A DNA stretch of 64,000 nucleotides from Bacteroides cellulosilyticus DSM 14838 (lineage in GTDB: Bacteria; Bacteroidota; Bacteroidia; Bacteroidales; Bacteroidaceae), in NCBI RefSeq assembly GCF_000158035.1, contig NZ_EQ973490.1, positions 1,944,665 through 2,008,664 of the forward strand, given 5' to 3'. Position numbers and translations under genes: made by a program. Below are positions 1 through 64,000 of the stretch, one piece after another (within the stretch, counting starts at the first letter, position 1; every line of letters starts with the position of its first letter). A model generated the notes under the pieces. The model was not told the origin of the DNA, ran no database searches, and saw nothing but the letters and a program-made list of their open reading frames with translations.

Positions 1-1402
1 TAGCGATACCTGATACCGGTTGTTTGATCTTCACACCTGCATCCATCAATGCCAGTGTTCCGGCACATACGGTAGCCATAGAAGAAGAACCGTTAGATTC
101 AAGAATATCGGATACTACGCGCACTACATACGGGTAGTCAGCAGGAATTTGCCCTTTCAGTGCACGCCAAGCTAAGTGTCCGTGACCGACTTCACGACGG
201 CCTACGCCACGTTGTGCCTTGGCTTCTCCGGTAGAGAACGGAGGGAAGTTATAGTGCAACAGGAAACGTTCTTTGCCATGTTCCAGTACGTTGTCGATAA
301 TCTTCTCATCCAGTTTTGTACCGAGGGTAACGGTAGACAAGGATTGAGTTTCACCGCGAGTGAAGATAGCAGAGCCATGAGGGCCAGGCAGGCAGTTGAT
401 TTCACTCCAGATAGGACGGATCTCGTCAGTCTTACGTCCGTCAAGGCGTTTACCTTCGTCCAGGATGCTGCGGCGCATAGCCTCTTTTTCTACATCGTGG
501 TAGTAACGGTCGATTAGTGCTGCTTTTTCTGCCAGCTCTTCTTCGCTGAACTGTGCTTTGAACTCTTCACGGATAGCATCGAAAGCGTCCATGCGTTCAT
601 GTTTATTTTTGTTGCCGGAAGCGGCGATGGCATAAGCCTTTGCGTAGCAAGCTTCGTGAACGGCTTTACGCAGTTCTTCATCGTTTACTTCGTGGCAATA
701 TTCGCGTTTTACGGTAGAACCAACAGCCTCTGCCAGTTCTTTCTGAGCCAAGCATTGCACTTTGATTGCTTCGTGGGCTGCTTTCATGGCGTTCAGCAAG
801 TCAAGTTCGGAAACTTCACTCATTTCACCTTCTACCATCATGATGTTTTCGTAAGTAGCACCCACCATGAGGTCCATGTCAGCTTTTTCCAGTTGATCGA
901 AAGTAGGGTTGATAACGAACTGTCCGTCGATGCGTGCTACGCGTACTTCGGAAATAGGTCCGTTGAAAGGAATATCTGAAACTGCGAGGGCGGCAGAAGC
1001 GGCAAGCCCTGCCAGTGCGTCCGGTATATCAATACCGTCGGCGGAATAGAGGATGATGTTTACATATACCTCTGCGTGATAATTATCGGGGAATAAGGGG
1101 CGGAGAGCACGGTCAACAAGGCGGCAGGTCAGGATTTCATAATCTGAAGCGCGTCCTTCACGCTTGGTGAAACCGCCGGGAAAACGTCCAGATGCGGAGA
1201 ATTTTTCTTTGTACTCTACCTGTAACGGCATGAAATCTGTTCCGGGAACTGCGTCCTTAGCGGCACAAACAGTAGCAAGAAGCATGGTGTTACCCATACG
1301 AAGCATTACAGAACCGTCTGCCTGTTTTGCCAGCTTTCCCGTTTCGAGTGTGATGGTTCTGCCATCAGGGAGCTCGATCGTCTTAACAATTGGGTTAATC
1401 AT
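1..1402 (-). CDS. pnp: Polyribonucleotide nucleotidyltransferase (PNPase), 5' part only
   Basis: Read on the minus strand, an open frame starts at the ATG at 1402 ([15 protein letters not shown]) and runs off the left edge of the window, giving about 467 codons. Recognisable PNPase stretches are the first RNase PH-like core ([35 protein letters not shown]), the helical middle and the start of the second RNase PH core ([37 protein letters not shown]). The family is about 700 residues, so the C-terminal end with KH and S1 domains lies outside. PNPase is a phosphorolytic 3'-5' exoribonuclease acting in mRNA decay. Plus-strand open frames across this stretch are antisense shadows. A TATCTTTG -7 element on the minus strand at 1441-1448 is a possible promoter. 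Family identity is secure. Confidence 0.97.
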
Positions 1403-1440
1403 AAAAAATGTTTTATCTATATTTTCTTTCAAAATTCGTG

Positions 1441-1448
1441 CAAAGATA
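1441..1448 (-). promoter_or_regulatory. Possible -7 element for pnp
   Basis: On the minus strand the bases read TATCTTTG, matching the Bacteroides -7 consensus TAnnTTTG, 39 bases upstream of the pnp start. No convincing TTTG -33 element is seen at the usual distance, so this is only suggestive. Confidence 0.35.
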
Positions 1449-1542
1449 CATATTAATTCATGTAATCAGGTGGGAATGAGATAAAAAAGTTTATAATTGA
1501 CTATTTTTTTAGGTTTCCATGTGGAAGAAGCAATGAAAATGC

Positions 1543-1572
1543 TTTGACTAAACTTGAAAAGAACTATATTTG
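1543..1572 (+). promoter_or_regulatory. Bacteroides-type promoter for the thioredoxin-like lipoprotein
   Basis: TTTG at 1543-1546 and TATATTTG at 1565-1572, 18 bases apart, match the -33/-7 hybrid promoter of Bacteroides. It lies 34 bases upstream of the ATG at 1607. It also argues against any start codon upstream of 1607, because the transcript would begin about 1578. Confidence 0.6.
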
Positions 1573-1606
1573 CACGTTCTTTCTAATAGAAATTAAGAAG
1601 CTAAAT

Positions 1607-2758
1607 ATGAAAAAGATCTGTTTTGTTGCACTTGCCGCTTTGGTTTTAAGTGCATGTAATTCTGAACCGAAATTCAAAGTTGAAGGTGAAGTTTCAGGTG
1701 CCGACGGCAAAATGCTGTACCTGGAAGCGGCTGCTTTGGAGGGCATCGTGCCCTTGGATTCTGTAAAGTTGAAGGGTGACGGTTCTTTCAGTTTCAAACA
1801 AACACGTCCGGTATCTCCGGAGTTCTACCGCCTTCGTGTGGACGACAAGGTTATCAATTTCTCTGTGGATTCTACGGAAACTATCGGACTGAAAGCGCCG
1901 TATACTGATTTTGCTACGGCTTATACGGTAGAAGGTTCGGCAAACAGCACTAAGATAAAGGAATTGACGTTGAAGCAAGTGCAGTTGCAGAATGAGGTGA
2001 ATGAGTTGGTGAAGAAGATGCAGGCTCATCAGATAGGTGCCGATGTTTTTGAAGAAAAACTGGCTGCCTTGATGAAAGATTATAAGGATGAGGTGAAAAC
2101 TAAATATATTTTTGCAGCTCCCAATACGGCTGCCGCTTATTTTGCTCTGTTCCAGAAACTGAATAATTACCTTATCTTCGATCCTTTGAATAGCAAGGAT
2201 GATATTAAGTGCTTTGCAGCCGTTGCCACCAGTCTGAATAATTATTATCCGCATGCGGATCGCTCCAAGAATCTCTATAATATTGTGATTAAGGGAATGA
2301 AGAATACCCGTACACCGCAACAGAAAGTTCTGGAGTTGCCGGAAGAAGTTATTTCTGAAACCGGTATCATCGATATCAGCCTTCGTGATATGAAGGGGAA
2401 TACCCATAAGTTGAGCGATCTGAAAGGTAAAGTAGTCTTGTTGGACTTTACTATTTACCAAAGTGCAGCTTCTGCTCCCCATAACTTCTTGCTGAATGAC
2501 CTTTATACTAAATATAAAGATCAGGGACTGGTGATCTATCAGGTTTCGCTGGATGCTGACGAGCATTTCTGGAAAACAACGGCTGATAATCTGCCTTGGA
2601 TTTCTGTAAGAGATGCAAATGGAATTTACTCAAATGTGGCCGCTATGTACAACGTAAAGGAGGTTCCTTCTCTGTTCCTGATTAATCGGAATAGTGAGTT
2701 GAGCGCTCGTGGAGAGACTATAAAAGACTTGGACGCTGCGGTGAAAGCACTGTTGTAA
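1607..2758 (+). CDS. Thioredoxin-fold lipoprotein (DUF4369 plus TlpA-like), CXXC absent
   Basis: The 383-residue protein begins with a lipoprotein signal (LVLSAC, Cys17). Residues about 25-120 resemble DUF4369, a beta-rich N-terminal domain often paired with TlpA/ResA-like thioredoxin domains in Bacteroidetes. Residues about 255-383 form the AhpC/TSA-type thioredoxin fold: GKVVLLDF, then a helix, then the cis-proline region EVPSLFLI. Where active members have WCxxC, this one reads LDFTIYQSAASAPHN, so both redox cysteines are missing. A disulfide reductase or peroxidase role is therefore unlikely; a binding or structural role in the cell envelope is an inference. The ATG at 1607 is chosen because the frame upstream has only a TTG overlapping the -33 element. 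It stands alone between divergent pnp and greA. Confidence 0.88.
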   Translation: MKKICFVALAALVLSACNSEPKFKVEGEVSGADGKMLYLEAAALEGIVPLDSVKLKGDGSFSFKQTRPVSPEFYRLRVDDKVINFSVDSTETIGLKAPYTDFATAYTVEGSANSTKIKELTLKQVQLQNEVNELVKKMQAHQIGADVFEEKLAALMKDYKDEVKTKYIFAAPNTAAAYFALFQKLNNYLIFDPLNSKDDIKCFAAVATSLNNYYPHADRSKNLYNIVIKGMKNTRTPQQKVLELPEEVISETGIIDISLRDMKGNTHKLSDLKGKVVLLDFTIYQSAASAPHNFLLNDLYTKYKDQGLVIYQVSLDADEHFWKTTADNLPWISVRDANGIYSNVAAMYNVKEVPSLFLINRNSELSARGETIKDLDAAVKALL

Positions 2759-2813
2759 CTTGTTATAAATTAGAAGTTTTTATTTAAATATGTTACATAG
2801 CAGCAATTTTTGC

Positions 2814-2844
2814 TTGACACGCATTAATTAAAAGGCTATCTTTG
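2814..2844 (+). promoter_or_regulatory. Putative greA promoter
   Basis: TTGAC at 2814-2818 and TATCTTTG at 2837-2844 resemble Bacteroides -33/-7 elements. A transcript starting near 2850 would carry a leader of about 90 bases that contains the hairpin at 2867-2891. Confidence 0.5.
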
Positions 2845-2866
2845 CAAAAGAAAAATCGGAAGAGGG

Positions 2867-2901
2867 TTCCAGCATGCTGACCATGTTGGAATTCTTTTTT
2901 G
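2867..2901 (+). terminator. Terminator-like hairpin within the greA leader
   Basis: TTCCAGCATG (2867-2876) pairs with CATGTTGGAA (2882-2891) around a 5-base loop, with one G-U pair, and is followed at once by TTCTTTTTTG. This is the layout of an intrinsic terminator, but it sits between the greA promoter and the greA start, so it would act as an attenuator or release a short leader RNA. Confidence 0.6.
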
Positions 2902-2942
2902 TTATATAATACCATTTAGAAACTAAAAAGGAGGAAAAAAGT

Positions 2943-3407
2943 ATGGCTTATATGTCAGAAGAAGGCTACAAGAAATTGATGGCCGAACTGAAAGAATTGG
3001 AGACGGTAGAACGTCCTAAGATTTCGGCTGCTATCGCCGAAGCACGTGACAAAGGTGACCTGTCGGAGAATGCAGAGTATGATGCCGCCAAAGAGGCACA
3101 GGGCATGCTTGAGATGAAAATCAATAAATTGAAGACGATTATAGCAGATGCCAAGATTATTGATGAGTCCAAGCTGAAAACGGATTCCGTGCAGATTTTG
3201 AACAAGGTGGAACTGAAGAACATAAAGAATGGCATGAAGATGATTTATACCATTGTTTCGGAAAGCGAAGCTAATCTGAAAGAAGGAAAGATTTCTGTTA
3301 ACACTCCCATTGCACAAGGTTTGCTTGGTAAGAAAGTGGGTGATGTAGCTGAAATCAAAGTGCCGCAGGGCATGGTTAATCTTGAAGTAGTGAACATATC
3401 ATTTTAA
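2943..3407 (+). CDS. greA: Transcription elongation factor GreA
   Basis: The product is 154 residues, close to the usual 155-160. The N-terminal coiled coil carries the loop that enters the RNA polymerase secondary channel, with the hallmark DKGDLSENAEYDAAKEAQG (residues about 37-55) holding the acidic tip residues that stimulate transcript cleavage. The C-terminal FKBP-like domain contains TPIAQGLLGKKVGDVAEI. GreA rescues backtracked polymerase by inducing cleavage of the nascent RNA. The start is supported by an unusually strong ribosome binding site for this genus, AAGGAGG at 2928-2934, eight bases before the ATG. The leader holds a terminator-like hairpin, suggesting attenuation. A HIT-family gene follows 53 bases downstream after a second hairpin. 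Confidence 0.97.
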   Translation: MAYMSEEGYKKLMAELKELETVERPKISAAIAEARDKGDLSENAEYDAAKEAQGMLEMKINKLKTIIADAKIIDESKLKTDSVQILNKVELKNIKNGMKMIYTIVSESEANLKEGKISVNTPIAQGLLGKKVGDVAEIKVPQGMVNLEVVNISF

Positions 3408-3411
3408 AGTA

Positions 3412-3439
3412 AAGGCAGGTCCGCATGCGGGCTTGCCTT
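3412..3439 (+). terminator. Hairpin between greA and the HIT gene
   Basis: A 13-base arm at 3412-3424 pairs with 3427-3439 (G-U pairs allowed) around an AT loop. The tail is TA-rich (TAATTTATATAT) rather than a clean T run, so it may terminate only part of the transcription and let the HIT gene be expressed at a lower level. Confidence 0.45.
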
Positions 3440-3460
3440 AATTTATATATCATAAAAGTT

Positions 3461-3853
3461 ATGGCAACAATATTCAGTAGAATTATCGCAGGTGAAATAC
3501 CAAGCTATAAGGTGGCGGAGGATGATAAGTTCTTTGCATTTCTGGACATCAATCCGCTGGTGCAAGGGCACACGCTGGTCGTTCCCAAGCAGGAAGTGGA
3601 TTATATCTTTGATCTGGATGATGAAGATCTGGCAGCAATACATGTTTTCGCCAAGAAGGTGGCTCGTGCCATTGAGAAGGCTTTCCCTTGCAAGAAAGTA
3701 GGTGAAGCAGTGATTGGTCTGGAAGTACCTCATGCGCACATTCATCTTATTCCTATGCAGAAAGAGTCGGACATGCTGTTCTCTAATCCAAAGCTGAAAC
3801 TTTCTGATGAAGAATTTAAAGCAGTTGCCGAAGCGATTCGCGCTGCACTCTAA
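3461..3853 (+). CDS. HIT-family nucleotide-binding hydrolase
   Basis: The 130-residue protein has the histidine triad HAHIHLIP near residues 90-98 and the family N-terminus (FSRIIAGEIPSYKVAEDD; FLDINPLVQGHTLVVPK). HIT proteins hydrolyse or transfer nucleotidyl groups, for example from AMP-linked amines or dinucleoside polyphosphates; the middle histidine is the nucleophile. The protein is cytoplasmic with no signal peptide. The ATG at 3461 is preferred over an in-frame ATG at 3425 because the family begins at this point and the earlier codon lies inside the hairpin loop region after greA. It probably shares transcription with greA. Confidence 0.93.
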   Translation: MATIFSRIIAGEIPSYKVAEDDKFFAFLDINPLVQGHTLVVPKQEVDYIFDLDDEDLAAIHVFAKKVARAIEKAFPCKKVGEAVIGLEVPHAHIHLIPMQKESDMLFSNPKLKLSDEEFKAVAEAIRAAL

Positions 3854-3882
3854 AAATAAAACTCCTTCCTTTTATAATAAGA

Positions 3883-3920
3883 ACGGGGGCTGAAATGGAT
3901 TCAGTCCCCGTTTCCTTTAT
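3883..3920 (+). terminator. Bidirectional terminator between convergent genes
   Basis: ACGGGGGCTGAA (3883-3894) pairs with TTCAGTCCCCGT (3900-3911), 11 of 12 positions, followed by TTCCTTTATT on the plus strand. The opposite strand also continues into a T-rich tail. It separates the HIT gene from the convergent mannose-1-phosphate guanylyltransferase gene. Confidence 0.8.
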
Positions 3921-3925
3921 TCTGG

Positions 3926-3947
3926 TTTGAAAGTTTATGCTTTCAAA
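3926..3947. repeat. Small perfect hairpin TTTGAAAG/CTTTCAAA
   Basis: TTTGAAAG (3926-3933) and CTTTCAAA (3940-3947) are perfect inverted arms around six bases, just beyond the stop codon of the minus-strand gene. It may protect the 3' end of that mRNA. Confidence 0.4.
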
Positions 3948-3960
3948 TTCCGATATCCGG

Positions 3961-5046
3961 TTAGATGTAATCTTCCCCTAATTTTATTTGTGCGTCGTTT
4001 ACGTATTTACGGATAGAATGTTCTTCATCCTTCTTGCAAATCAGTAATACATTGTCCGATTCAGCGATGAGATAGCCTTCCAGTCCATCAATAACGGCGA
4101 GTTTGTTTTGTGGGAGCACCACGATGTTGTCTTTACTGTTGTACATTAGAGACTCACACTTCAAGGTTACATTTCCTTCTTTGTCCTTTGGGGACAAGTC
4201 ATACAATGAACCCCATGTACCTAAATCGGACCAGCCGAAATCTCCTAATGAAACATATACATTGTCTGCTTTCTCCATGATGCCGAAGTCGACGGATACA
4301 TTGGGGCATGCAGGGAAATTTTCGTCGATGAATGCTTTTTCGGCAGGAGTACCGTATACATCTTTACCAGGAATCAATTTGCTTGCCAGCTCGGGAAGTA
4401 GTGCTTCCACGGCCTTGATGACAGAGTTTACATTCCACATGAAGAGGCCGGAGTTCCAATAAAATTCTCCGCTTTCTACGAAAACTTTGGCTAACTCCAG
4501 TTCAGGTTTTTCGGTAAAGGTCTTCACCTTGTAGAAATTATCTCCTGCTTGTTCGGCTATCTGAATGTAACCATAACCTGTTTCGGGACGGTTCGGTTTG
4601 ATACCGAGAGTCAGCAACTTTTCTGATTGAGATACGAACGTCAAGCCTTTTTCGATGGCATCAAGGAACTCTCCTTCTTTCAGAATCAAATGATCGGATG
4701 GGGCTACCACGATATTGGCATTCGGGTTTAATGCGCGAATGTGATAAGCTGCCCATGCGATACACGGAGCAGTATTTCTGCGTGTAGGTTCCAGCAAGAT
4801 TTGTTCGGGATTCAATTCAGGCAGTTGCTCCTTTACAAGATCTGCGTATAAATCGTTTGTAACGATAAGTATGTTCTCTGTGGGAATAACTTTATTGAAG
4901 CGGTCGAAGGTTTGTTGCAGTAATGACCTGCCTGTGCCAAAGAAGTCCAGAAACTGTTTAGGGAGCGTTTTTCGACTAAACGGCCAGAAGCGACTGCCGA
5001 TACCTCCACCCATGATAACACAGAAATTATCCTTATTTGTTGTCAT
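3961..5046 (-). CDS. Mannose-1-phosphate guanylyltransferase (GDP-mannose pyrophosphorylase)
   Basis: The 361-residue cytoplasmic protein makes GDP-mannose from mannose 1-phosphate and GTP, feeding GDP-fucose and surface glycan synthesis. The nucleotidyltransferase signature is GGGIGSRFWPFSR near residue 13, followed by KTLPKQFLDFFG. Further family motifs are EPTRRNTAPCIAWAAY, VVAPSDHLI, FTEKPELELA, YWNSGLFMW and the metal-binding region near FGWSDLGTWGSLY. It is the short single-domain form without a fused phosphomannose isomerase domain. It is convergent with the HIT gene and shares the terminator between them. A capsule or fucosylation role is inferred from the family. Confidence 0.93.
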   Translation of the reverse strand: MTTNKDNFCVIMGGGIGSRFWPFSRKTLPKQFLDFFGTGRSLLQQTFDRFNKVIPTENILIVTNDLYADLVKEQLPELNPEQILLEPTRRNTAPCIAWAAYHIRALNPNANIVVAPSDHLILKEGEFLDAIEKGLTFVSQSEKLLTLGIKPNRPETGYGYIQIAEQAGDNFYKVKTFTEKPELELAKVFVESGEFYWNSGLFMWNVNSVIKAVEALLPELASKLIPGKDVYGTPAEKAFIDENFPACPNVSVDFGIMEKADNVYVSLGDFGWSDLGTWGSLYDLSPKDKEGNVTLKCESLMYNSKDNIVVLPQNKLAVIDGLEGYLIAESDNVLLICKKDEEHSIRKYVNDAQIKLGEDYI

Positions 5047-5149
5047 ATCGTTTGTTTTAAAAGTTTCTGCTAAAGTACACTATATTTTGGAAACACGGAA
5101 TGTTTGTAGAATGTTTTATGACTTTTTTCTCCTTTTTTTAGGAAAAGTA

Positions 5150-5179
5150 TTGCAGGTTTAGAAAAAAGCCGTATCTTTG
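5150..5179 (+). promoter_or_regulatory. Promoter of the tRNA-Leu gene
   Basis: TTG at 5150-5152 and TATCTTTG at 5172-5179, 19 bases apart, form a Bacteroides-type promoter 25 bases before the mature tRNA. Confidence 0.55.
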
Positions 5180-5203
5180 CACCGCAATTGAGAAATCAAG
5201 CAT

Positions 5204-5287
5204 GCCCAGATGGCGGAATCGGTAGACGCGCTGGTCTCAAACACCAGTGGATTCACTTCCATCCCGGTTCGACCCCGGGTCTGGGTA
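5204..5287 (+). tRNA. tRNA-Leu, anticodon CAA
   Basis: The sequence folds as a class II tRNA: acceptor arm GCCCAGA/TCTGGGT, anticodon arm CTGGT-CTCAAAC-ACCAG giving anticodon CAA (reads UUG), a long variable arm TGGA/TCCA and a T arm CCCGG-TTCGACC-CCGGG. The discriminator base is A at 5287. CCA is not encoded (next bases CTG), so it must be added after transcription. Confidence 0.95.
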
Positions 5288-5292
5288 CTGAG

Positions 5293-5335
5293 GCGGAGAA
5301 AGTTGAAAAACTCTCTCCGCTTTTCTTTTCTCTTC
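5293..5335 (+). terminator. Terminator of the tRNA-Leu gene
   Basis: GCGGAGAAAGTT (5293-5304) pairs with AACTCTCTCCGC (5309-5320), 11 of 12 positions, followed by TTTTCTTTTCTCTTC. It lies five bases after the tRNA. Confidence 0.85.
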
Positions 5336-5598
5336 TTGTAATGCGCTGATTTTCAAGGAGCTTTCAAGGAACTTTAATTTGAACTTATCGTAAAAATCAG
5401 AAGATTTACTTATGAATATCTGTGGCGGTATCCATTATATGGAATCGTATAAAATAATTATTTCATCTTTTAAATAGAATTAGATTTCTTTCTAATTTTC
5501 TTGTTAAATGTTTGGTTGTCTCTTTTATTTTTGCGAATATTGCGTGTAAGTAATGTGCTTAAGTTCACAATTAGTTACACAGAATATATTAAGAGTTT
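5336..5598. other. AT-rich gap upstream of the PUL 1 regulator
   Basis: No gene is visible. TATTTTTG at 5526-5533 fits the -7 consensus, 65 bases before the regulator start, but the nearby TTTG at 5511 is too close for a standard -33 element, so a promoter is only possible. Confidence 0.4.
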
Positions 5599-6081
5599 AT
5601 GGTGCTGAAGAGGTATGCAATACTTGTTATCGTACTAATATATGGTATTGCAATTGCTACAAGTAAAGAACTGACAGACCATTATGGGTTGTCTTTTCAC
5701 TCTCACGAAGTAAATCAGGATGAACGCACAGGTATGATTTTAGCTTCCGAGCAGGGATTCAATTTTAGACACGGTTTTTCTTTTAACTTTGAACTCTCAC
5801 TTCAGAAAGCTAATCTTACTTATGGTTATGTGTGTCGTATTGTCTCTAATGATGTGGAAACATTGGATTTGGTAGCCAATCTGAATATTGCCAAGATGAA
5901 TTTTATATTATGTGGTTCTGATGGGATTATTTCAAATCAGGAGTTGCAAGGGGAAGATATTGTTCTTGGAGATACTTGGATGAATATTAATATTTCTTTT
6001 TTTTCCCCAGGAAATAATATGCAGTGTGGGCAACGAGACTGTGCATATGCCTCATGGTTTCCAAAACATGGATCATATTAA
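5599..6081 (+). CDS. PUL regulator, N-terminal fragment (frameshifted from the gene at 6026)
   Basis: This 160-codon frame begins with a signal peptide or membrane anchor (AILVIVLIYGIAIATS) and a beta-rich segment resembling the concanavalin/LamG-like sensor domain found at the front of Bacteroides kelch-type PUL regulators (HGFSFNFELSL ... LGDTWMNINISFF). After ISFF the frame reads about 27 unrelated residues and stops. Removing one base from the T8 run at 5997-6004 joins it directly to the next frame, giving about 850 residues with signal, sensor, propeller, membrane helix and DNA-binding domain. Whether this is a sequencing error, a true null, or slippage-based switching cannot be told from one sequence. 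Confidence 0.75.
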   Translation: MVLKRYAILVIVLIYGIAIATSKELTDHYGLSFHSHEVNQDERTGMILASEQGFNFRHGFSFNFELSLQKANLTYGYVCRIVSNDVETLDLVANLNIAKMNFILCGSDGIISNQELQGEDIVLGDTWMNINISFFSPGNNMQCGQRDCAYASWFPKHGSY

Positions 6082-8149
6082 GATTTTTATGGGCTGTAAT
6101 GAGCATCCGGCCTTTGTTACAACTGATGTACCTCCTATGAGTATTCGTAATTTGAAGTTATTTGATAATAAAAAGGAACCGGTTGCCCGGTGGACTTTGG
6201 ATAAACATAGAAAGGATCACGTATATGACGAAATTGATAATATAAAAGCACAAGTATCAAATGGTATATGGAATATTGAGGAATATGTAAGCTGGGAAAA
6301 GAAAATAGAAATATCTGTTAATGAGAGGAATCCGCAAATTGCAACGGATACTGAACATGGCCGTATATTTGTGGCTACTTCGGACTCTTTATATATTTAT
6401 CATACTGAAAACAATGAACTGCAGTGTGTAAAAACGCAAGGGGGAGCGCCCTTTGCGAGTGGAGGCAGTCAGACTATTTATGATCCTGTGATGGATCGGC
6501 TCGTCTCCTATAGTGTACTTTTTCCTCAGTTGATAACTTATGATCTGGAGGGGAATTCATGGTCTTCTTATCCTGGTGTTGAAGGGCTTGCTCCTATACA
6601 ACACCATAATCGATTTATAGACTCTGAAACGAATACGCTGGTTGTTTTTGGGGGATATGGTAATCATGCATTTAAAGCTAATTTAGCTTGTCATTCTTTG
6701 TCGGGTGGAGATTGGAATATTCATTCTCTGGCACCTGAAGTTGCTCCTCGTTTTCTGAGTGCAGCTGGTTATCTGGGAAATGGAAAGTTTCTTGTTATGG
6801 GAGGATTTGGAAGTTTGTCAGGTAAGCAGGAAGAATCTCCCAGAAATTTTGATGATTTGTATGAGGTTGATTATAAAACGGGAAAGGTCAGAAAACTTGC
6901 GGATATTACTTTAGAGAAAGAACATCGTACTTTGGGAAATTCTCTGGTTATTGATAAAGAAAGTGGGAAAATATACGCACTAACTTTTTGTAAGGAGAGA
7001 TTTGATTCGGATATCAGGTTGCTTTCTTTGGATATGAATACATTTCAGCAGGATATTTTAGGCGAGCCGATTCCATACCGGTTTCTGGATACGGAGTCAT
7101 TCGCTGATCTTTTTTTATATCCGAAACAACAAAAGTTGTATGCGGTAGTTCTGAATGCAGGAATAAATCAGCAATATAAAATAAATATCTATTCATTACG
7201 CTATCCTCCTTTGAAGATTTCAGAGATTATGCAAAAGGAGGTGTTGTCTGATAACCACTTTCTTTTTGGGGTATCATTGATTTTACTGGTTAGTGTAATA
7301 GGGGCAATAGGCATGTGGGGCTATAAGAAGAAGCGAAAAGTTGTAGATGTGCAAGTATCGGCAGATTCTTCTTCGGTAAATTCAGTAGTAGAGGAAATAC
7401 CTGAAATTATAAAAGAAAAACCTATCTCATGTATTCGTTTGTTGGGAGGCTTTCAGGTTTTCAATCGCACAGGAGAAGATATAACAGGTAGCTTCAGTCT
7501 GATAACCAGACAACTTTTTGTTTTCTTACTATTGCATTCCATAAAAGATGGCAAGGGTACGACTTCACAGAAAATAGATGAGGTCTTTTGGTTTGGAATG
7601 GACAAAGCGAGCGCTACAAATAATAGAAGTGTAAATATCCGGAAGCTGAGGCTTATTCTTAAGGAAATAGGGGATATCACTCTTGTTAATGAAAATAGCT
7701 ACTGGCATTTGGATATAGGAAAAGAAATCACATGTGATTATTATGATGCAATAAATACTATAAACTACATAAAAAAGGAGAAAGGTTTTAGTTTGGTGAT
7801 GCTGGAACGTTTACTTAATATTGTTTCCAGCGGTTCTTTGCTTCCCAATATGAATGTAGAATGGGCGGATGCATATAAAGCTGATTTTTCTGATAATCTG
7901 ATTGATTTGCTGACTACTATGTTGAGTTTGAAAGATACAGAGAATGATCAGAAATTACTTCTATGTATAGCAGATGCTATTTTATTGCACGATACTACTA
8001 ATGAGGAAGCAATTAAAGTGAAATGCCGTATTTTATATCAGCAAGGACAAAAGGGACTTTCAAAACAAGCTTTTGAAAGATTCAGTGTGGCTTATATGAA
8101 TATGTTAAATGAAAAACCGGCTTTTGAATATCAGGATATCATTCATTAA
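6026..8149 (+). CDS. Kelch beta-propeller membrane regulator with C-terminal winged helix (main fragment)
   Basis: The frame is open from 5984; the first usable start is GTG at 6026, but the true N-terminus is probably supplied by the frame at 5599. The order is: end of the LamG-like domain (FVTTDVPPMSIRNLKLF, typical of the family), galactose oxidase/kelch-like repeats from about 6330 to 7200 (LVVFGGYGN, FLVMGGFGS), one membrane helix at about 7255-7320 (GVSLILLVSVIGAIGMW) followed by KKKRK, and a cytoplasmic winged-helix domain of the SARP/OmpR type (about 7420-7740) plus a BTAD-like helical tail. I infer that it senses glycan outside the inner membrane and binds DNA inside, controlling the divergent-free PUL just downstream. 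Without the first fragment it would lack a signal peptide. Confidence 0.8.
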   Translation: MGNETVHMPHGFQNMDHIKIFMGCNEHPAFVTTDVPPMSIRNLKLFDNKKEPVARWTLDKHRKDHVYDEIDNIKAQVSNGIWNIEEYVSWEKKIEISVNERNPQIATDTEHGRIFVATSDSLYIYHTENNELQCVKTQGGAPFASGGSQTIYDPVMDRLVSYSVLFPQLITYDLEGNSWSSYPGVEGLAPIQHHNRFIDSETNTLVVFGGYGNHAFKANLACHSLSGGDWNIHSLAPEVAPRFLSAAGYLGNGKFLVMGGFGSLSGKQEESPRNFDDLYEVDYKTGKVRKLADITLEKEHRTLGNSLVIDKESGKIYALTFCKERFDSDIRLLSLDMNTFQQDILGEPIPYRFLDTESFADLFLYPKQQKLYAVVLNAGINQQYKINIYSLRYPPLKISEIMQKEVLSDNHFLFGVSLILLVSVIGAIGMWGYKKKRKVVDVQVSADSSSVNSVVEEIPEIIKEKPISCIRLLGGFQVFNRTGEDITGSFSLITRQLFVFLLLHSIKDGKGTTSQKIDEVFWFGMDKASATNNRSVNIRKLRLILKEIGDITLVNENSYWHLDIGKEITCDYYDAINTINYIKKEKGFSLVMLERLLNIVSSGSLLPNMNVEWADAYKADFSDNLIDLLTTMLSLKDTENDQKLLLCIADAILLHDTTNEEAIKVKCRILYQQGQKGLSKQAFERFSVAYMNMLNEKPAFEYQDIIH

Positions 8150-8248
8150 ACTTGAAGTTTATTTACGATAGGTGATCTATCAGAATATATAGAATATGGA
8201 GACTTATTCCTCATATTTTGTATGAATGCTGATTGACTTGCTTTATAG

Positions 8249-8301
8249 CAGTGATAATTAATGAAAGAAAATAATATTTTTTTTCTCATTGATTATCACT
8301 G
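8249..8301. repeat. Long inverted repeat between regulator and PUL 1
   Basis: CAGTGATAATTAATGA (from 8249) pairs with TCATTGATTATCACTG (to 8301) with one mismatch, and pairing continues inward through A-rich and T-rich segments. It could terminate the regulator transcript or serve as a binding site for the regulator; there is no clean T tail beyond TTTTAG. Confidence 0.6.
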
Positions 8302-8373
8302 TTTTAGTAATGAATGATACTCGCAAAAAGATTTGATTAATATCCTGTTAATATAGAATTAATCCCCTTTCCG

Positions 8374-8420
8374 TAATTTCGAAAACAAAAACGGGATGAG
8401 TGCACGCATCCCTTTTATTC
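8374..8420 (+). promoter_or_regulatory. Possible PUL 1 promoter and leader hairpin
   Basis: TAATTTCG at 8374-8381 is one base off the -7 consensus and has no -33 element, as expected for an activator-dependent promoter. A hairpin follows at 8393-8412 (GGGATG/CATCCC, eight-base loop) with TTTTATT after it. If transcription starts near 8388, the hairpin would form the very 5' end of the mRNA. Confidence 0.35.
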
Positions 8421-8442
8421 ATTAACTTTAAATATTTAATTT

Positions 8443-8520
8443 ATGAAACACAGCTTTGCGAAAATAGACACATATTACCTGAGTTATGTATGGTATCTTG
8501 AAAACATACTGAAACATTAA
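8443..8520 (+). CDS. 25-codon small open frame in the susC leader
   Basis: An ATG at 8443 opens 25 codons (MKHSFAKIDTYYLSYVWYLE...) ending with TAA at 8518-8520, twelve bases before the SusC start. The peptide is rich in Tyr and has no recognised domain. It may be a leader peptide that couples to susC translation, or chance. There is no strong ribosome binding site. Confidence 0.3.
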   Translation: MKHSFAKIDTYYLSYVWYLENILKH

Positions 8521-8532
8521 ATACTAAAATAC

Positions 8533-11500
8533 ATGGAGAACAAAAACTTTAAAACAGTACAAAAAAGCAGCTTATATCCACTGACTTTTATTTGTATCTG
8601 CATATTTCTTATTGCAGGTGCCTATGTGGAAATGTATGCCGGTACATCTGGGATTCAGCAACAGAATAAAAGAACTGTAACCGGACTTGTCACTGATAGT
8701 TATGGTGAGGTGATGCCGGGAGTTACTATCAGCATTAGAGGAACTTCTCAGGGAGTAATAACTAATCCTGACGGTGAGTATTCTATTACAGTGCCTTCGG
8801 ACACATGTACACTGCGATTTAGTTTTATTGGATATAAAACCGAAGAGGTGGTAGTTGGTAAGCGTCGGATAATTCCGGTTACTCTTTCGGAAGATGTAGA
8901 AGGATTGGATGAAGTCGTTATTGTTGGATTTGGAAAACAGAAGAAAGTCGATGTTATCGGTTCTGTCGTATCTCTGAATATGGGAGAATTGAAGAAAGTT
9001 TCTTCAAGCAACATAACAACTATGATGGCTGGAAATATAGCCGGTATGATTTCTTATCAACGGAGTGGAGAGCCTGGTGCCGATAATGCAGATTTCTTTA
9101 TTCGAGGTGTGACCACTTTCGGATATAAAAAAGATCCACTGATATTAGTGGATGGCATTGAAGTGACTGCTACGGACTTAGCTCGTCTGCAACCGGATGA
9201 TATTGCAAATTTCTCAATAATGAAAGATGCTACTTCCACTGCCGTATATGGTGCCCGTGGTGCAAATGGTGTAATTGCCGTGACGACAAAAGAAGGTACT
9301 GAAGGGAAGTTAAATATTTCTGCTCGTGTAGAAACTGCAATAACACAGTCTACCCGAAATGTAGAGTTGGCAGACCCAATTACTTATATGAGATTAGGCA
9401 ATGAGGCTGTATTGACGCGCAGGCCTGATGGAGCAACTCCTTATTCACAATCTAAGATAGACAATACGATTGCGGGTACAAATAAATACGTATATCCGGC
9501 TACGGATTGGTACAATGAGATGTTTAAGGATAATGCCTCTGTGTATCGAGTGAATTTGAATGCTAATGGAGGTGGAAAAGTTGCTCGTTATTATCTCGCT
9601 GCGTCTTTCGTACAAGATAATGGAAATTTGAAAGTGGATAAACGTAATAATTTTAATAATAATATAAGATTGCGTACTTATTCATTCCGTAGTAACCTGA
9701 ATTTTAATCTTACGAAAACAACAAAGGCGGCTTTACGTATCAATGCTACATTTGATGATTATACTGGACCAATAAATGGTGGAACAGAGGTCTATAATCA
9801 GGTAATGCATGCTAATCCTGTACTTTTTCCACCCTATTATGAACCGGATGATGCGAATATAGCAACCAGTCACATTTTATTTGGAAATGCAGGAGAAGGA
9901 AGTCCTACTTATATCAATCCGTATGCAGAAATGGTAAAAGGATATAAGGATTATTCAAAAAGCAAAATAGATGCTCAGTTTGAGTTGGAACAAGATCTTT
10001 CTTTTCTGACAGAGGGGTTGTCTGTTAGGGGATTATTCAACACATCTCGTTATTCATTTTTTGATGTATCACGCTTCTTTAATCCTTTCTATTACAAGAT
10101 AGATTCTTATAATAAATCAACGAATAAATATCGATTACAGTCGCTAAATGAGACCTCCGGTACCGAATATTTGGGTTATAGTGAAGGACAGAAAGATGTG
10201 ATTTCTTCAGTGTATGTAGAGATTATGGCTAACTATAATCGCACTTTTAAGAAAGATCATACGGTTAGTGGTATGCTTGTGTATACGATGCGCAATTCAT
10301 TGACCGGTAATGCAGGTGATTTGCAATTATCTTTGCCACATAGAAACTTGGGTTTATCAGGTCGTGGTACTTATTCGTACAAGAGCAGGTATTTTGCAGA
10401 ATTTAATTTTGGATATAATGGGAGTGAACGTTTCCATAAGAGTCGCCGTTTTGGCTTTTTCCCTTCAGCAGGGCTTGCTTGGACACTCTCCAATGAAAGT
10501 TTCTGGAAGGTGCCTTTTATTTCTAAATTGAAGTTGAGAGGTACATATGGCTTGGTTGGTAACGATGCTATTGGTAGTGATTATGATCGTTTCTTCTATC
10601 TGTCTAATGTAAATATGAATAGTGCGGATAGGGGAGCTCAATTTGGTATTCCTGGAAGCTATTATTATCGTGATGGAGTTCTTGTTACTCGTAATGCCAA
10701 CGAAGATATCACTTGGGAAATAGCTTATAAAACTAATATTGGTTTCGAATTAGGATTGTTTGATGATGCGTTTGTGATGGAAGCTGATTATTTCCGCGAG
10801 CATCGTACGAATATTCTTATGGACCGCACTTCCATTCCCACTACTATGGGATTGACTGCTACTGAACGCGCGAATGTTGGTGAAGCACGTTCGCAGGGAG
10901 TAGATGGATCAATTGTGTATAATACTACGTTTGGAAAGTCTGTTTGGCTGAAAGCACGTGCTAACTTCACTTTTGCCACCAGTGAGTTTTTAGTATATGA
11001 AGAGCCTAATTATGCAGATTCTTATAGAAAACATGTGGGACATCCATTATCACAACAATGGGGACTGATTGCTGAACGGCTGTTTATAGACGATGCAGAT
11101 GTGGCAAACTCTCCAGTTCAGTCTTTTGGTGAATATAAGGCTGGAGATATAAAATATCGTGATGTCAACAGAGATGGCAAAATAACGGAAGAAGATATGG
11201 TTCCTATTGGCTATCCCACCGATCCAGAGATTATTTATGGTTTTGGAGTTTCGAGCGGTTATAAGAATTTTGATTTTTCCTGTTTCTTTCAGGGATCTGC
11301 ACGTTCCAGTTTCTGGATTGATGCAGAAAATACTTCGCCTTTCAATAATGAAACTCAACTTTTGAAGGCGTATGCAGATAGTCATTGGTCAGAAGATAAT
11401 CGTGACTTGTATGCATTGTGGCCCCGTCTTAGTCCTACTGTAAATAAGAACAATTCGCAGATGAGTACATGGTTTATGCGTAATGGTAACTTTCTGAGAC

Positions 11501-11700
11501 TTAAATCAGTTGAAGTAGGATATACTTTACCAGCTTCCCTATTGAAGAAAATGAGGCTTAGTAATGCTCGCATATATGTGAATGGAACGAACCTGCTATG
11601 TTTTAGTAAATTTAAGCTTTGGGATGTGGAAATGGGTGGAAATGGCTTAGGTTATCCTATTCAGAAGTCTTATAATTTGGGTCTCACAGTATCATTTTAA
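8533..11700 (+). CDS. SusC-like TonB-dependent outer-membrane transporter (PUL 1)
   Basis: The 1055-residue protein imports oligosaccharides across the outer membrane using TonB energy. A signal segment (about 15-37) is followed by a carboxypeptidase-D-regulatory-like domain (about 45-130: VTGLVTDSYGEVMPGVTI ... FSFIGYKTEEVVV), a TonB-box region (LDEVVIVGFGKQKK), the plug (FFIRGVTTFG ... LILVDGIEV ... ATSTAVYGARGANGVI) and a 22-strand-type barrel ending in the terminal aromatic LGLTVSF. Length and order are typical of the SusC/RagA family. It is 11 bases from the SusD partner and first in the operon. The leader contains a small open frame and a hairpin. Confidence 0.97.
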   Translation: MENKNFKTVQKSSLYPLTFICICIFLIAGAYVEMYAGTSGIQQQNKRTVTGLVTDSYGEVMPGVTISIRGTSQGVITNPDGEYSITVPSDTCTLRFSFIGYKTEEVVVGKRRIIPVTLSEDVEGLDEVVIVGFGKQKKVDVIGSVVSLNMGELKKVSSSNITTMMAGNIAGMISYQRSGEPGADNADFFIRGVTTFGYKKDPLILVDGIEVTATDLARLQPDDIANFSIMKDATSTAVYGARGANGVIAVTTKEGTEGKLNISARVETAITQSTRNVELADPITYMRLGNEAVLTRRPDGATPYSQSKIDNTIAGTNKYVYPATDWYNEMFKDNASVYRVNLNANGGGKVARYYLAASFVQDNGNLKVDKRNNFNNNIRLRTYSFRSNLNFNLTKTTKAALRINATFDDYTGPINGGTEVYNQVMHANPVLFPPYYEPDDANIATSHILFGNAGEGSPTYINPYAEMVKGYKDYSKSKIDAQFELEQDLSFLTEGLSVRGLFNTSRYSFFDVSRFFNPFYYKIDSYNKSTNKYRLQSLNETSGTEYLGYSEGQKDVISSVYVEIMANYNRTFKKDHTVSGMLVYTMRNSLTGNAGDLQLSLPHRNLGLSGRGTYSYKSRYFAEFNFGYNGSERFHKSRRFGFFPSAGLAWTLSNESFWKVPFISKLKLRGTYGLVGNDAIGSDYDRFFYLSNVNMNSADRGAQFGIPGSYYYRDGVLVTRNANEDITWEIAYKTNIGFELGLFDDAFVMEADYFREHRTNILMDRTSIPTTMGLTATERANVGEARSQGVDGSIVYNTTFGKSVWLKARANFTFATSEFLVYEEPNYADSYRKHVGHPLSQQWGLIAERLFIDDADVANSPVQSFGEYKAGDIKYRDVNRDGKITEEDMVPIGYPTDPEIIYGFGVSSGYKNFDFSCFFQGSARSSFWIDAENTSPFNNETQLLKAYADSHWSEDNRDLYALWPRLSPTVNKNNSQMSTWFMRNGNFLRLKSVEVGYTLPASLLKKMRLSNARIYVNGTNLLCFSKFKLWDVEMGGNGLGYPIQKSYNLGLTVSF

Positions 11701-11711
11701 TTGTAAATATT

Positions 11712-13652
11712 ATGAAGAAATATAGAATTATATTAGCTGTATTGGCATTGGCTTTTAGCGCTTCTTGTACTGATTATCTGGAAGTTGTTCCAGATAATAT
11801 AGCAACTATAGACAATGCTTTTACAAGTCGGAATACGGCAGAAAAATTTCTTTTTACTTGCTATTCCTATATGCCCTCTCATGCCAGTGTGTATGAACAG
11901 GCTTTTACTATAGCAGATGAATTTATGGTTCCTTACCCTCAAGCTACTAATACCTTTTATAATGATCCTTATGAAATAATAGGTAGAGGAAATCAGAATG
12001 TGGTTGATCCTTCTCTAAATTATTGGGATGGAGCCAAAGGAGGGAAAGCTATGTTTCAGGCTTTGCGTGATTGCAATATTTTTCTTGAGAAAGTAGATAA
12101 TGTACCAGCTTTAGATGTGTCTGAAAAGAAGAGATGGATTGCAGAAGTAAAGTTTCTTAAAGCATATTATCATTATTGGTTACTGCGCATGTATGGTCCC
12201 ATTCCTTTGATAAAAGTTAATTTGCCAGTTTCAGCTTCTGTTGAGGAAGTGCAAGTGAAAAGACAACCAGTGGATGAATGTTTTGATTATATTGTGAGTC
12301 TTCTTGATGAGGCATGTGCGGATCTGCCGGTTAAGCTTCCTAAATTGACTACTGAAATGGGACGTGCAACTCAGCCTATTGCACTTTCTGTTAAAGCAAA
12401 AGTATTGGTAGAAGCTGCCAGTCCATTATTTAATGGAAATGAAGATTATTTGAACTTTAAAGATAATGACGGGATTCCTTATTTTAATCCTACGAAAGAT
12501 TTGGCAAAATGGGAAAAGGCTGCTACTGCTTGTAAAACAGCTATTGCAATGTGCGATTCGGCGGGTTTTAAACTCTACAAATATTCTCCGAACTCAAATG
12601 ATCGGATTAATGATGAACTGACTGTTCAGATGAGTATTCGTAACAGTGTGGCAGAGAATAATTTTAATTTGAATAAAGAAGTTATCTGGGCAAATACAAA
12701 TAATTTATCTGGTCATATTCAGATGCTTAGTACACCAACGCTGGATGCAAAGTTTACTTCTAATGAAGGTCATAGGCTTGTACTTGCTCCGCCTCTGAAT
12801 GTTGCAGAAATGTTTTATAGTTCTCATGGAGTACCCATTGAAGAGGATGAAGAATGGGTAAGTATGGGTAAGTATACCAATAGGTATAGATTAAAAACAG
12901 CGACTTCTGAATATAAATATAATATTAAAGAAGGTGAGCAAACTGCTACGCTTAATTTTGATAGGGAAGTTCGGTTTTATGCAAATCTTTCGTTTGACAG
13001 AAATTTGTGGTATGGCATTGGAAAATATGATATGGAAGACCAATGGGTGATCCGTGCTAGGGTAGGTGAACCTGCCGGGAAGAGAGGAATGTCGCTTTAT
13101 TCTGCTACTGGATATTTTTGTAAAAAACTGGCTAATTATCAGAATAATCTTCTGGAGGGAAATGCTGCCGGGTATATCATTGTAGATTATCCATGGCCAG
13201 TAATAAGATTGGCAGATTTGTACTTACTTTACTCTGAAGCTTTGAATGAAGCGTATGGTCCTTCTTCTGAAGTTTATAAGTGGATTGATCTTGTACGTGA
13301 ACGTGCTGGCTTGGAAGATGTACAAAATTCATGGAAGAAATATGCGATTCCTTCCCGTAAATCTAAACCTGATACTCAGGATGGTTTACGCGAGATCATA
13401 CAAAGGGAAAGATTGATTGAATTAGCAAATGAAGGTCATCGGTATTGGGAAATTCGTCGTTGGAAAAAGGCTAAGGAAATGTGGCATAACCGTCCTATAT
13501 TGGGATGGGATATTGAACAGTCGGAGGCGGAACCCTATTATCGTGTGAAGACCATATTTACTCCACAGTTCACAACTAAAAACTATTTCTGGCCAATAAA
13601 GGAATATGATTTGTCTGTTAATCCGAATTTAGATCAGAATCCTGGTTGGTAA
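11712..13652 (+). CDS. SusD/RagB-like surface glycan-binding lipoprotein (PUL 1)
   Basis: The 646-residue lipoprotein (lipobox SASC, Cys19, followed by TDYLE) forms the lid over its SusC partner and captures glycan. SusD hallmarks are present: the N-terminal YLEVVPDNIATIDNAF, the TPR-like helical stretch around WIAEVKFLKAYYHYWLLRMYGPIPL, and the C-terminal RxRAGLED and LIELANEGHRYWEIRRWKKA, ending near NPNLDQNPGW. It is somewhat longer than the usual 500-600 residues, with a roughly 60-residue inserted part around residues 385-440. The gene is 11 bases after susC, so the pair is co-translated or nearly so. Confidence 0.96.
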   Translation: MKKYRIILAVLALAFSASCTDYLEVVPDNIATIDNAFTSRNTAEKFLFTCYSYMPSHASVYEQAFTIADEFMVPYPQATNTFYNDPYEIIGRGNQNVVDPSLNYWDGAKGGKAMFQALRDCNIFLEKVDNVPALDVSEKKRWIAEVKFLKAYYHYWLLRMYGPIPLIKVNLPVSASVEEVQVKRQPVDECFDYIVSLLDEACADLPVKLPKLTTEMGRATQPIALSVKAKVLVEAASPLFNGNEDYLNFKDNDGIPYFNPTKDLAKWEKAATACKTAIAMCDSAGFKLYKYSPNSNDRINDELTVQMSIRNSVAENNFNLNKEVIWANTNNLSGHIQMLSTPTLDAKFTSNEGHRLVLAPPLNVAEMFYSSHGVPIEEDEEWVSMGKYTNRYRLKTATSEYKYNIKEGEQTATLNFDREVRFYANLSFDRNLWYGIGKYDMEDQWVIRARVGEPAGKRGMSLYSATGYFCKKLANYQNNLLEGNAAGYIIVDYPWPVIRLADLYLLYSEALNEAYGPSSEVYKWIDLVRERAGLEDVQNSWKKYAIPSRKSKPDTQDGLREIIQRERLIELANEGHRYWEIRRWKKAKEMWHNRPILGWDIEQSEAEPYYRVKTIFTPQFTTKNYFWPIKEYDLSVNPNLDQNPGW

Positions 13653-13688
13653 AAGTTTATTAAAAACTATTTAATACTTGAACATCGT

Positions 13689-14876
13689 ATGAAAATATAT
13701 AAGTATATAATATGGATAGCTGTAATCTGCACCTCTTTGTTTGCAGCATGCAGTGACGAAGAGCGTGGCCCGGTGGTTTCAGACTCCACAATACCGGGTA
13801 ATGTGTCTAATGTACAGGTTGAGCGTTTGCCCGGAGCGATTAAACTGAAATATGATTTGCCTAATGACCAGGCATTGGCTTATGTGAAGGCAGAATGTGT
13901 GATGAATGGTATAAAACGCGAAGTCAAGGCCTCTGCATATAATAATAATCTGATAATACAGGGCTTTCCGGATACTTGTTCTTATCAGATAAATTTGTAT
14001 TCAGTGAATCGCAGTGAAGTAGTTAATCCTTCACCTGTGACCTTGAGTGCCAAACCTTTGAACCCACCTTTCCAAGATGTATATAAAACCTTGTCTTTGA
14101 TGAAAGATTTTGGAGGTGCAACGGTGACATTTGAGAATCCAATGGAAGCAGATTTGGCAATCACTCTAATGTATATTGATTCTTTGGGATATTGGTCGTC
14201 GGGGGAAACTCTCTATACAAAGCGGTTGGAAGGTTCCGTATCTATACGTAATATGGATACTATTCCTACAACGTTCGGGGTGTATATTCGAGATCGTTGG
14301 AATAACATGACGGACACGCTTGTTAGTGAATTAACTCCGATGTATGAACATGAGCTTGATAAGACTCTTTTCAGACAATATAACTTGCCTACAGATGAAC
14401 CATCTGCTTATGGGTGGACGGTTCCTATGTTGTGGGATGGAAGTACGGCTGATGGAAGTGGATTCCACACAGATGGAACAACGTGGCCGCAATGGATAAC
14501 GATTGACTTGGGAGCTGAAAAAATCAAACTGAGTCGATTTAGATATTGGCAACGTCAAACATGGGGATATGGATTTGCGGATAGAAATGTGAAGAAGATG
14601 GAGATATGGGGCAGTACAGCGCCTAATCCAGATGGATCATGGGATGATTCCTGGGTATATCTGACCACTGCGACTTCTGTTAAGCCTTCCGGACTTCCTT
14701 TAGGTGAACTATCTTCAGAAGATACTCAATTATTGAATGATGGTGAAGAGTTTTCTTTTCCATTAGAAGTACCGGCTATCCGTTACCTGAGATTGAAAGT
14801 GATGGAAACGTGGAGTGGGGCAAGAGGATCATGGTATCTTATGGAATTGTCTTTCTGGGGAGCTGAAGAAGAATAG
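13689..14876 (+). CDS. Surface lipoprotein, DUF4959/DUF5126/DUF5000-type (PUL 1)
   Basis: The 395-residue lipoprotein (FAAC, Cys21, then SDEE) has three parts: a DUF4959-like fibronectin-type domain (about 30-125: TIPGNVSNVQVERLPGAIKLKYDLP), a DUF5126-like middle (about 130-220) and a C-terminal F5/8 type C-like galactose-binding fold (about 235-395: WDGSTADGSGFHTDG ... WITIDLG ... RYLRLKVMETW). Such proteins follow susD in PULs and are thought to bind glycan at the surface. Domain names are from memory of the families; binding is inferred. It sits in the susCD operon, 36 bases after susD. Confidence 0.85.
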   Translation: MKIYKYIIWIAVICTSLFAACSDEERGPVVSDSTIPGNVSNVQVERLPGAIKLKYDLPNDQALAYVKAECVMNGIKREVKASAYNNNLIIQGFPDTCSYQINLYSVNRSEVVNPSPVTLSAKPLNPPFQDVYKTLSLMKDFGGATVTFENPMEADLAITLMYIDSLGYWSSGETLYTKRLEGSVSIRNMDTIPTTFGVYIRDRWNNMTDTLVSELTPMYEHELDKTLFRQYNLPTDEPSAYGWTVPMLWDGSTADGSGFHTDGTTWPQWITIDLGAEKIKLSRFRYWQRQTWGYGFADRNVKKMEIWGSTAPNPDGSWDDSWVYLTTATSVKPSGLPLGELSSEDTQLLNDGEEFSFPLEVPAIRYLRLKVMETWSGARGSWYLMELSFWGAEEE

Positions 14877-14899
14877 AGTAATTATAAAATGTTGAAAAT

Positions 14900-16090
14900 A
14901 TGAAAAAGAATATATTCGGATTTTTATTTGTCATCTTTTTCTGCGGCATATGCATAAGTTGCGTAGATTCTGATGATTACAAAAAATATCTGGCGGGTGG
15001 AGAGATTATATACCCTCAAAAGGCTGATTCAGTAAGAATTCTTCCTGGTAGAGAAAGGGTGCAGGTTGAATGGCTTATGGTCGATCCTAGGGTAACTTCC
15101 TGTGATATCTATTATGAACAAGGTGGGATTGAGAAGCTTTTCAATTTGCCTATTGACCTAACTTCGCATGATAGGGATACTATTAGAGTTATTATAGATG
15201 ATCTGGAAGAAACAAGCTATCGATTTAAGCTTATAACTCACGATGACTATGGAAATTCATCTATAACTGTTGAGGCGGAAGGATCAGCCTATGGAAAGAA
15301 TTATGAAAGTTCTCTTTTTAACAGGGTTATCCGGACAAAAACGGTGACACCGGAAGGCCTTTTAATAAATTGGTATGAATCTGAACAAATGGAAGTGGGA
15401 GTTGACTTAGAGTATACAGATTCCAAAGGTAGTATAAAAAAAGTGTTCATGCCTGATTCTATAAATCAGATTCTTTTGGATGACTGTGATGTTGCAACTC
15501 CTTTTACTTATGTGACGAGATATAAGCCTGTCAAAGAAGCGATAGATGAATTTTATGCAGCAAAGGAGCAAGGGATTGTTGAGTTCCCCTCGGAATTAAC
15601 CAATGCCCAGGCACCGTTTGAGATTACGGATCAAGGTTGGTGGAATGACCGTTTTGGAGTTGCTAAGGGATGGAATACTAATGAAGCAGGAAGGGTGAAT
15701 GGAAATGTTGACCGGAATTTCAATAATGCAATGACTATTTGGTCATGGCCTGACTATAGTCCGGTACAAGGCTTGTATAATGCGAAAATTTACCAGATAC
15801 TTTCCTTGAATCCCGGAATTTATACTTTTGAAGCAACGGTTGGAAGGCTTTCTGCTTCAATTAATAAAGAATACGTGGTAGTATCTAAGGGAATAGAGGT
15901 AAATAATATCGAAGATGTTGAACGCTTCGCTCTTTCCTATCAGGAAGTGGTTCCTGGTATTCCCGAAGGTACTGTTCTACAATGTGAATTTGAACTGAAG
16001 GAAACAAGTATTGTGTCGGTAGGGCTTGTTGCCAACATAGAACCTTCTCAAGAAACCCAATATAATAAGTTTGAATTGAAAAAGGATTAG
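14900..16090 (+). CDS. Surface lipoprotein, DUF4998/DUF5013-type (PUL 1)
   Basis: The 396-residue lipoprotein (lipobox ending ISC, Cys21, then VDSDD) starts with a DUF4998-like region (YLAGGEIIYPQKADSVRILPG ... GRERVQVEWLMVDPRVTSCDIYY) made of fibronectin-like strands, and ends with a jelly-roll-like DUF5013 region (about 270-396) that often binds carbohydrate. It usually accompanies the DUF4959-type protein in the same PULs. It is 23 bases downstream of that gene; a 90-base gap with a hairpin then separates it from the enzyme genes. Role as a surface glycan-binding protein is inferred. Confidence 0.82.
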   Translation: MKKNIFGFLFVIFFCGICISCVDSDDYKKYLAGGEIIYPQKADSVRILPGRERVQVEWLMVDPRVTSCDIYYEQGGIEKLFNLPIDLTSHDRDTIRVIIDDLEETSYRFKLITHDDYGNSSITVEAEGSAYGKNYESSLFNRVIRTKTVTPEGLLINWYESEQMEVGVDLEYTDSKGSIKKVFMPDSINQILLDDCDVATPFTYVTRYKPVKEAIDEFYAAKEQGIVEFPSELTNAQAPFEITDQGWWNDRFGVAKGWNTNEAGRVNGNVDRNFNNAMTIWSWPDYSPVQGLYNAKIYQILSLNPGIYTFEATVGRLSASINKEYVVVSKGIEVNNIEDVERFALSYQEVVPGIPEGTVLQCEFELKETSIVSVGLVANIEPSQETQYNKFELKKD

Positions 16091-16105
16091 GTTTTCAAGG
16101 TAAAA

Positions 16106-16158
16106 CAGCCGGAAATAGAGTGCTTTTATTGGGTATATCCACTTCTTGTTTCCGGCTG
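16106..16158 (+). repeat. Hairpin between binding-protein genes and enzyme genes of PUL 1
   Basis: CAGCCGGAAA (16106-16115) pairs perfectly with TTTCCGGCTG (16149-16158) over a 33-base loop whose ends can also pair partly (TAGAGTG with CACTTCTTG). There is no T tail, so it looks like an mRNA processing or stability element rather than a terminator. Confidence 0.55.
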
Positions 16159-16180
16159 ATTGTAAAATGAAAAATAATAA

Positions 16181-18880
16181 ATGATGAATTTTATAAAATA
16201 TATTTGTCTAATGCTACTTCTGTGGGGAGTTAATTTGTCTTCATTTTCTCATCCCACTAATTTACGTTGTGAGTATTTATCTGACCCTTTAGGGATTGAT
16301 ACCCCGTTTCCCCGGTTAACTTGGTTGTTGGATGATACTGAGTATGGAGCAAAGCAGCTTGCATATCGTATTTTAATATCTACGGAGCAAGAAAAATTGA
16401 AATCCGGACAGATTGATATTTGGGATACGGGCAGAGTACCTTCGGAAGATATGCTGATTGTGTATAATGGGAAGGCTTTGAAGCCTTTTACCAAATATTA
16501 TTGGCAGGTTTATGTATGGGATAAGAATAATAAAGAACTTCATTCTGATGTGGCAACTTTTGAGACTGGGATGATGAGTCTTGGAAATTGGAAAGGCGCG
16601 TGGATTAGTGATGGACATGGACTCGATGGACATAGTAAACATGTGAAACAAGCTCCTTATTTTCGCAAAGTTTTCAATCTATCTAAGCCTGTGGATGAGG
16701 CACGTGCTTATATAGCTGTGGCTGGATTATATGAATTATATATCAATGGAAAGAAAGTCAGTGATCACCGGCTTGATCCAATGTTTACCCGCTTTGACAG
16801 GCGTAATTTATATGTTACCTATGACGTGACTTCTTATTTGCAAAGTGGGGATAACGCTATTGGGGTAGTTTTAGGTAATGGATGGTATAACCACCAATCA
16901 ATGGCTGTGTGGTTTTTTGATCGGGCGCCTTGGCGGGACAGACCGGCTTTCTGTATGGATATGCGCATTACTTATGCTGATGGATCAAAAGAGACAATTA
17001 GTACAGGAAAAGATTGGAAGACTTCTTTTGGACCTATTGTTTTCAATAGTATATATACAGCGGAGCATTACGATGCACGCTATGAACAGCCAGGATGGAA
17101 TACCATTCATTTTTCCGATAGCAAATGGAAAAATGTACTTTTTCGGGATGCACCTTCACAAAATATTGTTTCACAGCAGTTGCATCCTATCCGTAATGTT
17201 GAACGGATAGTTCCTAAGCGGGTCACTAAAATTAATGATATGACTTATCTGTTTGATTTTGGAAAGAATATTGCCGGTGTAACAGAATTGAAGATAGAGG
17301 GACAGAAAGGAATGGAGATCCGTGTGAAGCATGGCGAAATGCTTGGCGAAGATGGTAGGTTGGATATGAGGCAAATAGAAGCTCACTATCGTCCTAAAGA
17401 TGATAAAGATCCGTTTCAAACGGATATTTATACATTGAAGGGAGATGAAGTGGAAACATTTATGCCTTTGTTCAATTACAAGGGATTTCAGTATGCGGAG
17501 GTTACTGCCGATAGGCCAATTACTTTGACAGTCGATAACCTGACGGCTTGGTTTATGCACAATGATGTACCTGTAACTGGACATATTGAAACATCAAATC
17601 CTTTGATTAATAAAATTTGGGAAGCTACAAATACAGCTTACTTATCCAATTTATTTGGATATGCAACTGACTGTCCTCAGCGAGAGAAAAATGGTTGGAC
17701 GAATGATGCTAATATTGCAATAGAAACTGGATTATTTAATTTCGATGGCATTACCGTTTATGAAAAATGGTTGGCTGATCATCGGGATGCTCAGCAGCCG
17801 AATGGGGTGTTACCTTGTATTATTCCTGACAGTGGCTGGGGATTTGAGTGGGCAAATGGGCTGGATTGTACTTCTACAATAGCCATTATTCCGTGGAATA
17901 TATATATGTTTTATGGAGACAGCCGGTTACTTGCTGATTGTTATGAAAGTATTAAACGATATGTAGATCATGTGACAGATATTACTCCATCAGGACTAAC
18001 TTCTTGGGGATTAGGTGACTGGGCAGTTTATAAATCAAAGATTCCTACAGAATTTGTTGCATCTGTTTATTATTATATTGATGCTGTAATTTTATCTAAA
18101 GCTGCAGCTTTGTTAGGTAAGATTGAGGATGAGAAAAAATATGTGGCATTAAGTAATAAAATAAAGGAAGCATTTAATGAACGATATTTAAACAGAGCAA
18201 ATGGACTATATGGTGAAGGAAGACAAGCTGAACAGGCTATGCCTCTGTATTGGGGATTGATTCCGGAAGAACTGAAAAGTAAAGCAGCGGCTCATTTGGC
18301 TGAAAGAGTAATAAAGGACGGTAAACATATTGATGTTGGAATCTTTGGTGCTAAGGCTCTTTTGAATGCATTAAGTGATAATGGATATGCGGATTTAGCT
18401 TATGAAGTTGCTAGTCAGAAAACTTTTCCTTCTTGGGGATGGTGGATTGAAAATGGAGCTACTACTTTGTATGAAAACTGGAATCTGAAAGAGGATATGT
18501 CACGAAATCATATTATGTTTGGTGAAATCAGTGCCTGGTTTTACAAAGCATTAGGCGGGATTAAACCGGACCCCGTTTTGCCGGGTTATAAGAATATTTT
18601 GCTTCAGCCTTGTTTTATTTCCGGCTTGTCTCATGCTTCTGCTTCTTATCAATCACGTTATGGTACAATTGTCTCAAAATGGAAAAGGGATAAACAAAGA
18701 ATTCATTATCAGGCTATAGTACCTGCTAATACAACTGCGGCTTTGTCTTTACCAACTGGTTTTAAAATACGTAAGGTCATATTGGGTTCTGGAGAAACTA
18801 CAGTTGAACTGTTGAAAAAAGCGGATAATGTTTATTATCTACCTTCAGGATGCTATAGTATGGAATTTGTGAAGAAGTAA
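16181..18880 (+). CDS. Alpha-L-rhamnosidase, GH78
   Basis: The 899-residue exported enzyme removes terminal alpha-L-rhamnose. The family order is clear: an N-terminal fibronectin-like domain (TNLRCEYLSDPLGIDTPFPRL), a carbohydrate-binding beta domain (about 150-330: ARAYIAVAGLYELYINGKKVSD; VVLGNGWYNH), an (alpha/alpha)6 catalytic barrel (about 440-780) and a C-terminal beta sandwich. Catalytic-region motifs include DCPQREKNGWTNDANIA, holding the conserved acidic residue, and WWIENGATTLYENW, whose Glu is the likely base, then NHIMFGEISAWFYKALGGI. A signal peptide covers residues 1-23 with no lipobox, suggesting periplasmic action. First of the enzyme genes in PUL 1. Confidence 0.95.
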   Translation: MMNFIKYICLMLLLWGVNLSSFSHPTNLRCEYLSDPLGIDTPFPRLTWLLDDTEYGAKQLAYRILISTEQEKLKSGQIDIWDTGRVPSEDMLIVYNGKALKPFTKYYWQVYVWDKNNKELHSDVATFETGMMSLGNWKGAWISDGHGLDGHSKHVKQAPYFRKVFNLSKPVDEARAYIAVAGLYELYINGKKVSDHRLDPMFTRFDRRNLYVTYDVTSYLQSGDNAIGVVLGNGWYNHQSMAVWFFDRAPWRDRPAFCMDMRITYADGSKETISTGKDWKTSFGPIVFNSIYTAEHYDARYEQPGWNTIHFSDSKWKNVLFRDAPSQNIVSQQLHPIRNVERIVPKRVTKINDMTYLFDFGKNIAGVTELKIEGQKGMEIRVKHGEMLGEDGRLDMRQIEAHYRPKDDKDPFQTDIYTLKGDEVETFMPLFNYKGFQYAEVTADRPITLTVDNLTAWFMHNDVPVTGHIETSNPLINKIWEATNTAYLSNLFGYATDCPQREKNGWTNDANIAIETGLFNFDGITVYEKWLADHRDAQQPNGVLPCIIPDSGWGFEWANGLDCTSTIAIIPWNIYMFYGDSRLLADCYESIKRYVDHVTDITPSGLTSWGLGDWAVYKSKIPTEFVASVYYYIDAVILSKAAALLGKIEDEKKYVALSNKIKEAFNERYLNRANGLYGEGRQAEQAMPLYWGLIPEELKSKAAAHLAERVIKDGKHIDVGIFGAKALLNALSDNGYADLAYEVASQKTFPSWGWWIENGATTLYENWNLKEDMSRNHIMFGEISAWFYKALGGIKPDPVLPGYKNILLQPCFISGLSHASASYQSRYGTIVSKWKRDKQRIHYQAIVPANTTAALSLPTGFKIRKVILGSGETTVELLKKADNVYYLPSGCYSMEFVKK

Positions 18881-18913
18881 TTGATATTTTAATCTATTAA
18901 TACCATTGGATAA

Positions 18914-20836
18914 ATGAAGAGAATTTATATTTCTACTCTGTTGATGTTGTTTGTAGTAACAGCTTTTGCTAAAGTGAAGCTGCCAAATACTATTTCTGAC
19001 AACATGATGATTCAGAGGGATAAACCGGTATCGGTTTGGGGATGGGCTGATTCCGGAGAGCGCGTAACAGTCTCCTTGAATGGACAAACAATGAAAACTA
19101 AAGCCGGAAAAGATAAAATATGGGAGGTGCAATTACCGGCAATGCCATATGGGGGGCCCTATGAAATGACTGTTCAAGGTAACACTAATACTATCGTATT
19201 GAAAAACATTTTAATTGGAGATATATGGGTTTGTGGAGGACAATCTAATATGGAATGGCTTATGCAGGATGTCAGAAATGCAGATTATGAAATCAAAAAT
19301 GCCAACTGTCCGACAATAAGACTTTTGCATATTAATCGTGCTATGTCCAATAAGCCGGAGCTTGATGTGGATACATCTGGTTGGATGGAATGTACTTCGC
19401 AGACAGTGCCTCGTTTTACTGCTGTAGGATATTTCTTTGCCCGTGAATTGCAAAAAGAGATAGATGTGCCTATTGGCTTGATTAGTAGTTCATGGGGAGG
19501 TACTGTTGTAGAAACATGGACAAGTATGGAAGAGATGGGGAAAATCCCCGGTTATGCAGAAAGGGTAAAAATGATGTGTGATCCCGGTTTTTTTCATAAG
19601 TTTGAGAAGAAAGATCAACCGGATATTTATCAGGTTTTAGAATCGGATAAAGGATTATCTGAAAAATGGTATCTGCCTGAAACGAATATAACTAAATGGA
19701 AGGAAACACATCTTCCGGGTATGTGGGGCGGAATGAGAATTTATGGCGATGGAGTGATCTGGTTTCGTAAAGAATTTGATTTAACGGCTGAACAGGCCAA
19801 AGAGCCGATAGTCATATCCCTTGGTGCTATTGACGATTGGGATGTTACTTATCTTAATGGGCAAGAAATCGGTAAGATGGATTCTTATAATACCCCTCGT
19901 GAATATATAGTTTCTCCTGAACGGTTAAAAGTTGGTAGAAATGTTTTAGTCGTAAAAGCTGTCAATCATACGGGTGATGGAGGTTTCACCGGTGAAATGA
20001 AGCAAATGTATTGCCTGACTGCCAATGAGCGTATTCCTCTTGCCGGTGACTGGAAATATAGGGTCTCGCAGATTATTGAAACTACAGAGACCTTAGGACC
20101 TAACAGTTATCCTTCATTACTATACAATGCCATGCTGGCACCTCTTACCAAATTCCCTATAAAGGGAACCATATGGTATCAGGGGGAATCAAATTCGGGT
20201 GATGCTTATCGTTATCGTTCTTTATTTCCAAATATGATCAGGGATTGGCGTAAGCAGTGGAAATATGCTGAGATGCCTTTTTACTGGGTACAACTAGCTA
20301 ACTTTATGAAACCGGCAGAAGAACCGGGGCAGAGCGATTGGGCAGAATTACGCGAATCGCAACATCTTACTTTGGAATTGCCATATACAGGTGAAGCTTT
20401 GGCTATTGACATAGGTGAAACTGAAGATATTCATCCTCGTAATAAACAGGATGTCGGCCATAGATTGGCCCTCAATGCTTTGGCCAAAACTTACGGTAAA
20501 GAGGTAGAATTTTCAGGACCTGAATATCAAAGTATGAAAATAGATGGGAATAGAATAATTCTCACTTTTAACCATATAGCACAGGGACTGGTTGCAAAAG
20601 ATAAGTATGGATATCTAAAGGGATTTACTATAGCTGGAGCTGATCAGAAATTTGTGTATGCTAAGGCTGCTATAAAAGGAAATACAATCGTAGTAAGCAG
20701 TGATGAAATCGAAAATCCTGTAGCTGTTCGTTATGCATGGGCTGATAATCCGATTGACGCTAATTTGTATAATAGTGTTGGACTTCCTGCTTCTCCATTC
20801 CGTACGGATACTTGGAAAGTAAGAACACAATATTAA
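18914..20836 (+). CDS. Sialate O-acetylesterase-like SGNH hydrolase
   Basis: The 640-residue exported protein belongs to the SASA family of carbohydrate esterases. It has GGQSNMEW (residues about 110-117) with the catalytic Ser, IWYQGESNSGDAYRY later, and DIHPRNKQDVGHRLA, carrying the Asp/His pair. An inserted beta-sandwich like the sugar-binding domain of GH2 enzymes lies between the two halves (about 275-370: VIWFRKEFDL ... DVTYLNGQEIG). Members remove O-acetyl groups from sialic acid or from plant polysaccharides; beside a rhamnosidase, removal of acetyl groups from the target glycan is the likelier role (inference). It is 33 bases after GH78. Confidence 0.9.
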   Translation: MKRIYISTLLMLFVVTAFAKVKLPNTISDNMMIQRDKPVSVWGWADSGERVTVSLNGQTMKTKAGKDKIWEVQLPAMPYGGPYEMTVQGNTNTIVLKNILIGDIWVCGGQSNMEWLMQDVRNADYEIKNANCPTIRLLHINRAMSNKPELDVDTSGWMECTSQTVPRFTAVGYFFARELQKEIDVPIGLISSSWGGTVVETWTSMEEMGKIPGYAERVKMMCDPGFFHKFEKKDQPDIYQVLESDKGLSEKWYLPETNITKWKETHLPGMWGGMRIYGDGVIWFRKEFDLTAEQAKEPIVISLGAIDDWDVTYLNGQEIGKMDSYNTPREYIVSPERLKVGRNVLVVKAVNHTGDGGFTGEMKQMYCLTANERIPLAGDWKYRVSQIIETTETLGPNSYPSLLYNAMLAPLTKFPIKGTIWYQGESNSGDAYRYRSLFPNMIRDWRKQWKYAEMPFYWVQLANFMKPAEEPGQSDWAELRESQHLTLELPYTGEALAIDIGETEDIHPRNKQDVGHRLALNALAKTYGKEVEFSGPEYQSMKIDGNRIILTFNHIAQGLVAKDKYGYLKGFTIAGADQKFVYAKAAIKGNTIVVSSDEIENPVAVRYAWADNPIDANLYNSVGLPASPFRTDTWKVRTQY

Positions 20837-20852
20837 TTAAAATCCGTTAGCC

Positions 20853-22163
20853 ATGAAAAACAACAAAACAATATATGTCTTAAGTGCTTTGTTTTTAATG
20901 AGTTTAGGTGGAAATACCTTATGCCAAGCTCAGAATAATAATGATGATGACTATTTCTTATGGGGAATAGATAAGGGAGAAGAATGGATAGATGCTATCC
21001 GGATAATTGAACCTGCATGCCGTAGTAATATCAAAGGGGTGGTTAATGTAAAATTTATAGCTCCTGGAATGTTTCATGCAGAAGCTTATTGTTGGGGAGT
21101 GCCGGATCAAGCTAATCCAAGTCATTGGGGACATGATGTGAACTTGACTCCGAAAGGAATAAAATTGGGAAAAGATGGTTCAGGAAGTTTTAAATTTGAT
21201 GCGGAAAAATTTCCTGCGGGTCCAATGACCGTACGTATTTGCGCCAGTGATGGCAAAGGACAAAAGGATGAGTTTGAACTGCAATTGTATAATAAGGGAG
21301 GAGTGAAATGGAAGCAGGGCATTCCACTTAATAATCCTCCTGGTGCCAAAGGTCTGAAACTTGTATTTGCAGATGATTTTGATGGAACCATGTCTATTTC
21401 CAATGATGGACGGAATGCACGTTATTGCGCACATAAACCTCGATTTGGCGATTTTGGCAGTTGGGCTTTTGCTGATGTAGATGGAGAAGATAATCCTTTT
21501 GAACAGTATGATGGATATCTAAGAATAAAGGCTCGCAAACAGGAAGGGAAAAAGGGCAGTACAGGACTCATTGCTTCCGTTAATATGGATGGTGAGGGCT
21601 TTTGGGCAAAGGTTCCATTTTATATGGAGTGTCGTTTTATTGCTCAGTCGGCACCAGGAACATGGCCTGCTTTCTGGACAGTGAATCAGCTTGACTGGGG
21701 AGTACCCGGAGGGGATGAACTGGATATAATAGAGGCATATGGAGGCAGAGGAAAGGGAAGACCTAACCATGAAGGATATTCTGTTTTTAGTCATTATTGG
21801 GGACAGGTGGATGAGAATGGAAAAGGGAAAAACGGAGACAGAACTCGTGTGCCAATTATGGGCTTAGGAGGGAAATCTTATTGGTCAACTACCTTCCATA
21901 CCTACGCTGTTTATGCTGGTTATAAAGAAACAATCTATTATTTTGATAATATTGAGGTTTTCCGTCATCCGACTACTGACGATACCCGCAATAATCCACA
22001 TATTTTTCTTGCAAATCTGGCAATAGGGGGAAATCCTTTTCCTGTAGATCTGGAACGCTATGGTAATGGCTCAGATATGTATATAGACTATATCAGAGTA
22101 TATGCAGAAAAGGAATTGAAAGATTTCTCCAGTCCTCCTCCTGCTACAAAAGCGCATAAATAG
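20853..22163 (+). CDS. Glycoside hydrolase family 16 endo-enzyme with N-terminal beta domain
   Basis: The 436-residue exported protein carries the GH16 active-site motif GDELDIIEAYGG, with nucleophile Glu289, Asp291 and acid/base Glu294, in the beta-bulge form ExDxxE. The catalytic domain spans about 170-425 (LVFADDFDGTMS; GTWPAFWTVNQLDW; IYFDNIEVFRHP-like segment; MYIDYIRVYAEKE). Residues about 40-160 form a separate Ig-like or binding domain beginning WIDAIRIIEPACRSNIKGVV. GH16 enzymes cut internal beta-1,3, beta-1,4 or mixed glucans and galactans; I cannot assign the subfamily. It probably makes the first cut in the backbone. The signal peptide is plain (residues 1-26). Confidence 0.92.
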   Translation: MKNNKTIYVLSALFLMSLGGNTLCQAQNNNDDDYFLWGIDKGEEWIDAIRIIEPACRSNIKGVVNVKFIAPGMFHAEAYCWGVPDQANPSHWGHDVNLTPKGIKLGKDGSGSFKFDAEKFPAGPMTVRICASDGKGQKDEFELQLYNKGGVKWKQGIPLNNPPGAKGLKLVFADDFDGTMSISNDGRNARYCAHKPRFGDFGSWAFADVDGEDNPFEQYDGYLRIKARKQEGKKGSTGLIASVNMDGEGFWAKVPFYMECRFIAQSAPGTWPAFWTVNQLDWGVPGGDELDIIEAYGGRGKGRPNHEGYSVFSHYWGQVDENGKGKNGDRTRVPIMGLGGKSYWSTTFHTYAVYAGYKETIYYFDNIEVFRHPTTDDTRNNPHIFLANLAIGGNPFPVDLERYGNGSDMYIDYIRVYAEKELKDFSSPPPATKAHK

Positions 22164-22194
22164 TATTATTGAATCATCTTTTAAAAAGAGAATT

Positions 22195-24039
22195 ATGGGT
22201 AAAGGTATTTTTAAAATAATAATGATAAGCTTTCTTTTATTGGGCGCTGATATGGCACAAGTCCGGTCAGCTGCTCCGACAGACTTTGAGAATACAGGGA
22301 AAATTCAATTGAATCCTGTGTTGGTTTCGACTGACATTGGCAAGAAGAAGAATGTTGCGAAGAATCTGGGAGAAGGCAATATGCGATTGACAGGTAAACT
22401 GGTGCGCTATGGTGATAATCTGACTTTTTCAGGAGTTGCCAATGCCGGAAAAGAACTTGTTATTGATGTGACGGAACTGGGGTATTATACTTTGGAACTC
22501 ACTTTAGCTGATAATGAGAATATTATTCAGACAACTGTAGTGAATTATGCTGTAGTTCCTGAGATAATAGATGAGGAGCGTCCTTTGGATATGGGCGTTT
22601 GTGTTCATCCTCCTAAAGATAACGATTACTCTAAGACATTCAGGCTGATAAGAATGGCAGGATTTACGCGTATCCGTACGGATTTGGCATGGGAACATGT
22701 GGAGCCGGCCAAAGGAAAGTATGTTATGCCGGAACATATGTATCAGTTTGTAAGTGCTTCAGAGAAGGAAGGTATTAAACCTTTGATTGTTTTCGGTTAT
22801 GCTAATGCAATTGCTTATCCGAATGGCTTTCCGACTATTCCTTTTCCTACAACTGAGGAGTCTCGGTTAGGGTGTGCCAATGCACTTGCTTATGCAGTAA
22901 AAGAAATGGGAAACCGTGTTACTGAATGGGAGTTATGGAATGAGCCCAATTATGCCGATCCGGTAAAAGACTATTTGCCATTATTAAAGGTCGTGTATCC
23001 GACTGTAAAGAAGGTTAATCCTGATATTACTTTAATTTCCGGTGGTGGTTCCGGAGCAGGTGGTGGTCCTGGAGGAGCTTTTATCATACCGGTTTTGGAT
23101 GCAGGGGGAGTTGACTTTCAAGATGGATATAGCATTCATCCTTATATGGCCCCTAATACCCCTGATTTTGGATATGCAGGAACCGGGGGGCCTATTCCGG
23201 CTGTGAATATTCCAACTGTATGGCCTTATTTAAAGAAGATATCAGAAGAGAATCTACGTTCGGATAAAAAGGAATTATCGGTGTGGGTTACGGAAATCGG
23301 TTGGAACAGTACTACTAATTTAGATATAGAACAGGCGGCATATCTGGCTCGCACTTATTTGTTGTCTCGCAGACATTATATGTCTCCCGGAGTATTTTGG
23401 TATGATTTTCAGAATGATGGAGACACACCGGACAATATAGAGCATAATTTTGGTTTGCTTCGTTCGGACTTTTCGCCTAAGCCATCTTATCAGGCAGCAG
23501 CTGTTGTGGCGTCCTTATTGAAAAATTATACTTTTCAAGAGACACTCCTTGATGGAGTCAATAAAGTTCTTGCTTTTGGTCAAGATGGGGAGACTACTTT
23601 CTATACAGCCTGGACAACAAAAGCAGAGGGGACTACAATACGTGTGAAGGCTCCGACGGATGTGGATAAATTGCGATTAATAGACTGGCAAGGATGTGAA
23701 ATGCCATTGACTGTTGATAATGGGTATCTTGTATTGAATCTTAGTATTTTACCTCAGTATCTGGTTGTAAAAGAAGAGGTGGTTGGGATAACATCTCCTG
23801 TTGGTAAAGCGGGAATAAAACTATATCCAAATCCTTCAACTGGCTTATTGATTGTTAATTGGGGACACGAGGGGAATCGCACTATTACGATTAATGATCT
23901 TAATGGCCGGATTTTACAGCGAAAGGTAACTTATGGTTTGGAGACTCAAATGAATATCTCGGATTTGAATGCCGGAATATATATGCTGTGTGTTAATGAT
24001 GGCAAAGAACAAGTGACTTTGAAAGTAATAAAACAATAA
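22195..24039 (+). CDS. Clan GH-A glycoside hydrolase with T9SS type A C-terminal domain
   Basis: The 614-residue exported protein has a (beta/alpha)8 barrel of clan GH-A at about 120-450. The likely acid/base is Glu250 in ELWNEPNY, and the likely nucleophile is Glu367 in SVWVTEIGWN. Before the barrel is a beta domain (about 30-120). It resembles GH39 and the endo-beta-glucanase families GH157/GH158, but I cannot choose. After a beta segment, the last 75 residues (GIKLYPNPSTGLLIVNW ... ISDLNAGIYMLCV ... VTLKVIKQ) match a T9SS type A sorting domain, which is odd because gut Bacteroides generally lack a type IX system. A 239-base gap follows before GH3. Confidence 0.85.
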   Translation: MGKGIFKIIMISFLLLGADMAQVRSAAPTDFENTGKIQLNPVLVSTDIGKKKNVAKNLGEGNMRLTGKLVRYGDNLTFSGVANAGKELVIDVTELGYYTLELTLADNENIIQTTVVNYAVVPEIIDEERPLDMGVCVHPPKDNDYSKTFRLIRMAGFTRIRTDLAWEHVEPAKGKYVMPEHMYQFVSASEKEGIKPLIVFGYANAIAYPNGFPTIPFPTTEESRLGCANALAYAVKEMGNRVTEWELWNEPNYADPVKDYLPLLKVVYPTVKKVNPDITLISGGGSGAGGGPGGAFIIPVLDAGGVDFQDGYSIHPYMAPNTPDFGYAGTGGPIPAVNIPTVWPYLKKISEENLRSDKKELSVWVTEIGWNSTTNLDIEQAAYLARTYLLSRRHYMSPGVFWYDFQNDGDTPDNIEHNFGLLRSDFSPKPSYQAAAVVASLLKNYTFQETLLDGVNKVLAFGQDGETTFYTAWTTKAEGTTIRVKAPTDVDKLRLIDWQGCEMPLTVDNGYLVLNLSILPQYLVVKEEVVGITSPVGKAGIKLYPNPSTGLLIVNWGHEGNRTITINDLNGRILQRKVTYGLETQMNISDLNAGIYMLCVNDGKEQVTLKVIKQ

Positions 24040-24278
24040 CTATTTATAGAGCGAATAAATTGAAACGGAAATTTATCATATTGATATTATATGTGGGTTG
24101 GGTGGGAATCTGTTCTGCCTAGCAAAAATTCTCTTGTATTTCGGGGCCCTTCCCAATTTTGTTGGTTTGTTAGATTAAGAGTGGGAAGATTGGAATACAG
24201 AACTTGTTCGGGTTATTTATGATGTCTTTTTACCGACTGGATGAGAAGTACAAGTCTGTTATATTAAAAATAAATATT

Positions 24279-26222
24279 ATGAAATCAGGAATGAAGTGTA
24301 TTACAACGGGATTATTTAAAATCTTTATATTGACATTGTCATGGGGAAGTCTCCAGGCTCAGGTCTTAAAGAATTTGCCTCAACTGGGAAAGGATCCGGT
24401 CAAAGAAGTGATAGAGGCAATGACTTTGGCTGAAAAAGTTAATTTGGTAGGTGGAATGGGGAGATTGGGAGATGCTCCGCAAGAGGTATCAGGTATCAGG
24501 ATGTATGGGGTACCGGGAGCCGCAGCTACGACTTATCCTATTCCTCGTTTGGGAATTCCCGCAATTATACTATCCGATGGCCCGGCTGGAGTACGTATCG
24601 ATCCGCATCGGCAGAACAGTGAGAAGAAATATTATGCAACAGCTTTCCCGGTTGCGACTTTGTTAGCTTCTTCATGGGATAAAGAGTTGGTGAAAGAAGT
24701 AGGAACAGCCTTTGGGAAAGAAATTCTGGAATATGGGGTTGATGTTATACTTGCACCGGGAATGAATATTCAGCGGAATCCTCTCGGAGGACGGAATTTT
24801 GAGTATTATTCGGAAGATCCATATCTGTCCGGTCATATTGCTGCTGCTATGGTCAATGGAATCCAAAGTGAGGGAGTAGGAGCTACTATCAAACATTTGG
24901 CTGTTAATAGTGAAGAGACTAATCGCTTGAGACATAGTAGTGAATTGACGGAAAGAACTTTACGGGAAATCTATTTGCGTGGTTTTGAAATAGCCATCAA
25001 AGAATCCAATCCATGGCTTGTAATGAGTTCCTATAATTTGATTAATGGAATTTTTGCTTCGGAAAGTAGTGAACTGTTAACTACTATTTTGCGGAATGAA
25101 TGGGGGTATGGTAGTTGTGTTGTGAGCGATTGGGGAGCTGGACTCAATTCTGTGGAACAAATGAAAGCTGGCAATGACTTGATAATGCCGGGAAATTGGG
25201 AGCTTACGAAAGCTATTTATGATGCAGTCAATGAAGGTCGGTTGGATGAAAAAATATTGGATCGTAATATTGAACGGATTCTTTCTGTAATAGCTAAATC
25301 ACCTTCTTTAAAGAAATATGCATATTCAGATCAACCACCTTTTGAGGCTAATGGAAAGATTGTGAGGAGAGCTGCGGCTGAGAGTATGGTGTTACTTAAG
25401 AATGAGAAGTCGACATTACCTTTAGATAAGAATCAGAAAATAGCATTATTCGGATGTACATCCTATGATAATATGGCTGGTGGTTTTGGTAGTGGAGGAG
25501 TACATAAGGCATATAATATTTCTTTAAACCAAGGGCTTACTTCTGCGGGGTTTGAAGTTGATTCTAAACTTGTAAAGGTCTATGATGAGTATGTGAAAGA
25601 ACAAAATAAAATATGGAAGATAGATAATCCGATGGAAATATCACCTTCTATACCAGAAATGGAAGTCAGCGAATCGTGGATTAAGCTGTTAGCGAAGCAA
25701 ATGGATGTAGCTGTTATCACAATTGGAAGGAATTCTGGCGAAGGATCTGACCTTTCAGAGAAAGCTTTTGGTCTTATACCTGAAGAAGCTAAACTTATAG
25801 AGAACGTTAGCAGAGAGTTTCATGCGATGAAAAAGAAAGTAATCATTGTGATGAATATTTCTAATGTAATGGAGGTAGCATCGTGGCGTAACTATGCAGA
25901 TGCTATATTACTGGCATGGCAAGGGGGACAAGAAGGGGGAAATTCAATAACTGATATTTTATGTGGTGCCGTTAATCCTTCAGGAAAACTGACAGCATCT
26001 TTTCCAATGACTTATAGAGATGTCCCGTCATATAATAACTTTCCTGGAACTCCTAAGGATGCTTCTAATCCGGAATATTCTTTATACGAAGAAGGGATTT
26101 ATTTAGGATACCGTTATTACAACACATTTGGTATTAGACCGGCATATGAATTTGGATATGGACTATCATATTCTCATTTTGCTTATTCAGATCTGAAAAT
26201 AAGTTCAGATATATTTCAATAA
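24279..26222 (+). CDS. Glycoside hydrolase family 3, catalytic part (ends at an in-frame stop)
   Basis: The 647-residue exported protein is a GH3 beta-glycosidase. It has the N-terminal barrel (LGIPAIILSDGPAGVRID; GMNIQRNPLGGRNFEYYSEDP) with nucleophile Asp284 in VVSDWGAG, and the alpha/beta sandwich with the probable acid/base Glu488 in NSGEGSDLSEK. It ends ...SDLKISSDIFQ at a TAA (26220-26222). The next frame is in the same register and codes the fibronectin-type III domain that normally completes these enzymes, so the gene looks cut by a single nonsense codon. The start at 24279 is chosen because it precedes the signal peptide (FKIFILTLSWGSLQAQ); an in-frame ATG at 24204 would add a poor leader. 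Confidence 0.9.
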   Translation: MKSGMKCITTGLFKIFILTLSWGSLQAQVLKNLPQLGKDPVKEVIEAMTLAEKVNLVGGMGRLGDAPQEVSGIRMYGVPGAAATTYPIPRLGIPAIILSDGPAGVRIDPHRQNSEKKYYATAFPVATLLASSWDKELVKEVGTAFGKEILEYGVDVILAPGMNIQRNPLGGRNFEYYSEDPYLSGHIAAAMVNGIQSEGVGATIKHLAVNSEETNRLRHSSELTERTLREIYLRGFEIAIKESNPWLVMSSYNLINGIFASESSELLTTILRNEWGYGSCVVSDWGAGLNSVEQMKAGNDLIMPGNWELTKAIYDAVNEGRLDEKILDRNIERILSVIAKSPSLKKYAYSDQPPFEANGKIVRRAAAESMVLLKNEKSTLPLDKNQKIALFGCTSYDNMAGGFGSGGVHKAYNISLNQGLTSAGFEVDSKLVKVYDEYVKEQNKIWKIDNPMEISPSIPEMEVSESWIKLLAKQMDVAVITIGRNSGEGSDLSEKAFGLIPEEAKLIENVSREFHAMKKKVIIVMNISNVMEVASWRNYADAILLAWQGGQEGGNSITDILCGAVNPSGKLTASFPMTYRDVPSYNNFPGTPKDASNPEYSLYEEGIYLGYRYYNTFGIRPAYEFGYGLSYSHFAYSDLKISSDIFQ

Positions 26223-26225
26223 AAA

Positions 26226-26600
26226 ATGAAGGTGCAAATTACTATTACAAATAAAGGAGAATATCCTGGTAAAGAGGTGGTGCAGCTTTATTTAAAGGCA
26301 CCAGCTATCCGACTTGAGAAACCTGTAAATGAACTGAAAGGTTTTGCTAAAACAAAACTCCTGCAATCGGGGGAATCACAGGTTTTGGAGTTCGAATTAG
26401 ATTCTTCTTCTTTGGCTTCTTATGATGCATCACTTTCTTCATGGATTGCAGAGAAGGGTAAGTATACTATTCAGATGGGAGCATCTTCCTTAGATATAAG
26501 AAAGAAAGCCACATTTAAACTGGTAGATGATATTCTTGTAGAAAGATGTCATACTGTCCTACCACTTAAGAGGGAAATTAAGGAATTGACACATAAATAG
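26226..26600 (+). CDS. GH3 C-terminal fibronectin III-like domain, separated by a stop codon
   Basis: The 124-residue frame begins with ATG four bases after the TAA of the GH3 frame and stays in the same register. VQITITNKGEYPGKEVVQLYL and the following FELDSSSLASYD ... KYTIQMGASS are the standard Fn3-like domain of GH3 enzymes. It has no signal peptide, so if made alone by re-initiation it would stay in the cytoplasm. Read together with the upstream gene, one codon change (for example TAA from CAA, GAA or AAA) restores a normal GH3 of about 772 residues. I treat the pair as one interrupted gene. Confidence 0.85.
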   Translation: MKVQITITNKGEYPGKEVVQLYLKAPAIRLEKPVNELKGFAKTKLLQSGESQVLEFELDSSSLASYDASLSSWIAEKGKYTIQMGASSLDIRKKATFKLVDDILVERCHTVLPLKREIKELTHK

Positions 26601-26603
26601 TAA

Positions 26604-32383
<5,780 letters not shown>

Positions 32384-32414
32384 AATTTTTTGTTAAATAA
32401 TAATCTGCACTATC

Positions 32415-34673
32415 ATGAAATTACATATAACTATAAGTTTGATATTATGCACCATATTATCTTGCTTCTCTTGTACAAAAAGCGATGTTGGTAAAACTCC
32501 GGTTGATTATGTAAATCCGTATTTGGGCAATATCAGTCATATACTGGTACCTACGTATCCGACAGTACATTTACCCAACAGTATGCTTCGGATATATCCG
32601 GAACGAGATGATTTTACCTCGGATCAGATAGAAGGATTACCTGTAATTGTAACCAGTCACAGAGGCAATTCAGCTTTTAATATTAGTCCGGTGAATGGGA
32701 AGTCTCCAGTATCAGTTCCTGTGAAAAAATATACTTATGATAATGAAAGTATTACTCCTTATCGTTATTCTGTATTCCTGGATGAAGAGGATGTAAATGT
32801 TGATTACTCTTTATCTCATCAGTCCGGGATCTATAATTTGACATCTGCTAATGATGAACTGAATTATATAGTGGTGAACACCCGGAAAGGAAAACTGGAA
32901 CAAGTAGACGAAAGTACGATATCGGGTTATCAATGTATTGGTGAAAGTGAAGTTAAAGTATATCTTTATTTGGAATCGCAGTCTCCTGTAAAAAGTTTGG
33001 GTGCTTTGATTGATAGGACTGTGGATTATAGTAAAAACTCGGTGGAAGGTATCGATCAAGCTTTGGTTCTGGAGTTTGCAACCGGACAAATGAATCTTAG
33101 ATATGGAGTCTCGTTTATCAGTACTGAACAGGCCAAACGGAATCTTAGAAGAGAGATTGATACTTATGATGTGAATGTAATAGCTGAGATTGGGAGAAGC
33201 AAATGGAATGAAGTTTTAGGTAAAATAGAAGTAAATAGCCCTGATGAAGATAATAAAATTCTTTTTTATACCTCTTTATACAGAACTTATGAGCGAATGA
33301 TTAATATTTCGGAGGATGGATTTTATTATAGTGCCATGGATAATACGGTTCATGCTGATCAAGGAATTTCTTTTTATACCGATGATTGGGCGTGGGATAC
33401 TTATCGTGCAACACATCCGTTGCGTGTATTGATAGAGTCTGATATGGAAATAGAAATGATCCAATCCTATATGCGTATGGCCCAACAGACTAAAGAAGGG
33501 TGGATGCCGACTTTTCCGGAGGTAACGGGAGACAGTCATCGGATGAATGGTAATCATATCGTTGCTTCTGTGTGGGATGCTTATTGTAAAGGATTATGTG
33601 GTTTTGATCTTGAAGTTGCTTATGACGCTTGCAAAAAGGCTTTGACGGAAAAATCATTGTTACCTTGGAAGAGGACGCCTAATACTGAACTGGATCTCTT
33701 CTATCGTACTAATGGATATTATTCGGCATTGCGCCACGGAGAAAAAGAATATGTGGAAGAAGTTGATTCTTGGGAAAAACGGCAATCTGTGGCAGTAACT
33801 TTAGGGACTTGTTTTGATGATTGGTGCTTGTCGCAGATTGCTAAAGAGTTAGGAAAAGATGCGGATTATTCTTATTTCTTGAAGCAGTCCTATAATTATC
33901 GGAATCTGTATAATCCTGAGACAATGTTTTTCCATCCTAAAGATATAAATGGAAATTTTATCTATCCTTTTGATTATACTTTTTCCGGGGGATTGGGAGC
34001 AAGAGAGTTTTATGATGAGAATAATGCATGGATTTATAGATGGGATGTCCCCCATAATCCGGCAGATTTAATTTCATTGATGGGAGGAGCAGATCGATTT
34101 GTCGCTAATTTGGATCAGACATTTCGTGAACCTTTGGGTAAAAGCAAGTATGCTTTTTATTCTCAGCTCCCCGATCAGACAGGTAATGTCGGACAGTTTT
34201 CTATGGCTAACGAACCGGCTTTGCATATTCCTTATTTGTATAATTATGCTGGTCAACCATGGAAAACTCAGAAGAGGATACGTGAATTGCTGAGGCAGTG
34301 GTTCAGAAATGACTTGATGGGGATGCCAGGTGATGAAGATGGAGGCGGAATGTCTGCTTTTGTTGTCTTTTCTGCCATGGGCTTTTATCCGGTTACTCCA
34401 GGATTGCCTGTTTATAATATAGGAAGTCCGTTATTTGAAAATATAAAAATGAAACTGAGCAATGGGAATATCTTTGAAATTGATGTCCGGAATTTCTCAG
34501 AAAAGAATAAATATATTCAGTCTGCATCCTTGAATGGAATAGAATGGAACAAGCCATGGTTTCACCATAACGATATCATTAATGGTGCAAAACTGATTTT
34601 AGTTATGGGAGAAAAAGCTAATAGGAATTGGGGAGCATCTTTGAGAAATTCTCCTCCTTCATTAGAGAATTGA
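32415..34673 (+). CDS. Divergent GH92-family lipoprotein (second of two)
   Basis: The 752-residue lipoprotein (LSC or CFSC, Cys17/20) shares the GH92 core with its neighbour: DTYRATHPLRVL, DENNAWIYRWDVPHN, MANEPALHIPYLYN and DEDGGGMSAFVVFSAMGFYPV. The N-terminal domain differs: VNPYLGNISHILVPTYPTVHLP replaces the FIGT...GHTFP pattern, and the GFSxTxLxGTG motif is gone. HH after NEP is LH. These changes fall in the substrate-facing part, so the linkage or sugar may differ from the first GH92. Catalytic Glu candidates remain, so it is probably active (inference). Confidence 0.88.
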   Translation: MKLHITISLILCTILSCFSCTKSDVGKTPVDYVNPYLGNISHILVPTYPTVHLPNSMLRIYPERDDFTSDQIEGLPVIVTSHRGNSAFNISPVNGKSPVSVPVKKYTYDNESITPYRYSVFLDEEDVNVDYSLSHQSGIYNLTSANDELNYIVVNTRKGKLEQVDESTISGYQCIGESEVKVYLYLESQSPVKSLGALIDRTVDYSKNSVEGIDQALVLEFATGQMNLRYGVSFISTEQAKRNLRREIDTYDVNVIAEIGRSKWNEVLGKIEVNSPDEDNKILFYTSLYRTYERMINISEDGFYYSAMDNTVHADQGISFYTDDWAWDTYRATHPLRVLIESDMEIEMIQSYMRMAQQTKEGWMPTFPEVTGDSHRMNGNHIVASVWDAYCKGLCGFDLEVAYDACKKALTEKSLLPWKRTPNTELDLFYRTNGYYSALRHGEKEYVEEVDSWEKRQSVAVTLGTCFDDWCLSQIAKELGKDADYSYFLKQSYNYRNLYNPETMFFHPKDINGNFIYPFDYTFSGGLGAREFYDENNAWIYRWDVPHNPADLISLMGGADRFVANLDQTFREPLGKSKYAFYSQLPDQTGNVGQFSMANEPALHIPYLYNYAGQPWKTQKRIRELLRQWFRNDLMGMPGDEDGGGMSAFVVFSAMGFYPVTPGLPVYNIGSPLFENIKMKLSNGNIFEIDVRNFSEKNKYIQSASLNGIEWNKPWFHHNDIINGAKLILVMGEKANRNWGASLRNSPPSLEN

Positions 34674-34724
34674 AAGATTAGATCGGGATGATTTTCACAT
34701 TTCAGAATATAATAAATTAATATT

Positions 34725-36278
34725 ATGAAAAATATTGTAGCAATATGTTACTTCTCACTTTTTGCTTTTGCGCTAACTCTGCCTCTTGTTACTTATGCGA
34801 AAGCTCAAAAAGGAGGTGCTGAACAAGTTAGTTTGGCTAAAGAACAGTTAGCAGATAAGATAAAAGGTGGTTGGGCTGGTAAAACTATTGGTTGTACTTA
34901 TGGAGGTCCTATAGAATTCTTATTTAATGGTACAATGATTCAGGATTATACTCCCATTCTTTGGTCAAAGGACCGGGTGAAGTGGTACTATGACAATTTT
35001 CCCGGATTATATGATGATTTGTATATGGATATCGTGTTTGTAGAAGTTTTGGAACAATTGGGCTTTGAAGCACCTGCTGATTCCTTTGCTGTGACTTTAG
35101 CTAACGCGGAATTTCCGCTATGGCATGCCAATCAGGTTGCCCGTTATAATATTCAGCAAGGTATTATGCCTCCTATGTCAGGACATTGGATCAATAATCC
35201 GCATGCTGATGATATTGACTATCAGATTGAAGCTGATTTTGCTGGATTAATGTCTCCCGGAATGCCTAATAGTGCGTCGGCATTTTCTGATAAGATAGGT
35301 CACATCTTTACTTATGGTGATGGATGGTATGGCGGAGTTTATGTAGGTGCTCTCTTTGCCATGGCTTTCGTCTCAGATGATATAGAACAAATCGTGGAAA
35401 AAGCATTGAAAACAGTTCCTGTTAAAAGTGATTTTTACCAATGTATAAAGGATGTGATAGAATGGCATAAAAAATATCCTGATGACTGGAAACAAACATG
35501 GTTTGAATGTGAAAAGAAATGGACTTCAGAAGTTGGATGTCCGGATGGGGTGTTCACACCGTTCAATATTGATGCAAAAGTTAATAGCGCCTATGTAACG
35601 ATTGGTTTACTATATGGAAAAAAGGATTTTTTTCAGACAATTGATATTGCTTCGCGTTGTGGACAGGATGCTGATTGTAATGCATCGACTGCGGCAGGAG
35701 TTTTGGGTACAATGATTGGATATTCCAACATCCCTGAAATCTGGCGTGAAAGCCTTTATGAGGTAGTAAACCGTCCTTTTGCATACACGGATGTTTCTTT
35801 AAATAAATTGTGTGATTTGAGCCTAAAACATGCTCTGAAAATAATAGAGCAGGAAGGAGGTAAAATAGAGCAGGATGTAGTGATTATCCGGACACAAAAT
35901 CCGGTAGCTGTACGGTATGAGAAATCCTTTGAAAACCATTTTCCTGTTGAGAAGAAAGTAATCAATACAGTGCTGAAAGATCCTATTTCATTTCAGTTTG
36001 AAGGTGTCGGATTTGTACAAAGAGGTTATGTAAGCTGCCAGGATGTGAATTATGTAGCTCAGGTAGAAATGTATTTGGATGGTAAAATGATGGAGAAGGC
36101 TTATCTTCCTGTATCCTTCAATGCACGTCGTCCCGATTTATTTCATAGATATCAATTACCGAAGGGATTTCATCAAATCAGTTTCAAATGGTTAAACCCA
36201 CGTCAGGATGCAGAAGTTCATTTTGGGGAGGCTATAATCTACTCTGATGAACCGGACAAACATAAGTTGATTAAATAA
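34725..36278 (+). CDS. Exported ADP-ribosylglycohydrolase-like protein
   Basis: The 517-residue protein has a signal peptide (to about 26, LVTYAKA) and the DraG/ARH-like helical fold (about 40-380). Metal-site motifs are KGGWAGKTIGCTYGGP, LYDDLYMDIVFVEVLEQ and RCGQDADCNASTAAGVLGTMIG. The last 120 residues form a separate beta domain (FQFEGVGFVQRGYVS ... FHQISFKWLNPRQDAE) that looks like a carbohydrate-binding module. The family classically removes ADP-ribose from proteins, but an exported copy at the end of a PUL is more likely a glycosidase (inference). It closes PUL 1; no terminator is obvious after it. Confidence 0.88.
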   Translation: MKNIVAICYFSLFAFALTLPLVTYAKAQKGGAEQVSLAKEQLADKIKGGWAGKTIGCTYGGPIEFLFNGTMIQDYTPILWSKDRVKWYYDNFPGLYDDLYMDIVFVEVLEQLGFEAPADSFAVTLANAEFPLWHANQVARYNIQQGIMPPMSGHWINNPHADDIDYQIEADFAGLMSPGMPNSASAFSDKIGHIFTYGDGWYGGVYVGALFAMAFVSDDIEQIVEKALKTVPVKSDFYQCIKDVIEWHKKYPDDWKQTWFECEKKWTSEVGCPDGVFTPFNIDAKVNSAYVTIGLLYGKKDFFQTIDIASRCGQDADCNASTAAGVLGTMIGYSNIPEIWRESLYEVVNRPFAYTDVSLNKLCDLSLKHALKIIEQEGGKIEQDVVIIRTQNPVAVRYEKSFENHFPVEKKVINTVLKDPISFQFEGVGFVQRGYVSCQDVNYVAQVEMYLDGKMMEKAYLPVSFNARRPDLFHRYQLPKGFHQISFKWLNPRQDAEVHFGEAIIYSDEPDKHKLIK

Positions 36279-36405
36279 ATTGGTATTTTAAGTTGTATGT
36301 TCGAATAATAGAACTGATATAGTATTTGTTTCGGATAGCTATGCTATGACATAAGCCGTATCTGAACCGCGCTTGCTCCGTACATTTAGGAGAGGTGGTC
36401 AGATT

Positions 36406-36455
36406 TTTTTTCCTAACTTTGCAAAGGATAGTTGAGAAGCTATTGCCATGTTATA
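36406..36455 (+). repeat. 50-bp direct repeat, copy 1
   Basis: It matches 38841-38890 at 48 of 50 positions and includes CTTTGCAAAG and TAACTTTG, a -7-type element. The second copy lies just upstream of the histidine kinase start, so this one looks like a duplicated promoter/leader segment. Confidence 0.9.
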
Positions 36456-36512
36456 AGTAGATATTTATAATTATATTGCGTTATCTTCGCGTTAGACAAA
36501 AAGTGGAAGCGA

Positions 36513-36850
36513 ATGTAGATCAAATTGACCGAATCCGAACAGGGCGAACAACTGCTGTGCTTCCGTACTGGTGAAAGCCATTGTTTTCGAATGCGCTGCC
36601 GTGTAATATTACTCAAATCAGAGAGTTTGAGTTCTGTTGTAGTAGGGGAACAGACAGACATGACCGCCCAAAGTGTCAACAATTGGATCAAACGTTTCGA
36701 GTTGGCAGGCATTAAGGGTTTACATCCCCGTCTTGGGTAAGGACGCAACAAATAATAGACTGTTCGGACAAAGAAGCTGTGCGCAAGGCCATCGAAGCAG
36801 ATAGGCAAAGCGGCTGCTTAATTCTGAACAATTGCCTACACAAATAACTA
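36513..36850 (+). pseudogene. IS630-type transposase N-terminal remnant
   Basis: The frame from about 36520 reads IKLTESEQGEQLLCFR ... SVNNWIKRFELAGIKGLHPRLG, the helix-turn-helix start typical of IS630-family transposases. It has lost its start codon (TAG at 36516-36518), meets a frameshift near 36738, continues as IIDCSDKEAVRKAIEADRQ in another frame and then fades. The DDE catalytic domain is absent. This is a dead fragment; no terminal inverted repeats could be assigned. Confidence 0.7.
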
Positions 36851-37032
36851 TACTTGCAGAGAATGGCGAACAACAAAATGTCGAAATGTTTATCAACGAC
36901 TGGATCGACGTTCAAGATGATAGATACAGGTTCCTCGTAATAGATGATATAGGGCAAATAGTGATCAAAACTCATGAGATGGTTTGTTCTGAATATGTTT
37001 TACCACATTGTGGGCATTCTTCATTAAAATAG
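36832..37032 (+). other. Short unrecognised open frame
   Basis: A TTG-initiated frame of 66 codons (ENGEQQNVEMFINDWIDVQDD ... shortened) overlaps the end of the transposase remnant. It reads like real protein (acidic, hydrophobic alternation, FLVIDDIGQIVIKTHEM) but has no recognised family or convincing start, so it may be a gene fragment. Confidence 0.25.
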
Positions 37033-37174
37033 CAAGCCCTGGTTCCTGAAAATAGGTTAAGTAAGAATTAGTATCGTACTCTAAAGGAATAATAATCTCT
37101 CGATACGTTTTATGTGTTTTCTTTTATAAGTGAATATTTTAGTGCAATATCCTGATATTATGATTGATAATCAT

Positions 37175-37190
37175 TAACTTTGTAAAGTTA
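37175..37190. promoter_or_regulatory. Promoter-like palindrome upstream of the membrane protein gene
   Basis: TAACTTT and AAAGTTA are perfect inverted arms around GT. The left part is a TAACTTTG -7 element, 73 bases before the start at 37255. A regulator binding here would block the promoter (inference). No -33 match is seen. Confidence 0.4.
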
Positions 37191-37254
37191 CTAATTTTTT
37201 GGTCATGAACATATATTTCTAACCAAAGAATATAGTGATTGTTATTTATGTGAT

Positions 37255-38700
37255 ATGACATTGAGGAACAAATATCTGCATGCTTATTCTTTTTTACCTG
37301 CCATATCGCGTGGCAGGCTTTTAATGGGCATTTTTGTCGGATTATTGTTTGCCTGTTGTTTCTATGCTTTTCTATATGTATGTCGTGAAGCTTTACGTAT
37401 CCTTTTTTTCATGACAGAAGATTACGATGTCTTGGTACTATCGAATGCCACTGTGCATTTCTGTAACTTTATTTTGGCATATATTGCTACTGTATTGGGG
37501 CAATCCCTTTGTTTTGTCTGTTGGTTTGAGATTCCTCTTCGAAAGCTGGGGAAATATGCATCGCAAATGCGGGCAGTTATTAATGATCAACGTAGCATGA
37601 ATTCTTATTTCCTTAGTTGGTTTTCGCGTTTGGCATATGTGTTTGCATTACTTATTGGGGGGACGATGGGCGGAGGAATTTATGTTATACGTACTTTTTC
37701 GGATTATAAGTATGTTTTGCTTCTTGTTATTTTTGTACTTTTCCTACATACCTGGCTTACTATTAGGCGCTTGTTTAATGGAATAAGTTTCAGGTGGATG
37801 TTAGTATCTGCAATATTCCTGTCTGTTTTCTCTTTAGGGCTGTCTCGAATAAATCTGATTGATTATAAATGTATAAATGAGATAATCCTCAGTAGAAATA
37901 TAAACTATACTCATCTCTTACAACTTCCTGAAGCAGTATGTTTCGAACGGATGAATAGCGAAAATCGGCGTAGGGCTACTTTATGGATTGCTGAAAATAA
38001 GAATAAGCTTGTCGATGCGGGCCCTGTTGTTTTTGTTAAACATTTTGGGAGGTGTGGGACTTATAATGGCGAGCAAATTTCATTTGATAGCTTGAAGGAA
38101 TATTTTCGTAGATGGGATCAAAATACATTGGAAGATACAAAGTCTGAGCCTTGTATTCTTTATATTCATCGGGATATAAAAATGAACTATGTAAACAGAA
38201 TTAAAAAGTGTCTTGCAGAATTGCAAGCTTATCGAATACAATATGCAGTGTTACCGTCCGTACGAGAGTATGATGATAAGTATTATACGTATTTGGTATT
38301 TCCGTTGGTAACCAGTCGCTATTTCGCTGAAGCAGAGGGATGGCAGAAATTGCAAAAAACATCAAATATACCAAAACATGTTCATGATTTGTATACTACT
38401 GCTACCGGTGAGATATTTTTTAATGGTACCAAAGTACAATTTGATGATTTTAAAGATTTTATCCTGCACAAGATTCTGGTTATGCCTGATTATTGCATTA
38501 AATATCATATTCATGGTAATTCAACCTATGCGGAATATATTTTTATTGTAAGTACTATAATGCAAGTAATTCACGAATTAAGGAATAATTATTCGTTTGA
38601 AGTTTATCAGCGAATCTATGAGAATCTTGAATGGGATGAAGCAAAAGTGATACGTGAAAGATTTCCATATCGTGTTGTGGAAATTCCAATAGAATTATAG
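37255..38700 (+). CDS. Five-helix membrane protein with two ExbD-like segments, unrecognised
   Basis: I do not recognise the 481-residue protein as a named family. The first 205 residues hold about five membrane helices (for example LLMGIFVGLLFACCFYAFLY, FALLIGGTMGGGIYVI, YVLLLVIFVLFLHTW). The remainder is soluble and seems to contain two copies of an ExbD-like alpha/beta unit: one near 270-345 (TYNGEQISFDSLKEYFRRW, then PCILYIHRDIKMNYV) and one near 385-460 (GEIFFNGTKVQFDDFKDF, then IKYHIHGNSTYAEY). ExbD carries one such unit after one helix. The gene starts with ATG at 37255 beside scar DNA and precedes the histidine kinase by 208 bases. Function unknown. Confidence 0.7.
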   Translation: MTLRNKYLHAYSFLPAISRGRLLMGIFVGLLFACCFYAFLYVCREALRILFFMTEDYDVLVLSNATVHFCNFILAYIATVLGQSLCFVCWFEIPLRKLGKYASQMRAVINDQRSMNSYFLSWFSRLAYVFALLIGGTMGGGIYVIRTFSDYKYVLLLVIFVLFLHTWLTIRRLFNGISFRWMLVSAIFLSVFSLGLSRINLIDYKCINEIILSRNINYTHLLQLPEAVCFERMNSENRRRATLWIAENKNKLVDAGPVVFVKHFGRCGTYNGEQISFDSLKEYFRRWDQNTLEDTKSEPCILYIHRDIKMNYVNRIKKCLAELQAYRIQYAVLPSVREYDDKYYTYLVFPLVTSRYFAEAEGWQKLQKTSNIPKHVHDLYTTATGEIFFNGTKVQFDDFKDFILHKILVMPDYCIKYHIHGNSTYAEYIFIVSTIMQVIHELRNNYSFEVYQRIYENLEWDEAKVIRERFPYRVVEIPIEL

Positions 38701-38840
38701 TTGTTATTTGTTTTTTCTGAGTTAATTATATCGGTTCTGTAATCCTATCTATACTGTAAATTACTACTTAAGAAGAATATAAATAGCAAAAAGATGAACG
38801 TAATATGCAAATTTGTCATTGGATATTTCTTAGGCATTTA

Positions 38841-38890
38841 TTTTTTCCTAACTTTGCAAAGGATAGTTGAGAAGCTTTTGCCATTTTATA
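38841..38890 (+). repeat. 50-bp direct repeat, copy 2
   Basis: It matches copy 1 at 36406-36455 (48 of 50). It ends 18 bases before the histidine kinase start and includes TAACTTTG at 38849-38856, so it likely contains that gene's promoter and transcript start. Confidence 0.9.
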
Positions 38891-38908
38891 TTTTAATATT
38901 TACCCAAT

Positions 38909-41236
38909 ATGCCAAATCAGAATACACTTCTGTATCTCCCTTTGACATTTCGAATACTTGCGGTTGCTATTTTCGCTTGTTTATTTCTGGCGCCCAAGGC
39001 GATGGCTGATACGAAAGATCAAGAGTATATTGTTCTTATCAGTTCTTCCACTTTTCGTGAGAAATGGGCTTATGATCTGCTTGAAACTGTAGAAAAGGCA
39101 TTCAATGAAGAAAATTCGGTGAAGGTATATTCGGAGACTCTCACAACATGGCATTTCAATAATCAACAGGAAATAAATCAGAAGGTTGATTATCTAAAGG
39201 ATAAATATTCTGTTCCTCCCCAAGCCGTCATATTTGTAGGCGATCCGGGATGGTACGTTTGCAAACCGCTTTTTGATACTATCTGGAAAGGGGTACCTAC
39301 AATTATTTGCCACTCGATGCCGCATACGTCGGCTGATATAAATAAGTATTATAATGGTGAATATATACCTGAAGACCAGATTATCGCTACACCGGAAATG
39401 CTGGAACGGTATAATGTGACTGCCATAAATATTCCTGTCTGCATTAAAGAAACCATAGAATTGATGAAGGAGATTACTCCTGAAATGAAAAAGGTTGTCT
39501 TGTTATCGGATGACAGATTTATCTGTTCTCTAATTCGGAAAAAAGCAGAAGATATACATCAGCAGTACTTTTCTGATTTAGATATGGAATTTATTACTTA
39601 TCCTCAGACAAATACAGAAACAATGCTCCGCATTATTAGTGAGTGTGGTAAAGAGACAGGTATTATCTACTGTTCATGGGTGAATGTAGCCAGTCAGAAT
39701 CTGTCTGAGAAATATTATCCTGATGAGAGAATGCATTCTTATATTTCCGGTATAGTTAAAAAGCCGGTATTCTCGTTGTCTGACCAGTTCACAAGGGTTC
39801 ATGCTTTATTTGCCGGTGGGCATTATATAGGCAGTTCCGATGTGGAAAGTACTGTTATCGGTGAAATTAGAAGTGCACTGAAGAAGGATGGTACATACGA
39901 GGCGAAAACGGTTGTTGCCGGTACGCCCAATACCTATCTTAACTACCAGACATTGCTTGACAAGGGAGTTCCATTAGATAACTTTCCTAAAAATGCGGTT
40001 TATTGTGATGTTCCGCCCAGTTTTATTCAGAAGAATATTATTTATGTTGTAATTGTATTGGGTACTGCTATTGTCCTGCTGCTATTTTACTTTATGCACA
40101 AGCGTATCAAGAAAGTGAGAGCAACGGAGTGGCAAGAGCATCTGCATTTGCTTGAAAATATTCTCGATAACCTTCCTATTGCAGCCAAGGTGAAAGATGT
40201 CGATAATGATATGCGCTATACTTTTATAAATAAAAAGGCTGAAGAACTCTTTGAATATCCGGCTAAGGAGGCGATTGGAAGAACTGATTTCGATATAATG
40301 CCTGAGGCTGCAACGATGATCAGGAAAGAAGATGAAGAATTGGTAAGAACGGGAATTGCCCAATTTGGTACCAGGCGTTTCTTTACGAATAAGAACGAGG
40401 AACGGTTTACTTTCCAGAATAATAATATAGTTTCATTCTCCGATGGACGTAAATGGATTCTCTATACGGCTTGGGATATTACAGACCAGAAGATTCTGGA
40501 ACGTAAACTGCGCCTGGCTAAGGAAGAGGCTGAAGAGTCCAATCGTATAAAATCAGCTTTCCTGGCTAATATGAGCCATGAAATACGTACTCCGCTCAAT
40601 GCAATAGTTGGTTTCTCGAGTATACTGGCTGAAGATGTATCGGAAGAAGAACGGATAGAATACCTCAGTATCATTAGTAAGAACAATGATATATTATTGC
40701 AACTGATCAATGACATCCTGGATTTATCAAAGATAGAAGCCGGTACACTGGAATATGTCTATGCAAATATAGACGTAAATAAGATGTTATCTGAAATAGA
40801 GCAGGCTGCCAGAATGAGACAACCGAATGCGAATGTCGCTATATGTGCAGTGATGCCTATGCCGGATCTTCTTTTATATACTGACCAGCGTAGAATTACT
40901 CAGGTACTGAATAATTTCATCAGCAATGCCATGAAGTTTACAAATACAGGGAGTATCACGTTTGGGTATGAAGAACCCAAAGATGGTTATATACGCTTCT
41001 TTGTGACAGATACCGGTACCGGTATCCCTCCTGAAAAAGTGGCGGATATATTCAACCGTTTTGTAAAGCTCGATTCCTTCAAACAAGGAACCGGACTTGG
41101 ACTGGCTATTTCACAGAATATCGTGAAGGAACTCAAAGGCGAGATCGGAGTACTGTCTGAGTTGGGGAAAGGTTCTACTTTCTGGTTTACGCTGCCTTAT
41201 GAAAAGATGGGTGCACACCGTTCTATCCTTCCATAA
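38909..41236 (+). CDS. Orphan sensor histidine kinase: periplasmic-binding sensor, PAS, kinase
   Basis: The 775-residue protein has a signal segment (to about 33), a two-lobed ABC-substrate-binding-like sensor (about 38-365, for example [17 protein letters not shown]), one membrane helix (about 372-395, [19 protein letters not shown]), a PAS domain (about 410-520), a dimerisation helix with His557 in [16 protein letters not shown], and a kinase domain ([29 protein letters not shown]). No receiver domain is fused and no response regulator adjoins, so its partner is elsewhere. It lacks the seven-bladed propeller of classical hybrid PUL sensors. The ligand is unknown. A TAACTTTG promoter element sits in the repeat just upstream. 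Confidence 0.93.
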
Positions 41237-41312
41237 GTGATTTCTAATCATTTTCTAATCTCGTATAAGTTTATTATAATCCGTTCCGGAAGCCTTAATT
41301 TTTAAGGAGTTG

Positions 41313-41320
41313 TACTTTTG
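41313..41320 (+). promoter_or_regulatory. -7 element of the RND efflux operon
   Basis: TACTTTTG fits TAnnTTTG, 20 bases before the ATG at 41340. It rules out an in-frame ATG at 41310 that would precede the transcript start. No -33 match is seen, consistent with an activated promoter. Confidence 0.5.
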
Positions 41321-41339
41321 CCTCAAAATTGATAAAACA

Positions 41340-42602
41340 ATGATGAGGCAGATTACATTTACCCTTTTTCTTATTTTTTCATGCAGCCTGTGGGCGCAAT
41401 CGAATCCGTTAAAGTTGACGATGAAGGAGGCGGAGGAACTTTTCCGTACCCACAATCTTTTACTGGTTGTCGAATATTACAATGTAGACATGGCACAGGC
41501 ACAAGTGGTGCAGGCCAAATTATTTGATAACCCCGTTATCACATTGGAGCAGAATATTTATAACCGCCTGAACGGTAAATATTTTGATTTGGGGAAAGAA
41601 GGAGAGTCCGGAGTGCAGATAGAACAAGCCATCAATCTGGCCGGACAACGCAACAAACGAATACGTCTGGAAAAGATTAATCACCAATCCGCTTTATTGC
41701 AATTTGAGGAAGTAGCACGCACCTTAAACAGTGAGTTGAAGGAAACCTGTGTCGAAATGTATTTCCTGACCAAGTCCGTGCAGATTTATGATAAAGAGAT
41801 CACTTCTTTAGAGGAACTGCTGCTATTCTACAAGAATATGGCAGAGAAAGGGAATATTTCATTGTTGGAATTATCCCGTATGCAGGCATTACTGTTATCA
41901 CTGAAAAAGGAGAAGAATGATGCAGTAAATGAATTGGTATCGAAGAGGGGGAATCTGAAGATGTTATTAAACTTGCCGGTCGCTCAGGAGATAGAAATAC
42001 TTCTGGATGAAACGATGCTGAGCCGGTTGGATTTGTCCAGTCTGTCACTTGCTGATCTGGATTCCTTGTTACCTTCCCGCCCCGACCAACGGTTGGCCTT
42101 CTCTATACTTGAGGCTTCCAAGGCGAATTTGAAGTTACAGCGTTCATTGGCCGCTCCGGAGTTTGCTATTCAGGGGATTTACGACCGTGCAGGAAACTTC
42201 ATCAACAATTATTTTGCAGTAGGTCTTAGCTTCTCCGTTCCTATTTTCAATCGGAATCAGGGTAATATCAAGTCAGCCAAACTGGAAATAGAAAAGAGCC
42301 TGAAAGAGAAAGAATACACAGAGAACAGGGCAAACTCGGAACTGTATGTGGCGTATTCCCGTCTGGAAAAGGCTATGGAACTTTATCAATCAGCAGACGA
42401 TGACTTGGAAAAGAACTTCAACCGGTTGATTGAAGGGGTGAACGAGAATTTCCGTAAGCGTAATATCAGTATGTTGGAATTGGTCGATTATTACGAGAGT
42501 TATAAGGAAACGAGTTTGCAATTGTATGAGACCCGGAAAGATGTTTTTCTGGCCATGGAGAACTTGAATACGGTAGTAGGACGAAATATATTTAATTACT
42601 AA
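41340..42602 (+). CDS. TolC-family outer-membrane efflux protein
   Basis: The 420-residue protein has a signal peptide (FLIFSCSLWAQ) and two OEP repeats with long amphipathic coiled coils (about 30-215 and 230-420). MKEAEELFRTHNLLLVVEYYNVDMAQAQVVQA and the later AVGLSFSVPIFNRNQGNIKSA, shortened here, are typical of CusC/CzcC-type partners (see FSVPIFNRNQGNI). It forms the outer-membrane exit duct for the RND pump. It begins the operon of adaptor, pump and two-component system and ends three bases before the adaptor start. Confidence 0.93.
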   Translation: MMRQITFTLFLIFSCSLWAQSNPLKLTMKEAEELFRTHNLLLVVEYYNVDMAQAQVVQAKLFDNPVITLEQNIYNRLNGKYFDLGKEGESGVQIEQAINLAGQRNKRIRLEKINHQSALLQFEEVARTLNSELKETCVEMYFLTKSVQIYDKEITSLEELLLFYKNMAEKGNISLLELSRMQALLLSLKKEKNDAVNELVSKRGNLKMLLNLPVAQEIEILLDETMLSRLDLSSLSLADLDSLLPSRPDQRLAFSILEASKANLKLQRSLAAPEFAIQGIYDRAGNFINNYFAVGLSFSVPIFNRNQGNIKSAKLEIEKSLKEKEYTENRANSELYVAYSRLEKAMELYQSADDDLEKNFNRLIEGVNENFRKRNISMLELVDYYESYKETSLQLYETRKDVFLAMENLNTVVGRNIFNY

Positions 42603-42605
42603 GCA

Positions 42606-43703
42606 ATGGATATGAACAGGATTTTACAGGTTTTTATAGGTGCAGTACTATTCTTGAGCAGTTGCTCGACAAAAGATAATAATGAAACTTCAGTATCTCC
42701 GGAGATGTGTCTGACAGATAGTTTGATGCAAGTTGTCAGTATAGATACCGTACATACACGTATTTTAATCGACGAGTTGACACTGAACGGTCGTGTGACG
42801 TTTAATCAGGAGCAAGTGGTACAGGTTTTTCCAATGTTCGGTGGGCGGGTGATTGCTGTGAATGCCGAGGTGGGAGACTACGTACATAAAGGGGAAGTGC
42901 TTGCTGTGGTCAAGAGTGGTGAAGTGGCGGAATATGAGAAACAGCTGAAGGATGCGGAACAACAAGTGGCCGTAACCCGCCGTAACTGGGATGTTGCGCA
43001 AGATATGTACAATGCCGGCATGGCTTCGGCCCGCGACACATTGCAGGCCCGTCAGGAATTGGTGAGTGCCGTGACGGAGGAAAGACGCCTGAAGGAAGTC
43101 TATTCCATCTATAATCTGTCCGATGAATCCAGATATGAGATTAAATCACCGATAACGGGCTTTGTGGTGGAGAAGCATGTGAATAAAGATATGCAGATAC
43201 GCTCCGACCAGGGTGAAGAACTATTCACGGTATCCGGTCTGGATAATGTCTGGATTATGGGCGATGTATATGAGAGTGATATCCGCAAAGTAAAAGAAGG
43301 TGCTCCTGTCCGTATCACGGCATTGGCCTATCCCGGCAGAGAGTTTGCAGGGAGTATTGATAAGGTCTACCACATCCTCGATGAAGAAAGTAAAACCATG
43401 AGCGTGAGAATTAAACTTCGTAATGAAGATTATCTGTTGAAACCCGGCATGTTTACCAATATATATGTACAATGCGAATCAACGGATGATACGATGCCCT
43501 GCATTGATTTACATGCCTTGATCTTTGAGAATGGAAAAAATTATGTAGTGACGGCAAGCGAAGACGGCAAGCTGCAAGTAAAGGAAGTGGAAGTGTATAA
43601 ACAGTTAAGGAACCGGTGCTACATACAGTCCGGCTTGCAGGAGGGCGACCGTATCTTGAATAGAAACACATTGCTGGTATATAACGCATTGAATGCTGAT
43701 TAA
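42606..43703 (+). CDS. RND periplasmic adaptor lipoprotein (CzcB/CusB-like)
   Basis: The 365-residue membrane-fusion protein has a lipobox (LSSC, Cys20). It shows the lipoyl-like motif (MFGGRVIAVNAEVGDYVHKGE near residue 77), a coiled hairpin (about 110-180), the second lipoyl half (YEIKSPITGFVVEKHV) and a beta barrel (VWIMGDVYESDIRKVKEG). It links the inner-membrane pump to the outer duct and may hand over metal. There is no histidine- or methionine-rich N-terminus, so the metal is not evident. It is 17 bases before the pump gene. Confidence 0.93.
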   Translation: MDMNRILQVFIGAVLFLSSCSTKDNNETSVSPEMCLTDSLMQVVSIDTVHTRILIDELTLNGRVTFNQEQVVQVFPMFGGRVIAVNAEVGDYVHKGEVLAVVKSGEVAEYEKQLKDAEQQVAVTRRNWDVAQDMYNAGMASARDTLQARQELVSAVTEERRLKEVYSIYNLSDESRYEIKSPITGFVVEKHVNKDMQIRSDQGEELFTVSGLDNVWIMGDVYESDIRKVKEGAPVRITALAYPGREFAGSIDKVYHILDEESKTMSVRIKLRNEDYLLKPGMFTNIYVQCESTDDTMPCIDLHALIFENGKNYVVTASEDGKLQVKEVEVYKQLRNRCYIQSGLQEGDRILNRNTLLVYNALNAD

Positions 43704-43720
43704 CAGATAAAGAATTTGAT

Positions 43721-46700
43721 ATGCATAAGTTCATAGACAACATCATAGCTTTCTCTTTGAAGAATAAATTCTTCATATTCTTTTTTACGGTACTTGCGGT
43801 TATTGCAGGAATTGTCTCTTTCAAGCATACTCCGATAGATGCCTTTCCGGATGTAACCAACACCAAAGTAACTATTATTACCCAATGGCCCGGGCGGAGC
43901 GCCGAGGAGATGGAGAAGTTCATTACTATCCCTATTGAAATAGCAATGAACTCCGTACAAAAGAAGACGGACATACGCTCTACCACCTTGTTCGGACTAT
44001 CGGTGGTGAATGTAATGTTTGAAGATCATGTAGACGATTTTACAGCCCGTCAACAGGTCTATAATCTATTGAATGATGCTGATTTGCCGGAAGGCGTTAC
44101 TCCGGAAGTACAGCCTTTGTATGGTCCTACGGGAGAAATCTTCCGCTATACGTTGAGAAGTGAGAAGAAATCGGTTCGTGAACTGAAGACCATTCAGGAC
44201 TGGGTGATTGAGCGGAATTTACGTTCCGTATCCGGTGTGGCCGATATTGTAAGTTTCGGTGGAGAGGTGAAAACCTTTGAGGTCAGTGTGAATCCCAACC
44301 AATTGAGGAATTACGATATTTCCTCTCTGGAGTTGTTTGAAGCCATAGAGAAAAGTAATATCAATGTCGGTGGTGATGTGATCACAAAAAGCTCCCAAGC
44401 CTATGTTGTCCGGGGTATCGGACTGATTAACGATGTGGAGGAAATTGGAAATATCGTTGTGAAAAATGTGAAAGGTACTCCTATTCTGGTGAAACACCTG
44501 GCAGATGTGCACGAGTCCTGTTTACCCCGCCTCGGACAAGTAGGCCGAATGGATGAAGATGATGTCGTGCAAGGCATTGTCGTGATGCGTAAGGGGGAGA
44601 ATCCCGGTGAAGTGATTAAAGCCCTGAAAGAAAAAATAGCCTATATCAATAAAGAAGTGCTGCCATCGGATGTACAGATCGTACCTTTCTATGATCGTGA
44701 GAACTTGGTAGATCTGGCTGTGAGCACAGTGACACGCAACCTGATAGAAGGCATCCTGTTTGTGACTTTCATTGTGTTGATATTTATGGCGGATTGGCGG
44801 ACTACCGTGGTGGTGGCAGTGGTCATTCCATTAGCATTATTATTTGCTTTCATTTGCCTGCGTATAATGGGTATGTCCGCCAATTTGTTGTCCATGGGAG
44901 CCATTGATTTCGGTATTATTATAGACGGTGCGGTGGTGATGGTCGAGGGTATCTTTGTAGTTCTTGACAAGAAAGCGCGTGAAGTGGGAATGCCGGCATT
45001 CAATGTCATGTCAAAGATGGGATTGATCCGTAATGCTGCCAAAGATAAGGCGAAAGCGGTTTTTTTCTCCAAACTGATTATCATTACGGCGCTGATTCCT
45101 ATTTTCTCTTTCCAGAAAGTAGAGGGGAAGATGTTTTCACCGCTTGCTTTTACGCTGGGCTTTGCTTTGTTGGGGGCATTGGTGTTCACCTTGACTCTGG
45201 TACCCGTACTTTCAGCCATGCTGTTAAAGAAGAATGTGCGCGAAAAGAATAACAGGTTCCTCCGCTTTGTTAATGAGAAATCATCCGCCTTGTTTGATGT
45301 CTGCTATGCTTATCGCAAGGTGACGATTACGATTGCTACGCTTGTGGCAGTGGTGGGGTTGTATGCATTTTCTTTCCTCGGAACGGAATTCCTTCCCCAG
45401 TTGAATGAAGGCTCTATTTATATCCGTGCCACTTTACCGCAAAGTATAGCTTTGGATGAGTCCGTCAATCTGGCAAACAAGATGCGGGCGAAGTTAAGAA
45501 GCTTTTCTGAAGTGAAACAGGTGATGTCTCAGACCGGACGCCCCAATGACGGAACCGATGCCACCGGATTTTATAATATCGAGTTTCACGTAGATATTTA
45601 TCCGGAAAAGGACTGGGAAAGCGGCTTTACCAAACTGGAATTGATTGACAAAATGCAACATGAACTGGAGATTTACCCGGGTATAGACTTTAACTTCTCC
45701 CAGCCGATTACGGATAATGTGGAAGAAGCAGCTTCCGGTGTAAAGGGTTCTATAGCTGTGAAAGTCTTCGGTAAAGATCTGTATGAGTCCGAGAAAAAAG
45801 CCGTAGATATTTATAAAATATTGGGAACCGTGGATGGCATCGAAGATTTGGGGGTAATACGAAATATCGGACAGCCGGAATTGCGCATAGAACTGGATGA
45901 GAATAAGCTCGCACGCTATGGAGTGGCTAAGGAAGATGTACAGTCCATTATCGAAATGGCGATTGGAGGTAAGTCGGCTTCCTTGCTTTACGAAGATGAG
46001 AAGAAGTTCAATATCATGGTGCGTTATAAAGAGGAATTCAGATGCAACGAAGATGAGATAGGAAAAATACTGGTACCCGCTATGGATGGTACGATGGTGC
46101 CGATTAAGGAACTGTCGGAGATAAAGACTATCACCGGCCCCTTACTTATCTTTCGTGATAATCATGCCCGTTTCTGTGCCGTGAAATTCTCGGTCCGGGG
46201 TAGAGATATGGGAACTGCCGTTGCTGAGGCTCAGAAGAAAGTGAATGCGGCAGTGCATTTGCCCGAGGGATATACTTTGAAGTGGACCGGAGATTTTGAA
46301 AACCAGCAACGTGCTACTCAACGTTTGGCGCAGGTGGTTCCTGTCAGCATTATCATCATCTTTATTATTCTTTTCATCCTGTTTTCCAATGCACGGGATG
46401 CAGGTTTGGTATTGCTGAATGTACCTTTTGCCGCTGTGGGTGGTATTGCTGCCTTGCTCATAACCCGCTTTAATTTTTCGATCTCTGCCGGTATCGGGTT
46501 CATTGCTCTTTTTGGTATCTGTATCCAAAATGGAGTGATTATGATATCCGATATCAAACACAATCTGCAGGCGAGGTTGGCGTTGCCCGATGCTGTAAAA
46601 ACCAGTGTGCGTTCCAGGGTTCGGCCCGTGCTGATGACGGCTGCAATGGCGGCTATCGGCCTGATGCCTGCGGCGCTGAGTCATGGAATCGGTTCCGAAT

Positions 46701-46846
46701 CGCAGCGACCGCTGGCCATTGTTATTATCGGAGGTCTGATCGGGGCTACTTTCTTCGCTTTGTTTGTTTTCCCGTTGATTGTCGAGATCGTTTATGGTAA
46801 AATGTTATATGATAAAGACGGTAGATTGAAGCAGAAAAAACTATAA
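43721..46846 (+). CDS. Heavy-metal RND efflux pump (CzcA/CusA family)
   Basis: The 1041-residue inner-membrane transporter has the RND layout: 12 helices and two large periplasmic loops. The heavy-metal signature in helix 4 is DFGIIIDGAVVMVE, placing Asp396, Asp402 and Glu409 where CzcA has Asp402, Asp408 and Glu415 for proton transfer. Other landmarks are TPIDAFPDVTNTKVTI near residue 35, TQWPGRSAEEMEKF and the C-terminal GIGSESQRPLAIVIIGGL. It exports divalent or monovalent metal cations; copper, zinc, cobalt or nickel cannot be told apart. The adjacent two-component system probably induces it. Confidence 0.95.
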   Translation: MHKFIDNIIAFSLKNKFFIFFFTVLAVIAGIVSFKHTPIDAFPDVTNTKVTIITQWPGRSAEEMEKFITIPIEIAMNSVQKKTDIRSTTLFGLSVVNVMFEDHVDDFTARQQVYNLLNDADLPEGVTPEVQPLYGPTGEIFRYTLRSEKKSVRELKTIQDWVIERNLRSVSGVADIVSFGGEVKTFEVSVNPNQLRNYDISSLELFEAIEKSNINVGGDVITKSSQAYVVRGIGLINDVEEIGNIVVKNVKGTPILVKHLADVHESCLPRLGQVGRMDEDDVVQGIVVMRKGENPGEVIKALKEKIAYINKEVLPSDVQIVPFYDRENLVDLAVSTVTRNLIEGILFVTFIVLIFMADWRTTVVVAVVIPLALLFAFICLRIMGMSANLLSMGAIDFGIIIDGAVVMVEGIFVVLDKKAREVGMPAFNVMSKMGLIRNAAKDKAKAVFFSKLIIITALIPIFSFQKVEGKMFSPLAFTLGFALLGALVFTLTLVPVLSAMLLKKNVREKNNRFLRFVNEKSSALFDVCYAYRKVTITIATLVAVVGLYAFSFLGTEFLPQLNEGSIYIRATLPQSIALDESVNLANKMRAKLRSFSEVKQVMSQTGRPNDGTDATGFYNIEFHVDIYPEKDWESGFTKLELIDKMQHELEIYPGIDFNFSQPITDNVEEAASGVKGSIAVKVFGKDLYESEKKAVDIYKILGTVDGIEDLGVIRNIGQPELRIELDENKLARYGVAKEDVQSIIEMAIGGKSASLLYEDEKKFNIMVRYKEEFRCNEDEIGKILVPAMDGTMVPIKELSEIKTITGPLLIFRDNHARFCAVKFSVRGRDMGTAVAEAQKKVNAAVHLPEGYTLKWTGDFENQQRATQRLAQVVPVSIIIIFIILFILFSNARDAGLVLLNVPFAAVGGIAALLITRFNFSISAGIGFIALFGICIQNGVIMISDIKHNLQARLALPDAVKTSVRSRVRPVLMTAAMAAIGLMPAALSHGIGSESQRPLAIVIIGGLIGATFFALFVFPLIVEIVYGKMLYDKDGRLKQKKL

Positions 46847-46850
46847 AACG

Positions 46851-46858
46851 TATATTTG
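46851..46858 (+). promoter_or_regulatory. Possible internal promoter for the two-component genes
   Basis: TATATTTG fits the -7 consensus, 25 bases before the response-regulator start, with an ATTG 22 bases upstream. It could keep the regulators expressed when the pump operon is off. Confidence 0.4.
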
Positions 46859-46882
46859 TGCTTTCTTTAAGTTTTAAAAACT

Positions 46883-47560
46883 ATGGCAAAGATACTGTTG
46901 GTAGAAGATGAAGTCAATATAGCCTCTTTCATAGAACGGGGATTGCAGGAATTCGGGCATACGGTTTCTGTAGCTTATAATGGTGCGGATGGTTGGCAGC
47001 TGGCTCAGGACGAACCTTTTGACTTACTTGTTCTGGATATAATCATGCCCAAGATGAACGGACTGGACCTATGCAGGCAGTACCGCCAACTCTATGGATA
47101 CGATTCCCCCGTCATTATGCTTACGGCCTTGGGTACAACAGATGATATTGTAAAAGGACTCTACGCAGGTGCCGATGATTATTTGGTGAAGCCTTTCAGC
47201 TTTCAGGAGTTGGAAGCGCGTATCACCGCTTTGCTGCGCAGGAGCAAGGAGAAAAGAACTTCGGAGCTTGTTTGTGGTGACCTTATCCTCGATTGCAATA
47301 CCAGGCGTGCCCGTCGTGGTGACCATGAAATGGAACTGACGGTAAAAGAATACCGACTTTTAGAGCACTTCATGAATAACCAGGGTGTTGTGCTCTCTCG
47401 GGTGAATCTCCTGAAACATGTATGGGATAAGAATTTTGATACGAATACCAATGTAGTAGATGTGTATGTGAACTACCTGCGTACTAAGATTGATAAAGAT
47501 TATGAAAACAAACTTATCCATACGGTGGTAGGTTTGGGCTATATTATGGAATCTCATTAA
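46883..47560 (+). CDS. OmpR-family response regulator (CusR-like)
   Basis: The 225-residue protein has a receiver domain (about 1-120) with the acidic pocket VEDE, phosphoacceptor Asp52 in LLVLDIIMP, Thr80 in MLTALG and the conserved Lys in LVKPFS, followed by an OmpR-type winged helix (about 128-222: LTVKEYRLLEHF, then VVDVYVNYLRTKID and HTVVGLGYIM). It binds DNA when phosphorylated, most likely at the efflux promoter near 41313. Partner kinase begins 13 bases later. Confidence 0.95.
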   Translation: MAKILLVEDEVNIASFIERGLQEFGHTVSVAYNGADGWQLAQDEPFDLLVLDIIMPKMNGLDLCRQYRQLYGYDSPVIMLTALGTTDDIVKGLYAGADDYLVKPFSFQELEARITALLRRSKEKRTSELVCGDLILDCNTRRARRGDHEMELTVKEYRLLEHFMNNQGVVLSRVNLLKHVWDKNFDTNTNVVDVYVNYLRTKIDKDYENKLIHTVVGLGYIMESH

Positions 47561-47573
47561 ACGGAGAATCGTA

Positions 47574-48905
47574 GTGAAGATAGGAAGTAAAATAGCGTTG
47601 TTCTATACGGGTATCACGATATGTATGCTTACCTGTATCATGGTTGTTTTCTATTTTTTCATTTATAACTATATCAATAGGCTGTACGATTCTTACCTGG
47701 CAGATAAAGCCTATCTTACTGCCCAGAAACATTGGGAAAAGGATGAAGTAGACGAGAGCAGTTATGAAATTATCCGTCAGGAATACGAAGGGCTTCTTCC
47801 CCAGGCTAAGGAAATTTTACTGAATACCGATAGCATGGAGACTGTGAAAGATACACTTGATAAGTATCTGAACAAAGAGCAGCAGAAGCGACTATTCATG
47901 GAAGAGCCGGTTTCATTTCGTTATAAAAAAGAGGTGGGTGCGGCATTGTATTACCCGGATAATGAAGGTAATTTTATAGTTCTGATACTTGCCCGGAACA
48001 ACTATGGAACAGAGATACAGAATCATGTGCTTATCCTGATACTTCTTTTGTTCATTTTCAGTTCCATATCGGTTTATTTCATTGGAAGGTTTTATGCCAA
48101 TCGAATGTTGGCACCGGTGAAGCGTATTTTGAAAGAGCTGCGGCGCATCCGGGGGAATAATCTGAATATCAGGATTAAGACAGCCGGTAACCATGACGAA
48201 CTGGACGATCTGATCACTTCTATCAATGGTATGCTCGACCGCATAGACGCGGCTTTCAAGTCCGAGAAATCTTTCGTAAGCAGTGCTTCCCATGAACTTA
48301 ATAATCCGCTGACGGCCATTCAGGGAGAGTGTGAAATCAGCTTGCTGAAAGAACGTTCGCCACAAGAATATATCAAGGCTTTGAACCGTATTTCGGATGA
48401 AAGCAAAAGAATCAGCTTGTTGATAAAATCCCTCCTTTTCCTTTCGCATCAGGATGAAGAACTTCTGAAGAATAATATGGAAGATGTGGACCTGGCAGAA
48501 CTTCTGATCATACTGTGTGCCGAGAATGAGCGGATGCAGTTCAGTAATACATTTCAGAAAGAGAGCCTGCCAGTGGTAAGGGCTAATCTGCATTTGCTGA
48601 AAATAGCAATCCGTAATATACTGAACAATGCCTGTAAATATTCCGGTGAACAACCTGTAGCTGTGCGGCTGTATCCTAAGGAAGGGAGCACTATTTTGGA
48701 AATAGAAGACAAAGGTATTGGCATTCCCGAAGATGAAATACAGCTTATTTTCCAGGCATTCTATCGTGCAACCAATACAAGGGAATATTCAGGTCATGGT
48801 ATTGGGCTGGGACTTTCTTTGAAGATATTATCTATTTATGGAGCGAGGATGGAGATTTTATCCAAACTAAATACGTATACGAGAGTGTTGATAACCTTTA
48901 AGTGA
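47574..48905 (+). CDS. Sensor histidine kinase of the efflux operon (CusS-like)
   Basis: The 443-residue membrane kinase starts with GTG at 47574. It has two helices (about 7-30 and 148-170) flanking a periplasmic loop of about 120 residues, a HAMP region (ANRMLAPVKRILKELRRI), the dimerisation helix with His240 in ASHELNNPLTAIQGE, and an ATPase domain (NILNNACKY; EDKGIGIPEDE; HGIGLGLSLKIL). The box reads HELNNPL rather than HELRTPL. It senses envelope metal (inference from operon). No metal-ligand cluster stands out in the loop. Confidence 0.94.
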   Translation: MKIGSKIALFYTGITICMLTCIMVVFYFFIYNYINRLYDSYLADKAYLTAQKHWEKDEVDESSYEIIRQEYEGLLPQAKEILLNTDSMETVKDTLDKYLNKEQQKRLFMEEPVSFRYKKEVGAALYYPDNEGNFIVLILARNNYGTEIQNHVLILILLLFIFSSISVYFIGRFYANRMLAPVKRILKELRRIRGNNLNIRIKTAGNHDELDDLITSINGMLDRIDAAFKSEKSFVSSASHELNNPLTAIQGECEISLLKERSPQEYIKALNRISDESKRISLLIKSLLFLSHQDEELLKNNMEDVDLAELLIILCAENERMQFSNTFQKESLPVVRANLHLLKIAIRNILNNACKYSGEQPVAVRLYPKEGSTILEIEDKGIGIPEDEIQLIFQAFYRATNTREYSGHGIGLGLSLKILSIYGARMEILSKLNTYTRVLITFK

Positions 48906-48918
48906 CTAATCATTAGAC

Positions 48919-48946
48919 TTTGGTTTTAAAATAAAATGTATCTTTG
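48919..48946 (+). promoter_or_regulatory. Promoter of the esterase fusion gene
   Basis: TTTG at 48919-48922 and TATCTTTG at 48939-48946, 16 bases apart. The gene start at 48989 follows after 42 bases; an in-frame start at 48944 lies inside the -7 element and is rejected. Confidence 0.55.
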
Positions 48947-48988
48947 TGTCGGTCAAAAATGCTATGGAGTATATTTAATATAGATATT

Positions 48989-51496
48989 ATGAAAAAGAAA
49001 AACACTCTTTTACTTTTTTTGTGCTTGTTCAGTCTGTGGGCAGTGGCACAAGAAAAGAAACCTGTAAAGATTGCCTGTGTTGGAAACAGTATCACTTATG
49101 GCTCAGGAATTAAAAATCAGTTTCAGAACAGTTATCCGGGGTTGCTTTCCCAGCTTTTGGGTGAAGGGTACGATGTCCGCAATTTCGGAATTAGTGCCCG
49201 TGTATTGTTGAATAAGGGAGATCATCCTTATATGCACGAACAGAAGTTTCGTGATCTTTTGGCATTTCAGCCGGATATCGTTACCATTAAATTGGGAACG
49301 AATGACAGTAAACCCTGGAATTGGCGTTATGGAAAAGATTTTAAGAAGGATTTGACGGAAATGCTGGATATTCTTCAGGAATTGCCTTCCAAACCTAAGA
49401 TATATCTTTGTCTGCCTGTTCCTGCCGTAAAACGGAATTTTGGTATTAACGATAGCGTAATTACAAACGGTATTATTCCTGTAATACGCAGTGTAGCGAA
49501 GAAACGTCATCTGCCCGTTGTGGATCTTTATGCACTGCTGAAGCCATATCCTGATTACTATACAGATGGTATCCACCCCAATGAACAAGGAGCTGCATTG
49601 ATTGCCGGTGAACTTTATCGTACACTGACCGGTAATGAGGCGCCTGCAATTGTCACTGATCAACCTTTCCCCGGTAAGAAGTCGCAATGGGAAGGGTTCG
49701 ATCGTTATGATTTTATTTGTAATGCACGCCGCGCTATCGTTGTTGCCCCCCGCAAGGTAGCGGAAGGGCGTCCCTGGATATGGCGTCCTGCATTTTTCGG
49801 AGCTTTCCCTTCGGTAGATAAGGCTTTGTTGGAAAAAGGTTTTCATGTGGTGTATTATGATTTGACTCATCTTTATGGAAGTCCGCGTGCGCAACGTCTG
49901 GGCACTGATTTCTATGAAGTCATGCGCAGATATTATCGTCTTTCTCCCAAAGTGACGTTAGAAGGCTTCAGTCGTGGCGGATTATTCGCATTTAACTGGG
50001 CGGCAAATAATCCTGATAAAGTGGCCTGTATCTATGTGGACGCTCCTGTATGCGATATGCTCTATTTCTCCGAGAACTGGGAACGTGATTTCTGGAAAGG
50101 CTTCTTTGCAGAATGGGGATTGACTGAAGAAAATGCCAAAGATTTCAAAGGAAATCCGATTGATAACCTGGCTCCATTAGCGGCTGCCGGTATTCCAGTG
50201 ATGGGCGTTTGTGGTGATAGTGACAAGATTGTGCCGTATGAAAAGCACATGAAGATTGCTGCTGAACGTTATCGTGCTTTGGGAGGTAATGTCGAAATCA
50301 TATTGAAACCCGGTTGCGATCATCATCCCCATAGTTTAGATAATGCTGAACCGGTTGTTGATTTTATAATCCGTAACCAACCGGATTATCAGAAGAAACA
50401 AGTGATCCATCAACGTGGTAGCCTTACTAACTCTTATCTGAAGTTTGCAAAAGAGAAAAAAGGTTGTGTCGCTTTTCTGGGTGGTTCCATTACCGAAATG
50501 CGTGGTTGGCGGAATATGATACAGGAAGATTTGAAACAGCGTTTCCCGGAAACTGAATTTACGTTCATTGATGCCGGAATACCTTCTACCGGAAGCACTC
50601 CTCATGCTTTCCGTTTTGAAAATGATGTGTTGCAGAAAGGAATGCCTGATCTATTATTTGTTGAGGCAGCGGTAAATGATGATACAAACGGATTCGATTA
50701 TATCCGGCAGACGCGCGGTATGGAGGGTATTATTCGTCATGCCCGTACTGTCAGTCCGGAAATGGATATTGTCATGCTTCACTTTATTTACGATCCATTC
50801 ATACCTTTGTTGGACAAGGGTATACAACCCCAGGTTATTATGAATCATGAAAGTGTAGCCAATCATTATTATGTTTCCTCTATCAATCTGGCGGAAGAAG
50901 TGGCGCAGCGTATGCGCGATGGTGAGTTTGATTGGAAAGAATTTGGTGGCACACATCCTGCTTGGAATGGTCATACATATTATGCTGCCGCTATTAACCG
51001 TCTCTTCGACCTTGAATGGAGTGGCGACGTGGTAAAGAAAACCGTCCGGGCACATGAGGTGCCGGAAAAACCGATAGCTTCCTATTCTTATGATAAAGGT
51101 GTATTTGCGGATATCCGTTCTGCCAAGCAACTGAATGGTTGGAAAGTGGTGGATGACTGGACGCCTACAGTGAAAGGGAATACCCGTAAAGGTTTCGTAC
51201 ATGTTCCCATGTTGGTGGCTGATCGTGCCGGAGCCAGTCTTTCATTCTCTTTTGAAGGACGCGCTGTAGGTATCTTCTGCGCAGCCGGTCCGCAAGCCTG
51301 TGTGCTGGAATACAGTGTGGATAGCGCTCCGTTCAAGAAGCTGGATACATTTACTGATTGGAGCCGGAACTTATATATTCCATGGGTGTATATGCTGGAA
51401 ACAGAACTGGTTTCCGGTCGGCATACCTTGCGTTTGCGTATAGCCAAAGGTGAGAGAACCGGGTGTCAGATACGTAATTTCGTGGTGAATCTGTAA
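48989..51496 (+). CDS. Three-domain exported hydrolase: SGNH, alpha/beta hydrolase, SGNH
   Basis: The 835-residue protein has a signal peptide (LLLFLCLFSLWAVAQ) and three enzyme-like parts. The first (about 22-220) is an SGNH/GDSL esterase: VGNSITYGS, GTNDSKPWN, DGIHPNEQG. The second (about 230-465) is an alpha/beta hydrolase with Ser328 in GFSRGG, Asp in CGDSDKIVP and His in GCDHHPHS. The third (about 480-700) is another SGNH unit: FLGGSITEMRGW, VEAAVNDD, GGTHPAWNGH, followed by a beta tail (about 710-835). Each keeps its catalytic residues. It would remove several acyl groups from a glycan (inference). It lies between the efflux operon and PUL 2, with its own promoter and a hairpin after the stop. 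Confidence 0.88.
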   Translation: MKKKNTLLLFLCLFSLWAVAQEKKPVKIACVGNSITYGSGIKNQFQNSYPGLLSQLLGEGYDVRNFGISARVLLNKGDHPYMHEQKFRDLLAFQPDIVTIKLGTNDSKPWNWRYGKDFKKDLTEMLDILQELPSKPKIYLCLPVPAVKRNFGINDSVITNGIIPVIRSVAKKRHLPVVDLYALLKPYPDYYTDGIHPNEQGAALIAGELYRTLTGNEAPAIVTDQPFPGKKSQWEGFDRYDFICNARRAIVVAPRKVAEGRPWIWRPAFFGAFPSVDKALLEKGFHVVYYDLTHLYGSPRAQRLGTDFYEVMRRYYRLSPKVTLEGFSRGGLFAFNWAANNPDKVACIYVDAPVCDMLYFSENWERDFWKGFFAEWGLTEENAKDFKGNPIDNLAPLAAAGIPVMGVCGDSDKIVPYEKHMKIAAERYRALGGNVEIILKPGCDHHPHSLDNAEPVVDFIIRNQPDYQKKQVIHQRGSLTNSYLKFAKEKKGCVAFLGGSITEMRGWRNMIQEDLKQRFPETEFTFIDAGIPSTGSTPHAFRFENDVLQKGMPDLLFVEAAVNDDTNGFDYIRQTRGMEGIIRHARTVSPEMDIVMLHFIYDPFIPLLDKGIQPQVIMNHESVANHYYVSSINLAEEVAQRMRDGEFDWKEFGGTHPAWNGHTYYAAAINRLFDLEWSGDVVKKTVRAHEVPEKPIASYSYDKGVFADIRSAKQLNGWKVVDDWTPTVKGNTRKGFVHVPMLVADRAGASLSFSFEGRAVGIFCAAGPQACVLEYSVDSAPFKKLDTFTDWSRNLYIPWVYMLETELVSGRHTLRLRIAKGERTGCQIRNFVVNL

Positions 51497-51500
51497 GTCA

Positions 51501-51535
51501 TTATCCCCTTCACAGTACCTCTGTGAGGGGGATAA
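51501..51535 (+). terminator. Hairpin after the esterase fusion gene
   Basis: TTATCCCCTTCACAG (51501-51515) pairs with CTGTGAGGGGGATAA (51521-51535), 14 of 15 positions, five-base loop. The tail AAACAAATTG is not T-rich, so termination efficiency is uncertain. Confidence 0.65.
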
Positions 51536-51635
51536 AAACAAATTGTACCTTTATTAGTAACATTTCAGGAGCGAGGATTAACCAATTTGTCTCCTCTTCA
51601 TAACATTCTTTTCAAAGTCTTTCAACTTCATTCCA

Positions 51636-51643
51636 TACATTTG
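51636..51643 (+). promoter_or_regulatory. -7 element of PUL 2
   Basis: TACATTTG fits the consensus and gives a leader of about 65 bases before susC. No -33 match is evident, suggesting an activator or alternative sigma factor. Confidence 0.45.
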
Positions 51644-51712
51644 TCGTGGTTTCTTTTGTAAACGAAAAAGAACACAATAAAATCTTTGATATTAACCATT
51701 AAACAATGTACA

Positions 51713-54700
51713 ATGAGAAAGACATTCTTTGAAAAGTGCATAAATTTGCATTTATGCCGTGTTGCATTGGTACTACTACTTCTGGTACCTGCAATCAGTA
51801 GTCTTCAGGCTATCCCTTCTCAAAGCAAAACCATTTCGGGAGTTGTGACATCTGCCACGGACAATGAGCTGTTGATTGGTGTCAGCGTCCAGGTGAAAGA
51901 GACTTCCACCGGTGGAATAACCGATATGGACGGTAAATATTCCGTAACAGCCCAAACCGGGCAAACGCTGGTATTCTCTTATATCGGCTACAAATCTCAG
52001 GAATTTAAAGTAGGTGATTCTTCGGTTATCAATGTTTCATTAAAAGAAGATACCGAAATGCTGGATGAAGTAGTCGTGGTAGGTTATGGCGTTCAGAAGA
52101 AGAAGCTGGTAACCGGTGCTACGGTTCAGGTGAAGGGTGAAAACATTGCTAAACTGAACACGACGAACCCTCTCTCTGCTTTGCAGGGACAAACACCCGG
52201 TGTGAACATTGTCTCTACTTCCGGACAGCCGGGTGCCAGCATGAGTGTAACCATTCGTGGATTGGGTACGGTGGGTAATTCTCAGCCTCTCTATCTTATC
52301 GATGGTGTGGGTGGTGATATTTCTACTTTGAATCCTGCTGATATTGAAAGTATCGATGTATTGAAAGATGCAGCTTCGGCTGCTATTTATGGTGCGCAGG
52401 CTGCCAATGGTGTAGTGTTGGTTACTACTAAAAGTGGTAAGGAAGGTACTTGCAGAATCAGCTATGATGGTTTTGCCGGTTGGCAGACGATAGGTCGCAA
52501 ATACAGTATGCTCAATGCTTCAGAGTATATGAGTATTATGGATGAAGCCCGTCTCAATTCAGGCATGTCGCCGGTGGATTGGGCTTCGCTTAGCTCCATA
52601 CATGATGCCAGGGGGAATATATATGATACTGACTGGATTGACCAAGCTATTGAAGATGGCGGATTAACTACCAGCCACAACCTCTCGTTCACAGGTGGTT
52701 CCAAAACTTCTACTTATGCTATTTCAGGTGGCTACACTGGTCAGGATGGCCTGATTGGTGGCTCAGATGTCTCTTATTATAAAAGGTATAACTTCCGCGT
52801 CAACTCTGAACATAAGATGTGGAACGGACTGGTGACTGTGGGCGAACATGTGGGTTTTGTCTGGAAAGACACACGAGGCATGGGTACGGGAAACATCTGG
52901 AATAACAACCTGCGCAGTGCTTTCTCCGCATCTCCTATTATTCCCGTTTATGATGCTGATGGCAACTACAATTCTACGGTAAACTCCGACTGGAATGTAA
53001 ACGATGGTAATCCTTATGGAAACATGATGGTGAATCGCTATAACAACAGTAAGAATGGTTCACTCGATGCCAACGTATATGTGCAGATTGAACCCATCAA
53101 AAACTTGAGATTTAAAACGGTCTACGGTATCAGCTACGGCGCTTCCGAATACCGTGCCTATACACCGAAGTATCAGTTTACCCCGCAAACGGCCAACACC
53201 GTGAGCAAAGTGAATCAAAGTCATGGTCACGGTCTGTCGATGGTGTGGACCAATACTCTCTCTTACGATTTCAATATTGCTACTGAACATCATATCAATG
53301 CCTTGATAGGTAGTGAATTATCTACCTATGATGGTAGTAATACCGAAGGCTCCAATACTGGCCTTATCCCCGGATTCGATGATTGGGATCATGCTTATCT
53401 GGTAAATACCAACGGTACGGAAAATAAGACTGTGAAAGGTTCTCCTTACGACTCTACCCGTGGTATGTCATATTTCGCTCGTTTGGGTTGGACATGGAAA
53501 GAACGTTATATGGTGAATGCCACCATGCGTGCCGATGGCTCATCGAAGTTTGCCAAAGGTAACCGCTGGGGATATTTTCCTTCAGTATCTGCCGGATGGA
53601 CTATCTCCGAAGAGAAGTTCATGGAATCGGTGAAATCCTGGTTCGATTTCTTAAAGATACGTGTCAGTTGGGGGCAGGTAGGTAATGCCAATATCAACTG
53701 CTATCAATATCTTGCTCCTGTGTCCACCACGAATACCAATTATAACTTTGGTTCCGGTGGAGGTCAGGATGCCTGGGTTACGGGTTCTTATACCAGCCGT
53801 TTGGCCAATGAAAAAGTGAAATGGGAGACCTCTGAACAATATAATGTGGGTATCGATGCCCGTTTCCTGAATGGGCATCTCGCACTTACTGCCGATGGTT
53901 ATATCAAGAATACCAAGGACTGGTTGGTACAAGCTCCCGTATTGGCAACGGCAGGTACCAGTGGCCCTATTATCAACGGTGGTGATGTGAAAAACCAAGG
54001 TGTCGAACTGGGGCTCTCCTGGAATGACCAAATAGGGAAGGATTTCACTTATAGCGTAGGTGCCAACTTTGCATACAACCACAACGAAGTGGGAAGTATC
54101 CCTACCGAAGATGGTATTATTCATGGTGCTACCAATCAAATCTATAGTAATGCGGAAGAGTTCTACCGTGCTGAGAATGGTCATGCTATAGGTTACTTCT
54201 GGGGCTTCAAAACAGCCGGTATTTTTCAGAACAAACAGGAAATTAATGATTGGATCGCTGCCGGAAACGGTGTGTACCAAAGCAGTGTACAACCCGGCGA
54301 TGTGAAGTATGTAGATGTGAATCATGATGGTGTCATCGATGCCAAGGATAAAGTAGACTTGGGTAACGGACTTCCTAAATACACATTCGGTTTCAATATT
54401 AACTTGGGTTATAAAGGTTTCGATCTTAGTCTGAACGCTACCGGTGCCGCTGGTTTCCAGATAGCTCAATCTTATCGTGACCCAAACTCCTCACAGTCCA
54501 ATTACAGTCGTCAGATACTGAATCGCTGGACGGGTGAAGGTACCAGTAATCGGATTCCCCGTGTAACCTATGGTGATGTAGGTAACTGGCAATTCTCTGA
54601 TCTCTATTTGCAGGATGGTGACTACATCCGTTTGCAGAATATTACTCTGGGTTATGACTTCAAACGTCTCATCTCCTGGAAGGGGCTGTCTAAATTGCGC

Positions 54701-54898
54701 CTCTATGTGCAGGCTCAGAATCTCTTCACACTGACTAAGTATGATGGTATGGATCCTGAAATCGGTTCATACAACGGTACAGACGGTAACAAGCAGAACT
54801 CAGACGGTACGACCAACCAGACATGGGTGTCGGGAGTAGATATGGGTTACTATCCACACCCCCGTACCTTCATTGTAGGTATTAATCTTGCGTTTTAA
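51713..54898 (+). CDS. SusC-like TonB-dependent outer-membrane transporter (PUL 2)
   Basis: The 1061-residue transporter has a signal peptide (about 1-35), a carboxypeptidase-D-regulatory-like domain (ISGVVTSATDNELLIGVSV ... FSYIGYKSQEFKVG), the TonB-box region LDEVVVVGYGVQKKK, the plug (VTIRGLGTVGNSQPLYLIDGV ... shortened; KDAASAAIYGAQAANGV) and the barrel ending FIVGINLAF. The ATG at 51713 is chosen because the signal peptide starts there; an in-frame start at 51686 would only add nine residues. The SusD partner starts three bases after its stop. Confidence 0.97.
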   Translation: MRKTFFEKCINLHLCRVALVLLLLVPAISSLQAIPSQSKTISGVVTSATDNELLIGVSVQVKETSTGGITDMDGKYSVTAQTGQTLVFSYIGYKSQEFKVGDSSVINVSLKEDTEMLDEVVVVGYGVQKKKLVTGATVQVKGENIAKLNTTNPLSALQGQTPGVNIVSTSGQPGASMSVTIRGLGTVGNSQPLYLIDGVGGDISTLNPADIESIDVLKDAASAAIYGAQAANGVVLVTTKSGKEGTCRISYDGFAGWQTIGRKYSMLNASEYMSIMDEARLNSGMSPVDWASLSSIHDARGNIYDTDWIDQAIEDGGLTTSHNLSFTGGSKTSTYAISGGYTGQDGLIGGSDVSYYKRYNFRVNSEHKMWNGLVTVGEHVGFVWKDTRGMGTGNIWNNNLRSAFSASPIIPVYDADGNYNSTVNSDWNVNDGNPYGNMMVNRYNNSKNGSLDANVYVQIEPIKNLRFKTVYGISYGASEYRAYTPKYQFTPQTANTVSKVNQSHGHGLSMVWTNTLSYDFNIATEHHINALIGSELSTYDGSNTEGSNTGLIPGFDDWDHAYLVNTNGTENKTVKGSPYDSTRGMSYFARLGWTWKERYMVNATMRADGSSKFAKGNRWGYFPSVSAGWTISEEKFMESVKSWFDFLKIRVSWGQVGNANINCYQYLAPVSTTNTNYNFGSGGGQDAWVTGSYTSRLANEKVKWETSEQYNVGIDARFLNGHLALTADGYIKNTKDWLVQAPVLATAGTSGPIINGGDVKNQGVELGLSWNDQIGKDFTYSVGANFAYNHNEVGSIPTEDGIIHGATNQIYSNAEEFYRAENGHAIGYFWGFKTAGIFQNKQEINDWIAAGNGVYQSSVQPGDVKYVDVNHDGVIDAKDKVDLGNGLPKYTFGFNINLGYKGFDLSLNATGAAGFQIAQSYRDPNSSQSNYSRQILNRWTGEGTSNRIPRVTYGDVGNWQFSDLYLQDGDYIRLQNITLGYDFKRLISWKGLSKLRLYVQAQNLFTLTKYDGMDPEIGSYNGTDGNKQNSDGTTNQTWVSGVDMGYYPHPRTFIVGINLAF

Positions 54899-54901
54899 AT
54901 C

Positions 54902-56602
54902 ATGAAAAAGAAAAGTAATATGAATACAAAACATATATTATTAACGAGCGCGCTCGTTGTGTCAGCTTTAGCTTTCACGTCGTGTGAAGACTTCTTTGAC
55001 ACTTCATCAAAAAAGGATTTGAACACTGAAACGGCTTACAGTAATTTGGAATCCGCAGAAATGGCTTTAGTGGGTTGTTATGATGGATGGCAACGTACTA
55101 TTTCAGATGAAGGAGTAGGTATGTATTTGCTGGCGGAGTTTGCTTCCGAACAGGCTTTTGCAGGTCTTGGCCTTTCTGATGCTAAAAACAACAATGTGAT
55201 TGACCAGTTCAATCTGGGGATCGCTCCTTCATACAATGATATCTTTAATGTGGATTGGCAGAACTATTATAAAGCTATATTTCGTTGTAATCAGCTCATT
55301 GTCCAGGAAGAAAATATCGACTGGGCAGGGGACATCAAGGCACAAGGACGAGTGATGGGAGAAGCACATGCCATTCGCGGTATTCTTTACTTCGATCTTG
55401 TACGTATGTTTGGAGATGTTCCTTTGCTTACCGCTCCTTCCGAAGAGAATATTCCCCGTTCTCCGGCAAGTGATGTTTATCAGCTCATTTTCGAAGACTT
55501 TAAATATGCCATCGAACATATTCCTGCCGATGCTTATCCCTTGGATAATAACGATACTAACGATGGTCGCATCACCAAATATGCGGCAGAGGCATTGATG
55601 GCTCGTGCCTATCTTTACCATACCGGTTACTACGGTGCCGAACATCCTTCATGCACCAAGGCTGAGGCAGTGGCTGCTATCAACGATGTGGTGCAGAATG
55701 GAAAATATGAACTGGAGAAAAACTATGCCGACTTCTGGATGCCTGCTTGTACTACTGATGCTTCGAGTGGCGACACTTATGCCTGGAATACGACATACGC
55801 CGGCAAGTGGTATGACGGCTCCGCTTGGAAAGCCGGACAAGGCAAACTCTCAAGGGAAATAGTGCTCAACTTGAAGATGAATACTACTCATGACTATAAC
55901 GGTAATGGTGATGGTAATACGTTCTCGGTCTATTTGGGACCACGTAACAGGAATGCTACGAGCGTATGCATTGCCAGCGGCTGGGGTGCTTGTCCGGTGA
56001 CTCCCACTTTCGTGGAGCAATATAAGAATGATCCCCGTTTCAGCGCTTGTGTATGGAGTTGTAGTGAGGCCGGTTTTGATGCTGACATTACCGATTCGTA
56101 TGAATATACCGGTTATTATACCCGCAAGTATGCGCCGATGTGTTTTGCCGATGGTACACGTCAGGAAGTAGGATTTAAGTTGGGTGAACAGCATCAGAAT
56201 GTTACTTACTATCAAGATTACACTATCATGCGCTATGCTGATGTATTGCTGATGCATTCCGAGCTCAATGGCAATGCCGACGGATTGAATCAGGTTCACC
56301 AGCGTGTATATCCCGGTGAAACACTGGCTTACAGTATTGAAAACATCCGTAAAGAACGTGCTATTGAACTGGCTTTCGAGGGTATTCACTATTGGGACCT
56401 GATGCGTTATGAGAAGGATGGTGCATACGCTGCACGTATCATTACTGCTGCACAAAATGGTGCCAAGGTGACAAATGGCGGAAATGAAGCAACCACTTCG
56501 TTCTCCGAAAGTAACTTCACTTCGAAGAAAGGTTTGATGCAGATTCCTAATACACAAATCACCCTTTCGGGTAATGTGCTTACTCAAAATGCCGGTTGGT
56601 AA
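54902..56602 (+). CDS. SusD/RagB-like surface glycan-binding lipoprotein (PUL 2)
   Basis: The 566-residue lipoprotein (FTSC, Cys28, then EDFF) has the SusD start (FDTSSKKDLNTETAYSNLES), the helical core with MGEAHAIRGILYFDLVRMFGD and the end segment IRKERAIELAFEGIHYWDLMR, closing on LTQNAGW. It pairs with the transporter three bases upstream. An in-frame ATG at 54920 could also be used; both precede the lipobox at a workable distance. The glycan target is unknown. Confidence 0.96.
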   Translation: MKKKSNMNTKHILLTSALVVSALAFTSCEDFFDTSSKKDLNTETAYSNLESAEMALVGCYDGWQRTISDEGVGMYLLAEFASEQAFAGLGLSDAKNNNVIDQFNLGIAPSYNDIFNVDWQNYYKAIFRCNQLIVQEENIDWAGDIKAQGRVMGEAHAIRGILYFDLVRMFGDVPLLTAPSEENIPRSPASDVYQLIFEDFKYAIEHIPADAYPLDNNDTNDGRITKYAAEALMARAYLYHTGYYGAEHPSCTKAEAVAAINDVVQNGKYELEKNYADFWMPACTTDASSGDTYAWNTTYAGKWYDGSAWKAGQGKLSREIVLNLKMNTTHDYNGNGDGNTFSVYLGPRNRNATSVCIASGWGACPVTPTFVEQYKNDPRFSACVWSCSEAGFDADITDSYEYTGYYTRKYAPMCFADGTRQEVGFKLGEQHQNVTYYQDYTIMRYADVLLMHSELNGNADGLNQVHQRVYPGETLAYSIENIRKERAIELAFEGIHYWDLMRYEKDGAYAARIITAAQNGAKVTNGGNEATTSFSESNFTSKKGLMQIPNTQITLSGNVLTQNAGW

Positions 56603-56652
56603 ATCCATGAAGGCTTAGGTTTATCAAGGAAAAACATTAAAAATAATAAGAT

Positions 56653-58695
56653 ATGAAATTGAATCATTATATATATTCGCTCATTGCAGGCTTGGTGCTG
56701 ATGTTGTCGGCCTGTTCACCCGATGAGTATGATATGGGTAAGAAGACCTATGTATCCGATGACTTGGCGGAAGGTATTGCCTACACTGTGACTATCGCAG
56801 GAAATCAAGTACGCCTCAAATCAAATATCACTGGTTGTACTCCGTTGTGGGTTACTCCTCAGGGACGTTCGCAAGAAAGTGAACTTGCCATTGAATTGCC
56901 TTTCGCAGGTTCGTATGAGCTGACTTTCGGCGTAGAGACGCCCGGTGGTGTCGTGTATGGTGAACCCTATACTTTCAGTTTAGCACAAAACGATTTCTCG
57001 TTGCTGGAAGATGAGAAATGGTTCCTGCTGTCCGATAAGAACTTTAAGTCGGGTGATGCTCTGCCTGATGCTGAGACATTGGCTGAAGGGGTTAGTAAGA
57101 AATGGTATCCTTGCGATGCAAACTATGGTATCGGTCAGTGTTCGGGACCTGTGATGTATTTGTCTCCTTACGATCCTGATGGTGACGGTGCCGGCTATAC
57201 TCAGGATGATGTGGATAACGGAGTTTACAAAGACATCGTCTTCGGCACCGGAAATTGGAAACCCAACTGGGATCCGGGTTTTCAAAGCTGGCTTATCCCT
57301 GCAACAGATCCTTACATGGACTCATATATGACTTTCAGCATGGATGCCGTCAACGGCTGTGTGGCTACTATGTATCGTGGTGAATCCGGAGAAAAAGGCT
57401 CAAGCACAGGTGCAAACATGAAAGGCAAGTTCAATATGAACCTTACTGAAAAGACTAAACCTACCATCTCGTTCACCGATTGCTACTCCATGCACAACGT
57501 GAATGCCGATGATATGTGTGCTAACTACACGCAAGATATACAGATAATAGAACTTACTCCGTATATATTGCAATTAGTAACTAAACGTACCAATTCCGAA
57601 GGTAACTGGTATATTGTATGGAACTTTGTTTCTGAAGAAGTGATTGAAACCAAGGGTGAATGCATTCCCAAAGAAGATAGTGGAGAGATTGAGAAAGTAG
57701 CCCCTGTGCTTCCCACATTCGATAATCTTCTTGATGACCTCTTCACGACCGAAATCAACGGTGTGACTTATGTCGGTAATCAGATGACATTTAACCTTGA
57801 TACCGAAGCACCTTACGATTGGTTGTGGTGGAACGGTTCTCCTAACGTACAGAAATGGGAAAGTGTAACGGGAGGTGTGTACAACGACTCATGGGCTCCT
57901 GCTGTCGGTGATGAGGTGGAAGATTTTGAACTTATCCTAAGTAAGGCTTCCGATGGCTCTTATAATTATGAATTCGGTGAAGCCAGTGGTAAGGTAAGCG
58001 TTGCAAAGGGTGTAATAACCTTCGATAGCGAAATCACCCTCCTTACCGCTTCCAGTGATCAGCGTACGGTTGCTGTTACAGGCAAGGAATTTACGGTACT
58101 TGGTATGGAGGCTGGTGAGACACTGGTCATTGGTGTTCCCGAATCAAAAGATGAGAATGGCGTGGTGAATTCTTATCTTGTAGCTAATCTGCTCTATAAG
58201 AAGATTAGCGGCGGGACGGAAGGACCCACCGAAATTAAGGTTGATAACAGTAAAGTACAGATTATCTTCGGTGATGGAAATGCAGACCGTCTGCGCTTGC
58301 AACTCTACAATCCGTGGGGAGGTGATGTGGAATGGCCCATTGACATCACGAAAGTGAAACTGAAAAAGAATCAGACCTTGAAGATCCAGTATAAGGTGTT
58401 GAGTGGCATCACTTGGAATGATGGCGCGAAACCTAAAACGGTCATTATGGACAACAATATCGGAAATTCCTGGGAAGATGCTTGCTACCAGTTGGAACAT
58501 GCTGCGTCTTTTGACACTACCGTGGGGGCTACTCAAGTAGTTACCGTAACCAACACTACTGGCGCTACCGTGACTTATGACGGAAGTAGTTGCATCTGTA
58601 TCGGTATTCAGAACAAAGGGCTTGCCACAGTGGCCGTAACAGAAGACGGACAACCGGATGTGCAGATTGAAGTGATCTCAATGACTATTGAATAA
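56653..58695 (+). CDS. Large surface lipoprotein of PUL 2, unrecognised
   Basis: The 680-residue lipoprotein (LSAC, Cys21, then SPDEYD) has a front domain rich in beta strands that resembles PKD/Ig-like folds (CTPLWVTPQGRSQESELAI; AGSYELTFGVETPGGVVYG). A middle segment follows (about 115-345, WFLLSDKNFKSGDALP), then a similar second half (about 365-530, with YDWLWWNGSPNVQKWES). The acidic start after Cys is consistent with surface export. Tryptophan-rich patches fit sugar binding. No catalytic motif is seen. Position after susD suggests a surface glycan-binding protein (inference). Confidence 0.75.
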   Translation: MKLNHYIYSLIAGLVLMLSACSPDEYDMGKKTYVSDDLAEGIAYTVTIAGNQVRLKSNITGCTPLWVTPQGRSQESELAIELPFAGSYELTFGVETPGGVVYGEPYTFSLAQNDFSLLEDEKWFLLSDKNFKSGDALPDAETLAEGVSKKWYPCDANYGIGQCSGPVMYLSPYDPDGDGAGYTQDDVDNGVYKDIVFGTGNWKPNWDPGFQSWLIPATDPYMDSYMTFSMDAVNGCVATMYRGESGEKGSSTGANMKGKFNMNLTEKTKPTISFTDCYSMHNVNADDMCANYTQDIQIIELTPYILQLVTKRTNSEGNWYIVWNFVSEEVIETKGECIPKEDSGEIEKVAPVLPTFDNLLDDLFTTEINGVTYVGNQMTFNLDTEAPYDWLWWNGSPNVQKWESVTGGVYNDSWAPAVGDEVEDFELILSKASDGSYNYEFGEASGKVSVAKGVITFDSEITLLTASSDQRTVAVTGKEFTVLGMEAGETLVIGVPESKDENGVVNSYLVANLLYKKISGGTEGPTEIKVDNSKVQIIFGDGNADRLRLQLYNPWGGDVEWPIDITKVKLKKNQTLKIQYKVLSGITWNDGAKPKTVIMDNNIGNSWEDACYQLEHAASFDTTVGATQVVTVTNTTGATVTYDGSSCICIGIQNKGLATVAVTEDGQPDVQIEVISMTIE

Positions 58696-58718
58696 CCACA
58701 CATTAAAGAATTTAGTAT

Positions 58719-61325
58719 ATGAAGACAAAGATATATTTAGGTATTCTGTCACTTGCCATGGGGCTTACGTTAGGACTGGCTTCATGTAGTGATGATGACT
58801 ATGCGATTAACACTACAGCCCTTCTGACCGACTCCTCCGTGGTGACCGGTTCGGCAGATGTGACTGCCACATCGGCAATATTGCATGGAACCGTATCGGG
58901 GCTTAAAAGCCAAGCCTCAAGCGCTTATGTCACTGGCTTTAATTATGGTACAGCCTCCGATGCGCTTACTGAGAGAGTTGTTGCTACAGGCGGTGAAGAA
59001 TTCGCAGCCACCGTGTCCGGTGGCTTAGATCAAACCATCTATTATCAGGCTTATGTCACTTTACAAGGCAAAGTAACTTATAAAGGTGAAGTAAAGAGCC
59101 TTGTACTGACTAATGCTCGTGCTACTACCGGCGATGCTACCCAGATAGGTGCTAACAAGGTTACTTTGTCTGGTTCGCTTATTGGCTTTCCTGCGGATGC
59201 GGAAGGTGGTATCATTGTGTCGGGTATAGAAGGTACGGAAAATGTGCGTGCCGGTGTACGTATTGCTACCGTTCCTAAGGAAAGCTATACGGTAGATGTG
59301 GAAGGCTTGTTGGCCAATACTACTTATTATTATGTGGCTTATCTTGATCTCGGTGCAGGTATGGTCTATGGTGAAGAAAAGTCATTCACTACAACTGGGC
59401 ATACGTTTGATCTTGATAATGACCTTGTTGACCTTGGGCTTTCTACTAAATGGGCAAAGTACAATTTAGGTGCTACCTCAGAAACGGAAATTGGTGGTCT
59501 GTTCGGCTTTGGCGATAAGACAGGTTTCAATACCAGTATCGATCCTGCAAGTTATGCTTCTGCCGATATCTACAAAACAGCTAATGACCTTGCCTATAAA
59601 GCATTTGAAGGTAAAGTGACCATGCCTACCATTGCTGAGTTTGAAGAACTCTTTGCACTCTGTACCAGAGAGTGGGTGGAAGTGGAAGGTGTTGCCGGCT
59701 ATAAGTTCACCGGTCCTAACGGAAACTCTATCTTTATGCCTGCCGCAGGTTCGCGCACACAGGGCACTACTACCGGTGTTGGTGTGGAAGGCTGCTATCT
59801 TTCCGGTTCCATCAATGTTTCTGATACTCAGTTTGCCATGAGCTATCACTTCAATAGTGCTCTTGCTACTCGTGCCACCACTCCTGTCTATCAAGCTTTG
59901 GCTATTCGTGCCGTTTCTACCGCCAAGAATGTTCCGTTCGATCGCTCGTTGCTTTATGGTAAATGGTATATTGACAATGGTCAGGATGGTGAACAACATG
60001 TATTCGAAGGTCCGTTCACGCAGTGGGGCGAAACGTACGACTGGGCTATAGTATCTAACGGACAGCCCAATATCGGAAAAGAAATTCATTGGGAAATGGG
60101 CACTGAGAATGGCTGGATTGGTTATACTTATGGAGTTGATTATGGTTACATGGAGTTTCTCGAAGACGGAACTGTCAATATCCATCGTTTGACTGATGAC
60201 GGTGTGGCTACTGATGAAACCGGTAAATATACCATTGATGAGGCGAAGAAAGTGATTGACATTGATATCAATGTACTTTGTGCCAATACTTGGGTGGCGG
60301 TAAAGAGTGGTAAGCTGAATATCCTGTCTCTGACGAGTGACGGTTTGCAGATTGCCCTTCCCAATAAAGACGGTTATGCTTACTCGGTCAATTATTACAG
60401 TCAGCGCAAGGCGGAAGCCGATACCAAGATTCCTGTTACATTGCTTTGTGCAGGTTCTGATGAGAGTGGTACTTGGGGAACCGAAGTCGGGCGTTTGGCT
60501 CCGACTGAGTTGGCTGGTCAGCATACTTTTACATATGAAGGCTCATGCGGCGATGCTATGGTATTTACCCTTGATTTCCCAGACTTGCTGACCAGATATC
60601 CTAACGCTTTCGTACGTATTGATGAGATGAAGTGCGATGGTAATGCTATTCAGTTCAACGCCAATAATTTTTTCTATGGAGATATTGAGGGTAAAGGTAA
60701 TTATCGTGTCGAGTTATTCAACATTTATGGTAAAGGTGCGGCAGACGGCAAAGTGTTGAACAGCGCTTTCAGTAATTCGCAGAATCTGGCTTCCGAATCG
60801 GCACTCCACTTCAGTAATAGACTGGAAATAACTTGCACAGTCTTTACTGATGGCAATGGGAAAGGTGTATATACCCCAAATTTAGTTACCATTCCTAATT
60901 GGGATGGTGCAGGTACATGGGGGTATAATGCCGGAGGTACATTAGAAGTGAAATATGAAAATTTCCAATATAGTCTTGTTGCTCCGCAGTTCGACATCAA
61001 GTATGAAGGTACTGGTTGTGCAGCTGGTTCCATTATGACCTTCATTGAAGTGGCAGATCTTTACGGTTTCTTCCCTGGTACGCATGCTGTGTTGGATAAT
61101 CTCTATCTTGATGGTTCAGAGGTAACGTTTGATGCGACAAAAGTGCTTGATACCAATGATGGCTCCAAGTATCGTTTGGAACTTTGGAACTGTTATGGGG
61201 CAACCAAGAATGCGGGTTGTGCTTTCGGCACACCTGATGGAGATGTAATCAAGGAGCTTGGTTTCAGCACTTCTATGGAAGTGAAATTTACGTTCCATAA
61301 GCTTTTTGCTGTTCCTCAATGGTAA
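58719..61325 (+). CDS. Large multidomain surface lipoprotein of PUL 2 with repeated C-terminal units
   Basis: The 868-residue lipoprotein (LASC, Cys23, then SDDDY) begins with two fibronectin-like units (about 40-130 and 135-225, each ending in a YYxAY pattern such as TTYYYVAYLDLGAG). A DUF1566-like segment follows (about 235-405, VDLGLSTKWAKYNLGAT). A middle part is about 410-560. Two similar C-terminal units occur near 600-720 (FTYEGSCGDAMVFTLDFPDL) and 760-868 (IKYEGTGCAAGSIMTFIEV). These units may repeat a binding surface. No enzyme motif is evident. It ends PUL 2 and is followed by a strong terminator. Confidence 0.75.
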   Translation: MKTKIYLGILSLAMGLTLGLASCSDDDYAINTTALLTDSSVVTGSADVTATSAILHGTVSGLKSQASSAYVTGFNYGTASDALTERVVATGGEEFAATVSGGLDQTIYYQAYVTLQGKVTYKGEVKSLVLTNARATTGDATQIGANKVTLSGSLIGFPADAEGGIIVSGIEGTENVRAGVRIATVPKESYTVDVEGLLANTTYYYVAYLDLGAGMVYGEEKSFTTTGHTFDLDNDLVDLGLSTKWAKYNLGATSETEIGGLFGFGDKTGFNTSIDPASYASADIYKTANDLAYKAFEGKVTMPTIAEFEELFALCTREWVEVEGVAGYKFTGPNGNSIFMPAAGSRTQGTTTGVGVEGCYLSGSINVSDTQFAMSYHFNSALATRATTPVYQALAIRAVSTAKNVPFDRSLLYGKWYIDNGQDGEQHVFEGPFTQWGETYDWAIVSNGQPNIGKEIHWEMGTENGWIGYTYGVDYGYMEFLEDGTVNIHRLTDDGVATDETGKYTIDEAKKVIDIDINVLCANTWVAVKSGKLNILSLTSDGLQIALPNKDGYAYSVNYYSQRKAEADTKIPVTLLCAGSDESGTWGTEVGRLAPTELAGQHTFTYEGSCGDAMVFTLDFPDLLTRYPNAFVRIDEMKCDGNAIQFNANNFFYGDIEGKGNYRVELFNIYGKGAADGKVLNSAFSNSQNLASESALHFSNRLEITCTVFTDGNGKGVYTPNLVTIPNWDGAGTWGYNAGGTLEVKYENFQYSLVAPQFDIKYEGTGCAAGSIMTFIEVADLYGFFPGTHAVLDNLYLDGSEVTFDATKVLDTNDGSKYRLELWNCYGATKNAGCAFGTPDGDVIKELGFSTSMEVKFTFHKLFAVPQW

Positions 61326-61368
61326 TAGAGGAGAGGATGTGATACATTCCAGAGTTGGGAATATATAT

Positions 61369-61420
61369 GAATAGGGAGTGGGGAAGGCGAAGATACTTTT
61401 CCCGCTCCCTATTCATTTCA
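61369..61420 (+). terminator. Terminator of PUL 2
   Basis: An 18-base arm at 61369-61386 (GAATAGGGAG...) pairs with 61396-61414 (...CTCCCTATTC) with few mismatches, followed by ATTTCA. It lies 44 bases after the last PUL 2 stop codon. Confidence 0.8.
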
Positions 61421-61657
61421 AAGAGTAATATTATTAAAGATGCTGTTGTTTAGCATATCATTTTGTATTTTAAACTACGCTTAGAATTCCGTATTTGTAA
61501 CCAACTGACAACTACCAAGAAAACAAGCGAACAAAAACTTGTATGCTGTTAATTAACAGAACTATATAAAATACGCAACAGTTGAAATAGACTGTTTTCT
61601 TCCGGTTTTACCCGTTTCCTTCCATCAATTCGCGCTTGACTATGGCAGAATTCCACT

Positions 61658-61767
61658 TCCTGCATGAACGATATATATGTCCTTCGCGCACGACATTAAC
61701 TTCCTGCGTGAAGGAGCTTAATATCCTTCGCGTCCGATGTATATATCCTTCACGTACGGTATTAATA
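61658..61767. repeat. Five degenerate 22-bp tandem repeats
   Basis: Units start at 61658, 61680, 61702, 61724 and 61746. Each begins TCCTKC, carries a central CGYG/CGNAC-type core, and ends in a TTAATA/TATATA-like tail. The third unit holds CGTGAAGG, the reverse complement of CCTTCACG in the fifth, so inverted pairing is possible. Spacing is exact, but the sequence has drifted. Confidence 0.8.
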
Positions 61768-62012
61768 TCGTGCAGTTCTCCGATGCACTTTGCTTCCATA
61801 AACGTGTAAAATGTTGCATGAATATTAACTCATTCATGCTCAAAGGAGGCTGTTACGCTTTTTTTATGCGACCTGTATGTTAGCGAGAAGAAAGAAAATT
61901 AAGACAAAAGTTTATATATTGTTTGGTTTGCTGAATAAAATGATATATTCAAGAAACAACCTCTTTGTATTTTATACAAAGTACTATTTGTAAAGTAATA
62001 GAGAACTCTTTT

Positions 62013-62098
62013 ATTTGCTGCCTGCAAGAAGTTAAGAGTTTGTCAACAAGAAGTTAACTTCCTGTCGACAAACTCTTAACTTCTTGTAAACAGCAAAT
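62013..62098. repeat. 86-bp nested palindrome
   Basis: Outer arms 62013-62044 and 62067-62098 pair at 28 of 32 positions, including a perfect 20-base block (62025-62044 with 62067-62086). The central 20 bases are themselves a near-perfect palindrome (ACAAGAAGTT/AACTTCCTGT, one mismatch). There is no T tail. Confidence 0.9.
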
Positions 62099-62201
62099 TG
62101 ATTATTTGTAATACTTTGATAGTCAACTGTGAAAAATCGGTTATGGAAGTTTGGGTATGAAAATAAATCAGATAAAATTATAATAGGGGACAACTATTCC
62201 A

Positions 62202-62209
62202 TATCTTTG
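62202..62209 (+). promoter_or_regulatory. -7 element upstream of the UDG-like gene
   Basis: TATCTTTG matches the consensus, 28 bases before the ATG at 62238. No clear -33 element. Confidence 0.5.
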
Positions 62210-62237
62210 TTCCATTAACCCCAATAATATACATATT

Positions 62238-63062
62238 ATGGAAAATAGTTTGGATGCAACAGTGAGTAGCTTTATCGAGTACCAAAACCAATTTAGTTCA
62301 ATAATAGAAAAGTTAAAGGAAGGGCATCAGAACGGTAGATTTGCAGATTGGAAAGGGGTTATTACTGTAAACGGTCCTGTTATCTATCAACCGGAAATAT
62401 TGTTTATGGGAATAAATCCGGGACCAGGGCTTTATAATGAAACTAATTATCGAAACAATGATAATAAGGTTCCATTTCGGATATTGACAGGGGATAGTAA
62501 TCTCTACCGGGATGAGAGTGCATATCCTTTAAGTAGACTTGTTTATCGTTCGGATGGTAAAACGATTGCACTGGACTGGTTTACCAAAAGTAATTATTGC
62601 GAAGGAAGCTCATGGTATGAGCTGAAAATAAAGCGGGGGAATGGTTTCGTTGAAAATATGCTTAAAATCATTTGCAAGGTTGCCTTCGGTTTAGGTAAAG
62701 GTGAATTTGTGAAAGGCGAAAAGCCAGAATGGTATGATACATTCGGGAAAGAAATAATGTTTATGAATGTATGTCCGTTGGCTACTGATAACTTGAATCA
62801 ACTCTCACGACTTAAAAAAGAATTGGGAATAAACGAATGGAAAGATATCGTAAAGCCTGTAAGAACCTTGGTTAGAGATAATATTAAACCTAAAATAATT
62901 GTATTTGCAGGAATATCCGCATACAACAATTTCATGTGGGAAGATAAAGGCGATCAAATCTTTGATATTCCTGTAGTTATAATAGACAGAAAACGCGGAT
63001 ATAACTCAGAAGCAAACTTATCGAAGATCGCATCTGAAATAGTTGAAAGAATATCCCAATGA
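62238..63062 (+). CDS. Uracil-DNA glycosylase-like superfamily protein
   Basis: The 274-residue cytoplasmic protein has the UDG fold landmarks: the water-activating loop MGINPGPG (Asn60) after a buried strand (PEILFMGI), a region rich in hydrophobics ending MNVCPLATDN (about 177-190), and a strand KIIVFAGISAYNNF (about 218-235). The GINPG form resembles the thymine/mismatch-specific UDG group. The C-terminal HPS motif that grips the minor groove is not found; the region reads RKRGYNSEANLS instead. A DNA base-excision role is likely but not certain. The gene stands alone next to a large palindrome. Confidence 0.65.
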   Translation: MENSLDATVSSFIEYQNQFSSIIEKLKEGHQNGRFADWKGVITVNGPVIYQPEILFMGINPGPGLYNETNYRNNDNKVPFRILTGDSNLYRDESAYPLSRLVYRSDGKTIALDWFTKSNYCEGSSWYELKIKRGNGFVENMLKIICKVAFGLGKGEFVKGEKPEWYDTFGKEIMFMNVCPLATDNLNQLSRLKKELGINEWKDIVKPVRTLVRDNIKPKIIVFAGISAYNNFMWEDKGDQIFDIPVVIIDRKRGYNSEANLSKIASEIVERISQ

Positions 63063-63464
63063 ATTCTACTTCTTTTAAGCAGTATTTATGTTTCTCAGTG
63101 CATTTGAGTAATAGTTCGACGTTACTTAAATTAAATAGCTATGAAATACTCAATAACGCACAATCCCCCTGAATAATATGCATTTATTGCATACTTCTTA
63201 TTTTTGGAAACATTTTACACAGAGTGTTGGTCCTACGCTTGGATGGAATAAGTGGTGGTATATCACAAGTCTACCCGTTTTGTAGCAGGAACCCGGGGGA
63301 AAGGCGATAAATGATATGTCGCCTATTGGAAACCTTTCGTCCAGGGGTAATAACAAATTATACCCTTCCATATAACATCCTAAACGCTTTGTGTGGTTGC
63401 TTTGCCCTATCTTTGCCAACACGGATTTCTATCCATAACCTAATATTTGAGAACGAAAAACATA
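63063..63464. other. Intergenic region upstream of the BACON lipoprotein
   Basis: It holds small hairpins: TATGCA/TGCATA (63177-63193), GGCGA/TCGCC around 63303-63325 and GGGTA/TACCC around 63344-63364. The promoter at 63388-63415 lies at its end. The inverted repeats could be operator sites. Confidence 0.4.
63388..63415 (+). promoter_or_regulatory. Promoter of the BACON lipoprotein gene
   Basis: TTTG at 63388-63391 and TATCTTTG at 63408-63415, 16 bases apart, the same spacing as the esterase gene promoter. The start codon follows 49 bases later. Confidence 0.6.
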
Positions 63465-64000
63465 ATGGTCATGAATAAAATTAAAGCTTATCTGTTGCTG
63501 TTGACGATTGCTCTCTCTGCTTTCGCTGCCGCATGTTCCAGTGATGACAATGATCCTGTAACATCGGAAATAACAATTTCCGAAAACATTCTGGCGAATG
63601 GAATGAGTTTTTCCAAAGCCGGAGGTACAAACACACTCTCTGTGAAATCGAATGTGACGTTGGAAGTTACCAGTAACCAGGATTGGTGCGTAGTGACTCC
63701 GACAGTTTCAGCTTCTGCTACGGTCTTTAAATATACGATAGATGTAAAATCCAATTCAACTACCGATAATCGTACATCTGTTATTACTGTGAAAGGTGGT
63801 AACCTGACAGAGACATTCAATGTCATTCAAACAGCTACCGAAGGTCTGGATCTGGAGACTGTCTTGTTTGAAGACATATCGGCAGCGGGTGGTATTATCA
63901 CTGTGAAAGTGATGACTAACGGTGAACCAACTATAACTATTAATGATAGCTGGATTACCGAGAAAACAGAAACGCGCGCTATGGTGGATAAAACGAAGAC
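63465..64000 (+). CDS. BACON-domain lipoprotein, N-terminal part
   Basis: The frame starts with ATG at 63465 (or in-frame 63471), carries a lipobox (AAAC, Cys24, then SSDDND) and is still open at the window edge, about 178 codons. Residues about 35-125 match a BACON-type immunoglobulin-like domain (LEVTSNQDWCVVTPTVS ... SVITVKGGNLTETFNVIQTA), and a second unit begins at about 130 (AAGGIITVKVMTNGEPTITI). BACON domains occur at the start of surface glycan-binding proteins and hydrolases in Bacteroides. It may open another surface-protein operon; its later part is not visible. Confidence 0.85.
   Translation, partial: MVMNKIKAYLLLLTIALSAFAAACSSDDNDPVTSEITISENILANGMSFSKAGGTNTLSVKSNVTLEVTSNQDWCVVTPTVSASATVFKYTIDVKSNSTTDNRTSVITVKGGNLTETFNVIQTATEGLDLETVLFEDISAAGGIITVKVMTNGEPTITINDSWITEKTETRAMVDKTK

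Follow-up and report, generated by a model that had tools for sequence, protein, structure and literature searches.

Hybrid two-component systems carry a propeller sensor outside and a DNA-binding part of the AraC type inside. ToxR and TcpP are membrane-anchored one-component regulators, and SARP denotes the Streptomyces antibiotic regulatory protein fold. In Bacteroides, hybrid two-component systems are named as PUL sensors in a passage of PMC3747994. The locus described here lies in a stretch of 64,000 nucleotides of DNA from Bacteroides cellulosilyticus DSM 14838, analysed as a whole and called the window. Like the hybrid systems, its regulator is predicted to be a transmembrane protein that senses through an external propeller and binds DNA on the inner side, and it is encoded beside susC/susD; unlike them, it shows no histidine kinase or receiver domain by Pfam, neither in the window protein nor among 25 of the 39 families listed, and its DNA-binding part would be of the SARP fold and not of the AraC type. 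As in ToxR and TcpP, a winged helix is anchored at the membrane, and the fold search returned that of TcpP with Z 9.7; the order is the reverse, however, with the sensor at the N-terminus and the DNA-binding part at the C-terminus, and there are BTAD-like helices as well. Compared with the SARP-type proteins AfsR and EmbR, to which identity is 13-17%, the SARP part here stands at the C-terminus, after the membrane helix, the sandwich and the Kelch propeller. Within the limited collection and terms searched, we found no description of a Kelch/SARP PUL regulator in the literature.

Two open frames at a T8C4 tract

The regulator is read in two frames, and its surroundings in the window are as follows.

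5204..5288, + strand: tRNA-Leu (caa); two relatives cease to match 54-64 bp past its end
5599..6081, + strand: ORF1, a presumed signal peptide and most of an N-terminal ConA/lamininG-like beta-sandwich; the last part, up to the stop, is read out of frame (ORF list, homologue alignment, homologue model)
5984..8149, + strand: ORF2 open frame, the last sandwich strands, Kelch propeller, membrane helix, winged helix and helical SARP-type C-terminus (ORF list, Pfam Kelch matches, models, fold searches)
5997..6008, + strand: T8C4 tract with a surplus base, giving a frame change (direct reading, HMM change at 6000, homologue alignment)
7409..8149, + strand: predicted cytoplasmic SARP-fold DNA-binding part, a winged helix and BTAD-like helices (AF2 pLDDT 93.3; AfsR Z 14.7, EmbR Z 13.8)
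8533..11700, + strand: SusC-type TonB-dependent receptor, open, the next gene downstream (Pfam Plug, CarbopepD_reg_2)
11712..13652, + strand: SusD-type protein, open (Pfam SusD_RagB, SusD-like_3)
13689..36278, + strand: rest of the presumed PUL, its extent inferred, in open frames (ORF lists, Pfam)

Direct reading places the T8 at 5997-6004 and the C4 at 6005-6008. ORF1 is 160 aa long and ORF2, taken from a GTG, covers 6026-8149 (707 aa); the second frame itself opens at 5984, so that both frames are open from 5984 to 6078. We trained a coding-frame HMM on 394 kb of the contig; it changes frame at window position 6000, and a second version, which allows overlapping genes, does not have the 5997-6008 site among its frame-shift-type transitions. 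On alignment with homologues, the N-terminal piece (..DTWMNINISFF) and the C-terminal piece (FFPQEIICSVG..) join with no residues lost, and the break falls at residues 129-131 of the homologue L166, in the turn between sandwich strands 123-129 and 134-138 of its model. Sequence reading, ORF list and homologue alignment thus agree with the preliminary description, which had placed a T8C4 tract and a two-frame split at 5997-6004, and ORF1 and ORF2 read as two frames of one regulator protein, neither half of which should work alone. The same description held that removal of one T fuses the two ORFs; the pieces do join, and the surplus base, which we place in the T8C4 tract, may be in the T8 or in the C4, as the two are indistinguishable by protein homology. 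It also assigned the signal and sensor piece to the first frame and the propeller, membrane helix and DNA-binding part to the second, a division that needs one correction: the sensor in the first frame amounts to no more than part of the beta-sandwich domain. Two separate genes were also considered, and this reading was rejected because ORF1 stops in mid-domain and ORF2 is without the N-terminal part present in homologues.

The regulator gene adjoins the susC/susD pair, the SusC start lying 384 bp after it. The stretch 13689..36278 encodes DUF4959/DUF5126/DUF5000 and DUF4998/DUF5013 proteins, an alpha-L-rhamnosidase, a SASA esterase, GH3, GH2, two GH92, an ADP-ribosylglycohydrolase and some unmatched proteins. 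Members of the regulator family do not always occupy this position, because SusC follows, downstream on the same strand (the only arrangement scored), at only 13 of the 66 homologue loci, out of 80, that have at least 3.5 kb of room. A promoter scan returned 9 sites against 14.3 expected. On the upstream side, the relatives G086 and G117 match the window to 5352 and 5342, respectively, and then differ; the sequence beyond the tRNA-Leu (window 5204-5352) differs in three related genomes, which marks a variable site. Since related genomes differ past the tRNA-Leu, the PUL may be an accessory insert at this site.

Architecture and family of the regulator

The AlphaFold2 model of the intact homologue L166 (846 aa; pLDDT 90.6, pTM 0.68) runs from an N-terminal helix through a beta-sandwich and a propeller to a long helix at 546-575, presumably the membrane helix, and on to a winged helix with a helical tail. 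As a whole it matches Kelch domains in a fold search, for example that of LZTR1. The Kelch profile PF24681 of Pfam matches all 57 aligned members, with E up to 0.1; Laminin_G_3 matches 5 of the 57 and BTAD 2 (best E 0.002). Searches of PDB sequences with the C-terminus gave weak matches only, with E of 0.4 or more, and no NCBIfam match was found for the window protein. The assignment of the C-terminus came from a fold search with a model of the window protein's own last 246 residues (pLDDT 93.3), in which an OmpR-like winged helix followed by BTAD helices forms one fold that superposes over nearly its whole length on AfsR (Z 14.7, 230 aligned, rmsd 5.3) and EmbR (Z 13.8, 233 aligned, rmsd 5.3). 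OmpR-type DNA-binding domains score lower (Z 10.1 or less). Because of this superposition we assign a SARP-type DNA-binding part, and the models describe the protein as a probable membrane-anchored SARP-fold regulator, AfsR/EmbR-like, with a sandwich and Kelch sensor.

The orthologues of about 850 residues that the preliminary description proposed for comparison were found, and 106 of 116 homologue loci, a number that includes genes present in both genome collections, have a single frame of 826-927 codons between stops. The family to which window 5599-8149 and L165-L244 belong, with its sandwich and Kelch sensor, membrane helix and C-terminal SARP-type part, is widespread in Bacteroidota. A first scan of the named contigs with a single protein found no homologue; in the later set, in which 80 of 146 relatives were kept, the best homologue in named contigs is 46% identical. 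Neither a conspecific genome nor a close orthologue was found in 158 genomes of the genus and 301 of the family, where the nearest homologue stands at 44%, and when the DNA around the break was compared with 149 genomes of the genus, the one match other than the window itself was 77 bases long, at 73%. Elsewhere in this genome we found three more members of the family, each in a single frame of 856-884 aa.

The 10 loci that were flagged reduce to 7 distinct broken genes, since L213 runs off the end of its contig and two of the genes were counted twice.

L009/L189: in-frame TAA
L013: TAG
L015 and L024: apparently in several frames
L016: split by about 52 kb
L044/L194: C-terminal truncation
L196: frame-shifted near the C-terminus

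All of these breaks lie downstream of the T8 site in query coordinates. A further split copy, at G111:C8, is outside the 7 counted. In G110:C1:4227229-4279479 (L155-L157), about 52 kb of DNA splits a regulator homologue and contains a ribosomal-protection gene with elongation-factor domains by Pfam; this insert looks like a conjugative transposon, and its ribosomal-protection gene like TetQ.

Of 97 near-invariant residues the split regulator keeps 89, which ranks it 15 from the bottom of 57 (other members 0.81-1.00, median 0.95), and the ORF list reveals no second frame change in ORF1 or ORF2. Judged from its sequence, the regulator appears free of decay and would not fit a degraded pseudogene. 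Given that 89 of the 97 residues are kept and that the downstream PUL genes are open, the break is recent, artefactual or tolerated.

The tract, the assembly and other one-base breaks

How ordinary is the tract? In a first-order Markov simulation a run of at least 8 occurs in a gene of such length and composition with P of about 0.47, that is, the tract is no longer than chance would give for the gene. Our alignment holds 56 full-length homologues, chosen from 68 usable full-length loci of 80, the other 12 being omitted merely to shorten it; 25 of the 56 carry a run of at least 8 somewhere. Near the equivalent site, T8 or longer occurs in none of the 56, A8 in two and T7 in one, and as the nearest homologues are merely 44-46% identical, this leaves room for a young switch. 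Two other T8 runs in the window, at 8277 and 36404, both lie between main ORFs. Where a T8 run on the coding strand is flanked on either side by coding sequence, the frame changes at 2 of 6 such runs in this genome and at 0 of 4 in controls; for A8 runs the same test gives 1 of 12 here (a gene start) and 2 of 20 in controls.

The genome assembly comprises 6,870,144 bp in 66 contigs, with a completeness of 95.82%, and the window lies in contig C62. The assembly is a draft with gapped scaffolds: 45 runs of N occur in 1.19 Mb, and those in the 394 kb listed measure 113-1926 bases. A one-base break also splits four further genes of contig C62; in each, the pieces correspond to consecutive stretches of one Pfam profile (GH43, SSF) or to domains in their expected order (SusD, SusC).

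C62:1932465: GH43 gene (L052), 18 kb upstream of the regulator; G5 here, G6 in the relative G086, which has a 936-aa open frame
C62:1884317: sodium:solute symporter (L049, L050); another T8, and again about 0.4 kb downstream, by eye
C62:1917970: SusD-like gene (L051); one-base frame change, not at a long run
C62:1541380: SusC-like gene (L092); one-base frame change, not at a long run

In a comparison with G086 over 49 kb of HMM-coding sequence, where overlapping segments count twice, 20 gaps are listed, and the G5/G6 difference in GH43 is the only one of them that is coding. For the symporter no match at E 1e-30 was found in G086, G117, G012 or G001. Breaks visible by homology number 4 in 304 kb here, the symporter not among them, vs 2 in 445 kb of five control genomes (one-sided p = 0.19). 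The HMM, in the version that misses the regulator site, gives 3 frame-shift-type transitions away from N in 1.19 Mb here vs 6 in 1.2 Mb of controls, and 41 overlap-type transitions vs 49. No break was seen in the 159 genes, over 394 kb, that had good matches among the ORFs of the relatives G031 and G022. The case for an error-prone assembly is suggestive only. In the part of PMC2847712 that bears on this, wrong homopolymer counts, though called rare, are the commonest error in assembling pyrosequencing data; the platform used for this genome may differ.

Origin of the frame change

We give about an even chance to a one-base length error, of sequencing or of assembly, in the T8C4 tract of the draft as the cause of the split, and rank this reading first. 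The surplus base would then be lacking from the strain's DNA, and the gene would most likely be intact in the living strain, with some 850 codons. Its product would be an inner-membrane one-component regulator, in which the periplasmic sandwich and Kelch propeller may sense a glycan fragment while the cytoplasmic SARP-type part may act on the adjacent susC/susD operon, as the architecture and the adjacency of the genes suggest. If so, the annotation misses a whole sensor protein and the PUL appears to be without a regulator. The gapped draft, the four other one-base breaks, the conserved residues, the open PUL genes and the homopolymer errors of pyrosequencing speak for such an error; the p value, the absence of an HMM excess, the 159 unbroken genes, the SusD and SusC breaks away from long runs and the natural nulls in the family speak against it. 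A real, recent frameshift of this strain, by which the regulator is null and the PUL uninducible or basal, would be an ordinary loss of accessory function, and we regard it as a serious possibility, somewhat short of an even chance. The family does have broken members, the PUL seems to be accessory DNA, as it lies beside a tRNA-Leu next to which three related genomes carry other sequence, and frame breaks are not significantly commoner here than in controls; because there is no second lesion and conserved residues have not been lost, however, a null would need to be recent, and the PUL genes are still open. Error and null are kept close because the controls give no significant excess of breaks. 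Should the null be real, the strain should not induce the PUL, which matters for growth assays that use it.

The preliminary description offered error, null and slippage switch side by side. The first two both fit, both are ordinary and the evidence favours both; the switch finds no positive support beyond the tract itself, which is short and of a common run length, absent as T8 from the site in all 56 homologues and accompanied by one-base breaks in other genes. By that reading the tract changes length and the regulator and PUL go on and off, which we consider very unlikely. A homopolymer within the coding frame, in the 5' part of the gene, is indeed what homopolymer contingency loci have, and both frames are otherwise undamaged, as a reversible switch requires. 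Unlike those loci, however, T8 is short and not kept in relatives, and there is no sign of mixed lengths. Because runs of at least 8 are common, in the homologues as in the simulation, and none of the homologues has T8 at the site, the tract by itself is no evidence of a switch. One-base breaks also affect unrelated genes of the same genome, the family's three further members found there each occupy one frame, and known Bacteroides switches are mainly DNA inversions. It is very improbable, in our estimate, that T8C4 flips in the living strain and so switches a SARP-type glycan sensor together with a rhamnosidase/GH92 PUL acquired beside tRNA-Leu; if it does, slippage joins the ways in which gut Bacteroides vary their use of glycans. 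There is a similarly slim chance that the break is real and bypassed, some full-length protein being made through RNA polymerase slippage on U8 or ribosomal frameshifting. Neither frame has decayed and U8 is a plausible slippage substrate, yet no family mechanism is apparent, given that the homologues do not share T8 at the site. A programmed frameshift as a trait of the family was rejected, as the site is not kept among homologues.

A minor observation concerns the DNA that precedes the window. The segment C62:1927535-1944664 has N gaps on both sides, and G086 joins its left flank directly to the window start; it has therefore either been inserted here or been put in the wrong place when the draft was scaffolded.
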